NCBI GenBank assembly: GCA_000517005.1
Contig: KI911965.1
Span: forward strand, 261,027 to 325,026
Length of the DNA: 64,000 nt
DNA from: Microvirga lupini
GTDB lineage: Bacteria > Pseudomonadota > Alphaproteobacteria > Rhizobiales > Beijerinckiaceae
Reading direction: 5' to 3'
Positions 1 through 64,000 of this stretch are shown piece by piece (positions within the stretch are counted from its first letter, which is position 1; each line of letters begins with the position of its first letter). The notes below the pieces were generated by a model that was not told where the DNA came from, did not search any database, and worked only from the letters and a program-made list of their open reading frames with translations. The position numbers and the translations under genes were made by a program.

Positions 1-40
1 AGATCCTACTGCTCAGTTAGCTTTTTAGGGGAAGCGAGCC

Positions 41-273
41 ATGGCGTCTCACAAGCTCAAAGGCGGGGACCAAGTGCGATTGGTCAAGCTTGCGAGCACG
101 AATACCGTTGAGACCTTTCTCAACATGGTGACGACCATCGATGTCACGCCCCCGAATACATGGGAGGTCACTCGCCTTCTCCCGGCGGACTATAATGGCT
201 TTCAGGATCACATCAAGGGACATCAGGAAGGCCCTGGCGCCTTGTACGCAAAGAGCAGCTCCAGCCCGCCTGA
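41..273 (+). pseudogene. Small conserved hypothetical protein, apparently frameshifted
   Basis: Reading starts at ATG 41 (weak upstream GGGGAA) and gives a basic, soluble-looking protein with the pattern HKLKGGDQVRLV followed by EVTRLLPAD about residue 45-53. The ending expected for this type of small Rhizobiales protein (arginine/valine-rich, then EQLQPA and stop) is found only in the frame starting at 235, which reads WRLVRKEQLQPA and stops at TGA 271-273. Joining the two frames near 230-235 by a one-base change restores a protein of about 77 residues. The open frame from 41 continues to 562, but past 273 it runs antisense to the next gene. Similarity to a family is from memory, so a chance resemblance is possible. 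Confidence 0.4.
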
Positions 274-364
274 CATCGCATTCCCAACGAAGCAGGGCTG
301 CAAGTGTCGTCAGGAACAATGTCACTGGCGACACCTTCCCTTGAATGTCGTTATGGCGGCCTGT

Positions 365-574
365 TCAGCTTGCCTTACGAAGCGAGTTGCCAGCAATCTG
401 ATCGGCCGCACGTTGATTCCGGCGGCGGAAATCGTGCAGTTCCTGCCGGACTGTCTCGAGAACCGGGTTGAAAGTCGGCCCGTGCTCCTTCGCAATCTCG
501 ACGAGCACATCGATTGCTCGGAGCAGACGCTCCTCGGTCACCGGCTCCCACTTGCGTCCTGACCACTCGTCCAT
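365..574 (-). CDS. Hypothetical 69-aa protein
   Basis: Short charged protein with no signal peptide or membrane segment. The first half reads WEPVTEERLLRAIDVLVE, an amphipathic helix-like stretch, and the rest is a second helix rich in Glu, Arg and Gln. I chose the ATG at 574 and not the GTG ten codons upstream because GAGGAGGG sits seven bases before this ATG, one of the clearest ribosome sites in the window. It is transcribed away from the yihY gene. No family is recognised and no function can be proposed; the strong ribosome site and sensible composition are the support that it is real. Confidence 0.6.
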   Translation of the reverse strand: MDEWSGRKWEPVTEERLLRAIDVLVEIAKEHGPTFNPVLETVRQELHDFRRRNQRAADQIAGNSLRKAS

Positions 575-832
575 CTCAGACCCTCCTCGTGGATTGAGAG
601 ACACTGGTCCAGAGAGTCTTGCATCTGAGTTAAAGCCCGCGACCTAACTGAAAGACATACACAGCCCAGCTCCCACTTCCTGCCCTTCGATGATTTCCTA
701 GGACTACACCGCATGATGAGCGCTTTAAAGCCGCTTATGCCAATAAGTGCATGGAACCGCTGAGTTATTCGGGAGGTTTACGGTTGGCTAGGCCATTTGG
801 CCGGTAACCGATCAACGAGGCTGTGACCGACT
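575..832. other. Divergent intergenic region, hypothetical/yihY
   Basis: About 258 bases separate the 69-aa gene (leftward) from yihY (rightward). The only element I can support is the EcfG-like motif at 753-778. No repeat, hairpin or small gene was seen. Confidence 0.5.
753..778 (+). promoter_or_regulatory. EcfG-type (general stress sigma) promoter candidate for yihY
   Basis: GGAAC at 753-757, a 17-base spacer, then GGTT at 775-778. The alphaproteobacterial EcfG/RpoE2 consensus is GGAAC-N16/17-CGTT, so this matches all but one position. It lies 54 bases before the start codon at 833, a fitting distance. Confidence 0.45.
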
Positions 833-2023
833 ATGGCGAATAACCCGGCTATCCAGCAATCTGGTGCGCGGAAATCCTCCTCATCCTCGACTGTCGCGAC
901 CATGTGGGCCGTGGTTCTCGGATGGGCTCTCGTCCGGCTCGTTGCTGGGGGGGAGCGCTCCGCTCCGGCTCGAACCGGACGGCCATCACCACACCCGCCG
1001 CAGCCTAGGAGGCAAGCTCGGAATGAAGATTACGACTTTGCGGAAAAGCAGCATGCTCCGCCGCACGCAGCTGCCGAGAAGGGGCGTGGGCGAAGTGCCG
1101 ACACGCCGACGGAGATCCCGACACGCGGATGGAAGGACATCCTGTGGCGCACCTACGAAGAGTTCAACAAAGACCGCATCATGTCGGTCGCGGCGGGTGT
1201 CACCTATTATGCATTGCTCGCTCTCTTCCCCGCAATTGCCGCTCTCGTCTCCATCTATGGCCTCTTCGCCGATCCGAACACGATTCAGGATCACCTGAAC
1301 ACCCTGTCGGGCGTTCTGCCAGGCGGCGCTCTCGACATCATTCGCGAGCAGGTCATCCGCATCGCCTCACAGGGAAGCGGCACCCTCGGTTTCGGTTTCG
1401 TTTTCGGATTAGGATTGTCGCTCTGGAGCGCCAATGCAGGCATGAAGGCCATCTTCGACGCTCTCAACATTGTCTATGGCGAGGAGGAGAAGAGAAGCTT
1501 CATCAAGTTGAACCTGTTGTCTCTCTCCTTCACTCTGGGTGCCATTGCCTTCATTCTCATTGCCTTGGCCGGAATCATCGTTCTACCGATCGTCCTCACC
1601 TTCATAGGCCTCGGCTCAGGAACGGAGTGGCTGGTGTCTCTTGCACGATGGCCGATACTTCTGATCGGCGTCATATTTGGTTTGTCGCTGATCTATCGCT
1701 TCGGACCCAGCCGTGACAAAGCGGAGTGGCGCTGGGTTACGCCCGGCGGAATTGTGGCAGCCGTCCTGTGGCTTGTCGTGTCCATGCTTTTTTCATGGTA
1801 TGTCGCGAATTTCGGAAGCTACAATGAGACTTATGGTTCCCTCGGCGCCGTCATCGGCTTCATGACATGGATCTGGCTATCGACGATCGTCGTTCTGCTT
1901 GGCGCCGAGATAAACGCCGAGATGGAACATCAAACAGCCAAAGACACTACCGAAGGATCTGATCAGCCTATGGGTGTTCGTGGAGCACGGATGGCCGACA
2001 CGATTGGCGTGGCCAAAGGCTGA
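833..2023 (+). CDS. YihY/virulence factor BrkB family inner-membrane protein
   Basis: Integral membrane protein of 396 aa. After a 95-residue, low-complexity, Pro/Arg/Ser-rich cytoplasmic N-terminus comes the YihY core: RGWKDILWRTYEEFNKDRI at about residue 98, then AAGVTYYALLALFPAIAAL as first membrane helix, and four to five more helices ending in GFMTWIWLSTIVVLLGAEINAE near 350. The family was once called RNase BN, but that activity belongs to another protein and the true role is unknown. The N-terminal tail contains one hydrophobic stretch (MWAVVLGWALVRLVAG), seen in related Rhizobiales proteins. A second, broken family member lies at 27298-28199; both have an EcfG-like motif upstream, which suggests stress control. 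Confidence 0.88.
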   Translation: MANNPAIQQSGARKSSSSSTVATMWAVVLGWALVRLVAGGERSAPARTGRPSPHPPQPRRQARNEDYDFAEKQHAPPHAAAEKGRGRSADTPTEIPTRGWKDILWRTYEEFNKDRIMSVAAGVTYYALLALFPAIAALVSIYGLFADPNTIQDHLNTLSGVLPGGALDIIREQVIRIASQGSGTLGFGFVFGLGLSLWSANAGMKAIFDALNIVYGEEEKRSFIKLNLLSLSFTLGAIAFILIALAGIIVLPIVLTFIGLGSGTEWLVSLARWPILLIGVIFGLSLIYRFGPSRDKAEWRWVTPGGIVAAVLWLVVSMLFSWYVANFGSYNETYGSLGAVIGFMTWIWLSTIVVLLGAEINAEMEHQTAKDTTEGSDQPMGVRGARMADTIGVAKG

Positions 2024-2046
2024 ACCCCTGAAGCGGCATCATCGAG

Positions 2047-2074
2047 GGCGCTCCTCATGGAGCGCCTTTGCTTT
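2047..2074 (+). terminator. Rho-independent terminator after yihY
   Basis: GGCGCTCC (2047-2054), loop TCAT, GGAGCGCC (2059-2066), followed by TTTGCTTT. Perfect 8-bp GC-rich stem 24 bases after the stop codon. Confidence 0.75.
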
Positions 2075-2152
2075 GGGATCCCGCCAAGGATAGATCAGAC
2101 TACTCTGCTGGAATGGTTGGATTTCCCTGGGCCGGCTTGTGATCCAACAAGA

Positions 2153-2176
2153 ATACGCTGGCAAATACCAGCGTAT
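2153..2176 (-). terminator. Terminator of the leftward sugar operon
   Basis: Perfect 9-bp inverted repeat ATACGCTGG (2153-2161) / CCAGCGTAT (2168-2176) with a 6-base loop. Read leftward it is followed by a T-rich tail (TCTTGTT). It is just past the stop codon of the gene at 2204, so it fits as the end of that operon. Confidence 0.6.
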
Positions 2177-2203
2177 GCTCTGCGGTTTATCCACTACTCC
2201 GTT

Positions 2204-3238
2204 TCAAGCCTGCCCGGCAGAGGCCACATTCTCCAGATTTGGCGCCTTCCAAATGGCTTTGCCACCGTCAGATTGCTCTTCCGAGAACCAGGCGATGGTT
2301 GCCTTTAAACCAGCATCAAGAGATGTACGTGGCGACCAGCCGAGCAGTTTCTTCGCAAGGGAAATGTCGGGACGGCGGCGACGCGGGTCATCGACCGGCA
2401 GTGGCCGCGTGACAATACGGGATGAAGAGCCCGTCATCGCCAGAACTTTTTCGGCAAGACCGCCGACAGTGAGTTCCACCGGGTTGCCGAGGTTTACGGC
2501 TCCGGGGAATGCTCCCTCATAGGCCATGAGGCGCAAGAAGCCGTCGACGAGATCCGAAACGTAGCAGAACGAGCGTGTCTGGCTTCCATCTCCATAAACC
2601 GTAATGTCATCACCTGCGAGAGCCTGGCAGATAACATTGGAAACCACGCGACCATCGTCAGCGCGCATGCGGGGACCATAGGTATTGAAGATCCGCGCCA
2701 CGCGCACATCAACTCGCCCGGAACGCTCGAAGTCGAACGTCAGCGTCTCCGCGGCCCGCTTGCCCTCATCATAGCAGGCACGTGGACCTGTCGGGTTGAC
2801 ATTGCCCCAATAGCTCTCCGTCTGGGGATGAACCTCGGGATCTCCGTAGATTTCACTCGTAGAAGCGAGGAAGAAACGCGCACCAGTCGCTTCGGCGAAG
2901 GTGAGAAGATTGTGTGTGCCGACAACGCTCGTCAGCATGGTATGCTCGGGGTCTGCCTGATAATGTGGAGGAGAGGCCGCACAGGCGAGATTGAAGACCT
3001 CGTCGAACTTCGCGCGCTTGGAGCGCAACCGGACCGGCAGCGGCTTGATGATATCGCTGTCGATGACATCGAAGCGTGGTTCGCGCTCCAAGTGTCGGAT
3101 GTTCTGCTTTCGCCCGGTTTGAAAATTGTCGAGGGCCGTCACATGAACGCCTTCACTGAGAAGGGCATCGCAGAGGTGTGACCCCAGGAACCCGGCACCA
3201 CCTGCTACGAGAACATGCTTGCTTTTGCCATTCTTCAT
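2204..3238 (-). CDS. NAD-dependent epimerase/decarboxylase, UDP-xylose-synthase-like
   Basis: Extended short-chain dehydrogenase of 344 aa acting on a nucleotide sugar. The NAD-binding GGAGFLG is at residues 13-19, the catalytic Ser/Thr in STSEIYG around 126-132, and the YxxxK pair is Y156/K160 in CYDEGK. The segments [10 protein letters not shown] (about 85-94) and [11 protein letters not shown] are characteristic of UDP-glucuronate decarboxylases (UXS), which make UDP-xylose from UDP-glucuronate, so that is the most likely reaction. It is the last gene of the leftward operon, 112 bases after the CgeB-like gene at 3351; the gap contains a GACCCTC/GAGGGTC palindrome (3258-3272). No UDP-glucose dehydrogenase is in the window, so its substrate must come from elsewhere. 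Confidence 0.85.
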
Positions 3239-3350
3239 GAGGACGCTCTCCTTTTGGGACCCTCAGAGGGTCTCAAGGTACAAACCTACTCTGCCCCAAC
3301 ATCGAAGCATGGCATTTGTTCAATGCCGATTTTAGAATCTATTCATAGGA

Positions 3351-4460
3351 TCAGGACTCAACTACCAAAGCGAGTGGCTGTTCCCGACGTCTGTGCTGAA
3401 TGGCTTCAAGAAGACCCTGCTCCATCGAAGCAGCACGATGCGCCGAGGTATGCTCTCCGAGAATGCGGCACCGCGCATGAGCGCCCAAAGCTCTTCTTTG
3501 ACCCTCGGACCATGCGCTGAGCACATTGAGAATATCGTCAGGAGTTTGAGCAAGAAGGATCTCGCGGTCCGGCTCAAGGATCGTTTCAATTCCCTTCCAA
3601 AGATCGGAAATGATCGGCGTTCCGCAGGCAGCCGCTTCGAAAAGACGAACGCTCGGGCTGTATCCGGCCCGTATCATATCGGTGCGCGTAACGTTGAGGG
3701 TATAACGGCTCTGGGCATAGAAGTCCGGATGATCGTTTGGCGGTACGTGGTCGATACGCTCAACATTCTCCGGCCACTCGATCCCCGTTGGATATTGTGG
3801 ACCTGCCACCGCAAAACGCAGGTGAGGCGCTTGTCGGGCCGGCTCGATCAGGAGACGCTCCAGCGTCGGTTGTCGATCCGGGCTGTAAGTGCCAAGATAA
3901 CTGAGGTCCCAGCGCTTCTCTCGATCAACGACGTGATATGCTTCGGGGTCGACGGAGCAGTACAGAGCCCTTGCAGCCGGCGATCCATACCGCTCCATGA
4001 GCAGATTGAGGGTCGGCCCACCGGTGAAGGAAAAGTAGACGTCGTAGTCGGGGATCAAGTTCGGCGTGAGATATTCGTAGTCACCCCTCTCCAATTTCGC
4101 GAGCGTCACGGGCGTATCGATGTCATAGAACGCTATCACGCCATTTGCCACGCGCTGAACGTAGCGGCCGACATCAACGCCATCCGGCACATAGGAGCCG
4201 ACGATCACCGCATCAGCGTGCTTGATCGCCCCTCGATACCGCTCAAGATCCTCCAAGCTGGAATAGAGTTCCAGGCGGCAGAAGTCAGGATCTCGCAGAT
4301 CGCGATGCGATGCATACCAGGGTACGTCACGCTCAAGGAACAGTACATCATGCCCACGTGCAGCAAAGGCCCTTAGTAATGCCCGGAAGGTCGTCGCGTG
4401 ACCGTTTCCCCACGAGGAGGACAAGCTCAACCCCAAAACGATGATGCGAAGCTTGGTCAC
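3351..4460 (-). CDS. CgeB-like glycosyltransferase
   Basis: Cytosolic GT-B type glycosyltransferase of 369 aa resembling the CgeB (DUF3880 plus glycosyl transferase group 1) proteins. N-terminal Rossmann half starts with SLSSSWGNGHAT (about 11-22) and has FYDIDTPVTLAKL near 130; the nucleotide-sugar half has LSYLGTYSPDRQ around 185 and the signature GYSPSVRLFEAAACGTPIIS near 280-300, where the Glu of FEAA is the usual sugar-nucleotide contact. It overlaps the next upstream gene by ATGA, so the two are translationally coupled. It is a close paralogue of the gene at 12169, with which it shares length and most of these motifs. The sugar it transfers cannot be read from the sequence. Confidence 0.85.
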   Translation of the reverse strand: MTKLRIIVLGLSLSSSWGNGHATTFRALLRAFAARGHDVLFLERDVPWYASHRDLRDPDFCRLELYSSLEDLERYRGAIKHADAVIVGSYVPDGVDVGRYVQRVANGVIAFYDIDTPVTLAKLERGDYEYLTPNLIPDYDVYFSFTGGPTLNLLMERYGSPAARALYCSVDPEAYHVVDREKRWDLSYLGTYSPDRQPTLERLLIEPARQAPHLRFAVAGPQYPTGIEWPENVERIDHVPPNDHPDFYAQSRYTLNVTRTDMIRAGYSPSVRLFEAAACGTPIISDLWKGIETILEPDREILLAQTPDDILNVLSAWSEGQRRALGAHARCRILGEHTSAHRAASMEQGLLEAIQHRRREQPLALVVES

Positions 4461-5551
4461 GCCACGCTCCTTTCACGCTTCCGAGATGCTTCTTCACGCA
4501 GGATGACATCCACCTCCGCGCCACGACGGGAATAGGTGTGCTCCGCCATGATTCGCGCCCTGGCAGCATCGCCAATGGCGCGGGCGCGCTCGACTGTTAG
4601 AGCCTCGACATGGTCAGCGACGTCCTTGCCGTCGCGCGCCACCAGAACCTCTTCTCCCTCCTTCAGGAAGAGTTCCAGACCGATCCATGCATCGGTGATC
4701 AGGCACGCACCGGCTCCCGCAGCCTCGAAGACGCGGGTTGCCGGCGAATAGCCCATACTTGCCATCGAATCGCGGGCGATGTTGAGAACGGCCAGTGGGC
4801 TCGTATTGAAAGCGTTGTGATCGCGCGTATAGACATGGCCGATATGGCGCACATTCGACGGCATGCCTTTCGTTTCCCAGCCATTGCCGCCGATCAGGAA
4901 GCTGCGATCCGGCAGACGCGCGGCAGGCTCCAGGAAGAACTGCTCCACCCTCGACTCGCGGTCAGGCAGACGATTGCCGAGAAAGGACAGATCCGCCTTG
5001 AATCGCTCCTCCGCGGGGACCGGATGATGGGTCGTCGGATCACAGGCATTGTAGATCGGGATGCACCGGCGGGCGCCGAAACCCTCATAAGCTTCGATCA
5101 CCGGCGGACCGCCGCCATAGGTGAGCACAAGATCGAGAGCCGGCATCGTGCGATGAAGCGGATGATCAGGGCTCTCGCGCAACTCGGCCAGGGTTGCAGG
5201 CGCATCCACGTCCCAGAAGATGCGAATGGCATCGGGACGTGAGGCAGCAACAATACCTTCCAGCAACTCGTTGTCGAACACGCCGACGCCTGAGGCCTTC
5301 ACCACCACATCGGCCTTCGCCGCCTCGGTCACAACACCGCGCATAGCCTCTGCCGTCGCGGGATAGACCTTTACCTCTGCCCAATCCGGCGGCTCGATGT
5401 CCCGATGCTTCTGGCGATCGAAAGCATCCGGCTCGTAAAAAGTGATGCTGTAGCCGCGGCGTGCGAGATCGCTCAGGAGCCCACGATAGTAGGTGGCAGC
5501 ACCGTTCCAATACGAGGACAGAAGACTGGACCCGTAAAAAGCGATCTTCAT
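4457..5551 (-). CDS. CgeB-like glycosyltransferase
   Basis: 364-aa GT-B family protein, second of three adjacent CgeB-like genes. N-terminal motif SYWNGAATYYRG (about 13-24) replaces the SWGNGHAT of its neighbour; the central FWDVDAPATLAEL (about 136) and DLSFLGNRLPDRESR (about 195) match the same positions in the paralogue; the donor-binding signature is SMGYSPATRVFEAAGAGA near 275. Ends overlap neighbours by ATGA on both sides, so it lies within a tightly coupled operon. No signal peptide or membrane helix. The relaxed N-terminal motif suggests a different acceptor from the gene at 3351. Confidence 0.84.
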   Translation of the reverse strand: MKIAFYGSSLLSSYWNGAATYYRGLLSDLARRGYSITFYEPDAFDRQKHRDIEPPDWAEVKVYPATAEAMRGVVTEAAKADVVVKASGVGVFDNELLEGIVAASRPDAIRIFWDVDAPATLAELRESPDHPLHRTMPALDLVLTYGGGPPVIEAYEGFGARRCIPIYNACDPTTHHPVPAEERFKADLSFLGNRLPDRESRVEQFFLEPAARLPDRSFLIGGNGWETKGMPSNVRHIGHVYTRDHNAFNTSPLAVLNIARDSMASMGYSPATRVFEAAGAGACLITDAWIGLELFLKEGEEVLVARDGKDVADHVEALTVERARAIGDAARARIMAEHTYSRRGAEVDVILREEASRKRERSVA

Positions 5552-6660
5552 GCGGACATCTCCACCGGCACCGAAGTGCCGTGATCGACAAGAATGGCAA
5601 GGAGCTGATCGGCTCGATGAGCACAGGAATGACGGCTGCGGATAGCGTTGAGGCCGTTCTCAATCAAGGATCGCCGCAGGTCGGGATCGTTGAGAACCGC
5701 TTTCATATGGCACTCCATCTGCACCTCGTCCCGGGCGATCAGATAATCCATTCCGGGATTGAACAAGCTTTCCGAATCGCTCCAGGGAGCAGAGATCAGC
5801 GGTATTCCGCAGGCAAGAGCTTCAAAGACCCGGATGGTGGGAATGCCTGGGAGCATGTCGACATAGAACCGCCGTGGCACATGAACGGTCGCCAGATGCC
5901 TTGCAAAAACCTCAGGTGCACGAGCATTCGGCAGCCAACCACGATAAGTGACACCGTAGCGGGCGAGCGATTCAAGAGCGTCTTCCGGATAACGGACACC
6001 ATAGATGTCGAGAGGAAGTCCGACGGTCTGCGCGGGACGGAAGAGGAAGCTTTCCAGTTCCGCACTTCGTTCATCGTCTCCCCAGTTGCCGATCCATACG
6101 AGGCCTTTCCGTTCAGTCTCCTGCGCAGGAGACCGAAAGAGCCGGGTATCGGCGGCCTCGTGCCATACGTAGACGCGCTCACCCCAGCCCCAACGGCGGT
6201 AGACCTCCGCGAGTGTTTCGCCAAAGGCGAGAACACCATCGTAGCCGTCAAGGTCGAACTGGCGGATGGCATTAGGATCGCTCACAGCCCTGTGATGCGT
6301 ATCGTGAAAAAGCAACGTAAAGCTGCCGCCCTGTCGCCGTACGTTCCCGATGGCAGCAACCAGCCAGGGCTCGTTCCATTCATGAACGATGACTACATCC
6401 GCGTCGGCAAGCGCTTCTTGAAAATCGAGATCCGGATCAAAGACGGTCGAGGACAATTCAGGATAAAGGCTGCGATAGGCATCGAGCCCGGCCTCCCCGT
6501 GATCCTTCAGGAGGTTCTCGAGGCTCCAGCCCTCCCGCGGTTCGTAGGCTATGACCGTGTGTCCGCGGTGAACGAGTTCACGCAGGACGCCCCGCAGGAA
6601 ATGCGCGTTGCCATGATTCCAGCAGGAGGCAAGAGAATGGGTGAAATAGATGAATTTCAT
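5548..6660 (-). CDS. CgeB-like glycosyltransferase
   Basis: 370-aa GT-B family protein, the third and most divergent CgeB-like gene in the leftward operon. It begins FTHSLASCWNHGNAHFLRG, keeping the SxWNxGNxxxxRG pattern of its neighbours, has the acceptor-half motif LFHDTHHRAVSD near 135, GLVWIGNWGDDERSAEL near 205 and the donor-half signature PTIRVFEALACGIPLIS near 310. Overlaps by ATGA with genes on both sides. Substrates unknown. With the GT4 gene next to it and the paralogue at 12169 it makes five glycosyltransferases in one cluster, so the product probably carries several sugars. Confidence 0.82.
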   Translation of the reverse strand: MKFIYFTHSLASCWNHGNAHFLRGVLRELVHRGHTVIAYEPREGWSLENLLKDHGEAGLDAYRSLYPELSSTVFDPDLDFQEALADADVVIVHEWNEPWLVAAIGNVRRQGGSFTLLFHDTHHRAVSDPNAIRQFDLDGYDGVLAFGETLAEVYRRWGWGERVYVWHEAADTRLFRSPAQETERKGLVWIGNWGDDERSAELESFLFRPAQTVGLPLDIYGVRYPEDALESLARYGVTYRGWLPNARAPEVFARHLATVHVPRRFYVDMLPGIPTIRVFEALACGIPLISAPWSDSESLFNPGMDYLIARDEVQMECHMKAVLNDPDLRRSLIENGLNAIRSRHSCAHRADQLLAILVDHGTSVPVEMSA

Positions 6661-7805
6661 GCAACAGCCCCCTCAAGAGATGATCTCAGGGAGCCCTGGT
6701 GTAAGACGGAACGATAAACGCTCAGAACACCCGCGCTCATGGCATCCACTGTGTAGGCATCAGCTCGATCTCGGGCAGCACGTCCCAGAATGGTACGGGC
6801 TTTCGGATCCTGCAAAAGCTGTTGTATCGCCTCGGCAATGGCGTTCTCTTCGCTCGGATCGACGAAGAGCGCGGCGCCCTCCCACAATTCGCGGAATGTC
6901 GGAATGTCGGACAGGACCAAGGCGCATCCCATCTGAGCGGCTTCCAGCACCGCGAGACCGAAGGGTTCATACCGAGCCATCGAGATGAAGACCGGTTTTA
7001 CGCTCAGATGCTGCGCAACCTCAACGTCGCCCAACCGGCCCAGCACTTTGGCGTGATCCGCTTTGGCCTGCGTACCGTTTGGCCCCTCAAGAGGTCCGGC
7101 AGCAAGTACCGGCACCGTGAGGCGAGATGCAACGCGATCAATGACCGCGAAATTCTTGCCTTCGTCCCAGAGGCGTCCTGCCGTGAAGACGCAATCCTGC
7201 TCAGACGTGCTTCTGCTTATTGGCACCGGACGTCTTCCATTCCTGACGACGGTCGGCGTCTGAGAGAGACCATAAGCCTGAGCTGTGGCTTGCGCGAATG
7301 CGAGCGTCGGCGCCAAGAGCCGATCGGCGGAAGCATAGCCTCTCGCAACAAGATCCGTACGCCAGACAAACTCTCCAGGCAGTTGGCCACCCTTAACGGC
7401 CTGCCACCAGGTCGCAACGCAGGAATGGCAGACTGCCACGACAGGAATGCCGAACGCAGCATTGGCCGCAAGAGCCGGGGAATTGAGATGAAGGAGGTCC
7501 GGTTGAATGCGTGTCGCAATGCGAGCGATCGCTCGGCCAGCCTCCTCGACCTCACGAGGACTCTGAGCAGTCCAATCAAGTGGGAGATCCGTCAGGATGA
7601 GCTCTGCACCGATAGCTTCGGCCATCGCCTGCTGATCTGCAGAAGGGGAAGGCCCCAGCACGGCGATTGTCACCCTGACACCCTTCTCGCGCAGAGACCC
7701 CGAGAGATCCAGCGCATATTGCCAGACTCCGCCGACTGCATCTGCCGTCATGAGCACATGTAGAGCTGTTTTCTCCTCAGGCCATGTCATGGCAGCACTC
7801 GGCAT
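6657..7805 (-). CDS. Glycosyltransferase family 4
   Basis: 382-aa GT4-type retaining glycosyltransferase. The N-terminal half opens with LMTADAVGGVWQYALDL (about 18-34), typical of the glycogen-synthase-like group of GT4 enzymes; DLLHLNSPALAANAAFGIP follows near 105-123. The C-terminal donor half has FTAGRLWDEGKNF (about 227), and the E-x7-E signature is in ARYEPFGLAVLEAAQMG (about 290-306). Alternative start at the Met five codons later is possible, since neither site has a clear Shine-Dalgarno sequence. Overlaps the next gene by ATGA; 27 bases separate it from the epimerase upstream. Confidence 0.85.
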   Translation of the reverse strand: MPSAAMTWPEEKTALHVLMTADAVGGVWQYALDLSGSLREKGVRVTIAVLGPSPSADQQAMAEAIGAELILTDLPLDWTAQSPREVEEAGRAIARIATRIQPDLLHLNSPALAANAAFGIPVVAVCHSCVATWWQAVKGGQLPGEFVWRTDLVARGYASADRLLAPTLAFAQATAQAYGLSQTPTVVRNGRRPVPISRSTSEQDCVFTAGRLWDEGKNFAVIDRVASRLTVPVLAAGPLEGPNGTQAKADHAKVLGRLGDVEVAQHLSVKPVFISMARYEPFGLAVLEAAQMGCALVLSDIPTFRELWEGAALFVDPSEENAIAEAIQQLLQDPKARTILGRAARDRADAYTVDAMSAGVLSVYRSVLHQGSLRSSLEGAVA

Positions 7806-7832
7806 TGCGCAACTTGAAAGCGGGCGACGCGC

Positions 7833-8951
7833 TCATGACAGAACCTCTGCACTCTGCAGGCGGGATGACGAAGAAGTCAGACATGTGAGGCCCTTCTCCT
7901 CCTGCAGCCAACCCGCCAGGGCGGCCACACCCTTGAGCCAGGAGATCGGCTGCTTCAGTCCGAGCTCCTGCGTCGCGAGGCGCGTATCGGAAACATAATA
8001 GCGCTGGTCGCCAGCCCGCCAATCGGCATAGATCGTCTCGACCGGACGGCCAATGATATCTTCGATATGGCTGACGAGTTGACGCAGGCTGATGGCATTC
8101 GCTGGTCCACCACCGAGATTGAAGGCTCGCCCCTGAACGGTCTCGATGTGATTCCACGCAGAAGCGTAGGCGGAGACGGCATCAGAAATGTCGAGCACGT
8201 CGCGAACCTGGCAGCCATCGCCATAAATGGTAATGGGCTCGCCCTGAAGAGCGCGGATCAGGAAATGGGCAACCCACCCCTGATCTTCGGTCCCCATCTG
8301 CCGCTGCCCATAGATGCAGCTCATGCGCATGACGCAGGTCGGAATTCCGAAGGAACGGGCATAGTCGAGCACATATTGATCGGCCGCTCCCTTCGAGCAG
8401 CCATAGGGCGTATGGAAATCGAGAGGGCGATTCTCGCCGATCCCTGCATTCCTGATGGCAGAATCACGAGGTTTGTAGGCATCATTTGTTTTTTCCAACT
8501 CGATATCCGCCAGATCCCCGTAAACCTTGTTCGTAGAGGCAAAGATCAGCGGCACCCGCTCGCCGCGCCGTCTGAGCGCATCGAGCACATTCAAGGTGCC
8601 GCGGATATTGATTTCAAAGTCTTCACGTGGGTCGACGAGACTGGTCGTCACCGCAACCTGAGCCGCCATGTGAAACACAGCCTGTGCATCACGGACGGCA
8701 TCGGCGACGGCGGTCTCATCGCGGATGTCGCCGATCACGGCAGAAATCTTGCTCGGATGTCTTTTTTTGAGCCATTCGAGGTTGTGGTCGACACCAGGAC
8801 GAGCCAAGACGTCATAGATCAGAACATCGTGACCCTCGCTTGCAAAACGGTTGGCCAGATTGGAGCCAATAAAGCCGGCGCCACCTGTCACCAGAACATG
8901 ACGGTGACGGAGGACGGCTGGCGAAGCAGCCGATGTGTCTGATGATTTCAT
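7833..8951 (-). CDS. NAD-dependent epimerase, CDP-paratose/tyvelose 2-epimerase-like
   Basis: 372-aa extended SDR enzyme. NAD-binding GGAGFIG is at residues 23-29. The stretches ARPGVDHNLEWLKKRHP (about 45-61), HMAAQVAVTTSLVDPREDF (about 95-113) and STNKVYGDL (about 140) are typical of CDP-tyvelose/paratose 2-epimerase-like proteins, and the catalytic YxxxK is in TPYGCSKGAADQYV. Start at ATG 8951 is chosen over the open frame to 9026 because it overlaps the upstream stop as ATGA. True substrate could be another nucleotide sugar, as this subfamily occurs in many clusters that do not make tyvelose. Confidence 0.83.
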   Translation of the reverse strand: MKSSDTSAASPAVLRHRHVLVTGGAGFIGSNLANRFASEGHDVLIYDVLARPGVDHNLEWLKKRHPSKISAVIGDIRDETAVADAVRDAQAVFHMAAQVAVTTSLVDPREDFEINIRGTLNVLDALRRRGERVPLIFASTNKVYGDLADIELEKTNDAYKPRDSAIRNAGIGENRPLDFHTPYGCSKGAADQYVLDYARSFGIPTCVMRMSCIYGQRQMGTEDQGWVAHFLIRALQGEPITIYGDGCQVRDVLDISDAVSAYASAWNHIETVQGRAFNLGGGPANAISLRQLVSHIEDIIGRPVETIYADWRAGDQRYYVSDTRLATQELGLKQPISWLKGVAALAGWLQEEKGLTCLTSSSSRLQSAEVLS

Positions 8952-10060
8952 GCCACCAAGCCTCGCGCTTCCAGCTCCTTTCGGGCTTCGTTGACGAGAT
9001 CCTTGGCTTCCTGCTTGGCAACCCAATCGGCGAGTTCAGCCAAACCTTCCGCGAAATTCTTCCTCGGCTTGTAGCCCAGCTCCTGCTGGATCTTGCCGAT
9101 GTCGGCGATGCAATGGCGGATGTCGCCAATGCGTGCCTTTCCGGCAATTTCCGGCGTCATCGGTCGGTTCATCGCTTGCGACAGAAGCTCTGCGACTTCG
9201 GATACGGTCCGGTCCTGTCCACTGCCGACATTGTAGACGCCGCCCGGCGCCTTCTCATGGTCGAGCGCTAGAACAAAGGCCTGCGCCACATCCTCCACAT
9301 GAACGAAGTCGCGGCGCTGCTGGCCGTCCTCGAAGATCATCGGCGGCTGACCGTTGTGGAGCCGGGACGCAAAGATGGCGAGAACGCCGGTATAGGGGTT
9401 CGACAGAGCCTGCCCCGGCCCGTAAGCATTCCAGAGTCGGAGCGCCACCCCCTCCATGCCATAAGCCGGGCACAGGGTCAGCGTCAGCCGTTCTTGGACA
9501 TATTTCGAGAGCGCATAGACGGAAGCCAGCGCGGGCTTCTTCCACTCCGGCGTCGGAACGGGCACAAGGGGTCGACCTTGGTCGTCCAGCGGATCCCAGG
9601 GCTCGTCAGCGCTTATGCGAGGCTTGCGAATAACATCTTCGTAGATCCGGCCTCCTGCATCCTGATAGAGGCCTTCGCCATAGATGCTCATGGACGAGGC
9701 GACGAGCACCCGTTTCACCGGATTATCGATAAGCTGCTGGAACAGCACAGCTGTGCCATAATCGTTGACGGATACATAGCGGTCGACCGCATACATGCTC
9801 TGACCGACGCCAACCTCGGCGGCAAGGTGAATGACCTTCGTAGCACCCTTGAGTGCCCGCAGGAGCGCCGCCTCGTCACGCACGTCCCCTACAACAACCT
9901 CCACGTCCGGATCGAGTCCTTCGGTCTGCGTCCTGTCGCCGTGCACCTGCTCGATGAGACTGTCGAGCACGCGCACCTTGTGCCCGCGCTCCAAGCAGGC
10001 ACGCGCCACGTAGCGCCCGATGAAGCCTGCGCCGCCGGTAATGAGGATCGTATCCGTCAC
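8948..10060 (-). CDS. NAD-dependent nucleotide-sugar epimerase/dehydratase
   Basis: 370-aa extended SDR enzyme, first gene of the leftward operon. GGAGFIG is at residues 9-15, followed by RACLERGHKVRVLDSLIEQ, the AAEVGVGQSMY segment near 80, catalytic ASSMSIYGEG near 120 and YxxxK in SVYALSKYVQE near 175. The LDSLxxQVHGD segment resembles dTDP-L-rhamnose 4-epimerase-like proteins, so a C4 epimerisation is likely but unproved. I start at GTG 10060 because GGGAG stands seven bases before it and the NAD motif then sits at the normal distance from the N-terminus; the open frame extends to 10351 but that part has no SDR character. Confidence 0.83.
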   Translation of the reverse strand: MTDTILITGGAGFIGRYVARACLERGHKVRVLDSLIEQVHGDRTQTEGLDPDVEVVVGDVRDEAALLRALKGATKVIHLAAEVGVGQSMYAVDRYVSVNDYGTAVLFQQLIDNPVKRVLVASSMSIYGEGLYQDAGGRIYEDVIRKPRISADEPWDPLDDQGRPLVPVPTPEWKKPALASVYALSKYVQERLTLTLCPAYGMEGVALRLWNAYGPGQALSNPYTGVLAIFASRLHNGQPPMIFEDGQQRRDFVHVEDVAQAFVLALDHEKAPGGVYNVGSGQDRTVSEVAELLSQAMNRPMTPEIAGKARIGDIRHCIADIGKIQQELGYKPRKNFAEGLAELADWVAKQEAKDLVNEARKELEARGLVA

Positions 10061-10250
10061 AAAATATCTCCCGATTGGTTTCTGGTCTAAGCGCCAATAG
10101 ATCAGGCAGGAGACGAGAGCCCATTCCCAAGCTGGAAATGCGACGCAGAACATGCACATATTCCAGTCCGGGAGCAGGCTTTGCAGCAGACCTCGCCAAA
10201 CGAGGGCTGCGCCATATATCCCCTTCACAAGCTTGAGATTGCGTTCAGGA

Positions 10251-10275
10251 AACTCCGAGGGATCATCTTTGTTCC
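10251..10275 (-). promoter_or_regulatory. Weaker EcfG-type promoter candidate, leftward operon
   Basis: On the minus strand GGAAC (10275-10271), 16-base spacer, AGTT (10254-10251): one mismatch to GGAAC-N16/17-CGTT. It is about 190 bases from the GTG at 10060, a long leader, so support is limited. Confidence 0.3.
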
Positions 10276-10341
10276 TGACTTCCACAAGGTAGTTTAGGCG
10301 CTCAGCCGCGAAGACAAGAGTCACAGGCACGGAATCTGAGC

Positions 10342-10367
10342 GGAACAACAAACCTTCCTCAAGCGTT
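10342..10367 (+). promoter_or_regulatory. EcfG-type (general stress sigma) promoter for ino1 operon
   Basis: GGAAC at 10342-10346, 17-base spacer, CGTT at 10364-10367: exact match to the alphaproteobacterial general stress consensus. It is 105 bases before the ino1 start codon. Confidence 0.55.
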
Positions 10368-10472
10368 GAAGGCCAAGCTTTTGGAAGAGGCTCAGGTCGG
10401 TTACCTGCGGCCTGTCGATGCGCTTTTGTTTAAAAGGCAAGCATCCGTCCGGCCATACATGGGAGATCCGTT

Positions 10473-11555
10473 ATGAGTTCGAGGAAGGTCCGGGTCGGGA
10501 TCGTGGGCGTCGGCAATTGCGCCTCGTCCTTCGTACAGGGCCTCACCTATTACAAAGATGCAAAGGGCAACGAACCTGTGCCCGGGTTGATGAATGTTGA
10601 ACTCGGCGGATACCACATTAGTGATATCGAGATGTCCGCAGCCTTCGACGTGAATGCCTCGAAAGTGGGGCGCGACCTGTCCGACGCGATCTTTGCAGAG
10701 CCTAACAATACGCACCGGTTCTCGGCCGTCCCGCAGAGCGGGATCAATGTCAACCGGGGCAAGACCCTTGATGGGCTCGGCAAGTATTTGTGCGACGTGA
10801 TCGAGGAATCGCCTGATGATGAGGCGGATGTCACCACGATCCTGCGCCAATCCAAAACAGATGTCCTTGTCTCTTATCTCCCTGTTGGCTCACAGAAAGC
10901 CACCGAGTGGTATGCCGAGCGGGCGCTCGAAGCGGGCTGCGCCTTCGTGAACTGCATCCCCGTCTTCATCGCTTCGAACCCGGAATGGCGCAAGCGCTTC
11001 GAAGAGCGCGGTCTTCCCATCATCGGCGATGACATCAAGAGCCAGGTCGGCGCCACCATCGTTCACCGCGTTCTGGCCAACCTCTTCCGGGAACGCGGCG
11101 TACGGCTCGACCGCACCTATCAGCTCAACTTTGGCGGCAATACCGATTTCCAGAACATGCTGGAACGCGAGCGGCTCGAATCGAAGAAAATATCCAAGAC
11201 GCAGGCCGTCACGAGCCAGCTCGACATCTCGCTGCCCGCGAGCGACATCCATGTGGGGCCAAGCGACCACGTGCCGTGGCTCACCGATCGCAAATGGGCG
11301 TACATCCGGCTCGAAGGAACGACCTTCGGCAGGGTTCCGCTGAACATGGAAGTGAAGCTCGAAGTCTGGGACTCCCCGAATTCCGCCGGCATCGTGATCG
11401 ATGCTGTGCGCTGCGCGAAGATCGCCATGGATCGCAAGATCGGCGGTGCCCTCACCGGCCCATCCAGCTACTTCATGAAGTCGCCGCCGCAGCAATTCAC
11501 CGACAACGAAGCCCGTGATAGAACCATGCGCTTCATCAGCGGCGATGAAGATTAG
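10473..11555 (+). CDS. ino1: Inositol-3-phosphate synthase (myo-inositol-1-phosphate synthase)
   Basis: 360-aa cytosolic enzyme converting glucose 6-phosphate to 1D-myo-inositol 3-phosphate with bound NAD. The dinucleotide loop [12 protein letters not shown] is at about 9-20; the conserved [13 protein letters not shown] is near 160, [17 protein letters not shown] near 185 (active-site Asp/Lys), the [12 protein letters not shown] segment near 216, and the family tail [10 protein letters not shown] near 335. The short length matches the bacterial (actinobacterial-type) rather than the 500-aa eukaryotic enzymes. GGGAGA stands six bases before ATG. It heads the rightward operon of a glycosyltransferase cluster, so the inositol is probably the acceptor or core of a glycoconjugate and not a catabolic substrate. 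Confidence 0.93.
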
Positions 11556-11572
11556 GACGCAGGAGGGTCGAG

Positions 11573-12172
11573 ATGACCACTACGTTCTTTCTCGTGCGTC
11601 ATGCGGCCCATGATCGGGTCGGCACTGTTCTGTGCGGGCGCAAGCCGGGCGTAAACCTCGGCTCTGTTGGGAAAGCCCAAGCAGAACGCTTGGCGCAACG
11701 CTTTGCCAGCGAGAACGTGGCCTGCATTCGCACAAGCCCTCTTGAGCGCGCTCTGGAGACGGCACAGCCCATTGCATCCCGCCTCGAACAGACTCTTCAT
11801 GTTTGCGACGCTATCAACGAGATCAACTTCGGCCGCTGGTCCGGCATGAGTTTCGAAGCACTGATCCGGGATCCGCGCTGGTCATCGTGGAACAGTTCAC
11901 GCAGCACCAGCCGCCCTCCGGGAGGCGAGACAATGCTGGAGGTCCAAGGACGCATTGTCGGAGCCATGGAGCAGTTGCGCGGACTTTATGCGGAGCAGAC
12001 GGTCATTCTTGTGAGCCACAGCGATGTGATCAAGGCTGCCCTCCTCTATTACCTCGGCATGCCGATCGACGCCTATGGCCGCTTGGAGGTCGGGCCCGCC
12101 TCGATCAGCACTCTCGTTGTGGGAGACTGGGGCTCCAAGGTTCTGCGGTTGAACGAAGTGGTGGCCGCATGA
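11573..12172 (+). CDS. Histidine phosphatase (phosphoglycerate mutase superfamily)
   Basis: 199-aa phosphatase of the branch-1 histidine superfamily. Catalytic motif is LVRHAAHD (about 7-14; RHA in place of the more usual RHG), the second Arg is in RTSPLERALETAQPI near 50, the proton donor Glu in NEINFGRWSGMSFE near 85, and the second His in LVSHSDVIK near 143. Seventeen bases after ino1 and overlapping the next gene by ATGA, so co-transcribed. A fitting role is removal of the phosphate from inositol phosphate or from a phosphorylated glycoside intermediate, but that is inferred from position only; members of this superfamily also act on glucosyl-3-phosphoglycerate, cobalamin and phosphoglycerate. 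Confidence 0.85.
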   Translation: MTTTFFLVRHAAHDRVGTVLCGRKPGVNLGSVGKAQAERLAQRFASENVACIRTSPLERALETAQPIASRLEQTLHVCDAINEINFGRWSGMSFEALIRDPRWSSWNSSRSTSRPPGGETMLEVQGRIVGAMEQLRGLYAEQTVILVSHSDVIKAALLYYLGMPIDAYGRLEVGPASISTLVVGDWGSKVLRLNEVVAA

Positions 12173-13278
12173 AGATCGTCATATTCGGCCTGACCATCTC
12201 TTCATCCTGGGGCAACGGCCACGCGACCCTCTGGCGAGGTTTGTGCCGGGCACTCGCGAAGCGGGGTCATAAGGTCGTGTTCTTCGAGAAGGATGTGCCC
12301 TATTACGCCGCGACCAGGGATCTTTTCGAAATCCCTGGCGGCGATCTCATTCTCTACGAGGATTGGGTCAGCATTCGCCATCGAGCAGACGCGGAACTCA
12401 AGGACGCAGATATGGCCATGGTCACCTCCTATTGTCCGGACGGCATCGCAGCCGGCGATCTTTTATTGACGGCATTACGCGCCACCCGCGTGTTCTACGA
12501 TCTCGACACGCCGGTCACCTTTTCGCGCTTGGATGCAGGCGAGCCGATCAGCTATATCGGCCCTCGCGGACTTGGCGATTTCGACCTCGTACTGAGCTAC
12601 ACGGGAGGCCAAGCCATCAGGAGGCTGCAGACGGAGCTTGGAGCAAGACGTGTTGCTCCTCTTTACGGCCATGTGGACCCTGATGTGCACCGCCCGGTGC
12701 CCAGCATCCAGCATTACGTCTCCGATCTCTCCTACCTCGGCACCTATGCGGCGGATCGTCAGGAAGCCCTGCAGCGTCTCTTCATCGATCCTGCTGCTCA
12801 CCACTCAGACCGGCGCTTCCTGATTGGCGGAGCGCAATACCCGGAGGACTTCCCCTGGCAGCCTAACATTCATTACGTGCGGCACCTTCCTCCATCGGAG
12901 CATCCAGCCTTCTTCTCGTCGTCGCGACTTACACTCAACATCACACGGCAAGCCATGGCCGAGATGGGTTGGTGCCCATCCGGACGCCTGTTCGAAGCAG
13001 CGGCCTGCGGCACACCCATTCTCTCGGACAATTGGGAGGGCCTCGACAGCTTCTTCGAGCCAGGCAGGGAGATCCTGATTGCCGGAGACACGGAGGATAT
13101 CGTTACAGCTCTCGACCTCACCGATGCTGAGCTGAAGCGTATTGCCAAGGCGGGCCGGGAGAGGGCGCTCGAAATGCATACATCGGAGCACAGGGCAAAG
13201 GAGCTTGAGATCCTGCTCGAAGGCTCCACTTCCCTCTCGTCCTCGACCGGCGGCTCGGCCGCCATGATGGAGGCCTGA
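12169..13278 (+). CDS. CgeB-like glycosyltransferase
   Basis: 369-aa GT-B family protein, paralogue of the gene at 3351 with the same length. Shared motifs: LTISSSWGNGHATLWRG (about 8-24), EKDVPYYAATRDL near 43, FYDLDTPVTFSRL near 108, DLSYLGTYAADRQ near 184, and the donor signature CPSGRLFEAAACGTPILS near 264-281. The ATG at 12169 overlaps the phosphatase stop as ATGA; the frame is open further upstream but that part is a shadow of the phosphatase. Its position directly after ino1 and a phosphatase makes inositol or an inositol-bearing molecule a likely acceptor. Confidence 0.86.
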   Translation: MKIVIFGLTISSSWGNGHATLWRGLCRALAKRGHKVVFFEKDVPYYAATRDLFEIPGGDLILYEDWVSIRHRADAELKDADMAMVTSYCPDGIAAGDLLLTALRATRVFYDLDTPVTFSRLDAGEPISYIGPRGLGDFDLVLSYTGGQAIRRLQTELGARRVAPLYGHVDPDVHRPVPSIQHYVSDLSYLGTYAADRQEALQRLFIDPAAHHSDRRFLIGGAQYPEDFPWQPNIHYVRHLPPSEHPAFFSSSRLTLNITRQAMAEMGWCPSGRLFEAAACGTPILSDNWEGLDSFFEPGREILIAGDTEDIVTALDLTDAELKRIAKAGRERALEMHTSEHRAKELEILLEGSTSLSSSTGGSAAMMEA

Positions 13279-13280
13279 CC

Positions 13281-14093
13281 ATGTGGGGGATCATACCCGC
13301 GGCCGGGATCGGCAGCCGCATCCAGCCGCTGGCTTTCTCGAAAGAGCTTCTGCCCGTAGGAAGCCGCCTCGACAACGGCGTCGAGCGCCCCTGCGCCGTC
13401 AGTGAATACCTCGTCGAGCGCATGATCCATGGCGGAGCGGATAAGATCTGCTTCGTCATTTCTCCCGGCAAATCCGATATCATGGAGTATTACGGCGCAA
13501 GCTACGGCAGCGCTTCCATTGCCTATGTGGTGCAACCGCAGCCCAGCGGATTATGCGATGCGATCTTCCAGGCGGCTCCGCTCATTCCGTCAAGTGAGAG
13601 CGTGATTGTCGGCCTACCGGATACGGTCTGGTTTCCTGAAAAGGCGCTGGCGGAACTACCGGACGGATTTCTCTCGTTCCTGCTCTTCCCAGTCGACAAT
13701 CCGGAGGTCTTCGACGCCGTTATCATGGACGAGACGATGCATGTCAGGGAGATCCAGGTGAAACGGGCGGACGCCGCCTCACGCTGGATCTGGGGCGCCT
13801 TCAAGATGCCGGGTCAGGTTCTGGAGGAATTGCGCCAGCTTTGGATTTCGCGCGATCGCCAGGATGAGTATTTCGGCACGCTCGTGAACGCCTATCTGGC
13901 CGAGGGAGGCCAGGCCATCGGCGTGAAGGCGGGCGAATCCTATGTCGACGTCGGAACCCTGCACGGCTATCGCGCTGCGATCGGATTGCTAAGCGAGGCC
14001 GCTCAGCACGACACCATGACCGGAGCCCGTGTGGCTCTCGGCTGGCCTGCGGGGCGCCTTCCGCGTGGGCTTCATGACTTGAACAGGGAGTAG
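13281..14093 (+). CDS. Sugar-phosphate nucleotidyltransferase
   Basis: 270-aa enzyme of the glucose-1-phosphate thymidylyl/uridylyltransferase fold. The nucleotide-binding signature is at the very N-terminus: IIPAAGIGSRIQPLAFSKELLPV (spaced GxGxR with catalytic Lys about 21). Further support: VVQPQPSGLCDAIFQAAPL near 82 (base-binding), GLPDTVWFP near 110 (metal-binding Asp), and YVDVGTLHGYRAAI near 225, the usual end of the catalytic domain. Two bases after the glycosyltransferase stop. It should activate a hexose 1-phosphate to an NDP-sugar for the cluster's transferases; which nucleotide or sugar is not visible. Confidence 0.85.
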   Translation: MWGIIPAAGIGSRIQPLAFSKELLPVGSRLDNGVERPCAVSEYLVERMIHGGADKICFVISPGKSDIMEYYGASYGSASIAYVVQPQPSGLCDAIFQAAPLIPSSESVIVGLPDTVWFPEKALAELPDGFLSFLLFPVDNPEVFDAVIMDETMHVREIQVKRADAASRWIWGAFKMPGQVLEELRQLWISRDRQDEYFGTLVNAYLAEGGQAIGVKAGESYVDVGTLHGYRAAIGLLSEAAQHDTMTGARVALGWPAGRLPRGLHDLNRE

Positions 14094-14101
14094 CTGTCAC
14101 C

Positions 14102-14875
14102 ATGAATGCCATCGATCCCACGCCGCCTGACGAAATCCGCCGGAAGGCTGAAGCGCTCGGGCCATGGTTTCACAATATCGAGCTGAAGGATGGCGTCTGG
14201 ACCGCGCCCAACCACTTCCTCGGCAATTATCCCGCCATCAAGTGGCAGCAATTTTCCGACGCGATTCCGCAGGATCTCACCGGGAAAAGCGTGCTCGACA
14301 TCGGCTGCAACGGCGGCTTCTATTCCATGGAGATGAAGAAGCGCGGCGCCGAACGCGTGCTGGGCATCGATTTCGACGAGACCTATCTCGCTCAGGCCCG
14401 TTTTGCTGCGCAGACAATGGACTACGACATCGAGTTTAGCAAGCTTTCCGTCTATGATTTAGGTCGGCTCGACGAGCGCTTCGACGTGGTGCTCTTCATG
14501 GGCGTGCTCTACCACCTGCGCCATCCATTGCTGGCGCTCGACCTCATTCACGAGCACGTCGCCAAAGACCTTCTCGTGTTCCAGTCGATGCAGCGCGGAT
14601 CGGCTGATGTCATGCCTGTCGAGGAGAACTATACCTTCTGGCAGACGGATCACTTCGACGATCCGCGCTATCCGAAGATGCACTTCATCGAGCATCGCTA
14701 TGCCGATGACCCCACGAATTGGTGGGCCCCGAATGCAGCCTGCGTTGAAGCGATGCTCCGCAGTGCCGGATTCGAGATCGTCCAACATCCGGAAACCGAA
14801 GTTTACATATGCCGCCGTGTCGATGCCCCGCACGGTGCGGGTGCCGTCTATCCGGCCCAAGGGAGAACCGCATGA
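14102..14875 (+). CDS. Class I SAM-dependent methyltransferase (TIGR04290-like)
   Basis: 257-aa methyltransferase. The SAM-binding motif I is SVLDIGCNGGFYSMEM (about 61-76), the acidic residue ending strand 2 is in VLGIDFDETYL near 88, and motif IV/V is VLFMGVLYHLRHPLLALDL near 129. N-terminus AEALGPWFHNIEL and the WWAPNAACVEAMLRSAGFE segment near 203 resemble a family annotated as TIGR04290 methyltransferases, which from memory occurs in conserved sugar clusters like this one. Eight bases after the nucleotidyltransferase; overlaps the glycosidase by ATGA. Likely O-methylates a sugar or inositol of the product; acceptor unknown. Confidence 0.85.
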   Translation: MNAIDPTPPDEIRRKAEALGPWFHNIELKDGVWTAPNHFLGNYPAIKWQQFSDAIPQDLTGKSVLDIGCNGGFYSMEMKKRGAERVLGIDFDETYLAQARFAAQTMDYDIEFSKLSVYDLGRLDERFDVVLFMGVLYHLRHPLLALDLIHEHVAKDLLVFQSMQRGSADVMPVEENYTFWQTDHFDDPRYPKMHFIEHRYADDPTNWWAPNAACVEAMLRSAGFEIVQHPETEVYICRRVDAPHGAGAVYPAQGRTA

Positions 14876-15801
14876 TCGAAGCCGCAATGATCTGGAACGA
14901 GCCCAACAACAAGTCTCACTGGGACCCGGAGATCGATCCGGATTGGAAGCTCTTCTCCGAGATGGCAATTGTCGCGGGTCAGGCGATCAAAGCCGAGAAT
15001 TCCAACCTCCCGCGTGCCCTCGGAGGCATCTCGCCCATTGATCCAGGCTTCATCAAGAAACTGGAAGGCCACGGCACCCTCGATCACATCGATATTGTTG
15101 CCGTGCACGGCTTCCCGCTCGACTGGAACCTGTGGCAGATCCACGAATGGCCTGCGAAGATCGACGAGATCCGCGCCGTGACGGACAAGCCCATCTGGGT
15201 GAGCGAAGTCGGCATCTCGACATTCGGGGCCGAGGAGGTTCAGGTTTGGGGGTTGAACCGGACTGCCGAACTTCTGATCGGCAAGGTGCCAAAGATCCAT
15301 TGGTACAGCCTCTATGATCTCCCTCGTGCCTGGGAGGCCACGACGCGCCATAGGGAGGCCGAAGGTTCGTCCTATTACCGGCATTTCTACATGGGTCTCC
15401 TGCGCGAAGACGGCACGCCGAAGCCTGCTCTCGAGGAATTCGCGAAATACACGCCCCAGATGGGCCTATGCCAGTGGTTCCACTATGAGGACCATCGCCT
15501 CGACGATGCCGTGGCATGGATGAAGCGGCTCGGCGTGAAGGACCTGCGCACTGGCCTGTCCTGGGCCGACAGCTTCCGCCCGAATGCGCTGGACTGGTTC
15601 GATCGTCAGATTGAGGCGCTTGCGGATTTCGACGTGACCGTGACCTTCTGCTTCACGCCGGAGCATCGTGGGATTGCGCCACACCACACCAGTGCACCGC
15701 AGGTGAAGGAGGAATTCGCGGAATTCTGCGCCAGCATGATCCGCCGCTATGCGCCTTCCAGCCGGCCTTCCCAAGCGAGCAAGGTTCTGGAAGTTCTCTG
15801 A
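14872..15801 (+). CDS. Clan GH-A glycosidase (beta-xylosidase-like), apparently circularly permuted
   Basis: 309-aa TIM-barrel glycosidase without signal peptide, so cytosolic. The acid/base motif IWNEPN (Glu10) stands at the very start and the nucleophile motif WVSEVGIST (Glu112) follows, whereas in GH39-like enzymes about 130-150 residues (strands 1-3) precede NEP. Here those strands appear after the end of the barrel: GLCQWFHYEDHRLDDAVAW, GVKDLRTGLSWADSF, FDVTVTFCF and EFCASMIRRYA, at residues 198-293. The order is therefore strands 4-8 then 1-3. Start at 14872 overlaps the methyltransferase stop as ATGA, and no barrel sequence lies upstream in any frame. It may trim or transglycosylate the cluster's glycoconjugate. 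Confidence 0.8.
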   Translation: MIEAAMIWNEPNNKSHWDPEIDPDWKLFSEMAIVAGQAIKAENSNLPRALGGISPIDPGFIKKLEGHGTLDHIDIVAVHGFPLDWNLWQIHEWPAKIDEIRAVTDKPIWVSEVGISTFGAEEVQVWGLNRTAELLIGKVPKIHWYSLYDLPRAWEATTRHREAEGSSYYRHFYMGLLREDGTPKPALEEFAKYTPQMGLCQWFHYEDHRLDDAVAWMKRLGVKDLRTGLSWADSFRPNALDWFDRQIEALADFDVTVTFCFTPEHRGIAPHHTSAPQVKEEFAEFCASMIRRYAPSSRPSQASKVLEVL

Positions 15802-15825
15802 ACCTGCTTGATCAGCACCTGTAAA

Positions 15826-15858
15826 AGGCGGCTGAACGTGGGTTCATCCGCCTCCGTA
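15826..15858. terminator. Bidirectional terminator between convergent operons
   Basis: Inverted repeat AGGCGGCTGAAC (15826-15837) / GTTCATCCGCCT (15842-15853), 11 of 12 pairs, 4-base loop, followed rightward by CCGTATTTTC. It lies between the glycosidase and the convergent oxidoreductase. Confidence 0.65.
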
Positions 15859-15883
15859 TTTTCAAGATCTGTTAGATCAAGTC

Positions 15884-16909
15884 CTATCGTCCGTAGATCC
15901 GATCGAGAACCCTCGCGACGTCCACCAGCTGCTCCGCTGCCGGATCGAAGCGTTCACCCGCCGCCAAGCGTGAAGCCCAATCTGCGGCCGCACGGCCGCC
16001 CCACTCATCCGGAGGCATAGTCAAGATCTCTCGCGACGTGCCCCGATAACGCTCCGCCGTGAAGTCATAGAACGATCCGTTCACATTGCGCAGGGATAGG
16101 CCACCTTTCGTCCCATAGAACGTGGCGGAGATCATTGCATCGCACCCGGCCTGAAGCCGCCAGGAACAGGCGAGCTGCACCACGGCGCCCGTCTCCAGCT
16201 CCATGGTCGCGACGGCGTAATCCTCCACCTGTGATGCAGTATCCTTCAGCGGGGCACCGCCTGCGAAGAGTTTCCCCGTCACACTCGCGACACCAGGATT
16301 GCTCATGGTCCATAAAGCGAGATCGACCAGATGAACACCAAGGTCCATCACGCAGCCGCCGCCGGAGAGTGCCGGATCGTAGAACCACGGCTTGTCCGGG
16401 CCATAAGCATTGTGGAACACGAGATCCACGGCATAGATGTGACCCACCTCACCTGAATCGATGACCTCGCGGATACGGCGCATCCCTTCCGTGAACCGGT
16501 AGGAGAGATCGACGCACAACAGTCGATTCGACTTGCGCGCGGTATCGACCACTGCCTGCACTTCCGGCGCCGTCCGCCCGAGCGGCTTCTGGCAGAACAC
16601 GGCGACGCCGCGCTCCAGGGTCCGGATCGACTGTTCCGCATGCATGGCGCTCGGGGTCGCAATCACGACGCCATCGACGCCGAGGTCGAGGATATCGTCG
16701 AGGGTCACAACGAGCTGCGCCTCAGGTGCCAGCTTGCCGGCCTCGGCTGCTATCTCAGGCGACGGATCGGCGATGGCGGTAACATCGACGGCTCCAGTGC
16801 CAAGGATCGCCTGCATGCGGTGCCGGCCGATCCAGCCGACGCCGAGGAAGCCTAGGCGCGGGCGCGCAAGGGAGGCTTCGGGAGACGCCTTTAGAATCCG
16901 CCGCGCCAT
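15884..16909 (-). CDS. Gfo/Idh/MocA family oxidoreductase
   Basis: 341-aa NAD(P)-dependent sugar/inositol dehydrogenase-type protein. N-terminal Rossmann fold with GFLGVGWIGRHR (about 20-31), VTAIADPSPE near 47, the catalytic-lysine motif FCQKPLGRTAPEV near 107 (EKP usual, QKP here), and C-terminal domain with DLGVHLVDLALW near 200 (conserved Asp/His) . Family members oxidise inositol, hexoses or nucleotide sugars. Its start overlaps the dehydrogenase stop by one base (TGATG), so the two form a pair that converges on the inositol cluster; an inositol or sugar dehydrogenase in the same pathway is likely but unproved. Confidence 0.85.
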   Translation of the reverse strand: MARRILKASPEASLARPRLGFLGVGWIGRHRMQAILGTGAVDVTAIADPSPEIAAEAGKLAPEAQLVVTLDDILDLGVDGVVIATPSAMHAEQSIRTLERGVAVFCQKPLGRTAPEVQAVVDTARKSNRLLCVDLSYRFTEGMRRIREVIDSGEVGHIYAVDLVFHNAYGPDKPWFYDPALSGGGCVMDLGVHLVDLALWTMSNPGVASVTGKLFAGGAPLKDTASQVEDYAVATMELETGAVVQLACSWRLQAGCDAMISATFYGTKGGLSLRNVNGSFYDFTAERYRGTSREILTMPPDEWGGRAAADWASRLAAGERFDPAAEQLVDVARVLDRIYGR

Positions 16910-17946
16910 CAGAACATCACCAGAGCTTTGAGGAAACCGATCGGCCGGTCGCGCGTGGCATTGAGCGCCTCGTCGAGTTTCTCCAAAGGATAGCGGTGCG
17001 TATAGAGGAAGCTTGGATCGAGCCGTCCCGATGCAATAGCCTCCGCCGCATCGCGCAGTCCCTGCACATAGATCTTCGAATCACGCTCGTGCGCGTTGAT
17101 GACATCGATGCCACGCCAGTTCCAGAGCCACATATTGACCTGCCGCGGGCCGTCCTGATGGTAACCGGCAACGATGAGCTTGCCGCGCTCACGGGTCAGC
17201 TCGCTCGCGAGGTCAAGGGGCCATTGCTTGCCGACCGCTTCGATCACCCGATCGCAGAATGTGCCGCCGGTCAGCTCCTTGACCCGTTCGATGATCGCAT
17301 AGTGATCCTCCATCGGGATCGTCTCGGCTGCACCCATGCGGCGCGCGAGATCGAGCGAGAACGGCCGTCGTGAGATCGCGATCACGCGGGCACCGGCATC
17401 GGAGGCAAGCTTGGTGAGAATGGCGCCGAGAAAGCCGATGCCGATAATGGCAATCGTTTTCCTGGCTTCAATCTCGCTGCGGCGAAAGATATTCATCGCG
17501 CAGCCGAGCGGCTCGCCGGGAAAGGGCTGGCCCGCCAGAACGCTGGGCAGGCGCACCACGGCATCGGCCTCGGCCAGATCGTATTCGGCATAGGACTTGT
17601 AGGAAAGCGCCGCGACCCGATCGCCGATCGACAGGCCCTCGACACCCTCGCCGATAGCGTCCACGAAGCCCCACGCCTCGTGCCCGAGCGCGCCGGGCTC
17701 GGTGGGATACTGCATCCATTCTGGCCCCGCCCACGGCGTCAGGTTCGAGGCGCATACGCCGCAACCTTCCAAGCGTAGCCGTACCTGCCCCGGGCCTGGT
17801 TCCGGACGTGCAACCTCGCTGATCTGGATCTGCCCCGGCCCTGTGACGATGGCGGCGCGCATGGTTCGCGGAACGTCGGCCTGTCCGTCGCTCCTTTCGC
17901 TCATAGAAGCGGAAACGTCGCTGCTCGCACCAATCTCGTTCAGCAA
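16909..17946 (-). CDS. Zinc-type alcohol/sugar dehydrogenase (MDR family)
   Basis: 345-aa medium-chain dehydrogenase. N-terminal GroES-like domain with GCGVCASNLTPWAGP (zinc-ligand Cys) and GALGHEAWGFVDAIGEG (catalytic His/Glu); Rossmann motif AIIGIGFLGAILTKLA near 165, SRRPFSLDLARRMGA near 195. The structural-zinc cysteine lobe is absent, as in threonine/sorbitol-like short forms. I place the start at TTG 17946 since GGTGGAGGG is six bases before it; the open frame begins at TTG 17976 and an internal ATG at 17904 is also possible. Coupled to the Gfo/Idh gene by one-base overlap, suggesting sequential redox steps on a polyol or sugar. Confidence 0.82.
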   Translation of the reverse strand: MLNEIGASSDVSASMSERSDGQADVPRTMRAAIVTGPGQIQISEVARPEPGPGQVRLRLEGCGVCASNLTPWAGPEWMQYPTEPGALGHEAWGFVDAIGEGVEGLSIGDRVAALSYKSYAEYDLAEADAVVRLPSVLAGQPFPGEPLGCAMNIFRRSEIEARKTIAIIGIGFLGAILTKLASDAGARVIAISRRPFSLDLARRMGAAETIPMEDHYAIIERVKELTGGTFCDRVIEAVGKQWPLDLASELTRERGKLIVAGYHQDGPRQVNMWLWNWRGIDVINAHERDSKIYVQGLRDAAEAIASGRLDPSFLYTHRYPLEKLDEALNATRDRPIGFLKALVMF

Positions 17947-18051
17947 GTCTGTCCCTCCACCATACCGCCCGAGCAACTAGGGACGGGAGAAGAGACTTCA
18001 AGGCTTGGCTGTTCATGCCACGATGCTGCCCACCTCGGGGCCACTGCCGGA

Positions 18052-18342
18052 TCACGCCGGGTGCTGGGCACTCATCTCAGCAACGTATGTCATGCGCGCT
18101 GTGCTGTCGGGCTCCAAGCCCTTTTCCATGCACCACTTCGCGAACGCGTCAGGCTCGATCATAATGCGCGTGATCTGCAAACCCGCCTGTCGGCCGACAC
18201 TCTCGTTGTTCTCGGCCGCCGCCAGCCAAGCATCGTAGGTGGGGGCGAGATTGTGCCGGTCGATCATCATGTCGCGGATGCGGGGATAATCCTCTCGGCT
18301 GTACCAGGGCAGCCCGATCTGACGGGGCGGCGCATCCGTCAT
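18052..18342 (-). CDS. Conserved hypothetical 96-aa protein
   Basis: Soluble small protein with GLPWYSREDYPRIRDMM near residue 9-25, TYDAWLAAAENN near 35 and EPDAFAKWCMEKGLEPD near 63. The pattern (LPWYxxEDY then TYDxWL) is one I recognise as a recurrent uncharacterised family of Rhizobiales, without a known function. Its start is 66 bases beyond the neighbouring small gene and it reads in the same direction as prkA-yeaH-spoVR, so it may be the operon's last gene. Confidence 0.65.
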   Translation of the reverse strand: MTDAPPRQIGLPWYSREDYPRIRDMMIDRHNLAPTYDAWLAAAENNESVGRQAGLQITRIMIEPDAFAKWCMEKGLEPDSTARMTYVAEMSAQHPA

Positions 18343-18408
18343 TCATGCGTCTCCGGACAATCGGCACCGGGCCCGATTGATCACAGGGCTCGGTGCCGCA
18401 GCATTCCT

Positions 18409-18870
18409 TCAGCTCAGCAGGTAGAATACCGCCGGCGCAGCCGTGAGCAGACCGGCCGTCGTGAGCAGCATGAGCCGATGATCGGGATTCGCGATGCGAT
18501 GGATCTTCCGCGCCGTGGAGCCTGCTTCTATGCTCCAACCGTTCATGCACGAGCAGAGAAGGCGATGGGAGGCACCCTCGGACAAGTCGAAGAATTCCAT
18601 GGCATCCCCGAGCGTGTCACCCTTCAGGCCGGCGGCGCGCAGGACCGGATCCTCGAAGGCCACCGTGATGGGGGATTCGTCGGACCTAAGCTCCGGCCGC
18701 TTGTCCTTGGGGACGAACTCGATCTCACCTAAGGATCTCAGGCGCCGTTTCGGCTGGCGCTCCAACACTTCGGCCCAACGCTCGAGGCGTTCGCGGCGGG
18801 ACAGGAAACCTTGGCTCAACTCATGCACTTCAGCGACGCTACGCAGCTTCTCTACAGGCTTGTGTTCCAT
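18409..18870 (-). CDS. Hypothetical protein with C-terminal membrane segment
   Basis: 153-aa protein. The N-terminal two thirds are charged and helical (LSQGFLSRRERLERWAEVL near 20; a proline/arginine-rich middle), and the last 20 residues form one hydrophobic helix (LMLLTTAGLLTAAPAVFYLL), so it may be tail-anchored. A CSCMNGWSIE segment near 110 carries two cysteines. I start at ATG 18870, preceded by AGGAGA at six bases, instead of 44 codons further upstream. It lies 100 bases beyond spoVR in the same direction. No family is recognised; position suggests a link with the PrkA/SpoVR stress system. Confidence 0.65.
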   Translation of the reverse strand: MEHKPVEKLRSVAEVHELSQGFLSRRERLERWAEVLERQPKRRLRSLGEIEFVPKDKRPELRSDESPITVAFEDPVLRAAGLKGDTLGDAMEFFDLSEGASHRLLCSCMNGWSIEAGSTARKIHRIANPDHRLMLLTTAGLLTAAPAVFYLLS

Positions 18871-18970
18871 AGGTATTCTCCTGCAAGGGAGCCGACCCTC
18901 GAAACCAGGGCCGAGCCCAGGGAAACCTATGATCGCGTGAGTCCCTGGCTTTTTTGCGTCAAAGTATCCT

Positions 18971-20515
18971 TTAAAAAAGCGTTTCGTGCGGGTGAGCCAC
19001 ATGCTCCTGGAAGATCGCCCCGGTGGTCGGCTCCACCTCTTTCAGCACGACCGCATAGCCCCAGAGATTGGCCACCATCTGAAGGACCCGCTGGGCGTCA
19101 TCCTTGTGCAGCAGGGTCCGGTTGAGGACGTGATGGTGCAAGATCAGGCGCCGATCTCCGGCGAGGTCCACATCGACCACCTGGATGTCGGGATCGCTCC
19201 AGCCGACATCGTACTGGCGCGACAGCGAACGCCGCAGGCGCCGATAGCCCCGCTCGTCGTGGATCGCCTCGATCATGAGCTCCGGCTGGTCCGGATCGTC
19301 GACGAGATGGAACATGCGCCACTGCCGGATCAGATGAGGGCTCAAGAATTGCGAGATGAAGCTCTCGTCGCGGTAGTTCGCCCACACGTCGCGCAGCACA
19401 GCCATGGCATCGCCGCTGCCGGCGATGTCGGGGAACCATTCGTGGTCTTCCGCCGCCGGCTTCGTGCAGATGCGCTCGATGTCCTGCATCATGCCGAACC
19501 CGAGCGCATAAGGATTGATGCCGCCGTAATGCGGATCGTCGAATTCGGGCTGCCGGGTCACATTGGTGTGCGATTGCAGGAATTCGAGGAAGGCGCCGTC
19601 GCTGATCCGCCCCGTCTCGTGCAGGCGGGTCATGATGCGGTAATGGCAATAGGTTGCGCAGCCTTCGTTCATCACCTTGGTCTGGCGCTGCGGATAGAAA
19701 TACTGCGCGATGTGGCGCACGATGCGCAGGACCTCGCGCTGCCAGAGCTGCAGGCGGGGCGCCGATTTTTCGAGGAAGTACAGGAGGTTTTCCTGCGGCA
19801 GTTCGAGAAGGGCGCGGCGGCGCTCCTCGCTCAATTGCGGCTTGGCAGCGGCCCCCTTTGTCGGCACCGTGCGCCACAGATCATTGAAGGTCTGCTCCTG
19901 ATGAAGCTGACGCTCCCGCTCCCGGCGCTCCTCGGAGCGCAGGTCCGGCCGCTTCTTGCGCGGATAGCGGTGAACACCGTGGGACATCAGGGCATGGGCA
20001 GCATCGAGCACGCGCTCCACGGCTGCGTGCCCGTAACGCTCCTCGCAGCGCGTGATGTAGCCCTTGGCGAACTCGAGATAATCCAGGATCCCGTCCGCGT
20101 CTGTCCATTCCTTAAACAGGTAGTTGTTCTTGAAGAAATGGTTATGGCCGAAGGCGGCATGGGCGATGACGAGGGTCTGCATCGTCGCCGAGTTCTCCTC
20201 CATGATGTAGGAGATGCACGGATTCGAGTTGATGACGATCTCGTAAGCCAAGCCCATAAGCCCCTGGCGATAGCTCGATTCATGCAGGGCGAAGCGCTTG
20301 CCGAAGGACCAGTGCTTGTAGAACAGGGGCATGCCGATGGAAGCATAGGCATCGAGCATCTGCTCGGCGGTGATCACCTCGATCTGGTTCGGATAGACGT
20401 CGAGCCCCAACTCGCCGACGCCGATGGCCTCGACGGCATCATGGATGCGCTGGATCGTGCCGAAATCCCAATCAGCCCCATGGAAGAGCAGGTTGTCGTG
20501 CCCGGTCCCGCTCAT
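18971..20515 (-). CDS. SpoVR family protein (YcgB-like)
   Basis: 514-aa soluble protein of the SpoVR/YcgB family, named for a cortex-formation mutant in Bacillus but widespread in non-sporulating proteobacteria. Recognisable blocks are GLDVYPNQIEVITAEQML near 38-55, FGHNHFFKNNYLFKEW near 122, HGVHRYPRK near 174, NEGCATYCHYRIM near 287 and GGINPYALGFGMMQDIERI near 325. Biochemical function is unknown. Its ATG overlaps the yeaH-like stop as ATGA, the usual order prkA-yeaH-spoVR being conserved in many proteobacteria, where it is linked with stationary phase and nitrogen starvation. Confidence 0.92.
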   Translation of the reverse strand: MSGTGHDNLLFHGADWDFGTIQRIHDAVEAIGVGELGLDVYPNQIEVITAEQMLDAYASIGMPLFYKHWSFGKRFALHESSYRQGLMGLAYEIVINSNPCISYIMEENSATMQTLVIAHAAFGHNHFFKNNYLFKEWTDADGILDYLEFAKGYITRCEERYGHAAVERVLDAAHALMSHGVHRYPRKKRPDLRSEERRERERQLHQEQTFNDLWRTVPTKGAAAKPQLSEERRRALLELPQENLLYFLEKSAPRLQLWQREVLRIVRHIAQYFYPQRQTKVMNEGCATYCHYRIMTRLHETGRISDGAFLEFLQSHTNVTRQPEFDDPHYGGINPYALGFGMMQDIERICTKPAAEDHEWFPDIAGSGDAMAVLRDVWANYRDESFISQFLSPHLIRQWRMFHLVDDPDQPELMIEAIHDERGYRRLRRSLSRQYDVGWSDPDIQVVDVDLAGDRRLILHHHVLNRTLLHKDDAQRVLQMVANLWGYAVVLKEVEPTTGAIFQEHVAHPHETLF

Positions 20516-21816
20516 GGCACCCTGGCTCCGGCTTCCGCATCACGCCGGCGGAAGAGCTCGCGGAAGACGGGGTAGATCTCGCGCCGGTGATTCACCTTGC
20601 GCATGGCGAGGTTGGCCCCTTCCTCCTGAAGCGTCTCATAGGTCTGCCACAGGGAGGTCTTGTGATTGATAAATCCGGTCTGCATCCGGTCGCTGTCGCT
20701 GCCGACTTCGAGATAGGCATAATACTGGCAGACCGGCAGGATCACGTCGCGCAGCAGGGTGGCGCTGGTGGTGCCATCGTTCGGCGAATTGTCGCCGTCC
20801 GAAGCCTGGGCCGCGTAGATGTTCCACGCATCCGGCGAATAGCGCTCCTCCACGATCCGCTGCATCTCCCGCAAGGCCGAGGACACCACCGTTCCGCCGG
20901 TCTCGGGACTGTTGAAGAAGGTCTCCTCGTCCACCTCCTTGGCCTCATGGGTATGCCGGATGAAGACGATCTCCACGTGCTTGTAGCGCCGAGTCAGGAA
21001 GATGTAGAGCAGCATGTAGAAGCGCTTGGCCAGATCCTTCATGTGCTCGGTCATGGAACCGGACACATCCATGAGGCAGAACATCACCGCCTGCGCGACC
21101 GGTTTCGAGACCGGCTCGAAGCGGCGGTAACGCAGATCGATAGGATCGATGTAGGGAAAACGCTTGGTGCGCAGCTGAAGCTGTTCGAGTTCCTGCCGCA
21201 GCGCGGTTAGGCGCTCTGACGGCCCCTCCTGCTCCTCGAGACAGTCGATTTCCTCCCTGAGGCGGAGCAGATCCTCGGATTTGGGTCGCCGCATGGCGAT
21301 GCGGCGGGACAGGGCATTGCGCATGGAACGCAGCAGGGCGAGGTTCACGGGCGAACCGGTGACCGTATATCCGGCCCGCCGTAGCCCTTGGGTCTCTACC
21401 GTCGCGACGCGCCGTTTGGCGAGATCGGGCAGTTCCAGGTCGTCGAGGAAAAGATCGAGAAACTCGTCGCGGGTCAGGACGAAGCGGAAATCGTCCTCGC
21501 CCTCCCCGCTGTCCCCGCCGGCCGCGCTGCTGCCACCGCCGGGCGGCCGGTCGATGGTGTCGCCTTCCACGAAGCGCTTGTTGCCGGGAAGGATGTGATC
21601 GTGCACTCCACCCTCGCCGGACCGGCGGAAGCTGGGCTCGCGAACACCATCGGCCGGGATCGAGACCTCCCCTCCCCGTTCGAGATCGGTGATGTCCCGA
21701 TCGCCTGCGGTCTGGCGTACGGCCCGCTGAATCTGCGCCTTGGCTCGGCGAAGAAAACGTTGGCGGTTAGCCAGACTCTTGCCCCCTGGGTTGAGGCGCC
21801 GGTCGATGATGTACAT
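20512..21816 (-). CDS. YeaH/YhbH family protein (DUF444)
   Basis: 434-aa protein with a VWA-like C-terminal half. Start MYIIDRRLNPGGKSLANRQ is the usual family N-terminus, so I set it at ATG 21816 and leave out the 20 upstream codons. The Asp/Ser-rich metal site reads MDVSGSMTEHMKDLAKRFY near 257 (MIDAS-like DxSxS), followed by FIRHTHEAKEVDEETFF near 295 and AAQASDGDNSPNDG near 348. The family works with PrkA and SpoVR in one pathway of unknown output. Stop of this gene overlaps spoVR by four bases. Confidence 0.92.
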   Translation of the reverse strand: MYIIDRRLNPGGKSLANRQRFLRRAKAQIQRAVRQTAGDRDITDLERGGEVSIPADGVREPSFRRSGEGGVHDHILPGNKRFVEGDTIDRPPGGGSSAAGGDSGEGEDDFRFVLTRDEFLDLFLDDLELPDLAKRRVATVETQGLRRAGYTVTGSPVNLALLRSMRNALSRRIAMRRPKSEDLLRLREEIDCLEEQEGPSERLTALRQELEQLQLRTKRFPYIDPIDLRYRRFEPVSKPVAQAVMFCLMDVSGSMTEHMKDLAKRFYMLLYIFLTRRYKHVEIVFIRHTHEAKEVDEETFFNSPETGGTVVSSALREMQRIVEERYSPDAWNIYAAQASDGDNSPNDGTTSATLLRDVILPVCQYYAYLEVGSDSDRMQTGFINHKTSLWQTYETLQEEGANLAMRKVNHRREIYPVFRELFRRRDAEAGARVP

Positions 21817-21845
21817 AGGAACGCCTGATCTGCCTCCGTCCTCTG

Positions 21846-23792
21846 TCAGCCCGCCTGCTTCACACGCATGTACCACTCCACCAGACGCCGCACCTGGCGC
21901 TCGGTGTAGCCACGCTCCATCATCCGCAGCACGAACTCGCCGTGCTTCTTCTCGGTCTCGCTGTCCTTCTTGGAGCCGAAGCTGATCACGGGCAGCAATT
22001 CCTCGACCTGCGAGAACATCCGGCGCTCGATCACGTCGCGGATCTTCTCATAACTCGTCCAGGACGGGTTACGGCCATGATTGCCGGCCCGGGCGCGGAG
22101 CGAGAACTTCACCACCTCGTTGCGGAAATCCTTCGGATTGGCGATGCCGGCCGGCTTCTCGATCTTGGTCAACTCCTGGTTCAGGAGCTCCCGGTTCAGG
22201 AGCTGGCCGGTATCGGGATCCTTGAAGTCCTGATCCTCGATCCAGGCATCGGCATAGGCCACGTAGCGGTCGAACAGGTTCTGGCCGTAATCGTGGTAGG
22301 ATTCGAGATAGGCCTTTTGGATTTCATGGCCGATGAAATCGGCGTAACGCGGTGCCAGCTCGGCCTTGATGAATTCCAGATACCGCCGCTCCACGTCCTG
22401 GGGCAGTTGCTCGCGCCGCAGGGACTGTTCGAGCACGTACATGAGATGGACAGGATCGGCCGCGACCTCGATGGTGTCGTGGTTGAAGGTGGCGGAGAGG
22501 ACCTTGAAGGCGAAGCGGGTCGAGATTCCGTCCATGCCCTCGTCGACGCCGGCGGAGTCCTTGTACTCCTGCAGGCTGCGAGCACGGGGATCGACCTCAC
22601 GCAGGCTCTCGCCGTCATAGACGCGCATCTTCGAGTAGAAATTCGAGTTCTCGTGCGCCCGCAGACGCGACAGCACCGAGAACCGGGCGAGCATTTCCAG
22701 CGTGGCCGGAGCGCAGGGTGCGCCTGCCAGTTCCGAGCCGCGGATCAGCTTCTCATAAATCTTCTGCTCTTCGGTAACCCGCAGGCAATAAGGCACCTTG
22801 ATCACGTAGATGCGATCAATGAAGGCTTCGTTGTTCTTGTTGGCCCGGAAAGTCTGCCATTCCGCCTCGTTGGAATGCGCCAGGATGATGCCGCTGAACG
22901 GGATCGATCCGATATTCTCCGTACCGACATAATTCCCCTCCTGCGTCGCCGTGAGCAGGGGATGAAGCATCTTGATCGGTGCCTTGAACATCTCGACGAA
23001 TTCGAGAATACCCTGGTTGGCACGATTCAGACCGCCGGAATAGCTGTAAGCATCGGGGTCCGCCTGGGACAGAGTCTCGAGCTTGCGGATATCGACCTTG
23101 CCGACGAGGGACGAAATATCCTGATTGTTCTCGTCGCCCGGCTCCGTCTTGGCGACAGCGATCTGCCTCAGGCGGGACGGGTTGATCTTGACCACCCGGA
23201 ACTTGGAGATGTCTCCCTTGAATTCGTCGAGGCGCTTGATGGCCCAGGGGCTGAGCAGATTGGTCAGCCGACGCTGCGGAATGCCATAACGCTCTTCGAG
23301 CATCGGCCCCATCTGTTCCGGGTCGAAGAGGCCGAGCGGACTCTCGAAGACCGGGCTGATCTCGTCGCCCGCCTTCAGAACATAGATGGGGTTGACCTCC
23401 ATTAGCGCTTTTAGGCGCTCGGCGAGGGAGGATTTGCCGCCGCCGACGGGGCCGAGCAGGTAGAGAATCTGCTTGCGCTCTTCCAGGCCTTGGGCGGCGT
23501 GGCGGAAGAAGCTCACGATCATCTCGATCGTCTCTTCCATGCCGTAGAATTCGGAAAAGGCCGGGTAAACCCGGATCGTGCGGTTCATGAAGATGCGGCC
23601 GAGACGTGCGTCCTTCGACGTATCGACAAGCTGGGGCTCGCCGATGGCTGCCAGGATGCGCTCGGGAGCGCTCGCATACATCATGGGATCGTTACGGCAC
23701 CCTTCCAGGTAGTCCGTCAGAGACATCTCCGCCTCGCGGCGGGTTTCATAGGTCTTCAAGAAACTCGAGAACAGGTCGTCGGAATGAAGCAT
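21846..23792 (-). CDS. prkA: PrkA family serine protein kinase
   Basis: 648-aa cytosolic AAA-like kinase (E. coli YeaG type). P-loop is LLGPVGGGKSSLAERL near 108-123; the AAA domain continues through YVGTENIGSIPFSGIILAHSNEAEW near 285-310, and the C-terminal PrkA kinase domain contains the ENSNFYSKMRVYDGE segment near 385 and a long helical tail. Two starts are possible: TTG 23810, with only two bases between it and GAGAGGGA, and ATG 23792, which I prefer. First gene of prkA-yeaH-spoVR, 29 bases before yeaH. In E. coli the operon acts in nitrogen-starvation and stationary phase; here the upstream 580 bases contain no obvious EcfG motif. Confidence 0.93.
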   Translation of the reverse strand: MLHSDDLFSSFLKTYETRREAEMSLTDYLEGCRNDPMMYASAPERILAAIGEPQLVDTSKDARLGRIFMNRTIRVYPAFSEFYGMEETIEMIVSFFRHAAQGLEERKQILYLLGPVGGGKSSLAERLKALMEVNPIYVLKAGDEISPVFESPLGLFDPEQMGPMLEERYGIPQRRLTNLLSPWAIKRLDEFKGDISKFRVVKINPSRLRQIAVAKTEPGDENNQDISSLVGKVDIRKLETLSQADPDAYSYSGGLNRANQGILEFVEMFKAPIKMLHPLLTATQEGNYVGTENIGSIPFSGIILAHSNEAEWQTFRANKNNEAFIDRIYVIKVPYCLRVTEEQKIYEKLIRGSELAGAPCAPATLEMLARFSVLSRLRAHENSNFYSKMRVYDGESLREVDPRARSLQEYKDSAGVDEGMDGISTRFAFKVLSATFNHDTIEVAADPVHLMYVLEQSLRREQLPQDVERRYLEFIKAELAPRYADFIGHEIQKAYLESYHDYGQNLFDRYVAYADAWIEDQDFKDPDTGQLLNRELLNQELTKIEKPAGIANPKDFRNEVVKFSLRARAGNHGRNPSWTSYEKIRDVIERRMFSQVEELLPVISFGSKKDSETEKKHGEFVLRMMERGYTERQVRRLVEWYMRVKQAG

Positions 23793-24371
23793 GGCGCCAC
23801 CGAAATCCAATCCCTCTCAGAGACAACTATTGTGCACCGCTAAGGTTGCCCAGACCATGCGATACTATGATGCGGTCGAAATGATGCGGCGTACTCCTTT
23901 TGTCATGGCGGAGAAAAAGCAGGTCGCGACAGGTTCGGTTCTGTTCGGGTTGCCCCGCGCGCCTTGAAAAAATGCCCGCCCTCGACAGATAGCCTCGCGG
24001 ATTGCGGGCAGGACAGCAAGTTAAAGTTTCTCACAGCCCCCGAAATCCACTGTGCCGCATTGCCGCCTACACATCATGTGGTGGTCTGCTGCAGGCCCCT
24101 GCAAGGCTTTCACCAGCAGGCAACCCATCAATTGAGCGTTACCGTCATTAAATCGCGACGGTTCTTAACCAAGGCTGAATCCGGCTCCATGCCCATGGGA
24201 GAAGCAGGATCCAAGCCCTGGCCGACTGATCTCCTCGAACAAACATCCCGCTCATCGGTTGACGCGAGCCCGATCAAACCTATCGTCTGTTGCGCTTGAG
24301 TGCGCCGTAGGGTCCTCGCGCCGTAGCAGGACTCGCTCCGTCCGACGGCCGACAATTCGGAGAATTTTCCC
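23793..24371. other. Divergent intergenic region, prkA / alcohol dehydrogenase
   Basis: About 580 bases must hold the promoters of prkA (leftward) and the dehydrogenase (rightward). The only candidate seen is a weak EcfG-like GAAC-N16-GGTT at 24237-24260 facing right. No small gene, repeat or strong hairpin was found; base composition is a little lower in GC than neighbours. Confidence 0.4.
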
Positions 24372-25433
24372 GTGATCAAGGCTTTTGGCTATGCAGCCCA
24401 AGACGCGACTACACCCCTTGCTCCCTTCAGCTTCGAGCGCCGGGAGCCCCGCGAAAGCGACGTTCAGATCGAGATTCTCTATTGCGGCGTCTGCCACTCC
24501 GATCTGCACACCGCCCGCTCGGAATGGGGTGGCACTCTCTATCCCTGTGTGCCAGGCCACGAGATCGTCGGCCGCGTCACGCGCGTCGGACCAGGTGTGC
24601 AGAAGTTCAGGGAGGGCGACCTTGTCGGCGTCGGCTGCATGGTCGATTCCTGCCGCACCTGCCGCAGTTGTCGCGAGGGCCTGGAGCAATACTGCGAGGT
24701 CGGCTTCACCGGAACTTATAACGGCCCGGAGCAGGGTACAGGCGCCAATACCTATGGCGGCTATTCCAACACCATCGTGGTTGATGAGAGCTTCGTCCTG
24801 AAGGTGCCGGAAGGCATGGATCTGGCCGCGGCAGCGCCCCTTCTCTGTGCCGGGATTACCACCTATTCGCCCCTGCGCCGCTGGCGCGTGCAGCCAGGCC
24901 AGAAGGTTGGCGTGGTCGGCCTCGGCGGCCTGGGCCACATGGCCGTCAAGCTCGCGCGCGCCATGGGCGCGCATGTGGTGCTGTTCACCACCTCGCCCGG
25001 CAAGCGCGAGGATGCGCTCGCTCTCGGGGCGCACGAGGTGGTCGCATCCAAGGATCCGGACGCCATGAGGGCGCACGTGAACAGCTTCAACTTCATCCTC
25101 GACACCGTCGCCGCTCCGCACGATCTCGACAGCTATCTCGTGCTTCTCGCCCGCGACGGCGCCATGGTGCTCGTCGGCGCTCCGGCCGAGCCGCATCCGG
25201 CCACGACGGTGTTCAACCTGATCATGAAGCGGCGCCAGCTCGCCGGCTCACTGATCGGTGGCATCGCCGAGACGCAGGAGATGCTCGATTTCTGCGCCCA
25301 GCACGGCATCACGGCCGAGATCGAGATCATCCCGATTCAGAAGATCAACGAAGCCTATGAGCGGATGCTCAAGAGCGACGTGAAATACCGCTTCGTCATC
25401 GACATGGCTTCCCTGAAGCAGGCTGCGGCTTAA
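24372..25433 (+). CDS. NAD(P)-dependent zinc alcohol dehydrogenase (YahK/AdhC-like)
   Basis: 353-aa medium-chain alcohol dehydrogenase of the cinnamyl-alcohol group, which usually reduces aldehydes with NADPH. Catalytic zinc ligands in YCGVCHSDLH (about 36-45) and PGHEIVGRV (about 60-68); structural zinc lobe VDSCRTCRSCREGLEQYC (about 89-106) with four cysteines; QGTGANTYGGYS motif near 120, typical for YahK; Rossmann motif GLGGLGHMAVKLA near 180. Start is GTG 24372, with GGAGAA nine bases upstream. The next gene is 20 bases downstream, so they probably form an operon. Confidence 0.9.
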   Translation: MIKAFGYAAQDATTPLAPFSFERREPRESDVQIEILYCGVCHSDLHTARSEWGGTLYPCVPGHEIVGRVTRVGPGVQKFREGDLVGVGCMVDSCRTCRSCREGLEQYCEVGFTGTYNGPEQGTGANTYGGYSNTIVVDESFVLKVPEGMDLAAAAPLLCAGITTYSPLRRWRVQPGQKVGVVGLGGLGHMAVKLARAMGAHVVLFTTSPGKREDALALGAHEVVASKDPDAMRAHVNSFNFILDTVAAPHDLDSYLVLLARDGAMVLVGAPAEPHPATTVFNLIMKRRQLAGSLIGGIAETQEMLDFCAQHGITAEIEIIPIQKINEAYERMLKSDVKYRFVIDMASLKQAAA

Positions 25434-25453
25434 GTGCCACGGCACGCCCCTCG

Positions 25454-27238
25454 ATGCTGGTCTATGGGGATGCCGAGCAAACCGGGACGATGGGAGCCAA
25501 GCAGGCCGCCGTCAGCGCTCTGCTGTCGGAGTTCACCTCCATGCCGCCCGGAATCGAGCGGCATGGAACGCTCGTGGCAGCTTTCATCGGTACCAGCGAA
25601 CTGATTCAGGGTGTCATCGACGCCGAGTTTCATGAGCGCGGCTTCGATACGCTTTCCGATGTCCATCACATCGGCATGGAATGCCTCTCCCTTCTTGCCT
25701 GTGCCATCGAGCAATCATGGCGCAGCGGGTTCCAGGAAGGCACCCTGCCGCAGGACTTTTTCGAAAACCTCCTCGGTCTCGATCCATCCCGGAGAATCCA
25801 CATCAAGCAGGCGGAAGGCTATGCCTTCTATGCCCTTTACCCGGAAAGCTATCTGGAAGCGGCCAAGGCTTCGGGCCTGGGCGCGGATACCCAGGTCATC
25901 GGCATCCGCAGTATCGGCACGGGCCTGGGTGCTCTCGTGGCTGCCGCCATCGGCGCTCCGCTCCCTTGCACGCTTCGCCCAGTCGGCCATCCTTTCCGGC
26001 GCGAGGTGAAGATCGATCCGGCGCTCGCGCACAAGCTGACTTCGAACCGGGATAGGTCGTTTGCCATCGTCGATGAGGGTCCGGGCCTGTCCGGCAGCTC
26101 CTTCGGTGCCGTCGCCGACTGGCTGGAAGAGGCCGGCGTGCCGCGCCCACGAATTCACTTCTTTCCGAGCCATAACGGCCCGCTCGGACCCCAGGCCACC
26201 TCCCGTCATCGGGAGCGGTGGAGCACGGCTTCACGCCACGTCCACACCATGGATGACCTGCTGCTTCGCGGATCGCCCCCTCACCGCCTCGCCTCCTGGG
26301 TGGAAGAGTTGGTCGGCCCCCTGGATGGCCCGCCCGAGGATATTTCAGGCGGGGCGTGGCGTTGGCATCGCTACAAGGACGAGGCGAGCTGGCCGCCGTC
26401 CAATCTCCAGCAGGAGCGCCGGAAATTCCTGGTGCGGGCCAAGAAGGGTGGGTCGTGGCTGGCGAAATTTGTGGGCCTTGGGGAGACCGGAGCGAGGAAG
26501 CTCCGGATGTCCCGGCACCTGCATGAAGCAGGCTTCGCTCCGGAAGTCGCAGGCTGCCGCCACGGCTTTCTTGTGCATCGCTGGCATGGGGATGCTCGCG
26601 GCCTCGATCAGGTAGGCTACGATCGCAATCGACTGATCGATCAGGTCGGGACCTATCTGGGCTTTCGCGCCCGTCATTGCCCCGCCGCGGGGCATCCAGG
26701 TGCATCATTGGGCGAGCTGCGCCACATGGCGGTCTACAACACCGGTCGAGCCCTGGGGGACGATGCAGGTTCAGCCCTGGAGCGATCCTTGCCGGATCCA
26801 AACGATCTGGACGGTCAGGTCCGCCGAGTTTGGTCCGACAACCGCATGATGGCCTGGGAATGGCTGGTCTCCGGTGACCGTCTCATCAAGACCGACGCGC
26901 TGGATCACAGCTCAGCCCACGATTTGATCGGGCCTCAGGACATTGGCTGGGACATTGCGGGATCCATCGTCGAGCTGAACCTTTCGGAGGACGAGACCGC
27001 CCGGCTTTGCAGCATCGTCGAGCGGCAGGGCGGCCGCCCGGTATCGCCCAAACTGCTGACCTTCCTGCTTCCCTGCTATTGCGCCTTCCAAATGGGCGCT
27101 CACCTCATGGCTGCAGCCGCGCTTGGAGGAGCGGAAGAGACCCGCCTGCGCAAGGCAGCCGATCACTACCGGCGCCTTCTGACGCTCATCTGCAAGCTTG
27201 AGGCGGACCAGGAACAAGGGAAAGTTCCTGCCCGTTAA
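25454..27238 (+). CDS. Uncharacterised two-domain protein: PRTase-like N-terminus, kinase-like C-terminus
   Basis: 594 aa, no signal or membrane helices. In the N-terminal half GIRSIGTGLGALVAAAIG (about 150-167) and FAIVDEGPGLSGSSFGAV (about 203-220) look like the two phosphate-binding segments of a type I phosphoribosyltransferase; the second follows the hhhhDExxxxSG(S/T) rule. The C-terminal half (about 300-560) resembles aminoglycoside-phosphotransferase-type kinases: LAKFVGLGETGARKLRMSRHL with a lysine near 338, AGFAPEVAGCRHGFLVHRW near 359-377, and KTDALDHSSAHDLIGPQDIGWD near 479-500 where the catalytic loop and metal-binding Asp should be. I do not know an experimentally studied member. 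Start uncertain; ATG 25490 is an alternative. Confidence 0.6.
   Translation: MLVYGDAEQTGTMGAKQAAVSALLSEFTSMPPGIERHGTLVAAFIGTSELIQGVIDAEFHERGFDTLSDVHHIGMECLSLLACAIEQSWRSGFQEGTLPQDFFENLLGLDPSRRIHIKQAEGYAFYALYPESYLEAAKASGLGADTQVIGIRSIGTGLGALVAAAIGAPLPCTLRPVGHPFRREVKIDPALAHKLTSNRDRSFAIVDEGPGLSGSSFGAVADWLEEAGVPRPRIHFFPSHNGPLGPQATSRHRERWSTASRHVHTMDDLLLRGSPPHRLASWVEELVGPLDGPPEDISGGAWRWHRYKDEASWPPSNLQQERRKFLVRAKKGGSWLAKFVGLGETGARKLRMSRHLHEAGFAPEVAGCRHGFLVHRWHGDARGLDQVGYDRNRLIDQVGTYLGFRARHCPAAGHPGASLGELRHMAVYNTGRALGDDAGSALERSLPDPNDLDGQVRRVWSDNRMMAWEWLVSGDRLIKTDALDHSSAHDLIGPQDIGWDIAGSIVELNLSEDETARLCSIVERQGGRPVSPKLLTFLLPCYCAFQMGAHLMAAAALGGAEETRLRKAADHYRRLLTLICKLEADQEQGKVPAR
27211..27236 (+). promoter_or_regulatory. 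EcfG-type promoter candidate for the second yihY
   Basis: GGAAC at 27211-27215, 17-base spacer, CGTT at 27233-27236: exact consensus. It lies inside the last codons of the preceding gene and 61 bases before the yihY start at 27298. Confidence 0.5.
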
Positions 27239-27297
27239 CGGCCAAGTCAATGCGTTTACGGTGCCGGGCCAGATCGCCCGTCAGGATCGGTCTTCAC

Positions 27298-28199
27298 ATG
27301 TTTTCCGAGACATGGCGACTTCTGAAGGTGGCATTCGCTGGATGGTGGAACGACCGTGCGATGAGTCTTGGCGCCTCCATCGCCTTCTTCACCGTCTTCT
27401 CCCTTGCCCCCATGCTGCTCGCCGCCATTGCCGTTGCCGGACTGGTCTTCGGGCGGGAGGCGGCTCAAGGCGCCATCGTGGCCGAACTCGGTGGCCTGAT
27501 CGGGACCAACGAGGCCTCCGCCCTTGAGACCATGATCGCCAGCGCCAGCAATGTGGGCTCCGGCCTCCTCGGTACCGCCATCGGCATCGTGACTTTCCTG
27601 CTCCTGGTCACCGGAGCCGTGGTGGAATTGCAGGACAACCTCAACATCATCTGGAAGGCCAAGCTACCCGCGAGCTACGGCATCCTGGATTTCATCCGCA
27701 CCAGACTCGTGAGCTTTGCTCTGGTGCCGGCATCGGCTTCCTGCTGCTCGTGTCGCTCGTCATCGATACGGGCCTGACGGCCGTCGGACATTATCTCGAG
27801 GCCAATTTCTCGGGTGCTACGATCATCCTGCGTTTCCTCAACAGCCTCGTCGCCTTCGCCGTCGCCACCCTGCTGTTTGCGATGATGTTCAAGCTCCTGC
27901 CGGCTGTTGATCTGCGCTGGAGCGATGTCTGGACCGGCTCCCTGGTCACCGCGCTCCTGTTCACCATCGGCAAGTTCCTGATCGGGTATTATCTCGGCAA
28001 GAGCAACGTCGCGTCGAGCTACGGCGCCGCCGCCTCCATCATCACGATCCTGCTCTGGATCTATTATTCGTCCCTGATCCTGCTTTTCGGCGCCGAGTTC
28101 ACGAAAGCCTACGCCGAGAGCCGCGGGAGCCTGGGCTCGGAGCACCCCATGGGGCCTCAACAAGAAACGAGCCGGGAGATCCCGGCTCGTTCCCCTTAA
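27298..28199 (+). pseudogene. YihY/BrkB family membrane protein, interrupted by a one-base frameshift
   Basis: The first frame reads from ATG 27298 (AGGATCGG seven bases upstream): WRLLKVAFAGWWNDRAMSLG, AFFTVFSLAPMLLAAIAVAGL, and so on to SFALV near 27726. From there the same frame turns into Cys/Ser-rich nonsense and stops at 27777, while the next frame continues the family exactly: GIGFLLLVSLVIDTG, then VGHYLEANFSG and ILLWIYYSSLILLFGAEFTKA to TAA 28199. Restoring one G at 27724-27727 (GTGCCGG to GTGGCCGG) gives one protein of about 300 aa with six membrane helices. Either a recent mutation or a base-calling slip. It is shorter at the N-terminus than the paralogue at 833. Confidence 0.85.
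28166..28195. terminator. Bidirectional terminator between yihY2 and catalase
   Basis: Twelve-base inverted repeat AACGAGCCGGGA (28166-28177) / TCCCGGCTCGTT (28180-28191) followed by CCCCTT. It overlaps the last codons of the yihY reading frame and stands between two convergent genes. Confidence 0.6.
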
Positions 28200-28215
28200 A
28201 TCATGGCCTCAAGGC

Positions 28216-29971
28216 CTATTCCGCCGCCTGCCCCATGGCCGGCGCGGACGGGATATTGCGCATGCCGCCCAAAACCTCCTCGGCCGAGGCCTTGTAGTTC
28301 TTCACGGAGCTCGTCCACTGGCCCCAGACATTCGGGTCGATCTTGTCGCCGTTCCTGCCGAGATTTTGCAGACGACGTTTGTCCTCGTCAGTCAGGATCT
28401 GCTTTGGCAGCGGCGGGAGGTTGCGGATATCGTCGGCCGAGATGCCGAGCATCTTCCCGACGCGGGTGCCGTAATCGTCATGCACCATCAGGAAGTGCCA
28501 CACCATGCGCTCCTGCACGTCGCGCTCGCACTGTCCCAGAAGCGTGCCCATGTTGAGGACGAGATCGTCGCGCTCCCAATCCATCATGGTGCAGTAACGG
28601 CCGCGGGCATGGATGTAGTCGTTGCGCCGCTCGATCACGCTGCGGGTCAGCCGCCCACGGATCTCAGGCGGATTGTTCGGCTCCTCGCGGGGGGATTCGT
28701 GCAGGCCGTTGTGGATGGACGGCTCGAAATTCACGTGCGGGTTCTGGCCCGGTGCCAGATCGCGGCGGTAGGCCATCGTCCCGCCGTTCAGGTTCGTGTG
28801 CACCTTGGCATTCTTGGCCTGGTTCACCGGCAGCTGCAGGTAGTTCGTGCCGACGCGATAGCGCTGGGGTGTCGGAATAGGAGAAGGTCCGACCCACCAG
28901 CATCTTGTCGTCGGAGAAATCGAGCCCGTCCACCAGCACACCGGTGCCCATGGCGATCTGCTCGTTCTCGTTGAACTGATCCTCGACATTGCGGTTCAGG
29001 GTCATGACACCCACGTGCCGCAACGGAAAGTCCTTCTCCGGCCAGATCTTGGTATCGTCCAGCGGATCCCAGTCGAGCTCCGGATGATCGTGGTCCTCCA
29101 TGATCTGCACATACATGTCCCACTGGGGATACTCGCCGCGCTCAATGGCCTCGTAGAGATCCTTGGAGGCCGAGCCGAGATCCTGCCCCTGCACCTTGGC
29201 CGCCTCCTCGGCCGTCAGGCTGGCCAGTCCGCAACGGGGATGGAAGTGGTATTTCACCAGCACGGTGTCTCCTTCCGCGTTGACCATCTTGTAGGTGTTG
29301 ACGCCGAAGCCCTCCATGTGCCGGTAGCTCGCAGGAATGCCGCGCGGGCTGAACAGATGGGTCAGCATGTGCATGGATTCGGGCGTCTGGCTCATGAAGT
29401 CGAAGATGCGGTTCGGCTCCTGGCGGAAGGTGATGGGATCCGGCTTCAGGGAGTGAATGACATCTGGAAACTTGATGGCATCGCGAATGAAGAAAACTGC
29501 CAGATTGTTGCCAACCAGATCCCAATTGCCATCTTCGGTATAGAACTTCACCGCAAAGCCGCGCGGATCACGGGCGACCTCGGAGGAATCGCGGCCGCCG
29601 ATCACGGTTGAAAAGCGGATGGCCAGCGGCGTCTTCTTGCCGGCGGTCTGGAACAGCTTGGCCCGCGTATATTTCGAGGCGGGCTCGTCGCCGATCTTGC
29701 CGGTCACCTCGAGCTCGCCATAGCACACGAAACCGCGGGCATGGACGACCCGTTCAGGGATACGCTCGCGATCGAAATGGGTGATCTTCTCAAGGAATTG
29801 ATAGTTCTCCAGCGTGGCCGGACCGCGGCTGCCCACAGTGCGCTGGGACTAGTTGTATAGAGGGATCAATCACCGTCAGGATTTGTGGAGGTTGTCGGTG
29901 ATGGGGTGTCCCTGCCTGTTCGTGAGGACCCGATCGGACGTTTCCGAAGGCGCTTTGGGGTTCTTGGCCAT
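28216..29971 (-). pseudogene. Monofunctional heme catalase, broken at two places
   Basis: Clade 3-type small-subunit catalase of about 490 aa when joined. The N-terminus MAKNPKAPSETSDRV starts at ATG 29971 and reads to ITDNL, then meets stops (TGA 29876-29878, TGA 29870-29872, TAG 29849-29851) before the core resumes in the same frame at [16 protein letters not shown] (29836). The core has the catalytic His in VVHARGF, the Asn in the [16 protein letters not shown] region, and the heme-ligand block RTFSYSDT; there a CCCC run (28866-28869 on plus strand GGGG) holds one extra base, and the remainder [15 protein letters not shown] to the end at 28216 lies in the next frame. Both lesions would abolish full-length enzyme. 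Confidence 0.88.
29834..29870 (-). other. 37-base insertion in the catalase gene
   Basis: The catalase frame expects DNLQILTVGSRG. The bases for QILTV are present one frame off (29887-29871, after an apparent two-base CA gain), and between GTG (29873-29871) and GGC (29833) stand 37 extra bases beginning ATTGATCCC and ending CACTGTG. The two changes add 39 bases, so the core returns to the original frame but in-frame stops separate it from the start. The insert itself has no inverted ends and matches nothing else in the window that I could see. Confidence 0.6.
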
Positions 29972-30270
29972 GGCGATCTCCCTTGAATGACCGGTTGATT
30001 GCAACGCGCCCCCTTGCGAGATTGTAAGAACTTACGGCCATCAGCGCCAATCGATAATTTTAAGATGCATGATCAGATTATCTGATTGAGAACCGTTCGC
30101 AGTTAAGGAGCGTGTTTGCGGAGGCAACATCCGTCAACCGCAATGGTTGCGCGTCTCATGCGGATGTTGCGCGGGGACCGGTGCAACACGGCCAAGTCAG
30201 AGGACAGCCGTTTCAAATCCGCACGAGCAGATCCAGCACCATGTCTGGGATGTCGTCAAAGCAGGTTGTC
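29972..30270. other. Intergenic region upstream of catalase
   Basis: About 300 bases between the catalase start (leftward) and the HlyU stop. It carries the long dyad at 30048-30088. No small gene supported; the open frames here are short and without ribosome sites. Confidence 0.45.
30048..30088 (-). promoter_or_regulatory. Long dyad upstream of catalase, possible LysR/OxyR-type site
   Basis: CAATCGATAAT (30048-30058) and ATTATCTGATTG (30077-30088) form an imperfect inverted repeat with an AT-rich centre, 77 bases before the catalase ATG. Size and AT-richness suit a LysR-type regulator such as OxyR; the match to the OxyR consensus is only partial. Confidence 0.3.
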
Positions 30271-30570
30271 TCAACGGAAGATGCGATCGCCCTGCTCGTC
30301 GATGATCTGCTTGCCCTTGGTAATCGCGAATGTGGCGGCCTCGTCCTTGCTGGGATGCGTCTCGGCCCGCACGAAGCGGTGCTCCTTCATGCCCGCCTCG
30401 AAATCCTTCTCGATCACGCCCGCCGTCTGGTATCCGCCCTTGGCGGAATAGGGTGCAGGCCGGATGCGAAACCCCTTGTATTCGACCGCTTCGGCGGCAG
30501 GCTCCTCACGCTCGCCTGCATGGCCTCCGCCTGCCAGCCGGTTCCAGAGGTCTTTCAAGATCGATGCCAT
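30271..30570 (-). CDS. HlyU family transcriptional regulator
   Basis: 99-aa protein of the HlyU family in the alphaproteobacterial short form. After a helical N-terminus (ASILKDLWNRLAGGG) and a variable Glu/Ala linker comes the conserved VEYKGFRIRPAPYSAKGGY (about 33-51), GVIEKDFEAGMKEHRFVRA (about 55-73) and the tail TKGKQIIDEQGDRIF. In Vibrio HlyU activates haemolysin genes; in alphaproteobacteria targets are unknown. I start at ATG 30570, the normal family N-terminus, and not at the end of the open frame 29 codons upstream. Divergent from the DUF6152 gene at 30763. Confidence 0.85.
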   Translation of the reverse strand: MASILKDLWNRLAGGGHAGEREEPAAEAVEYKGFRIRPAPYSAKGGYQTAGVIEKDFEAGMKEHRFVRAETHPSKDEAATFAITKGKQIIDEQGDRIFR

Positions 30571-30762
30571 TGCTGCCCCTGAACAAGGGTTGATTCGAGA
30601 AATTGCAGCATAGCCGGGACGACGCAGGGGTGCGAATCCTCCGGGCTGTCTCATCACGATTGGATGATCGAGGCGTGCCCCGGCTTCAAGCGCCTTGACG
30701 CCAAGCCTCGTACCGCCAACTCTGGTAGCCTGGTCTGGCTCACGAGACGCAGGGGGTCCATC

Positions 30763-31116
30763 ATGAAGCTTCCTCTGTTCGGATTATGCCTCTCCGGGGC
30801 GCTCCTGACCGGCAGCATCGCCTTCGCCCATCACGGCTGGGGCAGCTACGACGCAGGCCGGGTCATGACGATCACCGGCAATGTCGAGCAGGCGGATTGG
30901 GAGAATCCCCATGTTATGCTGGTCGTGCCGTACCAGGGCAAAAGCTGGGAGGCGGTGCTCGCGCCCCCATTCCGCATGAACGCCCGCGGGCTGAGCCCCG
31001 ACATGATCAAGCCAGGCACCCAGGTCAGGCTCGAAGGCTATCCCTCCACCCGCGTAGCGACGGAAATGAGAGCCGAGCGGATCATCGTAAGCGGCAAAAC
31101 CTACGAACTGCGCTAA
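30763..31116 (+). CDS. Periplasmic DUF6152-like protein
   Basis: 117-aa exported protein. Signal peptide: KLPLFGLCLSGALLTGSIAFA, cleaved before HHGWGSYD. The mature part starts with a histidine pair, then MTITGNVEQADWENPHVML (about 36-54) and ends with RAERIIVSGKTYELR, the pattern of the HHGW/DUF6152 family of small beta-strand proteins of unknown function. ATG 30763 has AGGGGG six bases before it. Six bases separate it from the membrane protein at 31123, so they are probably translated from one message; such pairs may bind a metal in the periplasm, but this is a guess from the histidines. Confidence 0.8.
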   Translation: MKLPLFGLCLSGALLTGSIAFAHHGWGSYDAGRVMTITGNVEQADWENPHVMLVVPYQGKSWEAVLAPPFRMNARGLSPDMIKPGTQVRLEGYPSTRVATEMRAERIIVSGKTYELR

Positions 31117-31122
31117 GGCCTC

Positions 31123-31590
31123 ATGTATCTCGATCTCCTTACCGCGCTGGAGAGTTCCTGGCTCGGCCATACGGGGCGCCATTCCGCTTGGCTCTACATG
31201 ATCGCGAATCTGCTGCACGTGCTGGGAGCGGCCTTTGTCGTCGGCGGCATTGCGGTCTTCGACCTGAAGGTTCTGGCAGAGCGCGGCAAGCATGCCTGGC
31301 AGGTCGGACGCTACGCCATTCCCCTCGCGGCCGTCGGCCTAGCCCTTCAGATCCCGACCGGAACGCTCCTCCTCGCGGTGGAGGCCCGTGCGCTCGGCGT
31401 CAACCCTGCCTTTTACGTGAAGCTCGCCTCCATTGCCTTGGGGCTCGTCAATATCGCCCTCTTTCATCTCCGCTTCGGGGCGGCCCTTCGGGCGGGTGCG
31501 TTGCCGCCGGAAGCCCGTGCCTACGCCCTTGTCTCTCTCATCGCCTGGATCATCGCCCTCTTGGCAGGGCGGATGATCGCCTATTTGTAG
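31123..31590 (+). CDS. Four-helix integral membrane protein (DUF6644/DUF2214-like)
   Basis: 155-aa inner-membrane protein with four predicted helices at roughly 24-47 (MIANLLHVLGAAFVVGGIAV), 66-86, 96-118 and 132-152. The LLHVLGAAFVVGGIAVFDL helix, with a His, is typical of small uncharacterised membrane proteins that accompany DUF6152 proteins. The spacing of six bases after the previous gene points to a functional pair. No catalytic motif is seen. Confidence 0.75.
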   Translation: MYLDLLTALESSWLGHTGRHSAWLYMIANLLHVLGAAFVVGGIAVFDLKVLAERGKHAWQVGRYAIPLAAVGLALQIPTGTLLLAVEARALGVNPAFYVKLASIALGLVNIALFHLRFGAALRAGALPPEARAYALVSLIAWIIALLAGRMIAYL

Positions 31591-31644
31591 CTTGGCCCAT
31601 GGCATTCAACGTTCGATCCTCAGTCCTTCCGAGCGAGGTCCTTC

Positions 31645-32484
31645 ATGCGCTTGCGGCTGGCGCTTTGTGGAATTGCCCTCTGCTGCGGCACCGCCTGGGC
31701 TGACCCAAGAGCGTCAACGGAGACCGTCCAGCAGGCCCTATGCCGGCTGATCGAGGGAGCCGCGCGCACCCAGCAGATCCCACACGATCTGCTCACAAGG
31801 CTGATCTGGCAGGAAAGCTCGTTTCGCCCACGCGTCGTCAGTCCGGCGGGCGCGCAAGGCATCGCTCAGTTCATGCCGGGCACGGCCCAGGAGCGGGGTC
31901 TGGCTGATCCCTTCGATCCCGAGCAGGCGATTCCCAAAGCCGCTGAATTCATCGCCCATCTTGCAGAGCAGTTCGGCAATCTGGGGCTTGCGGCGGCTGC
32001 CTATAACGGCGGGCCCGCACGGGTGACCGCCTGGCTCGCAGGCCGGGGAGGGCTGCCTGCCGAGACCAGGAGCTACGTGATTGCCGTGACAGGCAGATCC
32101 GCTGAGGAATGGGCGATGGATGCCAAGGAGCGGAGAAATGCCGATGGCTGGAGTGCGTCAGGGCAAAGCTGCCAGCAGATCGTCGCCACGCTACGCATTC
32201 CTGGGCGTAGCGATACCATCGAAGCGCCCTTTGCACCCTGGGGTGTTCAGCTTGCTGGTAATTTCTCGAAAGAACGGGCCCTCGCCACATTCAGGCGCAC
32301 GAGCCAAGCCTACGCTTCGCTCCTGAAGAATGTACGTCCGATGATCATCGGAACGCGGCTGCGCAATCGCGGCACGCGCACCTTCTACCGCGTCCGCGCG
32401 CCGGCCGAAACGCGGCAGGCGGCAGAGCAATTATGTCGCAACATTCGCACGGCAGGCGGCAGCTGCATCGTGCTGCCGAGTTGA
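31645..32484 (+). CDS. Lytic transglycosylase with SLT domain and SPOR-like C-terminus
   Basis: 279-aa periplasmic protein. Signal peptide RLRLALCGIALCCGTAWA cleaved near residue 19. The SLT domain (about 30-150) has the catalytic Glu in LIWQESSFRPRVVSPAGAQG (Glu about 57), followed by IAQFMPGTAQERG and AAAAYNGGPARV, all diagnostic of soluble lytic murein transglycosylases that cleave peptidoglycan to anhydromuropeptides. The last 80 residues (FYRVRAPAETRQAAEQLCRNI) match the end of a SPOR peptidoglycan-binding fold. A good terminator follows directly. Confidence 0.87.
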   Translation: MRLRLALCGIALCCGTAWADPRASTETVQQALCRLIEGAARTQQIPHDLLTRLIWQESSFRPRVVSPAGAQGIAQFMPGTAQERGLADPFDPEQAIPKAAEFIAHLAEQFGNLGLAAAAYNGGPARVTAWLAGRGGLPAETRSYVIAVTGRSAEEWAMDAKERRNADGWSASGQSCQQIVATLRIPGRSDTIEAPFAPWGVQLAGNFSKERALATFRRTSQAYASLLKNVRPMIIGTRLRNRGTRTFYRVRAPAETRQAAEQLCRNIRTAGGSCIVLPS

Positions 32485-32485
32485 A

Positions 32486-32521
32486 AAAGCCTGCGCCATT
32501 CGCATGGTGCAGGCTTTCTCT
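32486..32521 (+). terminator. Rho-independent terminator after lytic transglycosylase
   Basis: AAAGCCTGCGCCAT (32486-32499), loop TCGC, ATGGTGCAGGCTTT (32504-32517), 14-base stem with one G-T pair, then CTCTT. Two bases after the stop codon. Confidence 0.8.
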
Positions 32522-32544
32522 TGGATCCTCAACGGAGCCAGCGA

Positions 32545-33330
32545 TCAGCGACGCTGGGGCCGCAGCGAGCGGGCCAGCTCACGGATGACATTGTCTTCGA
32601 TGTTGAGGTTCAGATCGTTGTCGTCACCGGCATCGTCATCGCCCGGATCTGCATCGACCGGAGCAGCGGGCCTGGACAGAACGCCTCGTTGAGGCTGCGG
32701 CGCTCTCTCATTGGCTTGCGCAGGAGCGGCCGGCGCATTGCGCTGTCCCGCCGCTCCTTCCGCCGAGCTACGTACCGGCGCGTGCGGGGTGTAGCCGCGT
32801 GGGGCGGAATACCGATTCTCAAGCGTATCGAGCAGGCTGTTGAGAGCCGCGTTGGACATCGGAACGTCGGGCGCCTGAGGCGCGCCATCCAAGGCGATGG
32901 TTCGATTCTGATAAGCCACTTCCGTCGTCACATCCGGACCGAACCAGGACAAGGGACGGAAATCCCTGGCCTCTTCTTCGCTCTCGAACGGGACGGAGAT
33001 CAGGTCCAGAGGCCCCGGTGTCACGAAGCGGACGATTTGAATGTCGCGCGTGCCGACGGTGAGATGGGTGAGCAGATAATCGAGCTTGCCAGGTGTCACG
33101 TCGAGAAGCGCCTCGGCATGGGCCCGCGGAACCTCCGTGCGCTCCTCGATCGGCCCGCTGGGTCCGCCATGAAGCAGAACGAGGCTGCCCTTGTCGCCTT
33201 CCACGACCACGAAGGAGCTGCGGTCAGCTTGGTTCGGGAAGTGGCCTTCCGTGACACGATTGCCTCCCCTCTCCTTGCGGATCAGACGCGCAAGCGAAGA
33301 AGCAATGAGATAACGCCGGGAAGTAACCAT
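32545..33330 (-). CDS. CYTH-like domain protein, acidic C-terminal tail
   Basis: 261 aa. The first 150 residues have the strand pattern of CYTH-type tunnel proteins: TEGHFPNQADRSSFVVVEGD (about 27-46), EERTEVPRAHAEALLDVTPGKLDY near 62-85, IQIVRFVTPGPLDLISVPFE near 97-116 and WFGPDVTTEVAYQNRTIAL near 129-147. The usual N-terminal ExExK signature is not visible, so triphosphate chemistry is doubtful. A Pro/Ala-rich linker and a run of Asp (about 228-245) precede a short C-terminal helix. Terminates convergently with the transglycosylase. Known only from many Rhizobiales genomes as hypothetical. Confidence 0.65.
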   Translation of the reverse strand: MVTSRRYLIASSLARLIRKERGGNRVTEGHFPNQADRSSFVVVEGDKGSLVLLHGGPSGPIEERTEVPRAHAEALLDVTPGKLDYLLTHLTVGTRDIQIVRFVTPGPLDLISVPFESEEEARDFRPLSWFGPDVTTEVAYQNRTIALDGAPQAPDVPMSNAALNSLLDTLENRYSAPRGYTPHAPVRSSAEGAAGQRNAPAAPAQANERAPQPQRGVLSRPAAPVDADPGDDDAGDDNDLNLNIEDNVIRELARSLRPQRR

Positions 33331-33745
33331 ATTAAGTTCTCTACTATTAGCGGAGCGCCACTCACCGGCTCGCAGAACTAGCAGCGTCCATTCTCAATAG
33401 AACGAAATTGCAATTCAATTTTCCACGCCGACAAGCCTGGAATTGAATGCAACAATGTTTGCCACTGCAGAAGTTTGAGCCTGTAAGTGCAAGTTCTCTT
33501 GGAAGCCTATGATGGCGTTCCCATGGCAAAGTTCAATGGACTGGGCCAAAAGCTGCCTGAGTTTTGTCGATAAAGTTAACGCCGCTCTGCGTGAGATTCC
33601 GGCGACGCGCTCCAATCAAAAAACGCGTGCCGATTCGCATGAGCAAGATCGTCGATCTCGCAAGTTCAGCCATTACATAAATCAATGCTCCCAGCATCTC
33701 GCAAGTGAAGATGCTGGGAGCATGCAATGCGTGAGAGTAATTGAA
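33331..33745. other. Intergenic region between CYTH-like gene and aldehyde dehydrogenase
   Basis: About 415 bases, clearly AT-richer than its surroundings. It contains the promoter area of the CYTH-like gene, nothing I can call in the middle, and the terminator at 33685-33723. Short open frames lack ribosome sites. Confidence 0.45.
33685..33723 (-). terminator. Terminator of the aldehyde dehydrogenase operon
   Basis: Perfect 15-base inverted repeat ATGCTCCCAGCATCT (33685-33699) / AGATGCTGGGAGCAT (33709-33723), 9-base loop, followed leftward by TGATTTATG. Lies 23 bases beyond the dehydrogenase stop. Confidence 0.75.
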
Positions 33746-35221
33746 TTACTCGCTTCCCTTGGTCTTGGGCACGTAAGGACCGTTGCCGTCGAAGGTGTAG
33801 GCCGTCTTCACCGTGGTGTAGAACTCCTGCGCATAGCGGCCCTGCTCGCGCGGACCGTAGGACGAGCCCTTCCGGCCGCCGAACGGCACATGATAGTCCA
33901 CGCCTGCCGTCGGCAGGTTCACCATCACCATGCCGGCCTCCGCATTGCGCTTGAAGTGCGAAGCATATTTCAGGCTTGTGGTGCAGATGCCGGATGACAG
34001 ACCGAACGGCGTATCGTTGGCAAGCTCCAGCGCCTCGTCGTAGTCCTTCGCGCGGGTCACGGTCGCCACCGGTCCGAAGATCTCCTCACGGGCCACGCGC
34101 ATCTGGTTGCTCACTTCCGTGAACAAAGCTGGCGCGAGATAGAAGCCGGGCGCGTCGCGCTGCAGGAGTTCGCCGCCGGCCACCAGCTTGGCGCCTTCCT
34201 CCTGGCCGATGCGGATGTACTTCAGATCCTGATCCAGTTGGCTCTGGTCGACCACCGGGCCGATCTGCGTGCCGGCCTTCAAGGCATCGTCAATGACGAG
34301 CTCCTGCATGCGCTCCTGCATGGCGGCCACGAAGCGGTCGTGAATGCCGTCCGTCACGATCAGGCGCGAGGAGGCGGTGCAGCGCTGGCCGGTGGAGAAG
34401 AAGGCCGAGTTGACGGCGCAGTCCACCGCCACCTTCAGGTCGGCGTCGTCGAGAACCACCATCGGGTTCTTGCCGCCCATCTCGAGCTGAACCTTCTTCA
34501 TCGGATCGGCCGTGATGCAGGTCTGGGCCACCTTGCGCCCGGTCGGCACCGAGCCGGTGAAGGAGATGGCGGAAACCTTGGGGCTGTTCAGCATGGCCTC
34601 GCCCACGACCGAACCGCGGCCCATCACCAGGTTGAACACACCCGCCGGCACACCGGCGCGGATGATGATCTCGGAGAGCGCATGGGCCGAGCCGGGAACC
34701 AGATCGGCCGGCTTGAACACCACCGTATTGCCGTAGGCGAGGGCCGGTGCGATCTTCCAGGCCGGGATCGCGATGGGGAAGTTCCACGGCGTGATCAGGC
34801 CGACGACGCCCACCGGCTCGCGGGTGATCTCCACATCGATGAAGGGTCGCACGGACGGCACCTTCTCGCCGGCCATCCGCAGACACTCGCCGGAGAAGAA
34901 CAGGAAGATCTGGCCGGCGCGGGTCACCTCGCCGATGCCCTCGGGCAAGGTCTTGCCCTCCTCGCGCGAGAGCAGGCGGCCGAGTTCCTCCTTGCGGGCC
35001 AGGATTTCGTCGCCCACGGCCTTGAGGATGTCGTGGCGCTGCTGGATCGAGGAGCGCGACCAGGCCGGAAAGGCATCGTAAGCGGCGGCAATGGCGCGCT
35101 CGGCCTCGGCCGCCGAAGCGCGGGCATACTCACCGATCACGTCGTTGGTGTTGGACGGGTTGATGTTGGCCGAAGCTTCCGTCGCTGAGAGCCACTCGCC
35201 CGCAATATAGTTCTTGGTCAT
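33746..35221 (-). CDS. NAD(P)-dependent aldehyde dehydrogenase (2,5-dioxovalerate / alpha-ketoglutaric semialdehyde type)
   Basis: 491-aa class I aldehyde dehydrogenase. Asn of the oxyanion hole in LITPWNFPIAIPAWK (about 144-158), NAD-binding SFTGSVPTGRKVA near 222, general base Glu in QLEMGGKNPMVV near 250, nucleophilic Cys in FFSTGQRCTASSRL near 283, and EEIFGPVATV near 380. The sequence is like alpha-ketoglutaric semialdehyde dehydrogenases, last step of non-phosphorylative pentose/uronate breakdown. AGGCAGG lies eight bases before ATG 35221; two bases separate it from the FAH-family gene, which supports the pathway. An exact substrate cannot be proved from sequence. Confidence 0.88.
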   Translation of the reverse strand: MTKNYIAGEWLSATEASANINPSNTNDVIGEYARASAAEAERAIAAAYDAFPAWSRSSIQQRHDILKAVGDEILARKEELGRLLSREEGKTLPEGIGEVTRAGQIFLFFSGECLRMAGEKVPSVRPFIDVEITREPVGVVGLITPWNFPIAIPAWKIAPALAYGNTVVFKPADLVPGSAHALSEIIIRAGVPAGVFNLVMGRGSVVGEAMLNSPKVSAISFTGSVPTGRKVAQTCITADPMKKVQLEMGGKNPMVVLDDADLKVAVDCAVNSAFFSTGQRCTASSRLIVTDGIHDRFVAAMQERMQELVIDDALKAGTQIGPVVDQSQLDQDLKYIRIGQEEGAKLVAGGELLQRDAPGFYLAPALFTEVSNQMRVAREEIFGPVATVTRAKDYDEALELANDTPFGLSSGICTTSLKYASHFKRNAEAGMVMVNLPTAGVDYHVPFGGRKGSSYGPREQGRYAQEFYTTVKTAYTFDGNGPYVPKTKGSE

Positions 35222-35223
35222 CG

Positions 35224-36420
35224 TTAACCTGCCTGTCTGGTGTTGATGAGGCCGCGTTGGGCCAGGTTGGACATGAGAGCGCCGATGCCGAAGGTCCACG
35301 GCTCGCATTCGGAGCTCGGCTTCATGCGGTTCACCAGCGCGCCGAGCTTGGGAGCGGCAATGGTGACGATATCTCCGCGCTTATGCGTGAAGCCCATGCC
35401 GGCATCGTCCCGGTCCTGCGTCGGCGCGAACATCGTTCCGAGGAAGAGGGCGAACCCATCCGGGTACTGATGGTGGGGACCGATCGTCTGCGCGACGAGA
35501 TCCTCGGGATCGCGGCTGATCTTCGTGATGGAAGACGATCCTTCGAGCCTGAACCCGTCCTCGCCCTCGACCGTCAGCGTCACCGTGGTCTGGCGGACGT
35601 CGTCGAGCGAAAAGGTCGCGTCGAAGAACCGGATGAACGGACCGACGGAGCAGGATGCGTTGTTGTCCTTGGCCTTCGAAAGCAGGAGAGCGGAGCGCCC
35701 TTCGAAATCGCGCAGATTCACATCGTTGCCGAGGGTGGCGCCGACGATTTTGCCTTGAGCGGTGACGATCACCACCACTTCCGGCTCGGGATTGTTCCAG
35801 GTGGATTTGGGATGCAGGCCCGCATCCATGAAAGCCCCAACGGCAGACAGGGTCGGAGCCTTTGTGAACACCTCCGCATCGGGACCGATTCCCACTTCGA
35901 GATACTGGCTCCACGCTCCTTGAGCGACGAGAACCTCCTTCAGGGCCATGGCTTCGGGCGACCCGGGCTTGAGGCGACTCAGATCGTCACCCACGAGCCG
36001 CAGAACCTCGGCTCGAATGGCCGCTGCGGCACTGGCATCGCCCCGCGCACGCTCCTCGATGACGCGCTCCAGCATGGAAACCGCGAAGGTGACGCCGGCA
36101 GCCTTGATGACCTGAAGATCGATGGGAGCCAGAAGCCAGGGCTTCGATGGATCTCGGCTGTCCGGCGCGGTGTTGCCCACGATGTCTTCAAGAGCCCCGA
36201 TTCTCTCGCCCTGTGCGGTCTTCACCACGTGGGCAGGATCGTCCAGAGCTGCCAGGGCGCTCACCGTTGAGCAGGTCGAGGAAATATCAAAGAGACCATC
36301 CTCCCGAACTGCGGCTACGGAAGGCCCGATGCCGGGGCGCCAGACGCGTCCGACCAGGGCTCCCTGGAACCCGTCGGCTGGCAGAATTCGGGCTATGTTC
36401 GTTGAAGACAAATGGTCCAT
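35224..36420 (-). CDS. Fumarylacetoacetate hydrolase family protein (2-keto-3-deoxy-sugar-acid dehydratase type)
   Basis: 398-aa protein. The C-terminal FAH-fold has PEPEVVVIVTAQGKIVGATLGNDVNLRDFEGRS (about 212-245; split motif with the metal-binding acids of GNDVNLRDFEG) and a HQYPDGFALFLGTMFAPTQDRD segment near 326. The long N-terminal part and close coupling (two bases) with a ketoglutaric semialdehyde dehydrogenase resemble 2-keto-3-deoxyarabonate/xylonate dehydratases (AraD1 type), giving the semialdehyde that the partner oxidises. I start at ATG 36420; the open frame runs on to 36753 but that is antisense to the next gene's leader and lacks family sequence. Confidence 0.82.
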   Translation of the reverse strand: MDHLSSTNIARILPADGFQGALVGRVWRPGIGPSVAAVREDGLFDISSTCSTVSALAALDDPAHVVKTAQGERIGALEDIVGNTAPDSRDPSKPWLLAPIDLQVIKAAGVTFAVSMLERVIEERARGDASAAAAIRAEVLRLVGDDLSRLKPGSPEAMALKEVLVAQGAWSQYLEVGIGPDAEVFTKAPTLSAVGAFMDAGLHPKSTWNNPEPEVVVIVTAQGKIVGATLGNDVNLRDFEGRSALLLSKAKDNNASCSVGPFIRFFDATFSLDDVRQTTVTLTVEGEDGFRLEGSSSITKISRDPEDLVAQTIGPHHQYPDGFALFLGTMFAPTQDRDDAGMGFTHKRGDIVTIAAPKLGALVNRMKPSSECEPWTFGIGALMSNLAQRGLINTRQAG

Positions 36421-36715
36421 CGGCTGGCGCTCGCTTTCCTTCAGGGCGGTTTGTCCGCCCTCACCCTTGTGCGCCCTTGATATAGCGAGGGTGGCGCGAG
36501 GGGCTATAGGGAAAATGATCTCGACGGCCATCGGCCGGGGAAAGCTCAGAACAGACCCGCTTGAATCACAATACGCAGCACAGTTACAAAACCCGATCCA
36601 TAAAACTGGCAAGCATTCTGCCTGGAGGACTTCTGCGGATCCGATCGGACCGACGAGAGTTAACCCGGCCCTGAAAGTGTGCTTTGTGCGCAGCCGAGTC
36701 AAAAGAGTTCCTTTT

Positions 36716-37504
36716 ATGAACGACGGCAAGCCTTCGAATGCAGCAAGCCTCAACTCGCCATCCTATCGGCTTGCCGCGATGGACCAGGATTTTCTCCTGG
36801 GCGATTCCATGCGGGGCGTCCGGTTCATGCTGGAATACGCCAAGGCCGAGGAGAGCCTGCGGATCTGGGGCGTTCGCTCCACCATCGTCGTCTTCGGCAG
36901 CGCCCGCATCCGGGAAGACGGCCCCGGGAAGCATCCGTTCTGGTACGAGCAGGCCCGCGCATTCGGCGCCATCGCATCACAGCGCGGCGGCGCGCTGACC
37001 GTCACCAGCGGAACCCGGGACAACGTGATCGCGACCGGCGGCGGCCCTGGCATCATGGAAGCGGCCAACCGGGGTGCCTTCGATGTCGGCGCGCCGTCCA
37101 TCGGCTTCAACATCACCCTGCCCCACGAACAGGAGCCCAATGCCTATTCAACCCCGGACCTGACCTTCCGCTTCCACTATTTCGCCATGCGCAAAATGCA
37201 TCTGGCGATGCGGGCCAATGCTCTCGTGGTGTTCCCCGGCGGGTTCGGGACCCTGGACGAGCTCTTCGAAATCCTGACCCTTCGCCAAACCGGCAAGGCA
37301 CCTCCCCTGCCGATCGTCCTCTTCGACAAGGCCTATTGGCAATCGGTCATCAAGTTCGATGCCCTGCTCGAGCACGGCATGGTGAGCGAGCACGACCGCA
37401 CGCTCGTCAACTTTGCCGACACCGCCGAGGATGTATGGACCGCTCTCATCGAGAACGGTCTCGTCGTGCAAACCTTGGAAAGAGATTCAGAACAGGATTT
37501 CTGA
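36716..37504 (+). CDS. LOG family protein (lysine-decarboxylase-like fold)
   Basis: 262-aa cytosolic protein of the LOG/TIGR00730-like group, phosphoribohydrolases of nucleoside 5'-monophosphates (in plants and pathogens, cytokinin activation). Signature TGGGPGIMEAANRGAF (about 101-116) and PGGFGTLDELFEILT (about 173-187) carry the PGGxGTxxE motif, and the Arg/Met-rich HYFAMRKMHL near 154 lines the site. The long N-terminal extension of about 60 residues (DQDFLLGDSMRGVRFMLEYAKA) is typical of the larger bacterial branch. ATG 36716 is chosen as the first Met of the family-like part; the frame is open farther upstream as a shadow of the FAH gene. Confidence 0.85.
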   Translation: MNDGKPSNAASLNSPSYRLAAMDQDFLLGDSMRGVRFMLEYAKAEESLRIWGVRSTIVVFGSARIREDGPGKHPFWYEQARAFGAIASQRGGALTVTSGTRDNVIATGGGPGIMEAANRGAFDVGAPSIGFNITLPHEQEPNAYSTPDLTFRFHYFAMRKMHLAMRANALVVFPGGFGTLDELFEILTLRQTGKAPPLPIVLFDKAYWQSVIKFDALLEHGMVSEHDRTLVNFADTAEDVWTALIENGLVVQTLERDSEQDF

Positions 37505-37639
37505 TCCGTGCGGATCCCTGTCGAATTGATTTGACAAAACCGGAGGGTTGAATTGAGATCGGCGCTATGGGGATCGCGATCTCCCCACGAGGCGACATGC
37601 CCAAGCATCGCATCCGCTCTGAACCATTACGGATGCACC

Positions 37640-38464
37640 ATGTCGTCATTCAACACCATTTCCCCTGAAAAGCTCGCGCGCCTCATCGGCACGCCGAAAT
37701 GCCCTCTGCTCATCGATGTGCGCACCGATGATGACTTTGCAAGCGATCCGCGCCTGATACCGGGCTCCAGGCGCCGTCCCTTCGCAACTGTCCAGGATTG
37801 GGCCCATGAATTCACCGGCCATTCCGTTGTCGTGATCTGCCAGAAAGGCCTGAAGCTCAGCCATGGCGTTGCAGCCTGGCTGCGCCATGCCGGATTGCCG
37901 GCCGACGCTCTCGAAGGCGGAACGCTGGCCTGGGCGCAAGCAGATCTGCCCATGGTCCCGGCAGGCCGGATTCCGCCGCCCGATCGCCAGGGGCGGACGC
38001 TCTGGGTCACGCGCTCGCGGCCCAAGATCGACCGGATCGCCTGCCCGTGGCTGATCCGCCGCTTCGTAGACCCTGATGCGGTTTTCCTGTTCGTCCCGAC
38101 TTCCGAGGTTCAGGGCGTGGCGGAGCGCTTTTCGGCCACACCTTTCGATATCGAAGGCGACGATGTCTTCTGGAGTCATCGTGGCGAGTTGTGCACCTTC
38201 GATGTCATGGTCGAGGAGTTCGGCCTTTCAACCGAGCCCCTGAAGCATCTCGCCACCATCGTCAGGGGCGCCGATACGGCTCGTCCCGATCTGGCCCCGG
38301 AAGTGCCCGGTCTGCTCGCCGCCTCGCTGGGATTGTCGCGGATGTATGCGGACGACCTCGCGCAGCTCGAGGCCGGGCTCCTGCTCTACGACGCCTTCTA
38401 TCGCTGGTGCCGCGATGCGACGGATGAAACCCACAACTGGCCTTCAAAGAAGCCAGGAGCCTGA
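37640..38464 (+). CDS. Rhodanese / ChrB-type chromate resistance fusion protein
   Basis: 274 aa in two domains. Residues 1-110 are a rhodanese fold: PLLIDVRTDDDFASDPRLIPGS and active-site loop VVICQKGLKLSHGVAAWL with Cys about 76. Residues 115-270 are the ChrB C-terminal domain: LWVTRSRPKIDRIACPWLIRRF near 119-140, VFLFVPTSEVQGVAE near 146, HRGELCTFDVMVEEFGL near 177 and LLLYDAFYRWCRD near 250. The family accompanies ChrA, the chromate pump; one base separates this stop from the chrA start. No N-terminal DNA-binding ChrB part is present, so it is probably an enzyme or sulfur-handling partner rather than a repressor. Confidence 0.87.
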   Translation: MSSFNTISPEKLARLIGTPKCPLLIDVRTDDDFASDPRLIPGSRRRPFATVQDWAHEFTGHSVVVICQKGLKLSHGVAAWLRHAGLPADALEGGTLAWAQADLPMVPAGRIPPPDRQGRTLWVTRSRPKIDRIACPWLIRRFVDPDAVFLFVPTSEVQGVAERFSATPFDIEGDDVFWSHRGELCTFDVMVEEFGLSTEPLKHLATIVRGADTARPDLAPEVPGLLAASLGLSRMYADDLAQLEAGLLLYDAFYRWCRDATDETHNWPSKKPGA

Positions 38465-38465
38465 C

Positions 38466-39863
38466 GTGAGCGATACCCTGCAGAACTCGGATGGGCGCAT
38501 CGATGAGGTCATGCCCAACCATGGCGTTTCGTTGGGTGAGGCCTTTCGCGTCTGGCTGCGCGTTGCCGCCCTGAGCTTCGGCGGACCAGCCGGGCAGATC
38601 GCGGTGATGCATCGGATCCTGGTCGAGGAGAAGCGCTGGGTTTCGGAGAGCCGGTTTCTTCATGCCCTCAACTATTGCATGCTGCTGCCGGGGCCGGAAG
38701 CACAGCAGCTCGCTACCTATGTGGGCTGGCTCATGCACCGCACCCTCGGTGGCATCATGGCGGGCGGGCTGTTCATCCTGCCCGGCATCGTCGCCATCAT
38801 GGGCTTGAGCTGGATCTATGCCCTCTATGGCAAGATCGGCATCGTTGCAGCACTCTTCTTCGGCCTGAAGGCCGCCGTGCTCGCCATCGTGCTCGAGGCG
38901 GTGATGCGGATCGGCAAGCGGGCGCTGAAGAACCGCATCCTGATCGGGATCGCTACGGCAGCCTTCGTGGCGATCTTCTTTCTCGACGCGCCGTTCCCAT
39001 TGATCATTCTCGCTGCCGGGCTGATCGGCTTTTCCGGCGGGCGCGCAGGTCTCGCGCAGTTCCAGGCTGGCGGACACGATGATGATGCGCAGGACAACGA
39101 CAATCTCCTGGGCGAGGATCTTCCTGCTCACGCTTCCCCGAACATCAGACGAAGCGTACGTGTCGCGGCAATTTGGCTGACGCTCTGGCTCGTGCCGGTA
39201 TTGGCCCTCGTGCTGATCCTCGGCCGGGACGACGTCTTCAGTCAGATCGCGATCTTCTTTTCCAAGATGGCGATGGTCACCTTCGGCGGAGCCTACGCCG
39301 TCCTAGCCTATGTGGCGCAGCAGGCGGTGGAAACCTATGGCTGGCTGCAGCCCGGCGAAATGCTCGATGGTCTTGGCCTAGCCGAGACGACGCCGGGACC
39401 ATTGATCATGGTGCTGCAATTCGTGGGCTTCATGGCGGCTTTCCGGGAAGCCGGTGCGCTGCATCCGCTCCTGGCAGGTACGTTGGGTGGTCTTCTCGCC
39501 ACATGGGTGACCTTCGCGCCCTGCTTTCTCTGGATCTTCCTGGGGGCACCCTACATCGAGGTCCTGCGCGGCAACCGGGCTTTGAGCGGCGCACTCACCG
39601 CCATCACGGCGGCCGTGGTCGGTGTGATCCTGAACCTCGCCATCTGGTTCGGCATTCATACGATCTTCGGAGGGGTTCGCCCCTTCGAATGGGGGCCGGT
39701 CAGCTTCGATATGCCGGTATGGGAAAGCATCAATCTTTGGGCACTGCTGCTCTCAGGAGCAGCCATCATCGCCATGTTCCGCTTCAAGATCGGGATGCTG
39801 CCGACGCTCGCCGCAACATCCTTGGCCGGGATTGTTCTTTATTGGGCGGGGATGATTGCCTGA
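38466..39863 (+). CDS. chrA: Chromate transporter ChrA (CHR family, long form)
   Basis: 465-aa inner-membrane exporter formed of two homologous CHR domains. First domain: RVAALSFGGPAGQIAVMHRIL (about 32-52) and LLPGPEAQQLATYVGWL near 78; second: MAMVTFGGAYAVLAYVAQQAV near 270 and GLAETTPGPLIMVLQFVGFMAAF near 307. The paired FGGP/FGGAYA and LPGPEAQQ/ETTPGPL repeats identify the family, which expels chromate (and may carry sulfate) by proton-motive force. About ten to eleven membrane helices. GTG start at 38466 directly after the ChrB-like stop, so translational coupling is likely. A strong terminator follows. Confidence 0.9.
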   Translation: MSDTLQNSDGRIDEVMPNHGVSLGEAFRVWLRVAALSFGGPAGQIAVMHRILVEEKRWVSESRFLHALNYCMLLPGPEAQQLATYVGWLMHRTLGGIMAGGLFILPGIVAIMGLSWIYALYGKIGIVAALFFGLKAAVLAIVLEAVMRIGKRALKNRILIGIATAAFVAIFFLDAPFPLIILAAGLIGFSGGRAGLAQFQAGGHDDDAQDNDNLLGEDLPAHASPNIRRSVRVAAIWLTLWLVPVLALVLILGRDDVFSQIAIFFSKMAMVTFGGAYAVLAYVAQQAVETYGWLQPGEMLDGLGLAETTPGPLIMVLQFVGFMAAFREAGALHPLLAGTLGGLLATWVTFAPCFLWIFLGAPYIEVLRGNRALSGALTAITAAVVGVILNLAIWFGIHTIFGGVRPFEWGPVSFDMPVWESINLWALLLSGAAIIAMFRFKIGMLPTLAATSLAGIVLYWAGMIA

Positions 39864-39867
39864 ATGA

Positions 39868-39901
39868 GGTGAGGCGGCTTCCCGCCTCACCTTTGTGTTT
39901 T
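39868..39901. terminator. Bidirectional terminator between chrA and SDR gene
   Basis: GGTGAGGCGG (39868-39877), loop CTTC, CCGCCTCACC (39882-39891), then TTTGTGTTTTG. Perfect 10-bp stem between convergent genes. Confidence 0.8.
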
Positions 39902-39908
39902 GTCATCA

Positions 39909-40688
39909 TCAGGTGGTCGAGGAGATCTGCCCGCCATCGACGCGCAGAATCCCACCCGTCATGAAGGACGCTTTCTCGCTCGCAAGGAAGACGGCGGCTG
40001 CCGCAAATTCCTCGATCTCGCCGTAGCGGCCCGCCGGAATGCCGGCGCGGGCCGCGGTCGCCACATCTTCCATGGAGCGACCGGTGCGTTCCGCATTGGC
40101 GGCATCGAGCTGCTTCAGGCGATCGGTGGCGATGCGGCCCGGCGCGATGGCGTTCACGGTGACGCCTGAGGACGCCACTTCGCTTGCCAGCGTCTTGCCC
40201 CAGCCCACGAGCGCAGGCCGGATGGCATTCGAGATTGCGAGATTCGGGATTGGCTGAATCACGCCGGACGAGATCACGGAGATGATGCGGCCGAACTTGC
40301 GCTCGATCATGCCGGGGAGAAGCTGATCGGCAATCCGCACCAGATTGACGAACATGGCTTCGAACGATTGGCGCCACTGGTCGGATGACACCCCTTGCGC
40401 CTTGCCGGGCGGCGGACCGCCGCTGTTGAGCACGAGGATGTCGACGCCGCCGAGCGCTTCCGTCACATCCTTGACCAGGGCATCGACCTGATCGACCTTG
40501 CCGGTATCGCAGACGAAGGGCAGGACATCCTGGCCGATCTTGTCGGCGGCCGCCTTCGAGCCTTCCATCGTGCGGCTGGCAATGGCGACGCGCGCTCCTT
40601 CCTCCGCCAAGCCCTGCGCGATGCCGAAGCCCAGCCCCTTGCTCGCGCCGAGAACGAGCGCGCGCTTTCCTTTCAACCCTGTTTCCAT
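39909..40688 (-). CDS. SDR family oxidoreductase-like protein lacking YxxxK
   Basis: 259-aa classical SDR fold. The cofactor loop is VLGASKGLGFGIAQGLA (about 12-28), NSGGPPPG (about 88-95) replaces the usual NNAG, and the C-terminal end FMTGGILRVDGG is normal. Where the catalytic Tyr-x3-Lys should stand the sequence reads SSGVIQPIPNLAISNAIRPAL (about 137-157), with Ser and Arg in place of Tyr and Lys. The same is known for a subgroup resembling 3-oxoacyl-ACP reductases without a perfect catalytic tetrad, so the true reaction is unknown. GGGGAG precedes ATG 40688 by nine bases. It follows the DapA-like gene by 22 bases and likely shares its message. Confidence 0.82.
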   Translation of the reverse strand: METGLKGKRALVLGASKGLGFGIAQGLAEEGARVAIASRTMEGSKAAADKIGQDVLPFVCDTGKVDQVDALVKDVTEALGGVDILVLNSGGPPPGKAQGVSSDQWRQSFEAMFVNLVRIADQLLPGMIERKFGRIISVISSGVIQPIPNLAISNAIRPALVGWGKTLASEVASSGVTVNAIAPGRIATDRLKQLDAANAERTGRSMEDVATAARAGIPAGRYGEIEEFAAAAVFLASEKASFMTGGILRVDGGQISSTT

Positions 40689-40710
40689 TCGTGAAACTCC
40701 CCTTGTTCCA

Positions 40711-41634
40711 TTACGAGCGCTCAATGCGCTCCATCAGCCACTCGATATCGGCAATGGTTTCCGGGCTCAGCTTCGGCCCGGGCTTGCGAAGCGTGTCGGA
40801 TGCGATGATGCCGCGCCGCTTCAATACATATTTGCGCACTGCCAGGCCGACACCGGGCTGCGTCTCGTAGCGCACCAGCGGCAGATGGCGGTCGAAGAGG
40901 TCGTGCGCCTCTTTCCGCTTGCCCTGGTTGATGAGATCGACCACGCCGACCAGCATTTCGGGATAGGCATAGCCCGTCATGGCGCCGTCTGCGCCGCGTT
41001 CCATCTCGAAGGGGAGGAACATGCCGCCATTGCCGCAGAGAATGGACACGCGGCGCACCCGACCGGCATCGCTTGCGCGGCGCAATGCCGTGATCTTGTC
41101 AAGGCCTGGCCAGTCCTCGTGCTTGAGCATCACGCAGGAGGGGTGCTGTTCGATGATCCGCATGATCACCTTCGGCGTCATGACCACATTGGTCGTGAGC
41201 GGGTAATCCTGGATCACGAAGGGCACGTCTGAGCCGATGGCTTCGACTGCATCGGCATAATAGGAGACGATCTGGTCGTCGGTCTTCAAGGTCGAGGGCG
41301 GCGCGATCATGACGCCGGCAGCACCTGCATCCATCACTTTTGAGGACAGACCCGACATCGCGGCAAAGCCCGCGGCCGAGACACCGACGATGACAGGAAC
41401 ACGGCCTGCCACCGTGGCAATGACCTGACGGGCAAAGGCAAGAGCCTCATCCGCCGCCAGCTTGGGCGCTTCGCCCATGATGCCAAGGATCGTCAGCCCG
41501 GTGGCACCGGCTTTCAGATAGGCCTCGACCATCCGGTCGGTCGAGGCGACGTCCACCCGCCCGTCGCTTTCGAAAGGCGTGGGGCAGATGACATAGACGC
41601 CGGCGGCAGAACTCGTGAGCAAGGCTTCCTCCAT
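40711..41634 (-). CDS. Dihydrodipicolinate synthase/N-acetylneuraminate lyase family aldolase or dehydratase
   Basis: 307-aa class I aldolase fold of the DapA/NAL superfamily. Glu of GIMGEAPKLAADE (about 52-64; GxxGE signature), catalytic Tyr in VIQDYPLTTNV near 143, Schiff-base Lys in SCVMLKHEDWPG near 170, and GGMFLPFEMERGADGAMTGYAYPE near 207. The family condenses or cleaves 2-keto acids; position next to an SDR, and near the ketoglutaric semialdehyde/FAH pair, suggests a sugar-acid catabolic lyase or dehydratase and not lysine synthesis. True substrate unknown. No obvious ribosome site could be read for ATG 41634. Confidence 0.85.
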   Translation of the reverse strand: MEEALLTSSAAGVYVICPTPFESDGRVDVASTDRMVEAYLKAGATGLTILGIMGEAPKLAADEALAFARQVIATVAGRVPVIVGVSAAGFAAMSGLSSKVMDAGAAGVMIAPPSTLKTDDQIVSYYADAVEAIGSDVPFVIQDYPLTTNVVMTPKVIMRIIEQHPSCVMLKHEDWPGLDKITALRRASDAGRVRRVSILCGNGGMFLPFEMERGADGAMTGYAYPEMLVGVVDLINQGKRKEAHDLFDRHLPLVRYETQPGVGLAVRKYVLKRRGIIASDTLRKPGPKLSPETIADIEWLMERIERS

Positions 41635-41722
41635 GGCAGGGCTGGGCGGGAGAGATCAGGGTCTCTCCATACACCCGCTTTCCGCCCGGCGCACTATCTT
41701 AGCTGCAGTCGGCGCTCATATC

Positions 41723-41896
41723 TTAGCGATGTCCAGAGCCGCCCTTCTTGCCGCCGCCGTCCTGCTTGTTGACGGTGGCCCAGGCGCGCCGCTCGGCTTC
41801 CTTCTCCGAGACGCCGCGGCTCTCGTAGCCTTCCTCGATATGCTCGGCCTTGCGCTTCTGTTTGTCTGTATAGGCAGACTTGTCACCTCGGGCCAT
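41723..41896 (-). CDS. Small conserved 57-aa basic protein
   Basis: 57-aa highly charged protein that begins MARGDKSAYTDKQKRKAEH, continues IEEGYESRGVSEKEAERRAW and ends with a Gly/Lys-rich tail (GGGKKGGSGHR). AGGAGA lies five bases before the ATG at 41896. The same type of small protein is common in Rhizobiales and is sometimes labelled plasmid stabilization protein, but I know of no proof for that role. The Lys/Arg/Gly tail suggests nucleic-acid binding. An EcfG-like motif 65 bases upstream suggests stress-induced expression. Confidence 0.8.
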   Translation of the reverse strand: MARGDKSAYTDKQKRKAEHIEEGYESRGVSEKEAERRAWATVNKQDGGGKKGGSGHR

Positions 41897-41960
41897 GGTG
41901 TTCTCCTCTCAAGCTGAGACCTTGGGATGCATCGTCACGGAGATGCATTCTCCAGGGCTT

Positions 41961-41985
41961 AACCGAAAAGCGGGAACACGGTTCC
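41961..41985 (-). promoter_or_regulatory. EcfG-type promoter candidate for the 57-aa gene
   Basis: On the minus strand GGAAC (41985-41981), 16-base spacer, GGTT (41964-41961): one mismatch to GGAAC-N16/17-CGTT and the same GGTT variant as at 753-778. It is 65 bases before the start codon at 41896. Confidence 0.45.
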
Positions 41986-41998
41986 GCAACCCTGTTTC

Positions 41999-44785
41999 CT
42001 AGCCGCTGTTGCGCAGACCGGCCGCGATGCCATTGATGGAGAGATGGATGCCTTGCACCACCTGCTCGTCCGCATCGCCGGAACGGTGACGCTTCAACAG
42101 CTCGATCTGCAGGTGATTCAGCGGATCGAGATAGGGGAAACGGTTCCGGATCGAACGGGCCAGGAGCGGATTGCCGTCGAGCAGGGATTGCTGCTGCATG
42201 ATGGCGAGCAGCTGCCTGATCGAATCCTCCCATTCATGGCGCAGGCGCGGGAAGATGGTTTCGCGCAAGCTCTCGTCTTCAACGAGATTCGCATAACGCG
42301 AGGCAATGGCGATGTTGCTCTTCGCCAGCACCATGTCCATGTTCGAAAGCAGCGCCTGGAAGAAGGGCCACTCGCGGTACATCTCCTGCAGCAGCGCCAA
42401 GCCGGTATCGGGCCGCTTTTTGAGCCATTCGTTCACGGCCGAGCCAAAGCCGTACCAGCCCGGCAGCATGAGGCGGCACTGCGCCCAGCCGAACACCCAG
42501 GGGATGGCGCGCAGGTCCTCGATGCGTCGTGAATTGGTGCGTGAGGCGGGCCGGCTGCCGATGTTCAGGTTGGCGATCTCGCCGATCACCGTCGATTCCC
42601 AGAAATAGCGCTCGAATCCTTCGGTCTCATAGACAAGCGCCCGATAGGCCTTGAAGGCGCTGTTCGAGAGTTCCTCCATGGCCTTCAGGTATTCCTCGCG
42701 CGGAGCGGATTGACCGGAATGAAGCAAGGACGCTTCGAGGGTCGCGGACGCCAGAATCTCAAGATTACGGCGGCCAAGATCCGGGTTCGAATATTTCCCG
42801 GCAATCACCTCGCCCTGTTCCGTGATGCGGATTGCGCCCTGCACGGCCCCGCCCGGCTGCGCCAGGATCGCCTGATAGCTCGGCCCACCACCTCGGCCCA
42901 CGGAACCACCGCGGCCATGGAACAGGCGAAGGGCGATGCCATGGCGCTTGAACACCTCGATCAGCTCGATCTCCGCCTTGTAGAGTTCCCAGCCCGACGT
43001 GAGAAAGCCACCATCCTTGTTGCTGTCGGAATAGCCGAGCATCACCTCCTGCGCCTGACCGCGGCTGCGCAGCAAGCGCATGTAATCGGGCAGCGCAAAG
43101 AGCGCTTCCATCACGCCGCTGCAATGGCGCAGATCCGCGATGGTCTCGAAGAGCGGGATGATGTTCACATCCATTTCGCCTTCGCGCGGGCGTAAGAGAC
43201 CCGCTTCCTTCAAAAGAAGGGCCACTTCCAGAATGTCGGACGGATCGCTCGCCTTGGAAATGACGTAATTCGGCACGGCCGCACGGCCATAGTGTCGGTG
43301 GGCTTCGGCGGCCTCGTGAACGATGGCAAGCTCGGACGAGGTTTCCGGCGAGTATTCGAGATAGGGCGATGTGAGCAGGCGCGGCGTACGGAGCTCCTCG
43401 AGAAGGAGGGCGACACGCTTGTCCTCGGGCAACCCTTCGTAGTCGGTGCCGGGAATCGCCTTCTCGAACAATTCAGCGACCACGCGCTGATGAACGTCCG
43501 AATTCTGCCGCATATCGAGGCTTGCCAGATGGAAGCCGAACACATCGACCGCGCGGCGCAGTTTGCGCAGGCGCCCTCGCGTGAGGGAGCCCGATCCGTT
43601 CGAGCGCAGGGAGCGATGCAGGATCGACAAGTCGCCTTCGAACTCCTCGACACTGTCATAGGCAGGTGCCTCGCCCACCGCATGACGCGCCACGTCGCCG
43701 TGCCCCAGCTTGGCGGCGGTTGCCGCAAGGCGCGCATAGATGCCCGTGATCGCCCGGCGATAGGGCTCGTCCTGGCGATGAGGCGAGAGATCGGGAGATG
43801 CCTTGGCGAGTTCCTGAACTTCGTCGGAGACGTTCACATAACGTCCATCGAGTGACAGCTCGGCGCCTAAACAATGCAGCTCTTCGAGATAGAAGCTAAG
43901 CGCATGTTTGCTTTGCAGCAGCAGAGCCTGACGCAGGGCGTCCGCCGTCACGAAGGGATTGCCATCGCGGTCGCCGCCGATCCAGCTTCCCATGCGCAGG
44001 AAGGAGGGAACTTCCACCGTTCCCCAGGCGGGATCCATGGCCGCGAGCTGATCCTCCAGCGAGGCGTAAACCTTTGGCAGCTCCTTGAAGAAGGTATAGT
44101 CGTAGTAGGACAAACCGTTATTGACTTCGTCGATCACCTTCAATCTGTTGCGTCGCAGGACGCTCGTCTGCCACAGGGTCAGGATCGCGCGACGTAGGCT
44201 TTCCTGGCATGCAGCCTCCTCGTCCGGCGTCAGATGCTGCCGGTCCCGCTGCGCCAGGATCTGGGAGATCTCCATCTCGCGGTCGATGGTGCTCTTGCGG
44301 CGCACCTCCGTCGGATGCGCTGTCAGGACTGGGCAGACAAGAGCGGAGGCGAAGAAGGCCTGCAGCGCCGTGTGGCTGATGCCCGCTTCCTGAATGAGCT
44401 TGAGGGCCCGGCCCAGGGTTCCCTCGCGCGGTGCCGCGGCCTCCATGGCATGAGCACCCGCCATCGCATGGGCGCGGGAACGGCGGACATGGTGTTGGTC
44501 CTCGGCAAGGTTCGCCAGATGCGAGAAATAACTGTAGGCGCGGATGATCTGATTGGTGCGTCCGCGCGAAAGACTGTTCAGGATCGTTTCGAGCTCGCGG
44601 CGGGCGATTTCATCCTCGTCGCGGTGAAAGCGGATCGAGGTCTGGCGGATGCGTTCCACGATCTCGAAGGTCGCCTCGCCCTCCTGCTCGCGAATCGTGT
44701 CGCCGAGGATGCGTCCCAGAAGCCGGATATCGTCACGAAGGGGAAAATCCTTCTCGGGCGTGACGTCGGGATTGATCAGGGACAT
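41999..44785 (-). CDS. ppc: Phosphoenolpyruvate carboxylase
   Basis: 928-aa cytosolic enzyme forming oxaloacetate from PEP and bicarbonate, an anaplerotic step (in methylotrophic relatives part of the serine cycle). Catalytic His is in [16 protein letters not shown] (about 155-170); the second signature is [22 protein letters not shown] near 620, with the Arg/Gly loop for [16 protein letters not shown] near 574. Length and the C-terminal ending [10 protein letters not shown] (RNTG in most) agree with full-length family members. Leader of about 90 bases before the Hsp70 gene stop upstream; a separate promoter is expected in the AT-rich stretch at 44850-44876. Confidence 0.96.
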
Positions 44786-44876
44786 GGGAGGGCTCCCGCT
44801 TCAGGCGCGTTTGCTGCACTGCGCAATAAAACCCTTTGTCACCGCACGGCAAGTGTAATTTTATTTTAAATTTGGC

Positions 44877-46187
44877 CTAATTCGTGACGGCCCAGCGTTC
44901 CGGCGCTTCCGTCTGGCCGATGAGGGCCAGCCCATAGGCGATGGATTCGAATTGGTCGGCGGAAGTCAGCCGGGTCTCACCGAAGCGATCAACGAACAGG
45001 CGGCGAATGGCAGGCACGAAGGACGTGCCACCTGTGAGGAACACGCGCTCGATCTCCCCCGGCTTTACACCGGCCTTGACGAGCGCCTCGTCGACCGTTC
45101 CGGCAATCCGGTCGACGTCCTCCGCAATCCATGCCTCGAAATCGGCGCGGGAGATCCGCGCCTGGATGTCGACGCCCTCGCCCTGGAAGCGGAAATCCGT
45201 CTCATCCTGGCTCGACAGCGCCACCTTGGCCGAAGACACGGCCCGGTAGAGGGCAAATCCCAGATCGTATTCGATGATATCGATGAATTTTTCCAGCGGC
45301 TCCGGCTCGAGAGCGACGCGGGCCAGCTCGCGCAGTTCCTTCAGGTCGCCACTGCCCTTCATCATCGCGAGCTGGTTCCAGCGTGCGAAATTCGCGTAGT
45401 AGTGGTTGGGGATCGACAGGATCTTGTCCATGGAGCGATAGAGCCCGCCCTTGCCGAGGCGCGGCGAAACGATCTTGTCGACGATCCGGTAATCGAACGC
45501 GTCCCCGGCAAGGCCGATGCCGGCATGCCCCAGCGGCTCGGCACGCAGGACACCGCCGGCTTTCGAGAAGCCCATCACCGAAAAGTCGCTGGTGCCGCCG
45601 CCGAAATCCGCCACGAGCACGGTGGCATCGTGATCAAGCTGCCGCGCATAGAAGAAGGCCGCTCCCACCGGCTCATAGACATAACGGGCCTGCTCTGCCC
45701 CAAGCCGGCCGAAGGCGGCCCGGTAGCGCTGCATGGCGAGATCGTCGTCCGGATTGTAACCGGCGAACTGGACAGGCCGTCCGATGACGACGTTCCGTGC
45801 CCCCCAATCCAAGCGAGAACCACCATGCCGCGCGAGCGTGCGCAGGAAGGCGCTCAACAGATCCTCGAAGGCGTACCGTTCACGGAAGATCCGGGTTTCC
45901 TTGAAGGTGGCGCTGGCAGCAAAGGTCTTGAAGGACTGGATGAAGCGGTGGGCGTGGAGCCCCTCCAGGAACTGCTCGATGGCCCAGGGACCGCCCTCGA
46001 CTTCCGTGCGCAGGCCATTGCCGTGCCGTTCGTCCCAGAAGCACAGCGCGGTGACATAGACCTTGAGGCGCTCCCCTCCGTGCTCGAAGGTCAGCGCCTC
46101 CACATGCCCGTCAGGATCCGCGATGGCCACGACCGTGTTGCTGGTGCCGAAATCGATGCCGATGGAAAAATCGTGGGATACAGGCAT
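44877..46187 (-). CDS. Hsp70 family protein, YegD-like
   Basis: 436-aa actin/Hsp70 ATPase domain without the usual substrate-binding and lid parts of DnaK. Phosphate-1 loop is [19 protein letters not shown] (about 9-27), phosphate-2 is [20 protein letters not shown] near 198, and the adenosine motif [17 protein letters not shown] near 385-401. This matches the YegD family of putative chaperones, whose clients are unknown. Divergent from tex with about 180 bases in between. Confidence 0.9.
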
Positions 46188-46370
46188 GGGGACCTCGGGG
46201 ACAGGCGGGAGGGCCGGACGGTCTATACGCCAAGGCTTCCTAAGCCAAGCGGAAATATCGAATGGCTGCCTTCCCTATTGGCACTGCGACCCTGGCGCTG
46301 TGGACGGCCCGTTGACCGGGAGCCGCCCCGCACCGTAGAAGCCGCGCCTTATGCTTTTTCGGAGACTTTC

Positions 46371-48716
46371 ATGCTATCCATCGGTCAGCGCATTGCGAAC
46401 GAACTGAATGTTCAGGAATGGCAGGTCAAGGCAGCCGTCGAGCTGCTGGACGGCGGAGCGACCGTTCCTTTCATCGCGCGCTACCGCAAGGAAGTCACCG
46501 GTACCCTGGACGATGCCCAGCTGCGCACCCTCGAGGAGCGCCTGCGCTACCTGCGGGAACTGGAAGACCGCCGCAAGACGATCCTCGACAGCATCCGCGA
46601 GCAGGGCAAGCTCACGGACGAGCTGGCTCTCCAGATCAACACCGCCGACACCAAGGCTCGGCTCGAAGATCTCTACCTGCCTTACAAGCCCAAGCGGCGC
46701 ACCAAAGCTCAGATCGCCAAGGAAGCCGGTCTGGAGCCGCTGGCCGACCTGCTCCTGAGCGAGCCGTCCCGCGAGCCCAAGGAAGCGGCCGCCGCTTTCG
46801 TGAATGCCGAGAAGGAGGTCGCCACGCCGGAGACCGCCCTTGAGGGCGCCCGTGCGATTCTGGTCGAGCGTTTCGCGGAAAATGCCGAGCTCCTGGGGGC
46901 TCTGCGTGAAACCTATTGGGAGCGCGGCAGCCTCACCTCCAAGGTACGCGACGGCAAGCAGACGGATGGGGCGAAGTTCGCCGATTATTTCGACTTTGCC
47001 GAGCCGCTGACGAAGCTCCCCTCCCACCGCATCCTCGCGCTCTTCCGCGGAGAGAAGGAAGAAATCCTCGACCTTCGCATGGAAGAGGACAAGGACAGCG
47101 CCGAGCCGGACTATGTCAGCCGCTACGAGGGCCGTACCGCGCTTGCCTTCGGCATCATCGATCAGGGCCGCCCCGGCGACAAGTGGCTTCTGGAGACGGT
47201 GCGGTGGGCCTGGCGCACGAAGCTGCGTTTTTCCATCGAGCTCGACATGAAGATGAAGCTCTGGCAGCTCGCCGAGGAAGAGGCCGTGAAGGTGTTTGCG
47301 GGCAACCTGCGCGACCTGCTGCTGGCGGCTCCTGCCGGTGCCCGCCCGACTCTCGGCCTCGATCCCGGCTACCGCACCGGTGTGAAGGTAGCCGTGGTGG
47401 ATGCGACTGGAAAGGTCGTGGCAACCGATACCATCTACCCGCACGAGCCGAAGCGCCAATGGGATGAGTCCATCGCGACGCTGGCGCGGCTCTGCCGCGT
47501 GCACAAGGTCGAACTCGTCGCCATCGGCAACGGCACCGCCTCGCGTGAGACCGACAAGCTCGCCGGCGAGCTGGTGGCGAAGCACCCGGACCTGAAGCTC
47601 ACCAAGATCATGGTCTCGGAGGCGGGCGCCTCCGTCTATTCAGCCTCCGCCTTCGCCAGCCAGGAGCTGCCGGATCTCGACGTTTCCTTACGCGGCGCCG
47701 TCTCCATCGCCCGCCGCCTGCAGGATCCGCTGGCAGAACTGGTGAAGATCGATCCGAAATCCATCGGCGTCGGCCAGTACCAGCACGATCTTGCCGAACA
47801 CAAACTGTCCCGCTCCCTCGATGCCGTCGTGGAGGATTGCGTGAACGCGGTCGGCGTCGACCTCAACACCGCCTCGGCCCCTCTGCTCGCCCGCGTCTCG
47901 GGCCTCGGCGACTGGGTGGCGCAGAACATCGTCTCGCACCGTGATGCCAACGGCCCGTTCAAGACCCGCAAGGCGCTCACCAAGGTGTCGGGTCTGGGTC
48001 CGAAGACCTTCGAACAGGCCGCGGGCTTCCTGCGCATTCCAAACGGTGACGATCCGCTCGATGCCTCCGGCGTCCATCCGGAAGCCTATCCGGTCGTGCG
48101 CCGCATTCTCGAGGCCACGAAGAGCGACATCAAGGTCGTGATCGGCAACGGCGCCGTCCTGAAGAAGCTCAACCCGCAAAACTTCACGGACGAGAAGTTC
48201 GGCGTGCCCACCGTGAAGGACATTCTGAGCGAGCTGGAAAAGCCCGGCCGCGATCCGCGGCCCGAATTCAAGACCGCCACCTTCATGGAAGGCGTGGAGA
48301 AGATCAGTGATCTGAAGCCTGGCATGATTCTGGAAGGAGTTGTCACCAACGTGGCCGCCTTCGGCGCCTTCGTCGATGTGGGCGTGCACCAGGACGGCCT
48401 CGTGCATATCTCGGCGCTGGCCGACACCTTCGTGAAGGATCCGCGTACCGTGGTGAAGCCGGGCGACATCGTGAAGGTGAAGGTGCTCGAGGTCGATGTT
48501 CCGAGGAAGCGCATCTCGCTCACCATGCGCATGAGCGATCCCGCCGAGAAACGGCCTTCAGGCCGCCAGGACGACAACCGGGCCGCGTTCCAGAAGCACC
48601 GCGCTCAGAACGAGCGGAAGCCGGCTCCGCAGGCGCCCGCCACAGGAGGCGCTTTGGCCGATGCCCTGCGCCGGGCTGCAATGGCCAATAGCAAGGACAA
48701 GGGCAATCGGAAGTGA
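46371..48716 (+). CDS. tex: Tex family RNA-binding transcription accessory protein
   Basis: 781-aa cytosolic protein. N-terminal helical domain starts [20 protein letters not shown] and has the hallmark [20 protein letters not shown] (about 29-48); YqgF/RuvC-like fold from about 328 ([21 protein letters not shown]); helix-hairpin-helix motifs near 505-570 ([26 protein letters not shown]); C-terminal S1 RNA-binding domain near 648-720 ([19 protein letters not shown]). ATG 46371 is the usual family start; the frame is open to 44952 only as antisense of the Hsp70 gene. Tail of about 50 residues is Lys/Arg/Ala-rich. The upstream 180 bases are shared with the divergent Hsp70 gene. Confidence 0.95.
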
Positions 48717-48723
48717 GCCCGAC

Positions 48724-48746
48724 AGGGGCGGCTTGTAGCCGCCTCT
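48724..48746 (+). terminator. Hairpin after tex
   Basis: AGGGGCGGC (48724-48732), loop TTGTA, GCCGCCTCT (48738-48746), nine pairs with one G-T. No T-run follows, so termination is uncertain; it separates tex from the TPP riboswitch. Confidence 0.45.
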
Positions 48747-48769
48747 GAACTGTTCTAGAAGCGACATGT

Positions 48770-48857
48770 CTCACGGGGAGCCTCAAACGAGGCTGAGAGG
48801 TGGCGAGGCCACCGACCCGTCGAACCTGATCCGGGTCATGCCGGCGGAGGGAATGAG
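48770..48857 (+). promoter_or_regulatory. TPP riboswitch (THI element)
   Basis: The conserved core of the thiamine pyrophosphate aptamer is complete: GGGGAGCC then GGCTGAGAGGTGGC (pyrimidine-sensor arm, with CUGAGA), GCCACCGACCC, CGAACCTGATCCGGGTCATGCC (pyrophosphate arm, split here as GAACCTGATC and GTCATGCC) and GGAGGGAATGAG. The outer stem closes CTCA with TGAG. It lies 81 bases before thiB, so thiBPQ should be switched off by TPP. Confidence 0.93.
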
Positions 48858-48938
48858 CATGCGACATCGCCACAAAAGCCATGCCCCGTGCAATCTGCGC
48901 CGTCAGCCCGGCCTGCCTCATGCATGGGAGCGCCCCTG

Positions 48939-49943
48939 ATGTTACGCCGACTTCTTCTCATCCTTGTTTCGCTCGGGCTTGCCACGGGTCTTGCCCAGGC
49001 GCAGAGCAAGCCGACGCTGACCGTCTACACCTACAGCTCGTTTGCCGGGAAATACGGCCCCGGCAAGACCGTCAAGGAGCGTTTCGAGGCGACCTGCGGC
49101 TGCGAACTGAACTGGGTCACCGCCGAGGATGCCGGTAGCCTGCTCGGGCGGCTGCGTCTCGAAGGCGAGAACACCAAGGCCGATGCGGTCGTCGGTCTCG
49201 ACATGAACCTCATGGCCGAGGCCCTGTCCCTCAACCTCTTTGCCCCCCATGGGGTTGAGATGAAGGATCTGACACTTCCTATCAAATGGAACGATGACAC
49301 CTTCGTCCCCTTCGACTGGGGCTATTACGCCTTCGTCTATGACGCCAACAAGCTCGCCAATCCGCCGAAGAGCCTGAAGGAGCTCGTCGACAATCCCAAC
49401 GGCCCAAAGGTGGTCCTGCAGGATCCCCGCACCAGCGCGCCGGGCCTCGGCCTGCTGCTCTGGATGCAGAAGGTCTATGGCGACAAGGCCGGCGAGGCCT
49501 GGGGCAAGCTGAAGCCGCGCATCGTCACCTTCACCAAGGGCTGGTCCGAAGCCTATGGCCTCTTCCTCAAAGGAGAAGCCGATATGGTGATGTCCTACAC
49601 CACGTCGCCGGCCTATCACATCGTCGCGGAGAAGAAGGACAACTACAAGGCGGCTGCCTTCACGGAGGGACATTACCTTCATGTGGAACTCGCCGGCATG
49701 ACCCGCACGACGAAGCAGCCGGACCTCGCCAAGGCGTTCATGGCCTTCATCCTCAGCGAGCCGTTCCAATCGGCCATGCCCGAGGGCAACTGGATGATGC
49801 CGGCCAAGACGCCGGCTGCCGGTTTGCCGGCCGCGTTCAAGGATCTCGTGCAGCCAGGCCAGGCGCTTCTCTTCACGCCAGAGGAAGTGCAGCAGAACCG
49901 CCGGGCCTTCACCGATGCCTGGCTCAATGCCACGGCGCGTTGA
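48939..49943 (+). CDS. thiB: Thiamine ABC transporter substrate-binding protein
   Basis: 334-aa periplasmic protein. Signal peptide LRRLLLILVSLGLATGLAQAQ, cleaved near residue 21. Mature start KPTLTVYTYSSFAGKYGPG and the segments FVPFDWGYYAFVYDANKL (near 124-141), LQDPRTSAPGLGLLLWMQ (near 160-177) and MSYTTSPAYHI (near 214) are typical of ThiB, which binds thiamine, TMP and TPP. GGGAG is eight bases before ATG 48939, preferred to Met at 48924. Downstream of a TPP riboswitch and followed nine bases later by thiP. Confidence 0.94.
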   Translation: MLRRLLLILVSLGLATGLAQAQSKPTLTVYTYSSFAGKYGPGKTVKERFEATCGCELNWVTAEDAGSLLGRLRLEGENTKADAVVGLDMNLMAEALSLNLFAPHGVEMKDLTLPIKWNDDTFVPFDWGYYAFVYDANKLANPPKSLKELVDNPNGPKVVLQDPRTSAPGLGLLLWMQKVYGDKAGEAWGKLKPRIVTFTKGWSEAYGLFLKGEADMVMSYTTSPAYHIVAEKKDNYKAAAFTEGHYLHVELAGMTRTTKQPDLAKAFMAFILSEPFQSAMPEGNWMMPAKTPAAGLPAAFKDLVQPGQALLFTPEEVQQNRRAFTDAWLNATAR

Positions 49944-49952
49944 TCAGCCATC

Positions 49953-51527
49953 ATGGCGCTGAAGCTGCCTCATCCCGGAAGTCTCGTGGCATTCGCCATC
50001 CTGGGCTTGGTCGCGGGCAGTTTCATCGCTCTTGCAAGTTTCGATGGAGGGACGCCAGCGCTTCTCTCCATCGGTCCCTATCTCTGGCGCGTCCTCGCCT
50101 TCTCCACTATCCAGGCGACGCTTTCGACAATCCTATCCATCGCTCTTGGAATCGGCCTCGCACTTGCACTCGCCCGCCGCAGGTTTCCAGGCCGTGACCT
50201 CGTTCTGGCGATCCTGGGCACCACGATGGTGATGCCGACCATCGTAGCCGTCTTCGCGGTCTTTGCCGTCTATGGCCGGAGCGGGTGGCTCGCCGAAGGG
50301 CTCGCGTTCTTCGGATGGACGGAAGGCTTCAGCATCTTCGGCTATCCCGGCATCCTGATTGCGCACGTGTTCCTGAACGGGCCTTTCGTGGCGCGGATCA
50401 CCCTGGACGGATTGCATCAGGTGCCGGCCGAGCATTGGCGCCTCGCCACCGCTTTCGGCTTCACGCCCTTTCAGATCTTCCGGCATCTCGACTGGCCGGT
50501 GCTGCGCGCGGAGCTGCCGGGCGTCGCCGGTCTCATCTTCCTGATGTGCTTCAAGAGCTTCGCCATCGTGCTGGCTCTCGGCGGCGGACCGAGCCGCTCC
50601 ACGCTCGAAGTGGCGATCTTCGAGGCGCTCAAGATCGATCTCGATTTCGGTCGCGTCGCCTGGCTCGCCCTGATCCAGCTCGCAATCTGTCTATCGATGA
50701 CGGCCCTGCTCCACTGGGCCTTCACGCGACCGCCGGTCGGCCACACGATCCGCAACCTCATTCAACGGCCGGATGCGAGGAACGAGAGCCTGAAGGTTTT
50801 CGACACCGTGGTGCTGATCATCAGCGCCCTTTTCATCGGGCCGCTCGCCTTCAGCGTGCTGACGGGGTTCCGCAGCATGCTCGATGTCGTCGATGCCGAT
50901 CTTCTTCGCGCTTTCGTCACGAGCCTGACGATTGCCACCGCGGCCGCCATCCTGGCCTGCCTCCTGGCCCTCGCCTTAGCCTCCGCAGCACGGCGGCGGC
51001 GCATCATGCTGCGTTCTCCGCGCACCGCGACCTTCTACGATTTCTTGCCCGATACGCTTCTGGCCGTGCCGCCCTTTGCGCTCACCGCAGGCCTGTTCCT
51101 GATGATCCAGCGCTTCGGCGATCCATCGACGGCAGGTCTCATCCTGTTGCCGCTCATCAACGGGCTCGCCGCCGTGCCCTTCGCCTATCGCTATGTGGCG
51201 CCCCATCTTCTCACCACCGAGGAGCGCTATGGCCGCGTCGCGGCATCTCTCGGCATCACCGGCTGGTCGAAACTGACGATCATGGACTGGCCCGTCCTCA
51301 AGCGGCCGCTCGCCGCAGGCTTTGCCCTGGCCATGGCCTTGTCCTTCGGCGATTTCGGCATCATCGCGCTCTTCGGCGGCACGGAACTGGTGACCCTGCC
51401 CTATCTTCTCTATGAGCGTCTCGGCGCCTACCGGTTGGACGAAGCATCGGCAATCGGCCTTGTCATCGTCCTCTTCGCCGTTCTGCTCGCTCACGCTTCA
51501 GGTCGACTGTCCCATGCTGGTGATTGA
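49953..51527 (+). CDS. thiP: Thiamine ABC transporter permease
   Basis: 524-aa inner-membrane protein with two fused permease halves, about twelve helices. The first EAA-like loop is EHWRLATAFGFTPFQIFRHLDWPVL near 157-181 and the second ERYGRVAASLGITGWSKLTIMDWPVLKR near 426-452, each contacting ThiQ. Fused double permeases are the rule in ThiP. The first nine bases follow thiB and its end overlaps thiQ by 14 bases, so the three proteins are translated together. Confidence 0.94.
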   Translation: MALKLPHPGSLVAFAILGLVAGSFIALASFDGGTPALLSIGPYLWRVLAFSTIQATLSTILSIALGIGLALALARRRFPGRDLVLAILGTTMVMPTIVAVFAVFAVYGRSGWLAEGLAFFGWTEGFSIFGYPGILIAHVFLNGPFVARITLDGLHQVPAEHWRLATAFGFTPFQIFRHLDWPVLRAELPGVAGLIFLMCFKSFAIVLALGGGPSRSTLEVAIFEALKIDLDFGRVAWLALIQLAICLSMTALLHWAFTRPPVGHTIRNLIQRPDARNESLKVFDTVVLIISALFIGPLAFSVLTGFRSMLDVVDADLLRAFVTSLTIATAAAILACLLALALASAARRRRIMLRSPRTATFYDFLPDTLLAVPPFALTAGLFLMIQRFGDPSTAGLILLPLINGLAAVPFAYRYVAPHLLTTEERYGRVAASLGITGWSKLTIMDWPVLKRPLAAGFALAMALSFGDFGIIALFGGTELVTLPYLLYERLGAYRLDEASAIGLVIVLFAVLLAHASGRLSHAGD

Positions 51528-52215
51528 AAACTGCCGCCTGACCTGGCCCGACTTCGACGCCGATTACTCTCTATTGGTGGAGACCGGAAATCTCTGCGCC
51601 GTCATCGGCCCGTCGGGCGGCGGCAAGACGACCCTGCTCCACATGATCGCGGGCTTCGAGCGGCCTGAAAGCGGCACGCTGTCCTTCAATGGGCAAAACC
51701 TCCTGCCGCTCGAACCGGCCAAACGGCCGGTGGCGATCGTGTTCCAGGATCACAACCTGTTTCCGCATCTGAGCGTGGCGCAAAACGTGGCCCTTGGTCT
51801 GCGCCCTTCCTTACGATTGAGCGCAGATGAGAAGCGCCACGTGGGCGACATACTGGACTCGGTTGGCCTCGGCGGCTTCGACGACCGCAAGCCGGGCGAG
51901 ATGTCGGGAGGACAGCGTCAGCGCGTAGCTTTGGCGCGCGCGCTCATCTCCGGCCGCCCATTGATCCTGCTCGACGAACCTTTCAGCAGTCTCGATCCCG
52001 GCTTACGCCGCGACATGATCCTGCTCGTGGACAAATTGCGGCGCAAACGGCCCGTCACCATCGTCATGACGATCCATACGCCGGAAGATGTCGCTGACGT
52101 GGCCGACCAGATGGCTTTCGTGACAGATGGGAGGGTCGTGGCATTGGGACAACCTGCGGACATTCTCAGCAGCGCACTCGCGCCCAGGATCGCGGCGGCG
52201 GTTTCGGATTCTTGA
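51514..52215 (+). CDS. thiQ: Thiamine ABC transporter ATP-binding protein
   Basis: 233-aa ATPase. Walker A GPSGGGKTTLLHMIAG near 30-45, Q-loop VFQDHNLFPHLSVAQNVALG near 78-97, ABC signature EMSGGQRQRVALARALI near 129-145, Walker B LILLDEPFSSLDPGLR near 150-165, switch His in TIHTPEDVADVADQ. The family length is short, without a regulatory domain, as normal for ThiQ. Start ATG 51514 overlaps thiP. A divergently oriented amino-sugar ABC operon ends beyond the repeat region downstream. Confidence 0.94.
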   Translation: MLVIENCRLTWPDFDADYSLLVETGNLCAVIGPSGGGKTTLLHMIAGFERPESGTLSFNGQNLLPLEPAKRPVAIVFQDHNLFPHLSVAQNVALGLRPSLRLSADEKRHVGDILDSVGLGGFDDRKPGEMSGGQRQRVALARALISGRPLILLDEPFSSLDPGLRRDMILLVDKLRRKRPVTIVMTIHTPEDVADVADQMAFVTDGRVVALGQPADILSSALAPRIAAAVSDS

Positions 52216-52272
52216 AAGAGTATACCGGGTGCCCGCTTGTTCTCTCCCGCTACGAGAACGACACCTTCACTC

Positions 52273-52359
52273 GTCATCACCGGCTTTGTGCCAGTGATCC
52301 CGATTAAAAGGCGCGGCGCTTCACAGGATCGGGATGGCCGGGACAAGCCCGGCCATGAC
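52273..52359. repeat. Palindromic intergenic repeat, copy A
   Basis: Starts GTCATCACCGGCTTTGTGCC and ends GACAAGCCCGGCCATGAC. Its reverse complement reappears, with the same order of blocks (GTCATGG-CGGGC-TGTCCCGGCC, GAAGCGCC, GATCAC-GGCACAA-GCCGGTGATGAC), at 62152-62351, so this is a dispersed repeat family in opposite orientation. Each half is itself a hairpin. Confidence 0.75.
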
Positions 52360-52378
52360 ATGGTGGGTATCACGCGCT

Positions 52379-52514
52379 GTCATTCCGGGGCCGCGTAGCG
52401 GAGCCCGGAATCCATAAACGCTGACGATGCAGAAAGAGGCGTAACGTTGCTCGCCTTTCTTGAATCGTCGTGACTATGGATTCCGGGCTCGGCCTTTGGC
52501 CGCCCCGGAACGAC
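52379..52514. repeat. Palindromic intergenic repeat with terminal inverted arms
   Basis: Left arm GTCATTCCGGGGCC plus AGCCCGGAATCCATA (52379-52416), right arm TATGGATTCCGGGCTCGGCC plus CGCCCCGGAACGAC (52476-52514), the arms being imperfect inverted complements around a 60-base centre. Typical of short intergenic elements (REP/MITE-like) common in Rhizobiales; no coding capacity. Confidence 0.75.
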
Positions 52515-52524
52515 AGTGAGGCTC

Positions 52525-53616
52525 TCATCCACGCTCGGCGAGAACCGACACACCCGACGCATCGAAGACGTGCAGGGCGCGGCGCGGCACATGGGCGGTG
52601 TAAGAACCGCCGGGAGTCGCATCGGTCTCCCCAGGAGCACGGACGATTACGTCGTCACCGCTTGCAAGTCTCATGTAGACATAGCTCGACTCCCCCAACT
52701 GCTCGACGGCATCGATGATGCCTCGCAGGGAGGTCGCGTCGGCTCCGCCCTCTTCCATGTGCTCGGGCCTGATGCCGACCGTCACAGGGTCGCCTGCCGC
52801 CAGAGCGTCTGACCGCACATTCACGATGGCTTCCGTGCCGGCAAAGCCGATGGTGGCGCTGTTGCCCTCGAGCCGCAGGACCTGTCCCTTGATGAAGTTC
52901 ATCCGCGGAGAGCCGATGAAGCCGGCAACGAACAGGTTGCGAGGGTAGCGATAAAGCTCCAGCGGCGCGCCCACCTGCTCGATTCGGCCATGGTTCATCA
53001 CCACGATCTTCGAGGCAAGCGTCATGGCCTCGACCTGGTCGTGCGTGACATAAATCATCGTCGCGCCGAGATCCCGGTGGAGCTTGGCGATCTCGAGGCG
53101 CGTGTTGACACGAAGCGCCGCATCCAGATTCGAGAGTGGTTCGTCGAAGAGGAAGACGCTCGGGTTGCGCACGATGGCCCGGCCGATGGCCACGCGCTGT
53201 CTCTGCCCGCCCGACAGCTCTCGCGGCTTGCGGCCGAGAAGCGGGGTGAGCTTCAAAATCTCGGCCGCCTGCCGCACGCGGCGGTCCACCTCTGCCTTGT
53301 TCGTCTTGGCGAATTTCAGGCCGAAGGCCATGTTCTTGTAGACGTTCATATGCGGGTAGAGCGCGTAGGACTGGAACACCATGGCGATCTTGCGATCCGC
53401 CGGCGGCAGCTCGTTCACCCGCCTGCTCCCGATCCTGATCTCACCGCCGCTCACCGTCTCCAACCCGGCGATGATGCGAAGCAGGGTGGACTTGCCGCAG
53501 CCGGACGGGCCGACGAAGACGACGAATTCCCCATCCTCGACGGAGAGGTTGATGTCGCGCAGGATTTCCGTCGCTCCGAAGGACTTGGCAACACCGTGCA
53601 GGGAAACGTCAGCCAT
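52525..53616 (-). CDS. Sugar ABC transporter ATP-binding protein (MalK/UgpC type)
   Basis: 363-aa ATPase. Walker A GPSGCGKSTLLRIIAG near 36-51, Q-loop VFQSYALYPHMNVYKNMAFG near 80-99, signature ELSGGQRQRVAIGRAIV near 131-147, Walker B FLFDEPLSNLDAALR near 152-166, switch His in YVTHDQVEAM. The 120-residue C-terminal TOBE regulatory part (GIRPEHMEEGG near 284) is typical for MalK/UgpC. AGGA is ten bases before ATG 53616; the TTG at 53625 is less likely. It completes the amino-sugar ABC operon with the permeases and binding protein upstream. Confidence 0.92.
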   Translation of the reverse strand: MADVSLHGVAKSFGATEILRDINLSVEDGEFVVFVGPSGCGKSTLLRIIAGLETVSGGEIRIGSRRVNELPPADRKIAMVFQSYALYPHMNVYKNMAFGLKFAKTNKAEVDRRVRQAAEILKLTPLLGRKPRELSGGQRQRVAIGRAIVRNPSVFLFDEPLSNLDAALRVNTRLEIAKLHRDLGATMIYVTHDQVEAMTLASKIVVMNHGRIEQVGAPLELYRYPRNLFVAGFIGSPRMNFIKGQVLRLEGNSATIGFAGTEAIVNVRSDALAAGDPVTVGIRPEHMEEGGADATSLRGIIDAVEQLGESSYVYMRLASGDDVIVRAPGETDATPGGSYTAHVPRRALHVFDASGVSVLAERG

Positions 53617-53641
53617 TGCGATCAATTCCTGAACTAAGACA

Positions 53642-54475
53642 TCACTTCACGGCGCCGGCGGTCAGGCCGCGCACGAGATAGCGCGAGAAGAGAAGGTAGA
53701 GGACGAGAACCGGCGCGATCGCCAGCGTCAGCGAGGCGAGCACCGCGTTCCAGTCTGTCACGTATTGCCCGATGAATTGCTGGACGCCGAGGGTGATCGT
53801 CTGCTTGCCGTCGCCGGGTGCCAGGATCAGCGGGAACCAGAGATCGTTCCACACCGGCACCATGGTGAAGACCGCCACCGTCGCGATGGCCGGGCTGATC
53901 AAGGGCAGGATGATGCTGAAGAAAATCCGGTACTCGCTGACGCCGTCGCAGCGGGCGGCATCGCGTAGATCTTTCGGGATCTGCTGGATGAACTCGCCGA
54001 GGATGAGAATGGCGAGCGGCAATCCTTGCGCCACATAGACGAGGATGAGCGCCGTCAGAGTGTTGACGAGGTTCAGCTCCACCATCATGCGCAGGATGCT
54101 GACGCTGCCCAACCTGATCGGCACCATGATGCCGATAGCGAGATAAAGGCTGATCAGCGTATTGCCGGGAAATTTGTATTCGGTCAGGGCCCAGGCGGCC
54201 ATCGCGCCGATGAGGACGATCAGCACGAGGGAAACCACCGTCACCGTCAGGCTGTTGAAGAAGTACAGGCCGAAATCCGCATTGGCGAAGACCCGGTCGA
54301 ACCCGATGGTGGTGAAGGTCTGGCCGTTGGGAAGACCGAGCGGATCGGCGAAGATCGCGCGCCGGGTCTTGAAGGCGTTGATCAGGATGAGAAGGATCGG
54401 GCCGAGGGCGAGGATCGTGTAGAGGATCAGCGCGATGTGAACGGCAATGCGGCTCGGTCTGATGGTTGTTCCCAT
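53642..54475 (-). CDS. Sugar ABC transporter permease (MalG type)
   Basis: 277-aa inner-membrane protein with six helices. N-terminal helix ALILYTILALGPILLILINAF, and the ABC-contact EAA loop is DLRDAARCDGVSEYRIFFSIILPLISPAI near 183-210. CUT1-family permease pairing with the MalF-type partner 7 bases upstream; ATPase 25 bases downstream. The last residues (RGLTAGAVK) are the normal end of MalG-type permeases. Substrate probably GlcNAc or a related amino sugar, from the neighbouring catabolic operon. Confidence 0.92.
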   Translation of the reverse strand: MGTTIRPSRIAVHIALILYTILALGPILLILINAFKTRRAIFADPLGLPNGQTFTTIGFDRVFANADFGLYFFNSLTVTVVSLVLIVLIGAMAAWALTEYKFPGNTLISLYLAIGIMVPIRLGSVSILRMMVELNLVNTLTALILVYVAQGLPLAILILGEFIQQIPKDLRDAARCDGVSEYRIFFSIILPLISPAIATVAVFTMVPVWNDLWFPLILAPGDGKQTITLGVQQFIGQYVTDWNAVLASLTLAIAPVLVLYLLFSRYLVRGLTAGAVK

Positions 54476-54482
54476 GGCGCCC

Positions 54483-55445
54483 TCAGAACGTGTGCCGCTG
54501 CAGCCGCCGCTGCACGCCGAAGAGATAGATCAGCACGCCCACCAGAATGATGATGAGCATGGCGGTCGCGACCGCCGCCCCCATAGTCGGGCTGCCGACC
54601 TGAAGCTGGAACCCGAAGAAGGTGCGATAGAAGAACGTACCGAGGATGTCGGTCGAGAAGTTCGGGCCCGCCAGCGCGCCCTTGATGGCGTAGATCAGGT
54701 CGAAGGCGTTGAAGTTGGCGACGAAGGTCAGGATCGACACGACGCCGAGCGTCGGCAGGATCAAGGGCAGGCGCACGAACCAGAACACGCTGAAAGGTCC
54801 CGCTCCGTCGACCGTGGCGGCATCGAGCAGATCGTCGGGGATGTTCAGGAGAGCGGCATAGATCAGCATCATGGGAATGCCGACGAATTGCCAGACCGAG
54901 ATGAGGGAGACCGTCAGCAGAGCCGTCGATTCCTGGCCGAGCCAGGGCCCGAAGACACTGCCCAGGCCGACGGCCTTCAGGAGGCTCGGCGCAATGCCCC
55001 AGAGCGGGTTGAGTATGAGCTGCCAGATGAAGCCGATGATGACCACGGAGAGCATGGTCGGCAGGAAGATGAGCGTGCGATAGACGCTGCCGCCGGTCAA
55101 TCGCGGCAGGCTGAGCAGCATGGCGAGCCCCAGGCCGATGCCGTTCTGAACTACCATGTGAATGGCGAAGAAGATCACGTTGTTGCGCAACGCGTTCCAG
55201 AACTGGCTCGACCAGTTGGGATCGGTCAGGAGCGTCTGGAAATTCTGAAGGCCGACGAAGCTGCGCGCACCCGTTTCATCGCCCGCGTAAAGGCTCAGGC
55301 GGATTGTGTCGATCAGTGGATAGATCGAGAACAGGGTGTAGATCGCAAGCGCCGGCGCCAGGAACACTGCGATGTGAACAGGAAAGCGCGAGCGGGTGGG
55401 AACCACATCCGCCGGCTCAACGCTGGAAGCCGTGAGATCCGTCAT
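54483..55445 (-). CDS. Sugar ABC transporter permease (MalF type)
   Basis: 320-aa inner-membrane protein with six helices, first IAVFLAPALAIYTLFSIYPLI near 27-47. EAA loop is DLLDAATVDGAGPFSVFWFVRLPLILPTL near 205-233. Long periplasmic loop with GARSFVGLQNFQTLLTDPNW near 63, common in MalF-type CUT1 permeases. Operon order is binding protein, MalF-type, MalG-type, ATPase. The 73-base gap to the binding protein contains a strong hairpin. Confidence 0.92.
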   Translation of the reverse strand: MTDLTASSVEPADVVPTRSRFPVHIAVFLAPALAIYTLFSIYPLIDTIRLSLYAGDETGARSFVGLQNFQTLLTDPNWSSQFWNALRNNVIFFAIHMVVQNGIGLGLAMLLSLPRLTGGSVYRTLIFLPTMLSVVIIGFIWQLILNPLWGIAPSLLKAVGLGSVFGPWLGQESTALLTVSLISVWQFVGIPMMLIYAALLNIPDDLLDAATVDGAGPFSVFWFVRLPLILPTLGVVSILTFVANFNAFDLIYAIKGALAGPNFSTDILGTFFYRTFFGFQLQVGSPTMGAAVATAMLIIILVGVLIYLFGVQRRLQRHTF

Positions 55446-55475
55446 GCTGCTCCAGATCGCAGGGATGAGAGATGA

Positions 55476-55500
55476 CGGGCCGCTCCGGATGAGCGGCCCG
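55476..55500 (-). terminator. Intercistronic hairpin between binding protein and permease
   Basis: CGGGCCGCTC (55476-55485), loop CGGAT, GAGCGGCCCG (55491-55500), perfect ten-base stem without T-run. Such hairpins usually protect the binding-protein mRNA and lower expression of the permeases. Confidence 0.6.
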
Positions 55501-55518
55501 CCTCGATGCTTTCAGCGC

Positions 55519-56808
55519 TTACTTCTTGTGCGGCTCGTACCAGCTCGCAAGGCCGTCCTGGACCTTCTTGGCCGCCTCTTCGGGCTTCATGGTTCCATTC
55601 ATCACCTGGGCGCTCACGTTCCAAAGCTCGTTCTCGAGATTCGGCGTGCCGCGGGCCAAGATCTGATAGGAGTTGCGGATCGAGCTTTCGCAGGTGCCCC
55701 GCCAGCCGACGAACTTCGCCGCCACCGGGTCCTTTACCTCGACCTTGGCCTTGGAGAGCGGGAAGAAGCCCGGCAGCTCGTTGGCATAGATTTCGGCGAA
55801 TTCAGGCGAAGCCACCCAGGACAGGAAGGTCTTGGCCGGATCGACATTCTTCGACTTGGCGTTGATGCCGATCGCGATGTCGGTATGGTCACTGATATAG
55901 CACTTGTCGCCGGCCTTCACGACGGGCGGAGCGAAGGCGTCGAATTCGAAATCGGCCTGCTTGCGGAAGATCGGCACGTCCCAGGAACCGGCCGGATAGA
56001 TCGCCGCGCGGCCGAGCGTGAACAGGTTCTGCGTGTCCGGATATTTCTGGGACTTGTAGCCGTCGCCCATGTAAGGCGCCCAGCTCGCAAGCTCCTTGAA
56101 CACGTCCACATAGGCCGGATCGGTGAACTTCTGCTTGCCCTCGATGAGCGCCTTGCGGCCCTCTTCGCCCTTCCAGTAGTTCACGCCGATATTCTGGAAG
56201 CCCATGGTGGCGGCTTCCCACTGATCGGCCGTGCCCATGGCGAGGGGCGTGTACTTGCCGTCCGCCTTGATCTTGTCGAGCACCGCATGGAACTCGGCCA
56301 TGGTCTTCGGCGGTGTGAGCTTCAACTCGTCGAAGATTTCCTTGTTGTAGACGAAACCGTGGATCACCGAGGCCATCGGCATGCAGAAGGTGGTCTTGCC
56401 GTCATCGGTCGACCAGGCGCTCTTGGCCACGTCGGAAAAGTTCTCGATGCCCTTCACGTCGTTGACGGAGGTCAGGTTGCCCTTCTTGAACAGGTCGAGG
56501 GAGGCATCGAACGGACGGCAGGTGATGAGGTCGCCTGCGGTGCCGCCGGCAAGGCGCGCATTGAGAGCGGCGTTGTACTCGGTCGGCGGATCGGCCTTGA
56601 ACTGAACCTTGATGTCGGGATGCTTCTTGTTGAAGGCCGGAATGATCTTGGTGTTCCAGACATCCGCATCGTCGTTGCGCCAGCTCTCGATGGTGAGCGT
56701 CTGGGCCGAGGCGGCATGGGCGAAAGCAAGAGCCGCTGCGGCCACCGAGGCGCCCGCGAGCAATTGTCCTGCGCGGCGCAGGACCGCTTTCGAATGGAGT
56801 TTCGTCAT
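55519..56808 (-). CDS. Sugar ABC transporter substrate-binding protein
   Basis: 429-aa periplasmic CUT1-type binding protein (solute-binding family 1). Signal peptide: basic TKLHSKAVLRRAG followed by QLLAGASVAAAALAFAHAASAQ, cleavage near residue 36. Mature start TLTIESWRNDDADVW, with NKKHPDIKVQFKADPPTEYNA near 60-80 and a C-terminal YQILARGTPNLENELW near 380. I prefer the second ATG (56808), nine bases from GGAGG, over ATG 56817 which is joined to it. First gene of the leftward ABC operon and divergent from the kinase/regulator operon. Ligand likely a GlcNAc-containing sugar. Confidence 0.9.
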   Translation of the reverse strand: MTKLHSKAVLRRAGQLLAGASVAAAALAFAHAASAQTLTIESWRNDDADVWNTKIIPAFNKKHPDIKVQFKADPPTEYNAALNARLAGGTAGDLITCRPFDASLDLFKKGNLTSVNDVKGIENFSDVAKSAWSTDDGKTTFCMPMASVIHGFVYNKEIFDELKLTPPKTMAEFHAVLDKIKADGKYTPLAMGTADQWEAATMGFQNIGVNYWKGEEGRKALIEGKQKFTDPAYVDVFKELASWAPYMGDGYKSQKYPDTQNLFTLGRAAIYPAGSWDVPIFRKQADFEFDAFAPPVVKAGDKCYISDHTDIAIGINAKSKNVDPAKTFLSWVASPEFAEIYANELPGFFPLSKAKVEVKDPVAAKFVGWRGTCESSIRNSYQILARGTPNLENELWNVSAQVMNGTMKPEEAAKKVQDGLASWYEPHKK

Positions 56809-57174
56809 CGTTTTCATCCTCCGTGACCAAGAGGCGCCTGGAAACGCCCCTAATATTATGTCCCTCTATTTGTCCCGTGCCGATTTTATTGCATTCTGCG
56901 CTTCGCGGCGGGCCAGCCTGACTGTTCCACCGGAAAGCTCTTCGGACAAGTGACCTCATATTGGTATCGGCAAAATTCAAACACAACTCCTCTTTGAAGC
57001 CGATCGCCACATTTTGCCGGCTCCTCTTTTTCGCCCCTTTGCGCTCTTAAGCGATGAGGCTCGTCCGGGCTGTGGACAAAGCGTTTGGGTATTCCGTACC
57101 GGCGCCTCTTCCCGAACTGGACATTAAGTGGCATGGTGCCTGTCCGTAAGATTGCTTCCCGAGATCCGTTCCTC
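56809..57174. other. Divergent control region of the amino-sugar locus
   Basis: About 365 bases, AT-richer than neighbours, with promoters expected both ways. The short palindrome GGTA-N5-TACC at 57088-57100 is a possible operator of the GntR regulator encoded next door; no other element is firm. Confidence 0.4.
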
Positions 57175-58056
57175 ATGACCGACCTTTTGTTCCTTGGCAT
57201 TGACGGCGGCGGCACCAAGTGCCGGGCGCGCCTGCGCGATGCCCGAGGAAAGCTGTTGGGGGAAGGAACGGGCGGGCCTTCCAATATCCGCCTCGATCCT
57301 GATCTGGTCTGGAATTCGATTCTCACGGCCTGTCGCGAAGCTCTCGCTCAGGCAAGCCTCCACGAAAGCGATCTCAAGCGAATCCATGCCGGCATGGGAG
57401 CCGCCGGCGCCGGGCAGACCAGTGCCGTCGAGCGCCTTCTGTCGCGCCCTCATCCCTTCGCCTCCTTCGAGATCGAGACGGATGCGCACACCGCCTGGCT
57501 CGGTGCCTTCAACGGGGGCGACGGCGCCATCCTGATCGTCGGCACGGGTTCCTGCGGCTATGGCGGCACCAGCGGCCATTGCCATTATGTCGGCGGCTGG
57601 GGCCATGAGATTTCGGACGAGGGCAGCGGCGCCGCCATCGGGCGCGAACTCCTGCGCCGCTGCATCTGGGTCCATGACGGCCGTGCGGCATCGGCGCCGC
57701 TCTCGGATGCGGTTCTGGCCGAGTTCAACAACAATCTCGAAGTCCTGGTCGATTGGGTCGGCAAGGCCCGGCCGGCCGATTACGGCCGCTATGCGCCGCT
57801 CGTCCTGCAGCATGCCGAAAGGCGCGATCCTCTCGGCATCGCCATCATCGAGGAGGCCGCCGCCGGGCTGAGCCTGATCGGCTCACGCCTGCTCGACCTC
57901 GGCGCTCCGGCCATCTGTCTCTTTGGTGGACTGGCACAGCCGCTCCGGCCGTGGCTTTCGCCGCCCGTGCAGCGAACCATCACAGATCCCATGGCCGATG
58001 CGCTCGATGGTGCGATTCTCCTTGCCCGCATGGCTCTCCAGGGGAGGCGGCCATGA
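57175..58056 (+). CDS. BadF/BadG/BcrA/BcrD-type kinase, probable N-acetylglucosamine kinase
   Basis: 293-aa ASKHA-fold kinase. Phosphate-1 loop FLGIDGGGTKCRARLRD (about 6-22), sugar-binding ETDAHTAWLGAFNGGDGAILIVGTGSCGYG near 100-130 (spaced DAH and GTG motifs), GGWGHEISDEGSGAAIGRELLR near 141-162 and CLFGGLAQPLRPWLSPP near 250. This is the eukaryotic/bacterial GlcNAc kinase type, producing GlcNAc-6-P for NagA downstream. Start at ATG 57175 is where the family begins; Met at 57133 is possible. Overlaps the GntR gene by ATGA. Confidence 0.87.
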   Translation: MTDLLFLGIDGGGTKCRARLRDARGKLLGEGTGGPSNIRLDPDLVWNSILTACREALAQASLHESDLKRIHAGMGAAGAGQTSAVERLLSRPHPFASFEIETDAHTAWLGAFNGGDGAILIVGTGSCGYGGTSGHCHYVGGWGHEISDEGSGAAIGRELLRRCIWVHDGRAASAPLSDAVLAEFNNNLEVLVDWVGKARPADYGRYAPLVLQHAERRDPLGIAIIEEAAAGLSLIGSRLLDLGAPAICLFGGLAQPLRPWLSPPVQRTITDPMADALDGAILLARMALQGRRP

Positions 58057-58838
58057 GCGAGCAGTCCAGCGAGTCGCTCGCCTTCGTTCCCCTGGATGAA
58101 GGAAATCCGACGCCGCTCTATCTCCAGCTTCAGCAATCCATCGAGGAGGCGGTCCGCAAAGGTGCGCTCAAGGCGGATGCCGCGCTTCCGGGCGAGCGCG
58201 ATCTGGCCAAGCAGCTCGGCATTTCCCGCGTCACCGTGCGCAAGGCCATCACGGGATTGGTGCAGAAGGGCGTGCTCGTCCAGCGCTGGGGCTCGGGCAC
58301 CTTCATCGCGCCGCAGATGCGGCTCGAACAGCCCCTCTCCCGCCTGTCGAGCTTTACCGACGACATGTCGGCCCGCGGCCTGAAATCCTCGGCCGTGATG
58401 TTGAGCCGTTCGACGGGCCCGGCTTCCACGGACGAGCTGATGGCGCTCGGCCTCTCGCCGGGCGATCTCGTGAGCCGCGTCAACCGCCTGCGCCTCGCCA
58501 ACGGCATTCCGATGGCGATCGAGAATGCGGTCATTCCCTCGAAGGTCCTGCCCGATCCTTCCCTCGTCAAGCAATCGCTCTACGCGGTGCTGCACGATCA
58601 GGGCTTCATGCCGACGCGCGCCTTGCAGAGGCTGCACGCAGTCCTTTTGACCGAGGAACAGGCCTCGCTGCTCAGCGTTCCGCCTCAAAGTCCTGCGCTC
58701 TACATCGAACGCCGCTCGTTCACCGCTGCGGGCGAAGTCGTCGAGTTCACCTCGTCCTATTACCGGGGCGATGCCTATGATTTCGTGGCCGAACTGACCA
58801 TCAGCCAGCCCGAACGGATGCACAATGATGATGCCTGA
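58053..58838 (+). CDS. GntR family transcriptional regulator (HutC/NagR-like, UTRA domain)
   Basis: 261-aa DNA-binding protein. N-terminal winged helix: TPLYLQLQQSIEEAVRKGALK (about 20-40) and PGERDLAKQLGISRVTVRKAI (about 47-67). Effector domain (UTRA) from about 95: LSSFTDDMSARGLKSSAVM, RVNRLRLANGIPMAIENAVIP, and EFTSSYYRGDAYDFVAEL at the end. The family senses phosphorylated amino sugars such as GlcN-6-P or GlcNAc-6-P; the place between a GlcNAc-type kinase and NagA supports this. GGGGAGG is nine bases before ATG; overlap of four bases with the kinase. Confidence 0.92.
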   Translation: MSEQSSESLAFVPLDEGNPTPLYLQLQQSIEEAVRKGALKADAALPGERDLAKQLGISRVTVRKAITGLVQKGVLVQRWGSGTFIAPQMRLEQPLSRLSSFTDDMSARGLKSSAVMLSRSTGPASTDELMALGLSPGDLVSRVNRLRLANGIPMAIENAVIPSKVLPDPSLVKQSLYAVLHDQGFMPTRALQRLHAVLLTEEQASLLSVPPQSPALYIERRSFTAAGEVVEFTSSYYRGDAYDFVAELTISQPERMHNDDA

Positions 58839-59877
58839 CACGAATGCTCCTGCCCTGACCGCCATGCTGCGTGAGGCTCAGGAGGCGCCGCAGGTGGTCG
58901 CGCACCTGCTTAAGAGCAACGCACCCCTGTGCCGTGATCTCGGCGAGCGCCTGCGCGCCGCCCCGCCGCCTTTCGCCGTCACCTGCGCGCGCGGCAGTTC
59001 GGACAATGCGGCGACCTTCGTCAAATACCTGCTCGAGATCCATTCCGGTCTCGTCACCGCTTCCGTCGGCCCCTCGGTGACCTCCGTCTACGAGGCCCGC
59101 CCGCGCATGCGCGACGCCCTGTTCCTCGCCGTGTCGCAATCGGGCCGCAGCCCGGACATCCTCAACCTCGCCCAGGCCGGACGGGATGACGGCGCGCTGA
59201 CGGTGGCGCTCGTGAACGACACGACCTCGCCGCTCGCCTCCACCTGCGAGGTCGTGCTGCCGCTCCATGCCGGACCTGAGAAGAGCGTGGCCGCCACGAA
59301 ATCATTCATTGCGGCGCTCGCTGCAGGGCTGCAGCTTGTGGCGCACTGGTCGCAGGACCGGGAGCTTCTCGATGCCCTCGACACCTTGCCGGACGTGCTC
59401 GCCAGGGCTTCCGCGATCGACTGGTCGGCCTCGCTTCCCGTTCTGTCCGAAGCAGACAACCTGTTCGTCGTCGGGCGCGGCGTGGGCTTTGCCGTGGCGC
59501 AGGAGGCCGCGCTCAAGCTCAAGGAAACCTCCGGCGTTCACGCGGAGGCGATGAGCGCCGCCGAGCTGATGCACGGCCCCTGGACATTGGCGGGGGATCA
59601 CTTTCCGATCCTGGTTCTCAGTCAGCGGGACGAGACCCTGAGCGGCGTCAGCGATCTGGTGACGAAGCTGAACGAGCAGGGTGTTCCCGTCATCGTCGCC
59701 GGCGCCGCCGAAGGTCCCGCCAGCGTCACGCTGCCTTCGGTCGAGGACGCGCATCCCTATCTCGCGCCCATCGCTCTCATCCAGAGCTTCTATCCTCTCG
59801 TGAATGCCATTGCCCTCGCGCGCGGCCGCAATCCGGACAATCCGCCGCGCCTGCGCAAGGTGACGGAGACCGTCTGA
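58825..59877 (+). CDS. SIS domain sugar isomerase/deaminase (GlmS isomerase-like, NagB-II type)
   Basis: 350-aa protein with two sugar-isomerase folds, like the C-terminal half of GlmS but without the glutaminase domain. First SIS domain: TCARGSSDNAATFVKYLLE (about 53-71), AVSQSGRSPDILNLAQAG (about 103-120) and AATKSFIAALAAG near 156; second: VVGRGVGFAVAQEAALKLKETSG (about 216-238) and AEAMSAAELMHGPW. Known enzymes of this kind deaminate GlcN-6-P to fructose-6-P (NagB-II). The start is one of three successive ATGs at 58825-58833; it overlaps the GntR end by 14 bases. Confidence 0.9.
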   Translation: MMMPDTNAPALTAMLREAQEAPQVVAHLLKSNAPLCRDLGERLRAAPPPFAVTCARGSSDNAATFVKYLLEIHSGLVTASVGPSVTSVYEARPRMRDALFLAVSQSGRSPDILNLAQAGRDDGALTVALVNDTTSPLASTCEVVLPLHAGPEKSVAATKSFIAALAAGLQLVAHWSQDRELLDALDTLPDVLARASAIDWSASLPVLSEADNLFVVGRGVGFAVAQEAALKLKETSGVHAEAMSAAELMHGPWTLAGDHFPILVLSQRDETLSGVSDLVTKLNEQGVPVIVAGAAEGPASVTLPSVEDAHPYLAPIALIQSFYPLVNAIALARGRNPDNPPRLRKVTETV

Positions 59878-61010
59878 TGTCCATTGCCCTCGTGGGAGCC
59901 CGCGTCTTCGACGGCGCGCACATGCTCGACGACCGCGCCGTCGTCATCGAGAATGGCCGCATTCTCGGCCTGCCGCACGAGAAGGATCTCGGCGCCGGAA
60001 TCGAGCGCCACCGGATCGACGGCCTGCTGGCTCCGGGATTCATCGACGTGCAGGTCAATGGCGGCGGCGGCGTTCTCTATAACGACGTGCGCACGGTCGA
60101 CGGCATCAGGACCATTGCCGAGGCGCACAGGGCTTACGGCACCACCGGTCTTCTGCCAACCTTCATCACCGACACCCGCGAGACGATGGCGGAAGCCGTG
60201 GAGGCCATGCGGGCGGCACTGGCCGCTCGCATTCCCGGCGTGCTCGGCATCCATCTCGAAGGCCCCTTCATCAGTCCGGAGCGCAAAGGCGTGCACAATC
60301 CCGCCTTCATGCGGCCGATGGAGGAGGAGGACATCGCGATCATCACCTCCCTCACCGAGGGCCGCACCCTCGTAACGCTGGCGCCCGAGCGCAACAGCAT
60401 GGAGGCGATTGCACGCTTGGCCGCGACCGGCACGCTGATCTGCGCCGGCCACACGGCCGCCGACTATGAAACGGTCATGGAAGCCGCGCGCCACGGCCTG
60501 CGCGGCTTCACGCATCTCTTCAACGCGATGCCGCCGCTGGCCGGGCGCGACCCGGGTCCGGTGGGCGCAGCCCTCGACAGTCGGGACACCTGGTGCGGCC
60601 TCATCGTCGATGGACACCACGTGAGCGATGCGGCGTTGCGCATGGCGATCGCCGCCAAGGGCACGGAGCGGATGATGCTGGTGACCGACGCCATGGCGGT
60701 GACCGGCACGGATCTGACGAGCTTCGAGTTGCATGGGCGCACGATCTACCGCCAGGATGGCAGGCTCACCACGGCGGACGGAACACTCGCCGGCTCCGAC
60801 CTCGACATGGCAGGCGCCGTGCGCAACAGCGTGCAGCGCTTAGGCCTTGCTCTTCCGGACGTGCTGCGCATGGCATCGCTGATTCCGGCCCAGTTCCTGC
60901 GCCTCGATCACGCCCTGGGCCGGATCGCGCCCGGCTATCGGGCCGATCTCGTTCTTCTCGACGAGAGCCTGCACGTGCGGCAGACCTGGATTGGCGGGAA
61001 CAGCAACTAG
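59877..61010 (+). CDS. nagA: N-acetylglucosamine-6-phosphate deacetylase
   Basis: 377-aa amidohydrolase. Metal-binding and catalytic features: LAPGFIDVQVNGGGGVLYND (near 52-71), GIHLEGPFISPERKGVHNP near 123-141 (Glu ligand), CAGHTAADYETVMEAARHGLRGFTHLFNAM near 188-217 (two His), IVDGHHVSDAALR near 243 and LVTDAMAVTGTD near 265 (catalytic Asp). It removes acetate from GlcNAc-6-P to yield GlcN-6-P for the SIS enzyme before it. Stop and start share one base (TGATG). Confidence 0.95.
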   Translation: MSIALVGARVFDGAHMLDDRAVVIENGRILGLPHEKDLGAGIERHRIDGLLAPGFIDVQVNGGGGVLYNDVRTVDGIRTIAEAHRAYGTTGLLPTFITDTRETMAEAVEAMRAALAARIPGVLGIHLEGPFISPERKGVHNPAFMRPMEEEDIAIITSLTEGRTLVTLAPERNSMEAIARLAATGTLICAGHTAADYETVMEAARHGLRGFTHLFNAMPPLAGRDPGPVGAALDSRDTWCGLIVDGHHVSDAALRMAIAAKGTERMMLVTDAMAVTGTDLTSFELHGRTIYRQDGRLTTADGTLAGSDLDMAGAVRNSVQRLGLALPDVLRMASLIPAQFLRLDHALGRIAPGYRADLVLLDESLHVRQTWIGGNSN

Positions 61011-61022
61011 GGGGATCGTTCG

Positions 61023-62090
61023 ATGAGCGCACAAAGGGTTCTCGTGGTCGGGCTCGGGAACATGGGATTGTCCCATGCTCTCGCCTATAGCCGGATCGAA
61101 GGCTACGAGATCGCAGGGCTCTGCACGCGCAACATCGAAAGCATGAACCTTCCGGCCGCTTTGCAGAATGCACCGCGCTTCAGCGATTTCGAGGAAGCCC
61201 TTGAAGCCGTGAAGCCGAATGTGGTTTCGATCAATACCTGGTCCGACACTCATGCTCCCTACGTCATCCGGGCCATGGAAGCAGGCGCACATGTCTTCGT
61301 GGAAAAGCCGCTCGCCGATACGGTGGAGGATGCCGAGCGCGTCATCGAAACGGCAATCCGGACGAAGCGCAAGCTCGTCATCGGTTATATCCTTCGCCAC
61401 CATCCCTCCTGGATCAAGTTCATCGAGATCGCCAGGACGCTTGGCACGCCCCACGTCTTTCGCATGAACCTCAATCAGCAATCGAGCGGAGCAGCCTGGG
61501 AGGCGCATAAGCGCCTGCTGCAATCCCTCTCTCCCATCGTCGATTGCGGCGTGCATTATGTGGATGTCATGTGCCAGATCACGAAGGCGAAGCCCGTCCA
61601 GGTCCATGGCGTCGGCACGCGGCTGACCGAGGATATGCCGGTCGGCATGTACAATTATGGGCATCTGCATGTGACCTTCGACGACGGCTCCGTTGGCTGG
61701 TACGAGGCCGGATGGGGGCCGATGATGAGCGAGACGGCCTATTTCGTAAAAGACGTGATCGGGCCGAAAGGCAGCGTGAGCATCGTCATGGCCGAGACCG
61801 CCGGCGACATCCGCTCGGACGACATCAATGCGCATACCAAGACCAATCAGATCCTGCTCCACCATTCCACCCTGAAAGAGGATGGAACCTTCGCGAAGGC
61901 GGACGAGCGCATCAGCACCACGGACGAGCCGGACCACGATGCTCTCTGCGAGCTGGAGCAACGCTTCCTGCTGCGCGCGATCCGGGAGGATCTGGATCTG
62001 ACGGATCATATGAACGATGCGGTTCGCTCCCTGCGCATCGTGCTGGCTGCCGACGAAGCGGTGCGGACGGGCCGGGTCATTTTACTTTAG
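61023..62090 (+). CDS. Gfo/Idh/MocA family oxidoreductase
   Basis: 355-aa NAD(P)-dependent oxidoreductase. Rossmann motif VLVVGLGNMGLSHALAYSR (about 6-24), GLCTRNIESMNLP near 33, catalytic-lysine motif VFVEKPLADTVEDAERVIE near 93-111, DCGVHYVDVMCQITKAKP near 175-192 with conserved Asp and His. In amino-sugar clusters such proteins oxidise or epimerise amino sugars or their derivatives, but this one's substrate is not visible. GGGGGATCG is before ATG; twelve bases after nagA, so last gene of the operon. Confidence 0.88.
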   Translation: MSAQRVLVVGLGNMGLSHALAYSRIEGYEIAGLCTRNIESMNLPAALQNAPRFSDFEEALEAVKPNVVSINTWSDTHAPYVIRAMEAGAHVFVEKPLADTVEDAERVIETAIRTKRKLVIGYILRHHPSWIKFIEIARTLGTPHVFRMNLNQQSSGAAWEAHKRLLQSLSPIVDCGVHYVDVMCQITKAKPVQVHGVGTRLTEDMPVGMYNYGHLHVTFDDGSVGWYEAGWGPMMSETAYFVKDVIGPKGSVSIVMAETAGDIRSDDINAHTKTNQILLHHSTLKEDGTFAKADERISTTDEPDHDALCELEQRFLLRAIREDLDLTDHMNDAVRSLRIVLAADEAVRTGRVILL

Positions 62091-62151
62091 GCACGAACAG
62101 TTCATCCTCGACCCTCATCCTGAGAGTCTGGTCGGAAAGGATACTCTCTCC

Positions 62152-62351
62152 GTCATGGTCGGGCATGTCCCGGCCGTCACGATGCTATGAAGCGCCCCGG
62201 TGTCATCCCCGGCGCACGAACTGCGGGAAGGGGATCCACTCGCAAGCGCTGCGGGTGACACTGGATTCCCTTCCCCTCCGCTGCGCTCCAGCCGGGAATG
62301 ACACGGCTGTATTCCTCGCATCGAGATCACCGGCACAAGGCCGGTGATGAC
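62152..62351. repeat. Palindromic intergenic repeat, copy B, interrupted by another repeat
   Basis: The ends GTCATGGTCGGGCATGTCCC (62152) and CACCGGCACAAGGCCGGTGATGAC (split here; 62328-62351) are the reverse complement of copy A at 52273-52359, block by block. In copy A about 22 bases separate the halves; here the middle is enlarged by the element at 62200-62304. Confidence 0.72.
62200..62304. mobile_element. Short palindromic element nested in repeat copy B
   Basis: 105 bases with terminal inverted ends GTGTCATCCCCGGC (62200-62213) and GCCGGGAATGACAC (62291-62304), 12 of 14 matching, non-coding. It splits the outer repeat after GAAGCGCC. A target-site duplication was not visible, so insertion of a MITE-like element is an inference. 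Confidence 0.55.
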
Positions 62352-62406
62352 GACAGAGGTAAACTTCCAGCCAGAGCCTCAGGATGAGATCTATTGCTGG
62401 GAAAGA

Positions 62407-62844
62407 TCAATCTTTCTCGTAAAGGACGAAGCTGCGATTTCGCCCGGCAAACTCCCGTTCGTATTCCCGTGTCACCCGCCAGCCTTGGCGCTCGTAGAAG
62501 CGGCGCGCGCCGTGATTGTCGCGGAAGCATTCGAGGCTTTTTGCTCCGCGCGCTTCCGCTTCCCGTAAAAGCAGCGCACCGCCGCCCCTGCCGCTTGCAT
62601 CGGGATCCATGAACAGCATGTCGATATGACCATCGGTCATGAGCAGGAAACCGACCGGCATCTCGCCCGAAAGGACGACCAGCATGCGTTCCCATGAGGT
62701 GTTGAAGCGCTCGGCGAAGAAAGCGGCGTTCCTGCCATCGAGCACCTCCGCTTCCAAGATGTCCGCGAAGGCCGCGCGATAGGACCTCTCCGCAACCGCG
62801 GCCAGAGCCGGGATATCCTCGGCCCTGACGAACCGCACGATCAC
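62407..62844 (-). CDS. GNAT family N-acetyltransferase
   Basis: 145-aa acetyltransferase. N-terminus IVRFVRAEDIPALAAVAERSYR is the usual first strand-helix; motif A with acetyl-CoA pyrophosphate loop is MLFMDPDASGRGGGALLLREAE near 86-107 (R/Q-x-x-G-x-G/A variant GRGGG), motif B is FRDNHGARRFYERQGW near 115-130. I start at GTG 62844, overlapping the permease stop as GTGA; the frame is open to 63672 only as a shadow of that permease. Target (small molecule or protein) unknown. Position after an oligopeptide transporter suggests it modifies something imported or is co-transcribed by chance. Confidence 0.87.
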   Translation of the reverse strand: MIVRFVRAEDIPALAAVAERSYRAAFADILEAEVLDGRNAAFFAERFNTSWERMLVVLSGEMPVGFLLMTDGHIDMLFMDPDASGRGGGALLLREAEARGAKSLECFRDNHGARRFYERQGWRVTREYEREFAGRNRSFVLYEKD

Positions 62845-63665
62845 GGCTGTCCCCTCAGGCGCGGATCGAGCGTATCGCGCAGCGCATCCCCTAGGAGGTT
62901 GAAGCCGAAGGACAGGAACAGGATGGCAAAGCCGGCGAAGATCGCGCTCCAGGGCGAGAGCATGAGGAAGTTGCGACCCTCGGACAGCATCAGGCCGAGT
63001 GACGGGGTCGGCGGCTGCGTGCCGAGGCCCAGAAACGACAGCGAGGCTTCGACCAGGATGGCGGCTGAGAGCAACAGGCTCGTCTGGACCAGGATGACCG
63101 AGGCGAGGTTCGGCAGGATGTGCAGGAAGATGATGCGGGCATCGGAAGCGCCGATGGCCTTCGCTCCCGCCACATACTCGCTCTCGCACAACACCAGCGC
63201 TGGGCCGCGCAGGAGGCGGGCGAAGATCGGCGTATAGACCACCGCGATGGCGGCGGCCGCGCTGTAGGTGTGCGGCCCCAGGACGGCGATGATGCCGATG
63301 GCGAGCAGCATCACCGGAAAGGCGAAGAGCACGTCCATGATGCGCATGATGATGCGGTCGAGCCAGCCGCGGTAATAGGCGGCGATGAGGCCGAGCGCAC
63401 CGCCGGCAAGCAGCGCAATGCCGACCGCGAGCAGGCAGGCGATGAGCGAGGTGCGGTAGCCGTAGAGAATGCGCGTCAGCACGTCCCGGCCCAATTGGTC
63501 GGTTCCGAACCAGTTCAGCTCGGACGGCGCGCGTAGGCGCCGCGCGACGCTCTGCGCCATGGGATCGTAGGGGGCGAAGAGCGGCGCACCGACGGCGAGA
63601 ATGATTTGGATCGCCACCAGCATGACGGCGAAGGTCAGAAGCTTGTTCTTGGCCAGACGCGACAC
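62841..63665 (-). CDS. Dipeptide/oligopeptide-type ABC transporter permease (DppC-like)
   Basis: 274-aa inner-membrane permease. N-terminal helix followed by LFAPYDPMAQSVARRLRAPS near 27-46 and the family hallmark HWFGTDQLGRDVLTR-like NWFGTDQLGRDVLTRILYG near 51-69; EAA loop VAGAKAIGASDARIIFLHILPNLASVILV near 163-191; C-terminal NLLGDALRDTLDPRLRG. Three bases downstream of the DppB-like gene. Six helices. Such importers carry dipeptides, oligopeptides, nickel or opines; the ligand is not visible here. Confidence 0.92.
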   Translation of the reverse strand: MSRLAKNKLLTFAVMLVAIQIILAVGAPLFAPYDPMAQSVARRLRAPSELNWFGTDQLGRDVLTRILYGYRTSLIACLLAVGIALLAGGALGLIAAYYRGWLDRIIMRIMDVLFAFPVMLLAIGIIAVLGPHTYSAAAAIAVVYTPIFARLLRGPALVLCESEYVAGAKAIGASDARIIFLHILPNLASVILVQTSLLLSAAILVEASLSFLGLGTQPPTPSLGLMLSEGRNFLMLSPWSAIFAGFAILFLSFGFNLLGDALRDTLDPRLRGQP

Positions 63666-63668
63666 GGC

Positions 63669-64000
63669 TCAAGCCCTCATGCGGGGATCGACAATGATGT
63701 AGAGAAAATCGACCAGAAAATTCACGAAGACGAAGCCTGCCGTCACCACGAGGATGGTGGCCTGGATCAGCGGGTAATTGCGCTCGGCAATGGCGCCGAG
63801 GATCAGGCGGCCGAGACCCGGAATGGCGAAGACCTGCTCGACCACGATGGCGCCGCCGAGAAGATAGCCAGTCATGATGCCGACGCTGGTGAGAAACGGG
63901 ATCAGCGCATTGCGCAGGGCATGCTTGTAGACGACGCGCCGCTCCGGCAAGCCTTTGGCGCGGGCCGTGCGCACGTAATCCTGCCCCAGCGCATCGAGCA
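63669..64000 (-). CDS. Dipeptide/oligopeptide-type ABC transporter permease (DppB-like), partial
   Basis: The C-terminal 110 residues are in the window; the gene's 5' part lies beyond base 64000, where the frame is still open (LDALGQDYVRTARAKGLPE). EAA loop RTARAKGLPERRVVYKHALRNALIPFLT is complete, then two helices with GGAIVVEQVFAIPGLGRLILGAI, and the normal end FLYIIVDPRMRA of DppB-type permeases. It is co-transcribed with the DppC-like gene three bases downstream. Confidence 0.92.
   Translation of the reverse strand, partial: LDALGQDYVRTARAKGLPERRVVYKHALRNALIPFLTSVGIMTGYLLGGAIVVEQVFAIPGLGRLILGAIAERNYPLIQATILVVTAGFVFVNFLVDFLYIIVDPRMRA

Follow-up and report, generated by a model that had tools for sequence, protein, structure and literature searches.

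A circularly permuted clan GH-A-like barrel protein encoded in a predicted glycan gene cluster of Microvirga lupini

Gene organization of the locus

The gene described here is located at 14872..15801 on the plus strand of the window (the whole 64,000-nucleotide stretch of Microvirga lupini DNA analysed, from contig KI911965.1). According to its ORF translation, it encodes 309 amino acids plus the stop codon, and the product is a predicted glycosidase, permuted and GH-A-like (hereafter the permuted GH). On the same strand it is preceded by genes for an inositol-3-phosphate synthase (10473..11555; TIGR03450-like at 552 bits, below the cut-off of 638, and PF01658), a histidine phosphatase superfamily protein (11573..12172; PF00300), a glycosyltransferase (12169..13278; PF13524), a nucleotidyltransferase (13281..14093; PF00483) and a TIGR04290 family methyltransferase (14102..14875; 382.7 bits, cut-off 300). 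The minus strand carries a divergent operon of two SDR genes, one for sugar-nucleotide enzyme 1 (8948..10060, start assigned by homology) and one for enzyme 2 (7833..8948, start uncertain), the latter 51% identical to the SDR domain that is fused to a standard-order relative of the permuted GH. A Gfo/Idh/MocA oxidoreductase (15884..16909) and a zinc-dependent dehydrogenase (16909..17976) are encoded downstream, also on the minus strand. By motif search, an EcfG/RpoE2-type promoter motif, GGAAC-N18-GTT, lies 5' of the inositol-3-phosphate synthase gene (10342..10367, plus strand), and a similar motif with N17 faces the SDR operon (10251..10275, minus strand). Among 80 loci, the methyltransferase was found in 72, the inositol-3-phosphate synthase in 70 and the phosphatase in 61; the motif 5' of the synthase gene is missing in 34 of 78 loci. 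The operon containing the permuted GH occurs in rhizobia, Azospirillum, Roseomonas and relatives.

The start codon of the permuted GH overlaps the stop codon of the methyltransferase gene as ATGA, and the sequence agrees with the initial annotation on this point. The ORF listing also gives an alternative upstream start at 14809, 21 codons before 14872. The start was surveyed in 120 related copies, corresponding to 95 distinct proteins. Of these distinct proteins, 84 have ATG at the site equivalent to 14872, 10 have GTG and one has ACC, so that the start position is kept in 94 of the 95. The overlap with the methyltransferase stop is identical to that of the window in 65 distinct proteins, and the start lies at -7 to +4 of this stop in 82; the methyltransferase was not found in the fetched locus in 10 and lies farther off in three. 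In the G207 copy (loci L107, L115 and L130), an in-frame stop is located immediately 5' of the ATG, so that an N-terminal extension is impossible there. In some loci the standard-order match seems to continue 5' beyond the ATG; this was taken to be spurious, since the DNA concerned encodes the end of the methyltransferase and, by eye, the overlapping frame of the window shows no likeness. No signal peptide was seen by eye in the protein.

Order of the barrel segments

The translation places IWNEPN at residues 7–12 and SEVGIST at residues 111–117, as first annotated. The segments assigned to the first three strands of the barrel are indeed found in the C-terminal part: QWFHYEDHRLDD (201–212), KDLRTGLSWAD (223–233), VTVTFCF (255–261) and FCASMIRRYA (285–294).

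A profile of 43 permuted sequences was aligned with a profile of six standard-order sequences using hhalign. In the native order, the alignment consists of two pieces in swapped order, which abut without gap or overlap on the standard-order side. The β4–α8 part (residues 3–187; 14878..15432, plus strand) corresponds to residues 117–299 of the standard-order relative, and the β1–α3 part (residues 194–297; 15451..15762, plus strand) corresponds to its residues 11–116. The initial annotation considered truncation plus chance unlikely, and the E-values of the two halves against the standard-order domain, 1.2e-30 and 9.7e-13, bear this out. Between the halves, the new joint (residues 188–193; 15433..15450, plus strand) connects the old C-terminus to the old N-terminus; it was located by the profile alignment and its constant length. 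The C-terminal tail after RRYA (15763..15798, plus strand) is variable among related copies. When the sequence is rotated, the two swapped pieces, which join at one point, merge into a single alignment of 278 columns with a score of 291, higher than those of the native pieces (210 and 92). The proposed circular permutation is thereby supported.

Rotation also improved the match to PslG of Pseudomonas aeruginosa among PDB sequences. The E-value fell from 0.022 to 0.00029, and the match was extended from residues 3–194 to the whole barrel. With the permuted profile, PslG is matched at 5.4e-6 over residues 3–190, and the best PDB sequence matches of the C-terminal half are weak (0.13 for a β-glucosidase and 0.2 for a putative lipase). 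According to these alignments, the strand order is circularly permuted, β4-5-6-7-8-1-2-3, and we regard this as close to certain.

Conservation and phylogeny

We counted 494 relatives in genome contigs, and the best 80 of the 494 are all near full length and in the permuted order. Thus, the permutation is not peculiar to the Microvirga lupini genome. In the conservation alignment (107 rows, 104 distinct related sequences including that of the window), W8, N9, E10, P11, N12, H79, E112, W144, Y145 and R226 are invariant in all rows, and residues 185–205 around the joint are constant in length in all 107. Comparison of the window with 12 Microvirga sequences gave a dN/dS of 0.043 over residues 1–296, and of 0.082 over the joint, where dS was finite in seven of the 12 comparisons. 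The permutation is old and fixed, and the permuted gene is under purifying selection.

As the initial annotation had stated, no barrel sequence lies upstream: the two halves were searched separately against 80 loci with flanks of up to 6 kb, and neither revealed a leftover second copy, the only extra matches (E 0.5 and 0.7) being on the opposite strand. The examined homologues share the permuted order. Unpermuted homologues are extant (G018, G030, G075, G093, G155, G219, G222, G320 and G681); they are separate genes, with no N-terminal half adjacent to the permuted ones. The two forms occur together within a single bacterial class, and at least two genomes carry both: G408, in which the standard copy is degenerate, and Rhizobium sp. 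CB3090.

For the tree, a hand-picked subset of 43 permuted rows was used among 55 rows. Ten repeat loci (L174, L175 and L184–L191) were removed beforehand. A second round of removal took out seven rows with the spurious upstream extension, together with L162 (a repeat), L192 (a trimmed repeat) and L177 and L179 (generic relatives). The permuted forms make up one clade with support 94/73, found in 93% of 200 bootstrap trees; this support is not starred (SH-aLRT 73), and the outgroup branches are very long.

Predicted structure and family assignment

The AlphaFold2 model is a (β/α)8 barrel of eight strands with a pTM of 0.84. Its first strand, residues 2–8, leads into NEP at the WNEPN motif, as expected for a chain that begins on β4, and the strands do not follow the standard order β1 to β8 along the chain. 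This model and the order shared by the homologues, the two checks suggested in the initial annotation, both speak for the permutation. The predicted acid/base N9-E10 (14896..14901, plus strand) follows this strand at the end of β4, and the predicted nucleophile E112 (15205..15207, plus strand) lies within the strand 108–113, which is β7 when renumbered by homology. Both are invariant, and they are aligned with WNEPN and WSTEWG of PslG. The pLDDT is below 50 at residues 11–15, adjoining Glu10, and at residues 155–170.

The model of residues 1–195 alone matches GH53, GH10 and GH39/PslG barrels in their later halves. In the 50 VIA rows listed, clan GH-A enzymes predominate, and all alignments begin at chain residue 47 or later. 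GH53 is matched with Z 11.7 (from chain residue 127 or 156), PslG with Z 11.0 (177 residues aligned, 3.4 Å, 21% identity, chain 156–356) and the GH39 xylosidase 1px8 with Z 10.1 (174 aligned, 3.2 Å, chain 151–356). The latter two are within 2 Z units of the GH53, GH10, GH51 and GH128 matches. Foldseek with the half model also gave many tRNA-guanine transglycosylases, with E from 1.6e-3. The full-length model is superposed in its own register on many unrelated barrels because the barrel is pseudo-symmetric; the best match is a GH20 enzyme with Z 14.5, and an endo-β-1,4-glucanase, which we take to be GH5, is matched with Z 12.4 at 8% identity. As sequential aligners adopt the shifted register, the full-length search is uninformative on the family, and the absence of GH39 entries among its listed matches excludes nothing.

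The initial annotation referred to GH39-type barrels. This needs correction: GH39 describes only the nearest sequence relative, PslG, and no curated family threshold is reached. Neither the native nor the rotated protein reaches a Pfam cut-off (Glyco_hydro_cc, 16.2 and 17.9 bits, both below 21), no NCBIfam model matches the native protein, and GH13 and GH70 families are absent among the Pfam matches of both. Thus, the safe label is clan GH-A-like. In sequence and model, the protein has the clan GH-A features of an Asn-Glu acid/base at the end of β4 and a Glu nucleophile on β7. Database records name it β-xylosidase or hypothetical protein, and these names mask the rearrangement.

Discussion

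The permuted order might be the leftover of a tandem array, formed by the C-terminal part of one barrel copy and the N-terminal part of a second, with fold and function lost. Duplication, fusion and truncation are a route to permutation described in the available parts of PMC2213659 and PMC4919382, so a tandem intermediate probably once existed. Such a leftover at present is extremely improbable: no second copy remains in the loci searched, order and joint length are fixed in the 104 distinct sequences and the start in nearly all distinct proteins, dN/dS is low, and the model, with eight strands, has the full set of exactly one barrel. It is just as improbable that the protein is an ordinary barrel whose apparent shift is due only to TIM-barrel symmetry. 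The sequential full-length alignments to unrelated barrels, with Z 12–14.5, are in line with that explanation, whereas each half is assigned by sequence homology to the standard-order domain, the catalytic motifs agree with the register after rotation, the later halves of GH-A barrels are picked out by the first half on its own, and the native-order profile alignment scores below the rotated one.

With the permuted fold accepted, the protein could be a sugar-binding or scaffold subunit of biosynthetic enzymes, having no activity of its own. Fusion to an SDR enzyme is seen in the standard-order relatives, and in G408 the standard-order copy lacks both catalytic motifs, so that elsewhere in the wider family the domain may serve without catalysis. 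For the permuted GH this is quite unlikely, as its catalytic and motif residues are invariant throughout the alignment; it is likely to be catalytically active. A catabolic role, as a cytosolic β-xylosidase degrading imported oligosaccharides, would fit the name β-xylosidase in several plasmid records and the GH39 β-xylosidase among the structural matches. It is also unlikely: the surrounding genes encode a methyltransferase, an inositol-phosphate synthase, a nucleotidyltransferase, glycosyltransferases and sugar-nucleotide SDRs, and no transporter family match was found among the 10 neighbouring genes scanned. We lean towards work in a biosynthetic pathway.

We propose that an ancestral barrel of the order β1 to β8 was cut between α3 and β4, and that the old ends were joined via a short loop from α8 to β1. 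The closed barrel would be unchanged, so that the acid/base Glu10 on β4 would still face the nucleophile Glu112 on β7, and the protein should follow the usual two-step mechanism of a retaining glycosidase (or transglycosidase). Its synthesis would be cytosolic, with translational coupling to the methyltransferase, and the operon, putatively stress-regulated, would serve a methylated, probably inositol-containing glycoconjugate, from or to which the enzyme trims or transfers a sugar. The explanation as a whole is, in our judgement, highly probable, and the protein probably acts in the cytosol, as a retaining glycosidase or transglycosidase of a glycan pathway induced by stress. As a tentative extension, which we put forward as a possibility rather than an expectation, a single old permutation may have freed the GH from the epimerase still fused in its standard-order sister, by a β3/β4 cut independent of that in GH70, and the freed intracellular enzyme may have become the sugar-transferring step of an undescribed general-stress-induced methylated inositol glycoconjugate pathway. 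If so, two independent cuts, here and in GH70, would indicate that glycosidase barrels are preferentially cut at the β3/β4 boundary.

The protein is a natural test case of how an enzyme can be cut and rejoined with its active site kept, and a natural model for engineering by permutation. Since one class, and sometimes one genome, contains both the permuted and the unpermuted form, direct comparisons of fold, stability and activity are possible. The locus also reveals a glycan operon that is common in rhizobia, Azospirillum, Roseomonas and relatives and is probably under stress control. No permutation in clan GH-A or GH39 was found among the open-access matches listed, subscription literature being mostly outside this scope. 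In the open-access literature, nothing was found on TIGR04290, TIGR04295, the guessed S. meliloti tags SMb20241–20246, or RpoE2 with β-xylosidase. Several candidate precedents were set aside on the available text of the sources: in the β-xylosidase review PMC6887791 the sole mention of permutation is a GH3 reference; in PgaB the permuted part is the CE4 domain, not the GH153 domain; for OsAPSE the words occur in the reference list only; and MalS belongs to GH13, with the permuted domain order C-A-B-A-C.

Comparison with known systems

The GH-SDR fusions of Alphaproteobacteria have a GH domain homologous over the whole barrel (approximately 30% identity), and share the WNEPNN and W-x-T/S-E-x-G motifs with the permuted form. 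SDR and glycosyltransferase genes adjoin both forms. The TIGR04290 methyltransferase is within the fetched stretch in three of nine fusion loci; it lies 7–9 kb off in G155, G093 and G075 and in the R. etli cluster. The fusions differ in their normal strand order and C-terminal SDR domain, and no inositol-3-phosphate synthase homologue was found in the nine fetched loci of 12–13.5 kb. The fusion is annotated as NAD-dependent epimerase/dehydratase, e.g. RHE_RS22270 on p42b of Rhizobium etli CFN 42.

PslG, which we take to be GH39, acts in the Psl exopolysaccharide system. It is the best sequence match among solved structures, with both catalytic glutamates aligned, and differs in its standard order and 416-residue chain. 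GH39 β-xylosidases use Glu/Glu retaining chemistry, according to the part of PMC6887791 available. The half-barrel of the permuted GH resembles that of 1px8, as described above, whereas these enzymes have the standard order and accessory domains, and the permuted GH reaches no family threshold.

Among natural circular permutations of glycosidase barrels, the best known case is GH70, of clan GH-H. GH70 glucansucrases are multi-domain α-glucan enzymes of a clan other than that of the permuted GH. In the accessible text of PMC4919382, they are circularly permuted relative to GH13, with β4–8 before β1–3, as in the permuted GH. The GH70 N-terminus starts one helix earlier, at α3 (same source), whereas the permuted GH keeps α3 in its C-terminal part and its chain begins on β4.

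Permuted strand order

The glycosidase gene at 14872–15801 (+) encodes 309 residues, and the coordinates and motif positions of the initial annotation are correct. According to that annotation, barrel strands 4–8 precede strands 1–3, and its proposal is supported by comparison with homologues of standard strand order. In nine standard-order loci (L096, L097 and L148–L154), the proteins have approximately 640–695 residues, with an SDR domain C-terminal to a GH domain. In a tenth fusion, from the genome G681, an SDR domain also lies in frame behind the GH domain. The standard GH domain matches the permuted protein as two swapped pieces in all 95 permuted loci compared, some of which are repeats. 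By profile–profile alignment (6 standard and 43 permuted sequences), standard 117–299 corresponds to permuted 3–187, and standard 11–116 to permuted 194–297. When the permuted alignment was rotated, the pieces fused into a single 278-column alignment (score 291, E = 3.2e-43).

The best sequence match of known structure is PslG, the standard-order glycosidase of Pseudomonas aeruginosa. By rotation of the window protein, the E value for PslG changed from 0.022 to 0.00029, and the match now spans the barrel. The standard-order profile matches PslG in the normal order (E = 0.0012), and residues 3–190 of the permuted profile match PslG 132–328 (E = 5.4e-6). For the C-terminal half of the permuted profile, only weak matches were obtained: residues 206–295 align with the N-terminal region of a beta-glucosidase (E = 0.13), and residues 191–299 with a putative lipase (E = 0.2).

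The structure of the window protein was predicted by AlphaFold2 from 43 sequences (pLDDT 82.9, pTM 0.84). The model has eight strands, at residues 2–8, 48–53, 75–80, 108–113, 142–145, 198–200, 224–230 and 254–260; pLDDT is below 50 at residues 11–15, 84–86, 155–170 and 299–309. With strands assigned by homology, the modelled order is beta4, 5, 6, 7, 8, 1, 2, 3, as the initial annotation had anticipated. In a sequential comparison of the full-length model, other barrels dominate (Z 12–14.5, a GH20 enzyme being the best), which is what sequential alignment of a symmetric fold in a shifted register should give. Residues 1–195 were also modelled alone (pTM 0.78). The 50 VIA matches listed for this half model are dominated by enzymes which we take to be members of clan GH-A. 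They include GH53 (Z = 11.7), GH10 (11.0), PslG (11.0) and GH39 1px8 (10.1), and also GH128, GH51, GH2 and GH86. The half model is aligned with 177 residues of PslG at 3.4 Å and 21% identity. All the listed alignments begin at chain residue 47 or later, i.e. past the first strands (GH53 at 127 or 156, PslG at 156 and 1px8 at 151). A Foldseek search with the same half model gave many tRNA-guanine transglycosylases (E from 1.6e-3), which are taken as generic barrel similarity.

Predicted catalytic residues

The residues Asn9, Glu10, His79, Glu112, Trp144, Tyr145, Trp202, Arg226 and Trp231 are invariant in all 107 aligned rows, which represent 104 distinct sequences including that of the window after subtraction of one repeat and two trimmed copies. 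Across these rows, residues 185–205, spanning the joint (residues 188–193) between the old C-terminus and the old N-terminus, show no gaps or insertions. Glu10 and Glu112, the predicted acid/base and nucleophile, align with the PslG glutamates of WNEPN and WSTEWG, which suggests a retaining mechanism. Both motifs are kept in the nine standard-order fusions other than that of G408. In this genome, the open frame 5835–7784 of L154 is a standard-order GH–SDR fusion with both catalytic motifs lost; the genome also holds an intact permuted gene.

Gene start

The initial annotation described an ATGA overlap, and the start of the gene indeed lies inside the stop codon of the preceding gene, which encodes a TIGR04290 family methyltransferase. 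Starts were surveyed in 120 related copies, corresponding to 95 distinct proteins. The codon at the start position is ATG in 84, GTG in 10 and ACC in one. The same stop–start overlap is present in 65 of the 95; in 82, the start falls −7 to +4 from the methyltransferase stop. The methyltransferase is farther away in three, and was not found in the loci of the remaining 10. The ATG of the G207 copy directly follows an in-frame stop. According to the conserved start codon and overlap and this in-frame stop, the start at 14872 is very probably genuine, with no barrel strands concealed ahead of it, as had been stated. The protein has no apparent signal peptide, judging from a chain that opens on a core strand.

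Distribution and evolution

Scanned GTDB genome contigs contained 494 stretches encoding a relative of the window protein; the best 80 of the 494 match from query residue 1 to at least 290 (one from 2 to 302). Among 61 genomes related to that of the window, 23 match; the order is permuted in 21 (own genome counted), and in G018 and G030 the match is in two pieces of opposite order. One of these permuted copies (G046:C9:21865-22767, 71% identity) contains one in-frame TAG, reflecting a pseudogene, a sequencing error or readthrough. In the class search, 14 of 385 genomes match, eight permuted (own counted) and six standard. Among these eight, G408 holds the degenerate standard copy as well, and in G265 there is a fragment of the standard form at the edge of a contig. 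A phylum search with the standard-domain profile matched 22 of 398 genomes: 12 permuted (own counted), two standard, and eight outside the class (E 1.1e-17 to 3.4e-4), which are taken as generic relatives.

The window protein matches 147 plasmid records at E 1e-3, including pSymB of S. meliloti 1021, and at least 80% of it is matched in one place in 103. Among the records listed (60 of 147), wherever the match itself bears a gene name, this is beta-xylosidase or hypothetical protein. For the standard domain, 51 plasmid records match at E 1e-10, and Rhizobium accounts for 44 of these. Plasmid pCB3090_1 of Rhizobium sp. CB3090 (L195, 1355000–1386000) carries a permuted (1378567) and a standard-order (1362960) gene approximately 15 kb apart. 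A contig catalogued as viral carries, at 5001–5939 of L193, a standard-order GH that is distantly related (25% identity).

Against 12 Microvirga relatives, the gene shows mean dN 0.042 and dS 0.97 (ratio 0.043). The ratios of the two halves are 0.045 and 0.039; that of the joint is 0.082, with finite dS in seven of the 12 comparisons. The gene could instead have been a truncated tandem copy, but no remnant copies adjoining it were found in 80 loci. All 43 permuted rows form one clade (support 94/73; recovered in 93% of 200 bootstrap trees) in a 55-row tree for which the permuted sequences were rotated beforehand. On the opposite side (96/97) are the nine standard fusions and the degenerate G408 copy. 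A single change of strand order is enough for this tree. Both outgroup rows are of standard order, which makes the permuted order derived, on outgroup branches that are very long and draw a program warning of long branches meeting. The most likely route would be duplication, in-frame fusion and trimming, a route to permutation described in PMC2213659 and PMC4919382; no intermediate was seen among the loci examined.

Gene neighbourhood

The GH gene is preceded, on the same strand, by genes for inositol-3-phosphate synthase, a histidine phosphatase, a PF13524 glycosyltransferase, a nucleotidyltransferase and the methyltransferase. Two SDR enzymes (SDR1, 8948–10060 (−); SDR2, 7833–8948 (−), with an uncertain start) and a glycosyltransferase are divergent from this operon; downstream, on the opposite strand, are a Gfo/Idh/MocA oxidoreductase and a zinc dehydrogenase. 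Homologues (at least 35% identity) were counted within at most 6 kb on each side in 80 loci, some shortened by contig ends: methyltransferase 72, inositol-3-phosphate synthase 70, phosphatase 61, SDR1 49, glycosyltransferase 48, nucleotidyltransferase 43, each oxidoreductase 31, SDR2 27 and GT4 enzyme 18. In the nine fetched standard-order loci (including G408), SDR1 is present in all nine, the methyltransferase in three and an inositol-3-phosphate synthase homologue in none. In G155, G093 and G075, the contig of the fusion also carries a TIGR04290 gene, at a distance of 7–9 kb. The fusion cluster of R. etli p42b contains a TIGR04290 gene and a gene annotated as UDP-glucuronic acid decarboxylase, a weak hint of a link to xylose. 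TIGR04290 scores above the curated cut-off in seven of 142 class genomes. In two of these seven (G131, gene at G131:C169:5754-6428, and G197, gene at G197:C45:3180-3851), the class searches found no GH of this family.

The listed open frame at 8948–10351 (−) is overlong at its 5' end; by homology SDR1 starts near 10060, which opens a divergent intergenic region of 412 bases. The motif GGAAC-N15..18-GTT, presumably the form of EcfG/RpoE2 general-stress promoters, is present here as a divergent pair between the SDR and inositol-3-phosphate synthase operons, at 10251–10275 (−) and 10342–10367 (+). The window contains 11 such motifs against 4.5 expected, a number reached by one of 100 shuffles. 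Of 78 loci, 44 carry the motif in the 350 bp preceding inositol-3-phosphate synthase (first-order Markov expectation 1.1, at most 5), these being related rows and not 44 independent events. Same-cluster controls, mostly coding DNA, gave 2/69 for the phosphatase, 0/78 for the methyltransferase, 0/89 for the GH gene and 1/19 for the zinc dehydrogenase. Upstream of the divergent SDR1 it is present in 24 of 53. Even among the related rows, however, the position of the motif before inositol-3-phosphate synthase differs by group: Microvirga has it at approximately −130, Mesorhizobium at −66 to −72 and S. meliloti at −64. Near the glycan operon, SpoVR, DUF444 and PrkA genes (Pfam) stand in a row at 18971–23810 (−); such genes are often linked to stress survival.

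Proposed role and comparison with known systems

The protein is probably a retaining glycosidase or transglycosidase that has a permuted chain and works in the cytosol, and its substrate would be a glycoside produced by its own operon. A part in building or trimming a glycoconjugate is favoured over the degradation of food, because the gene context is synthetic, the sister form is fused to a sugar-nucleotide enzyme, and no transporter matches were found among the 10 neighbouring genes scanned.

The permuted barrel is well founded both structurally and in evolutionary terms. According to PMC4919382, the GH70 glucansucrases (clan GH-H) likewise have the order beta4–8 then beta1–3, with a chain starting at alpha3. 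Permuted domains are described for MalS of GH13 in PMC10223318, and in PMC13366581 the permuted barrel of PgaB is its CE4 esterase domain. Permuted glycosidase barrels are thus already known (GH70), and none of the literature matches listed reports such a permutation in clan GH-A.
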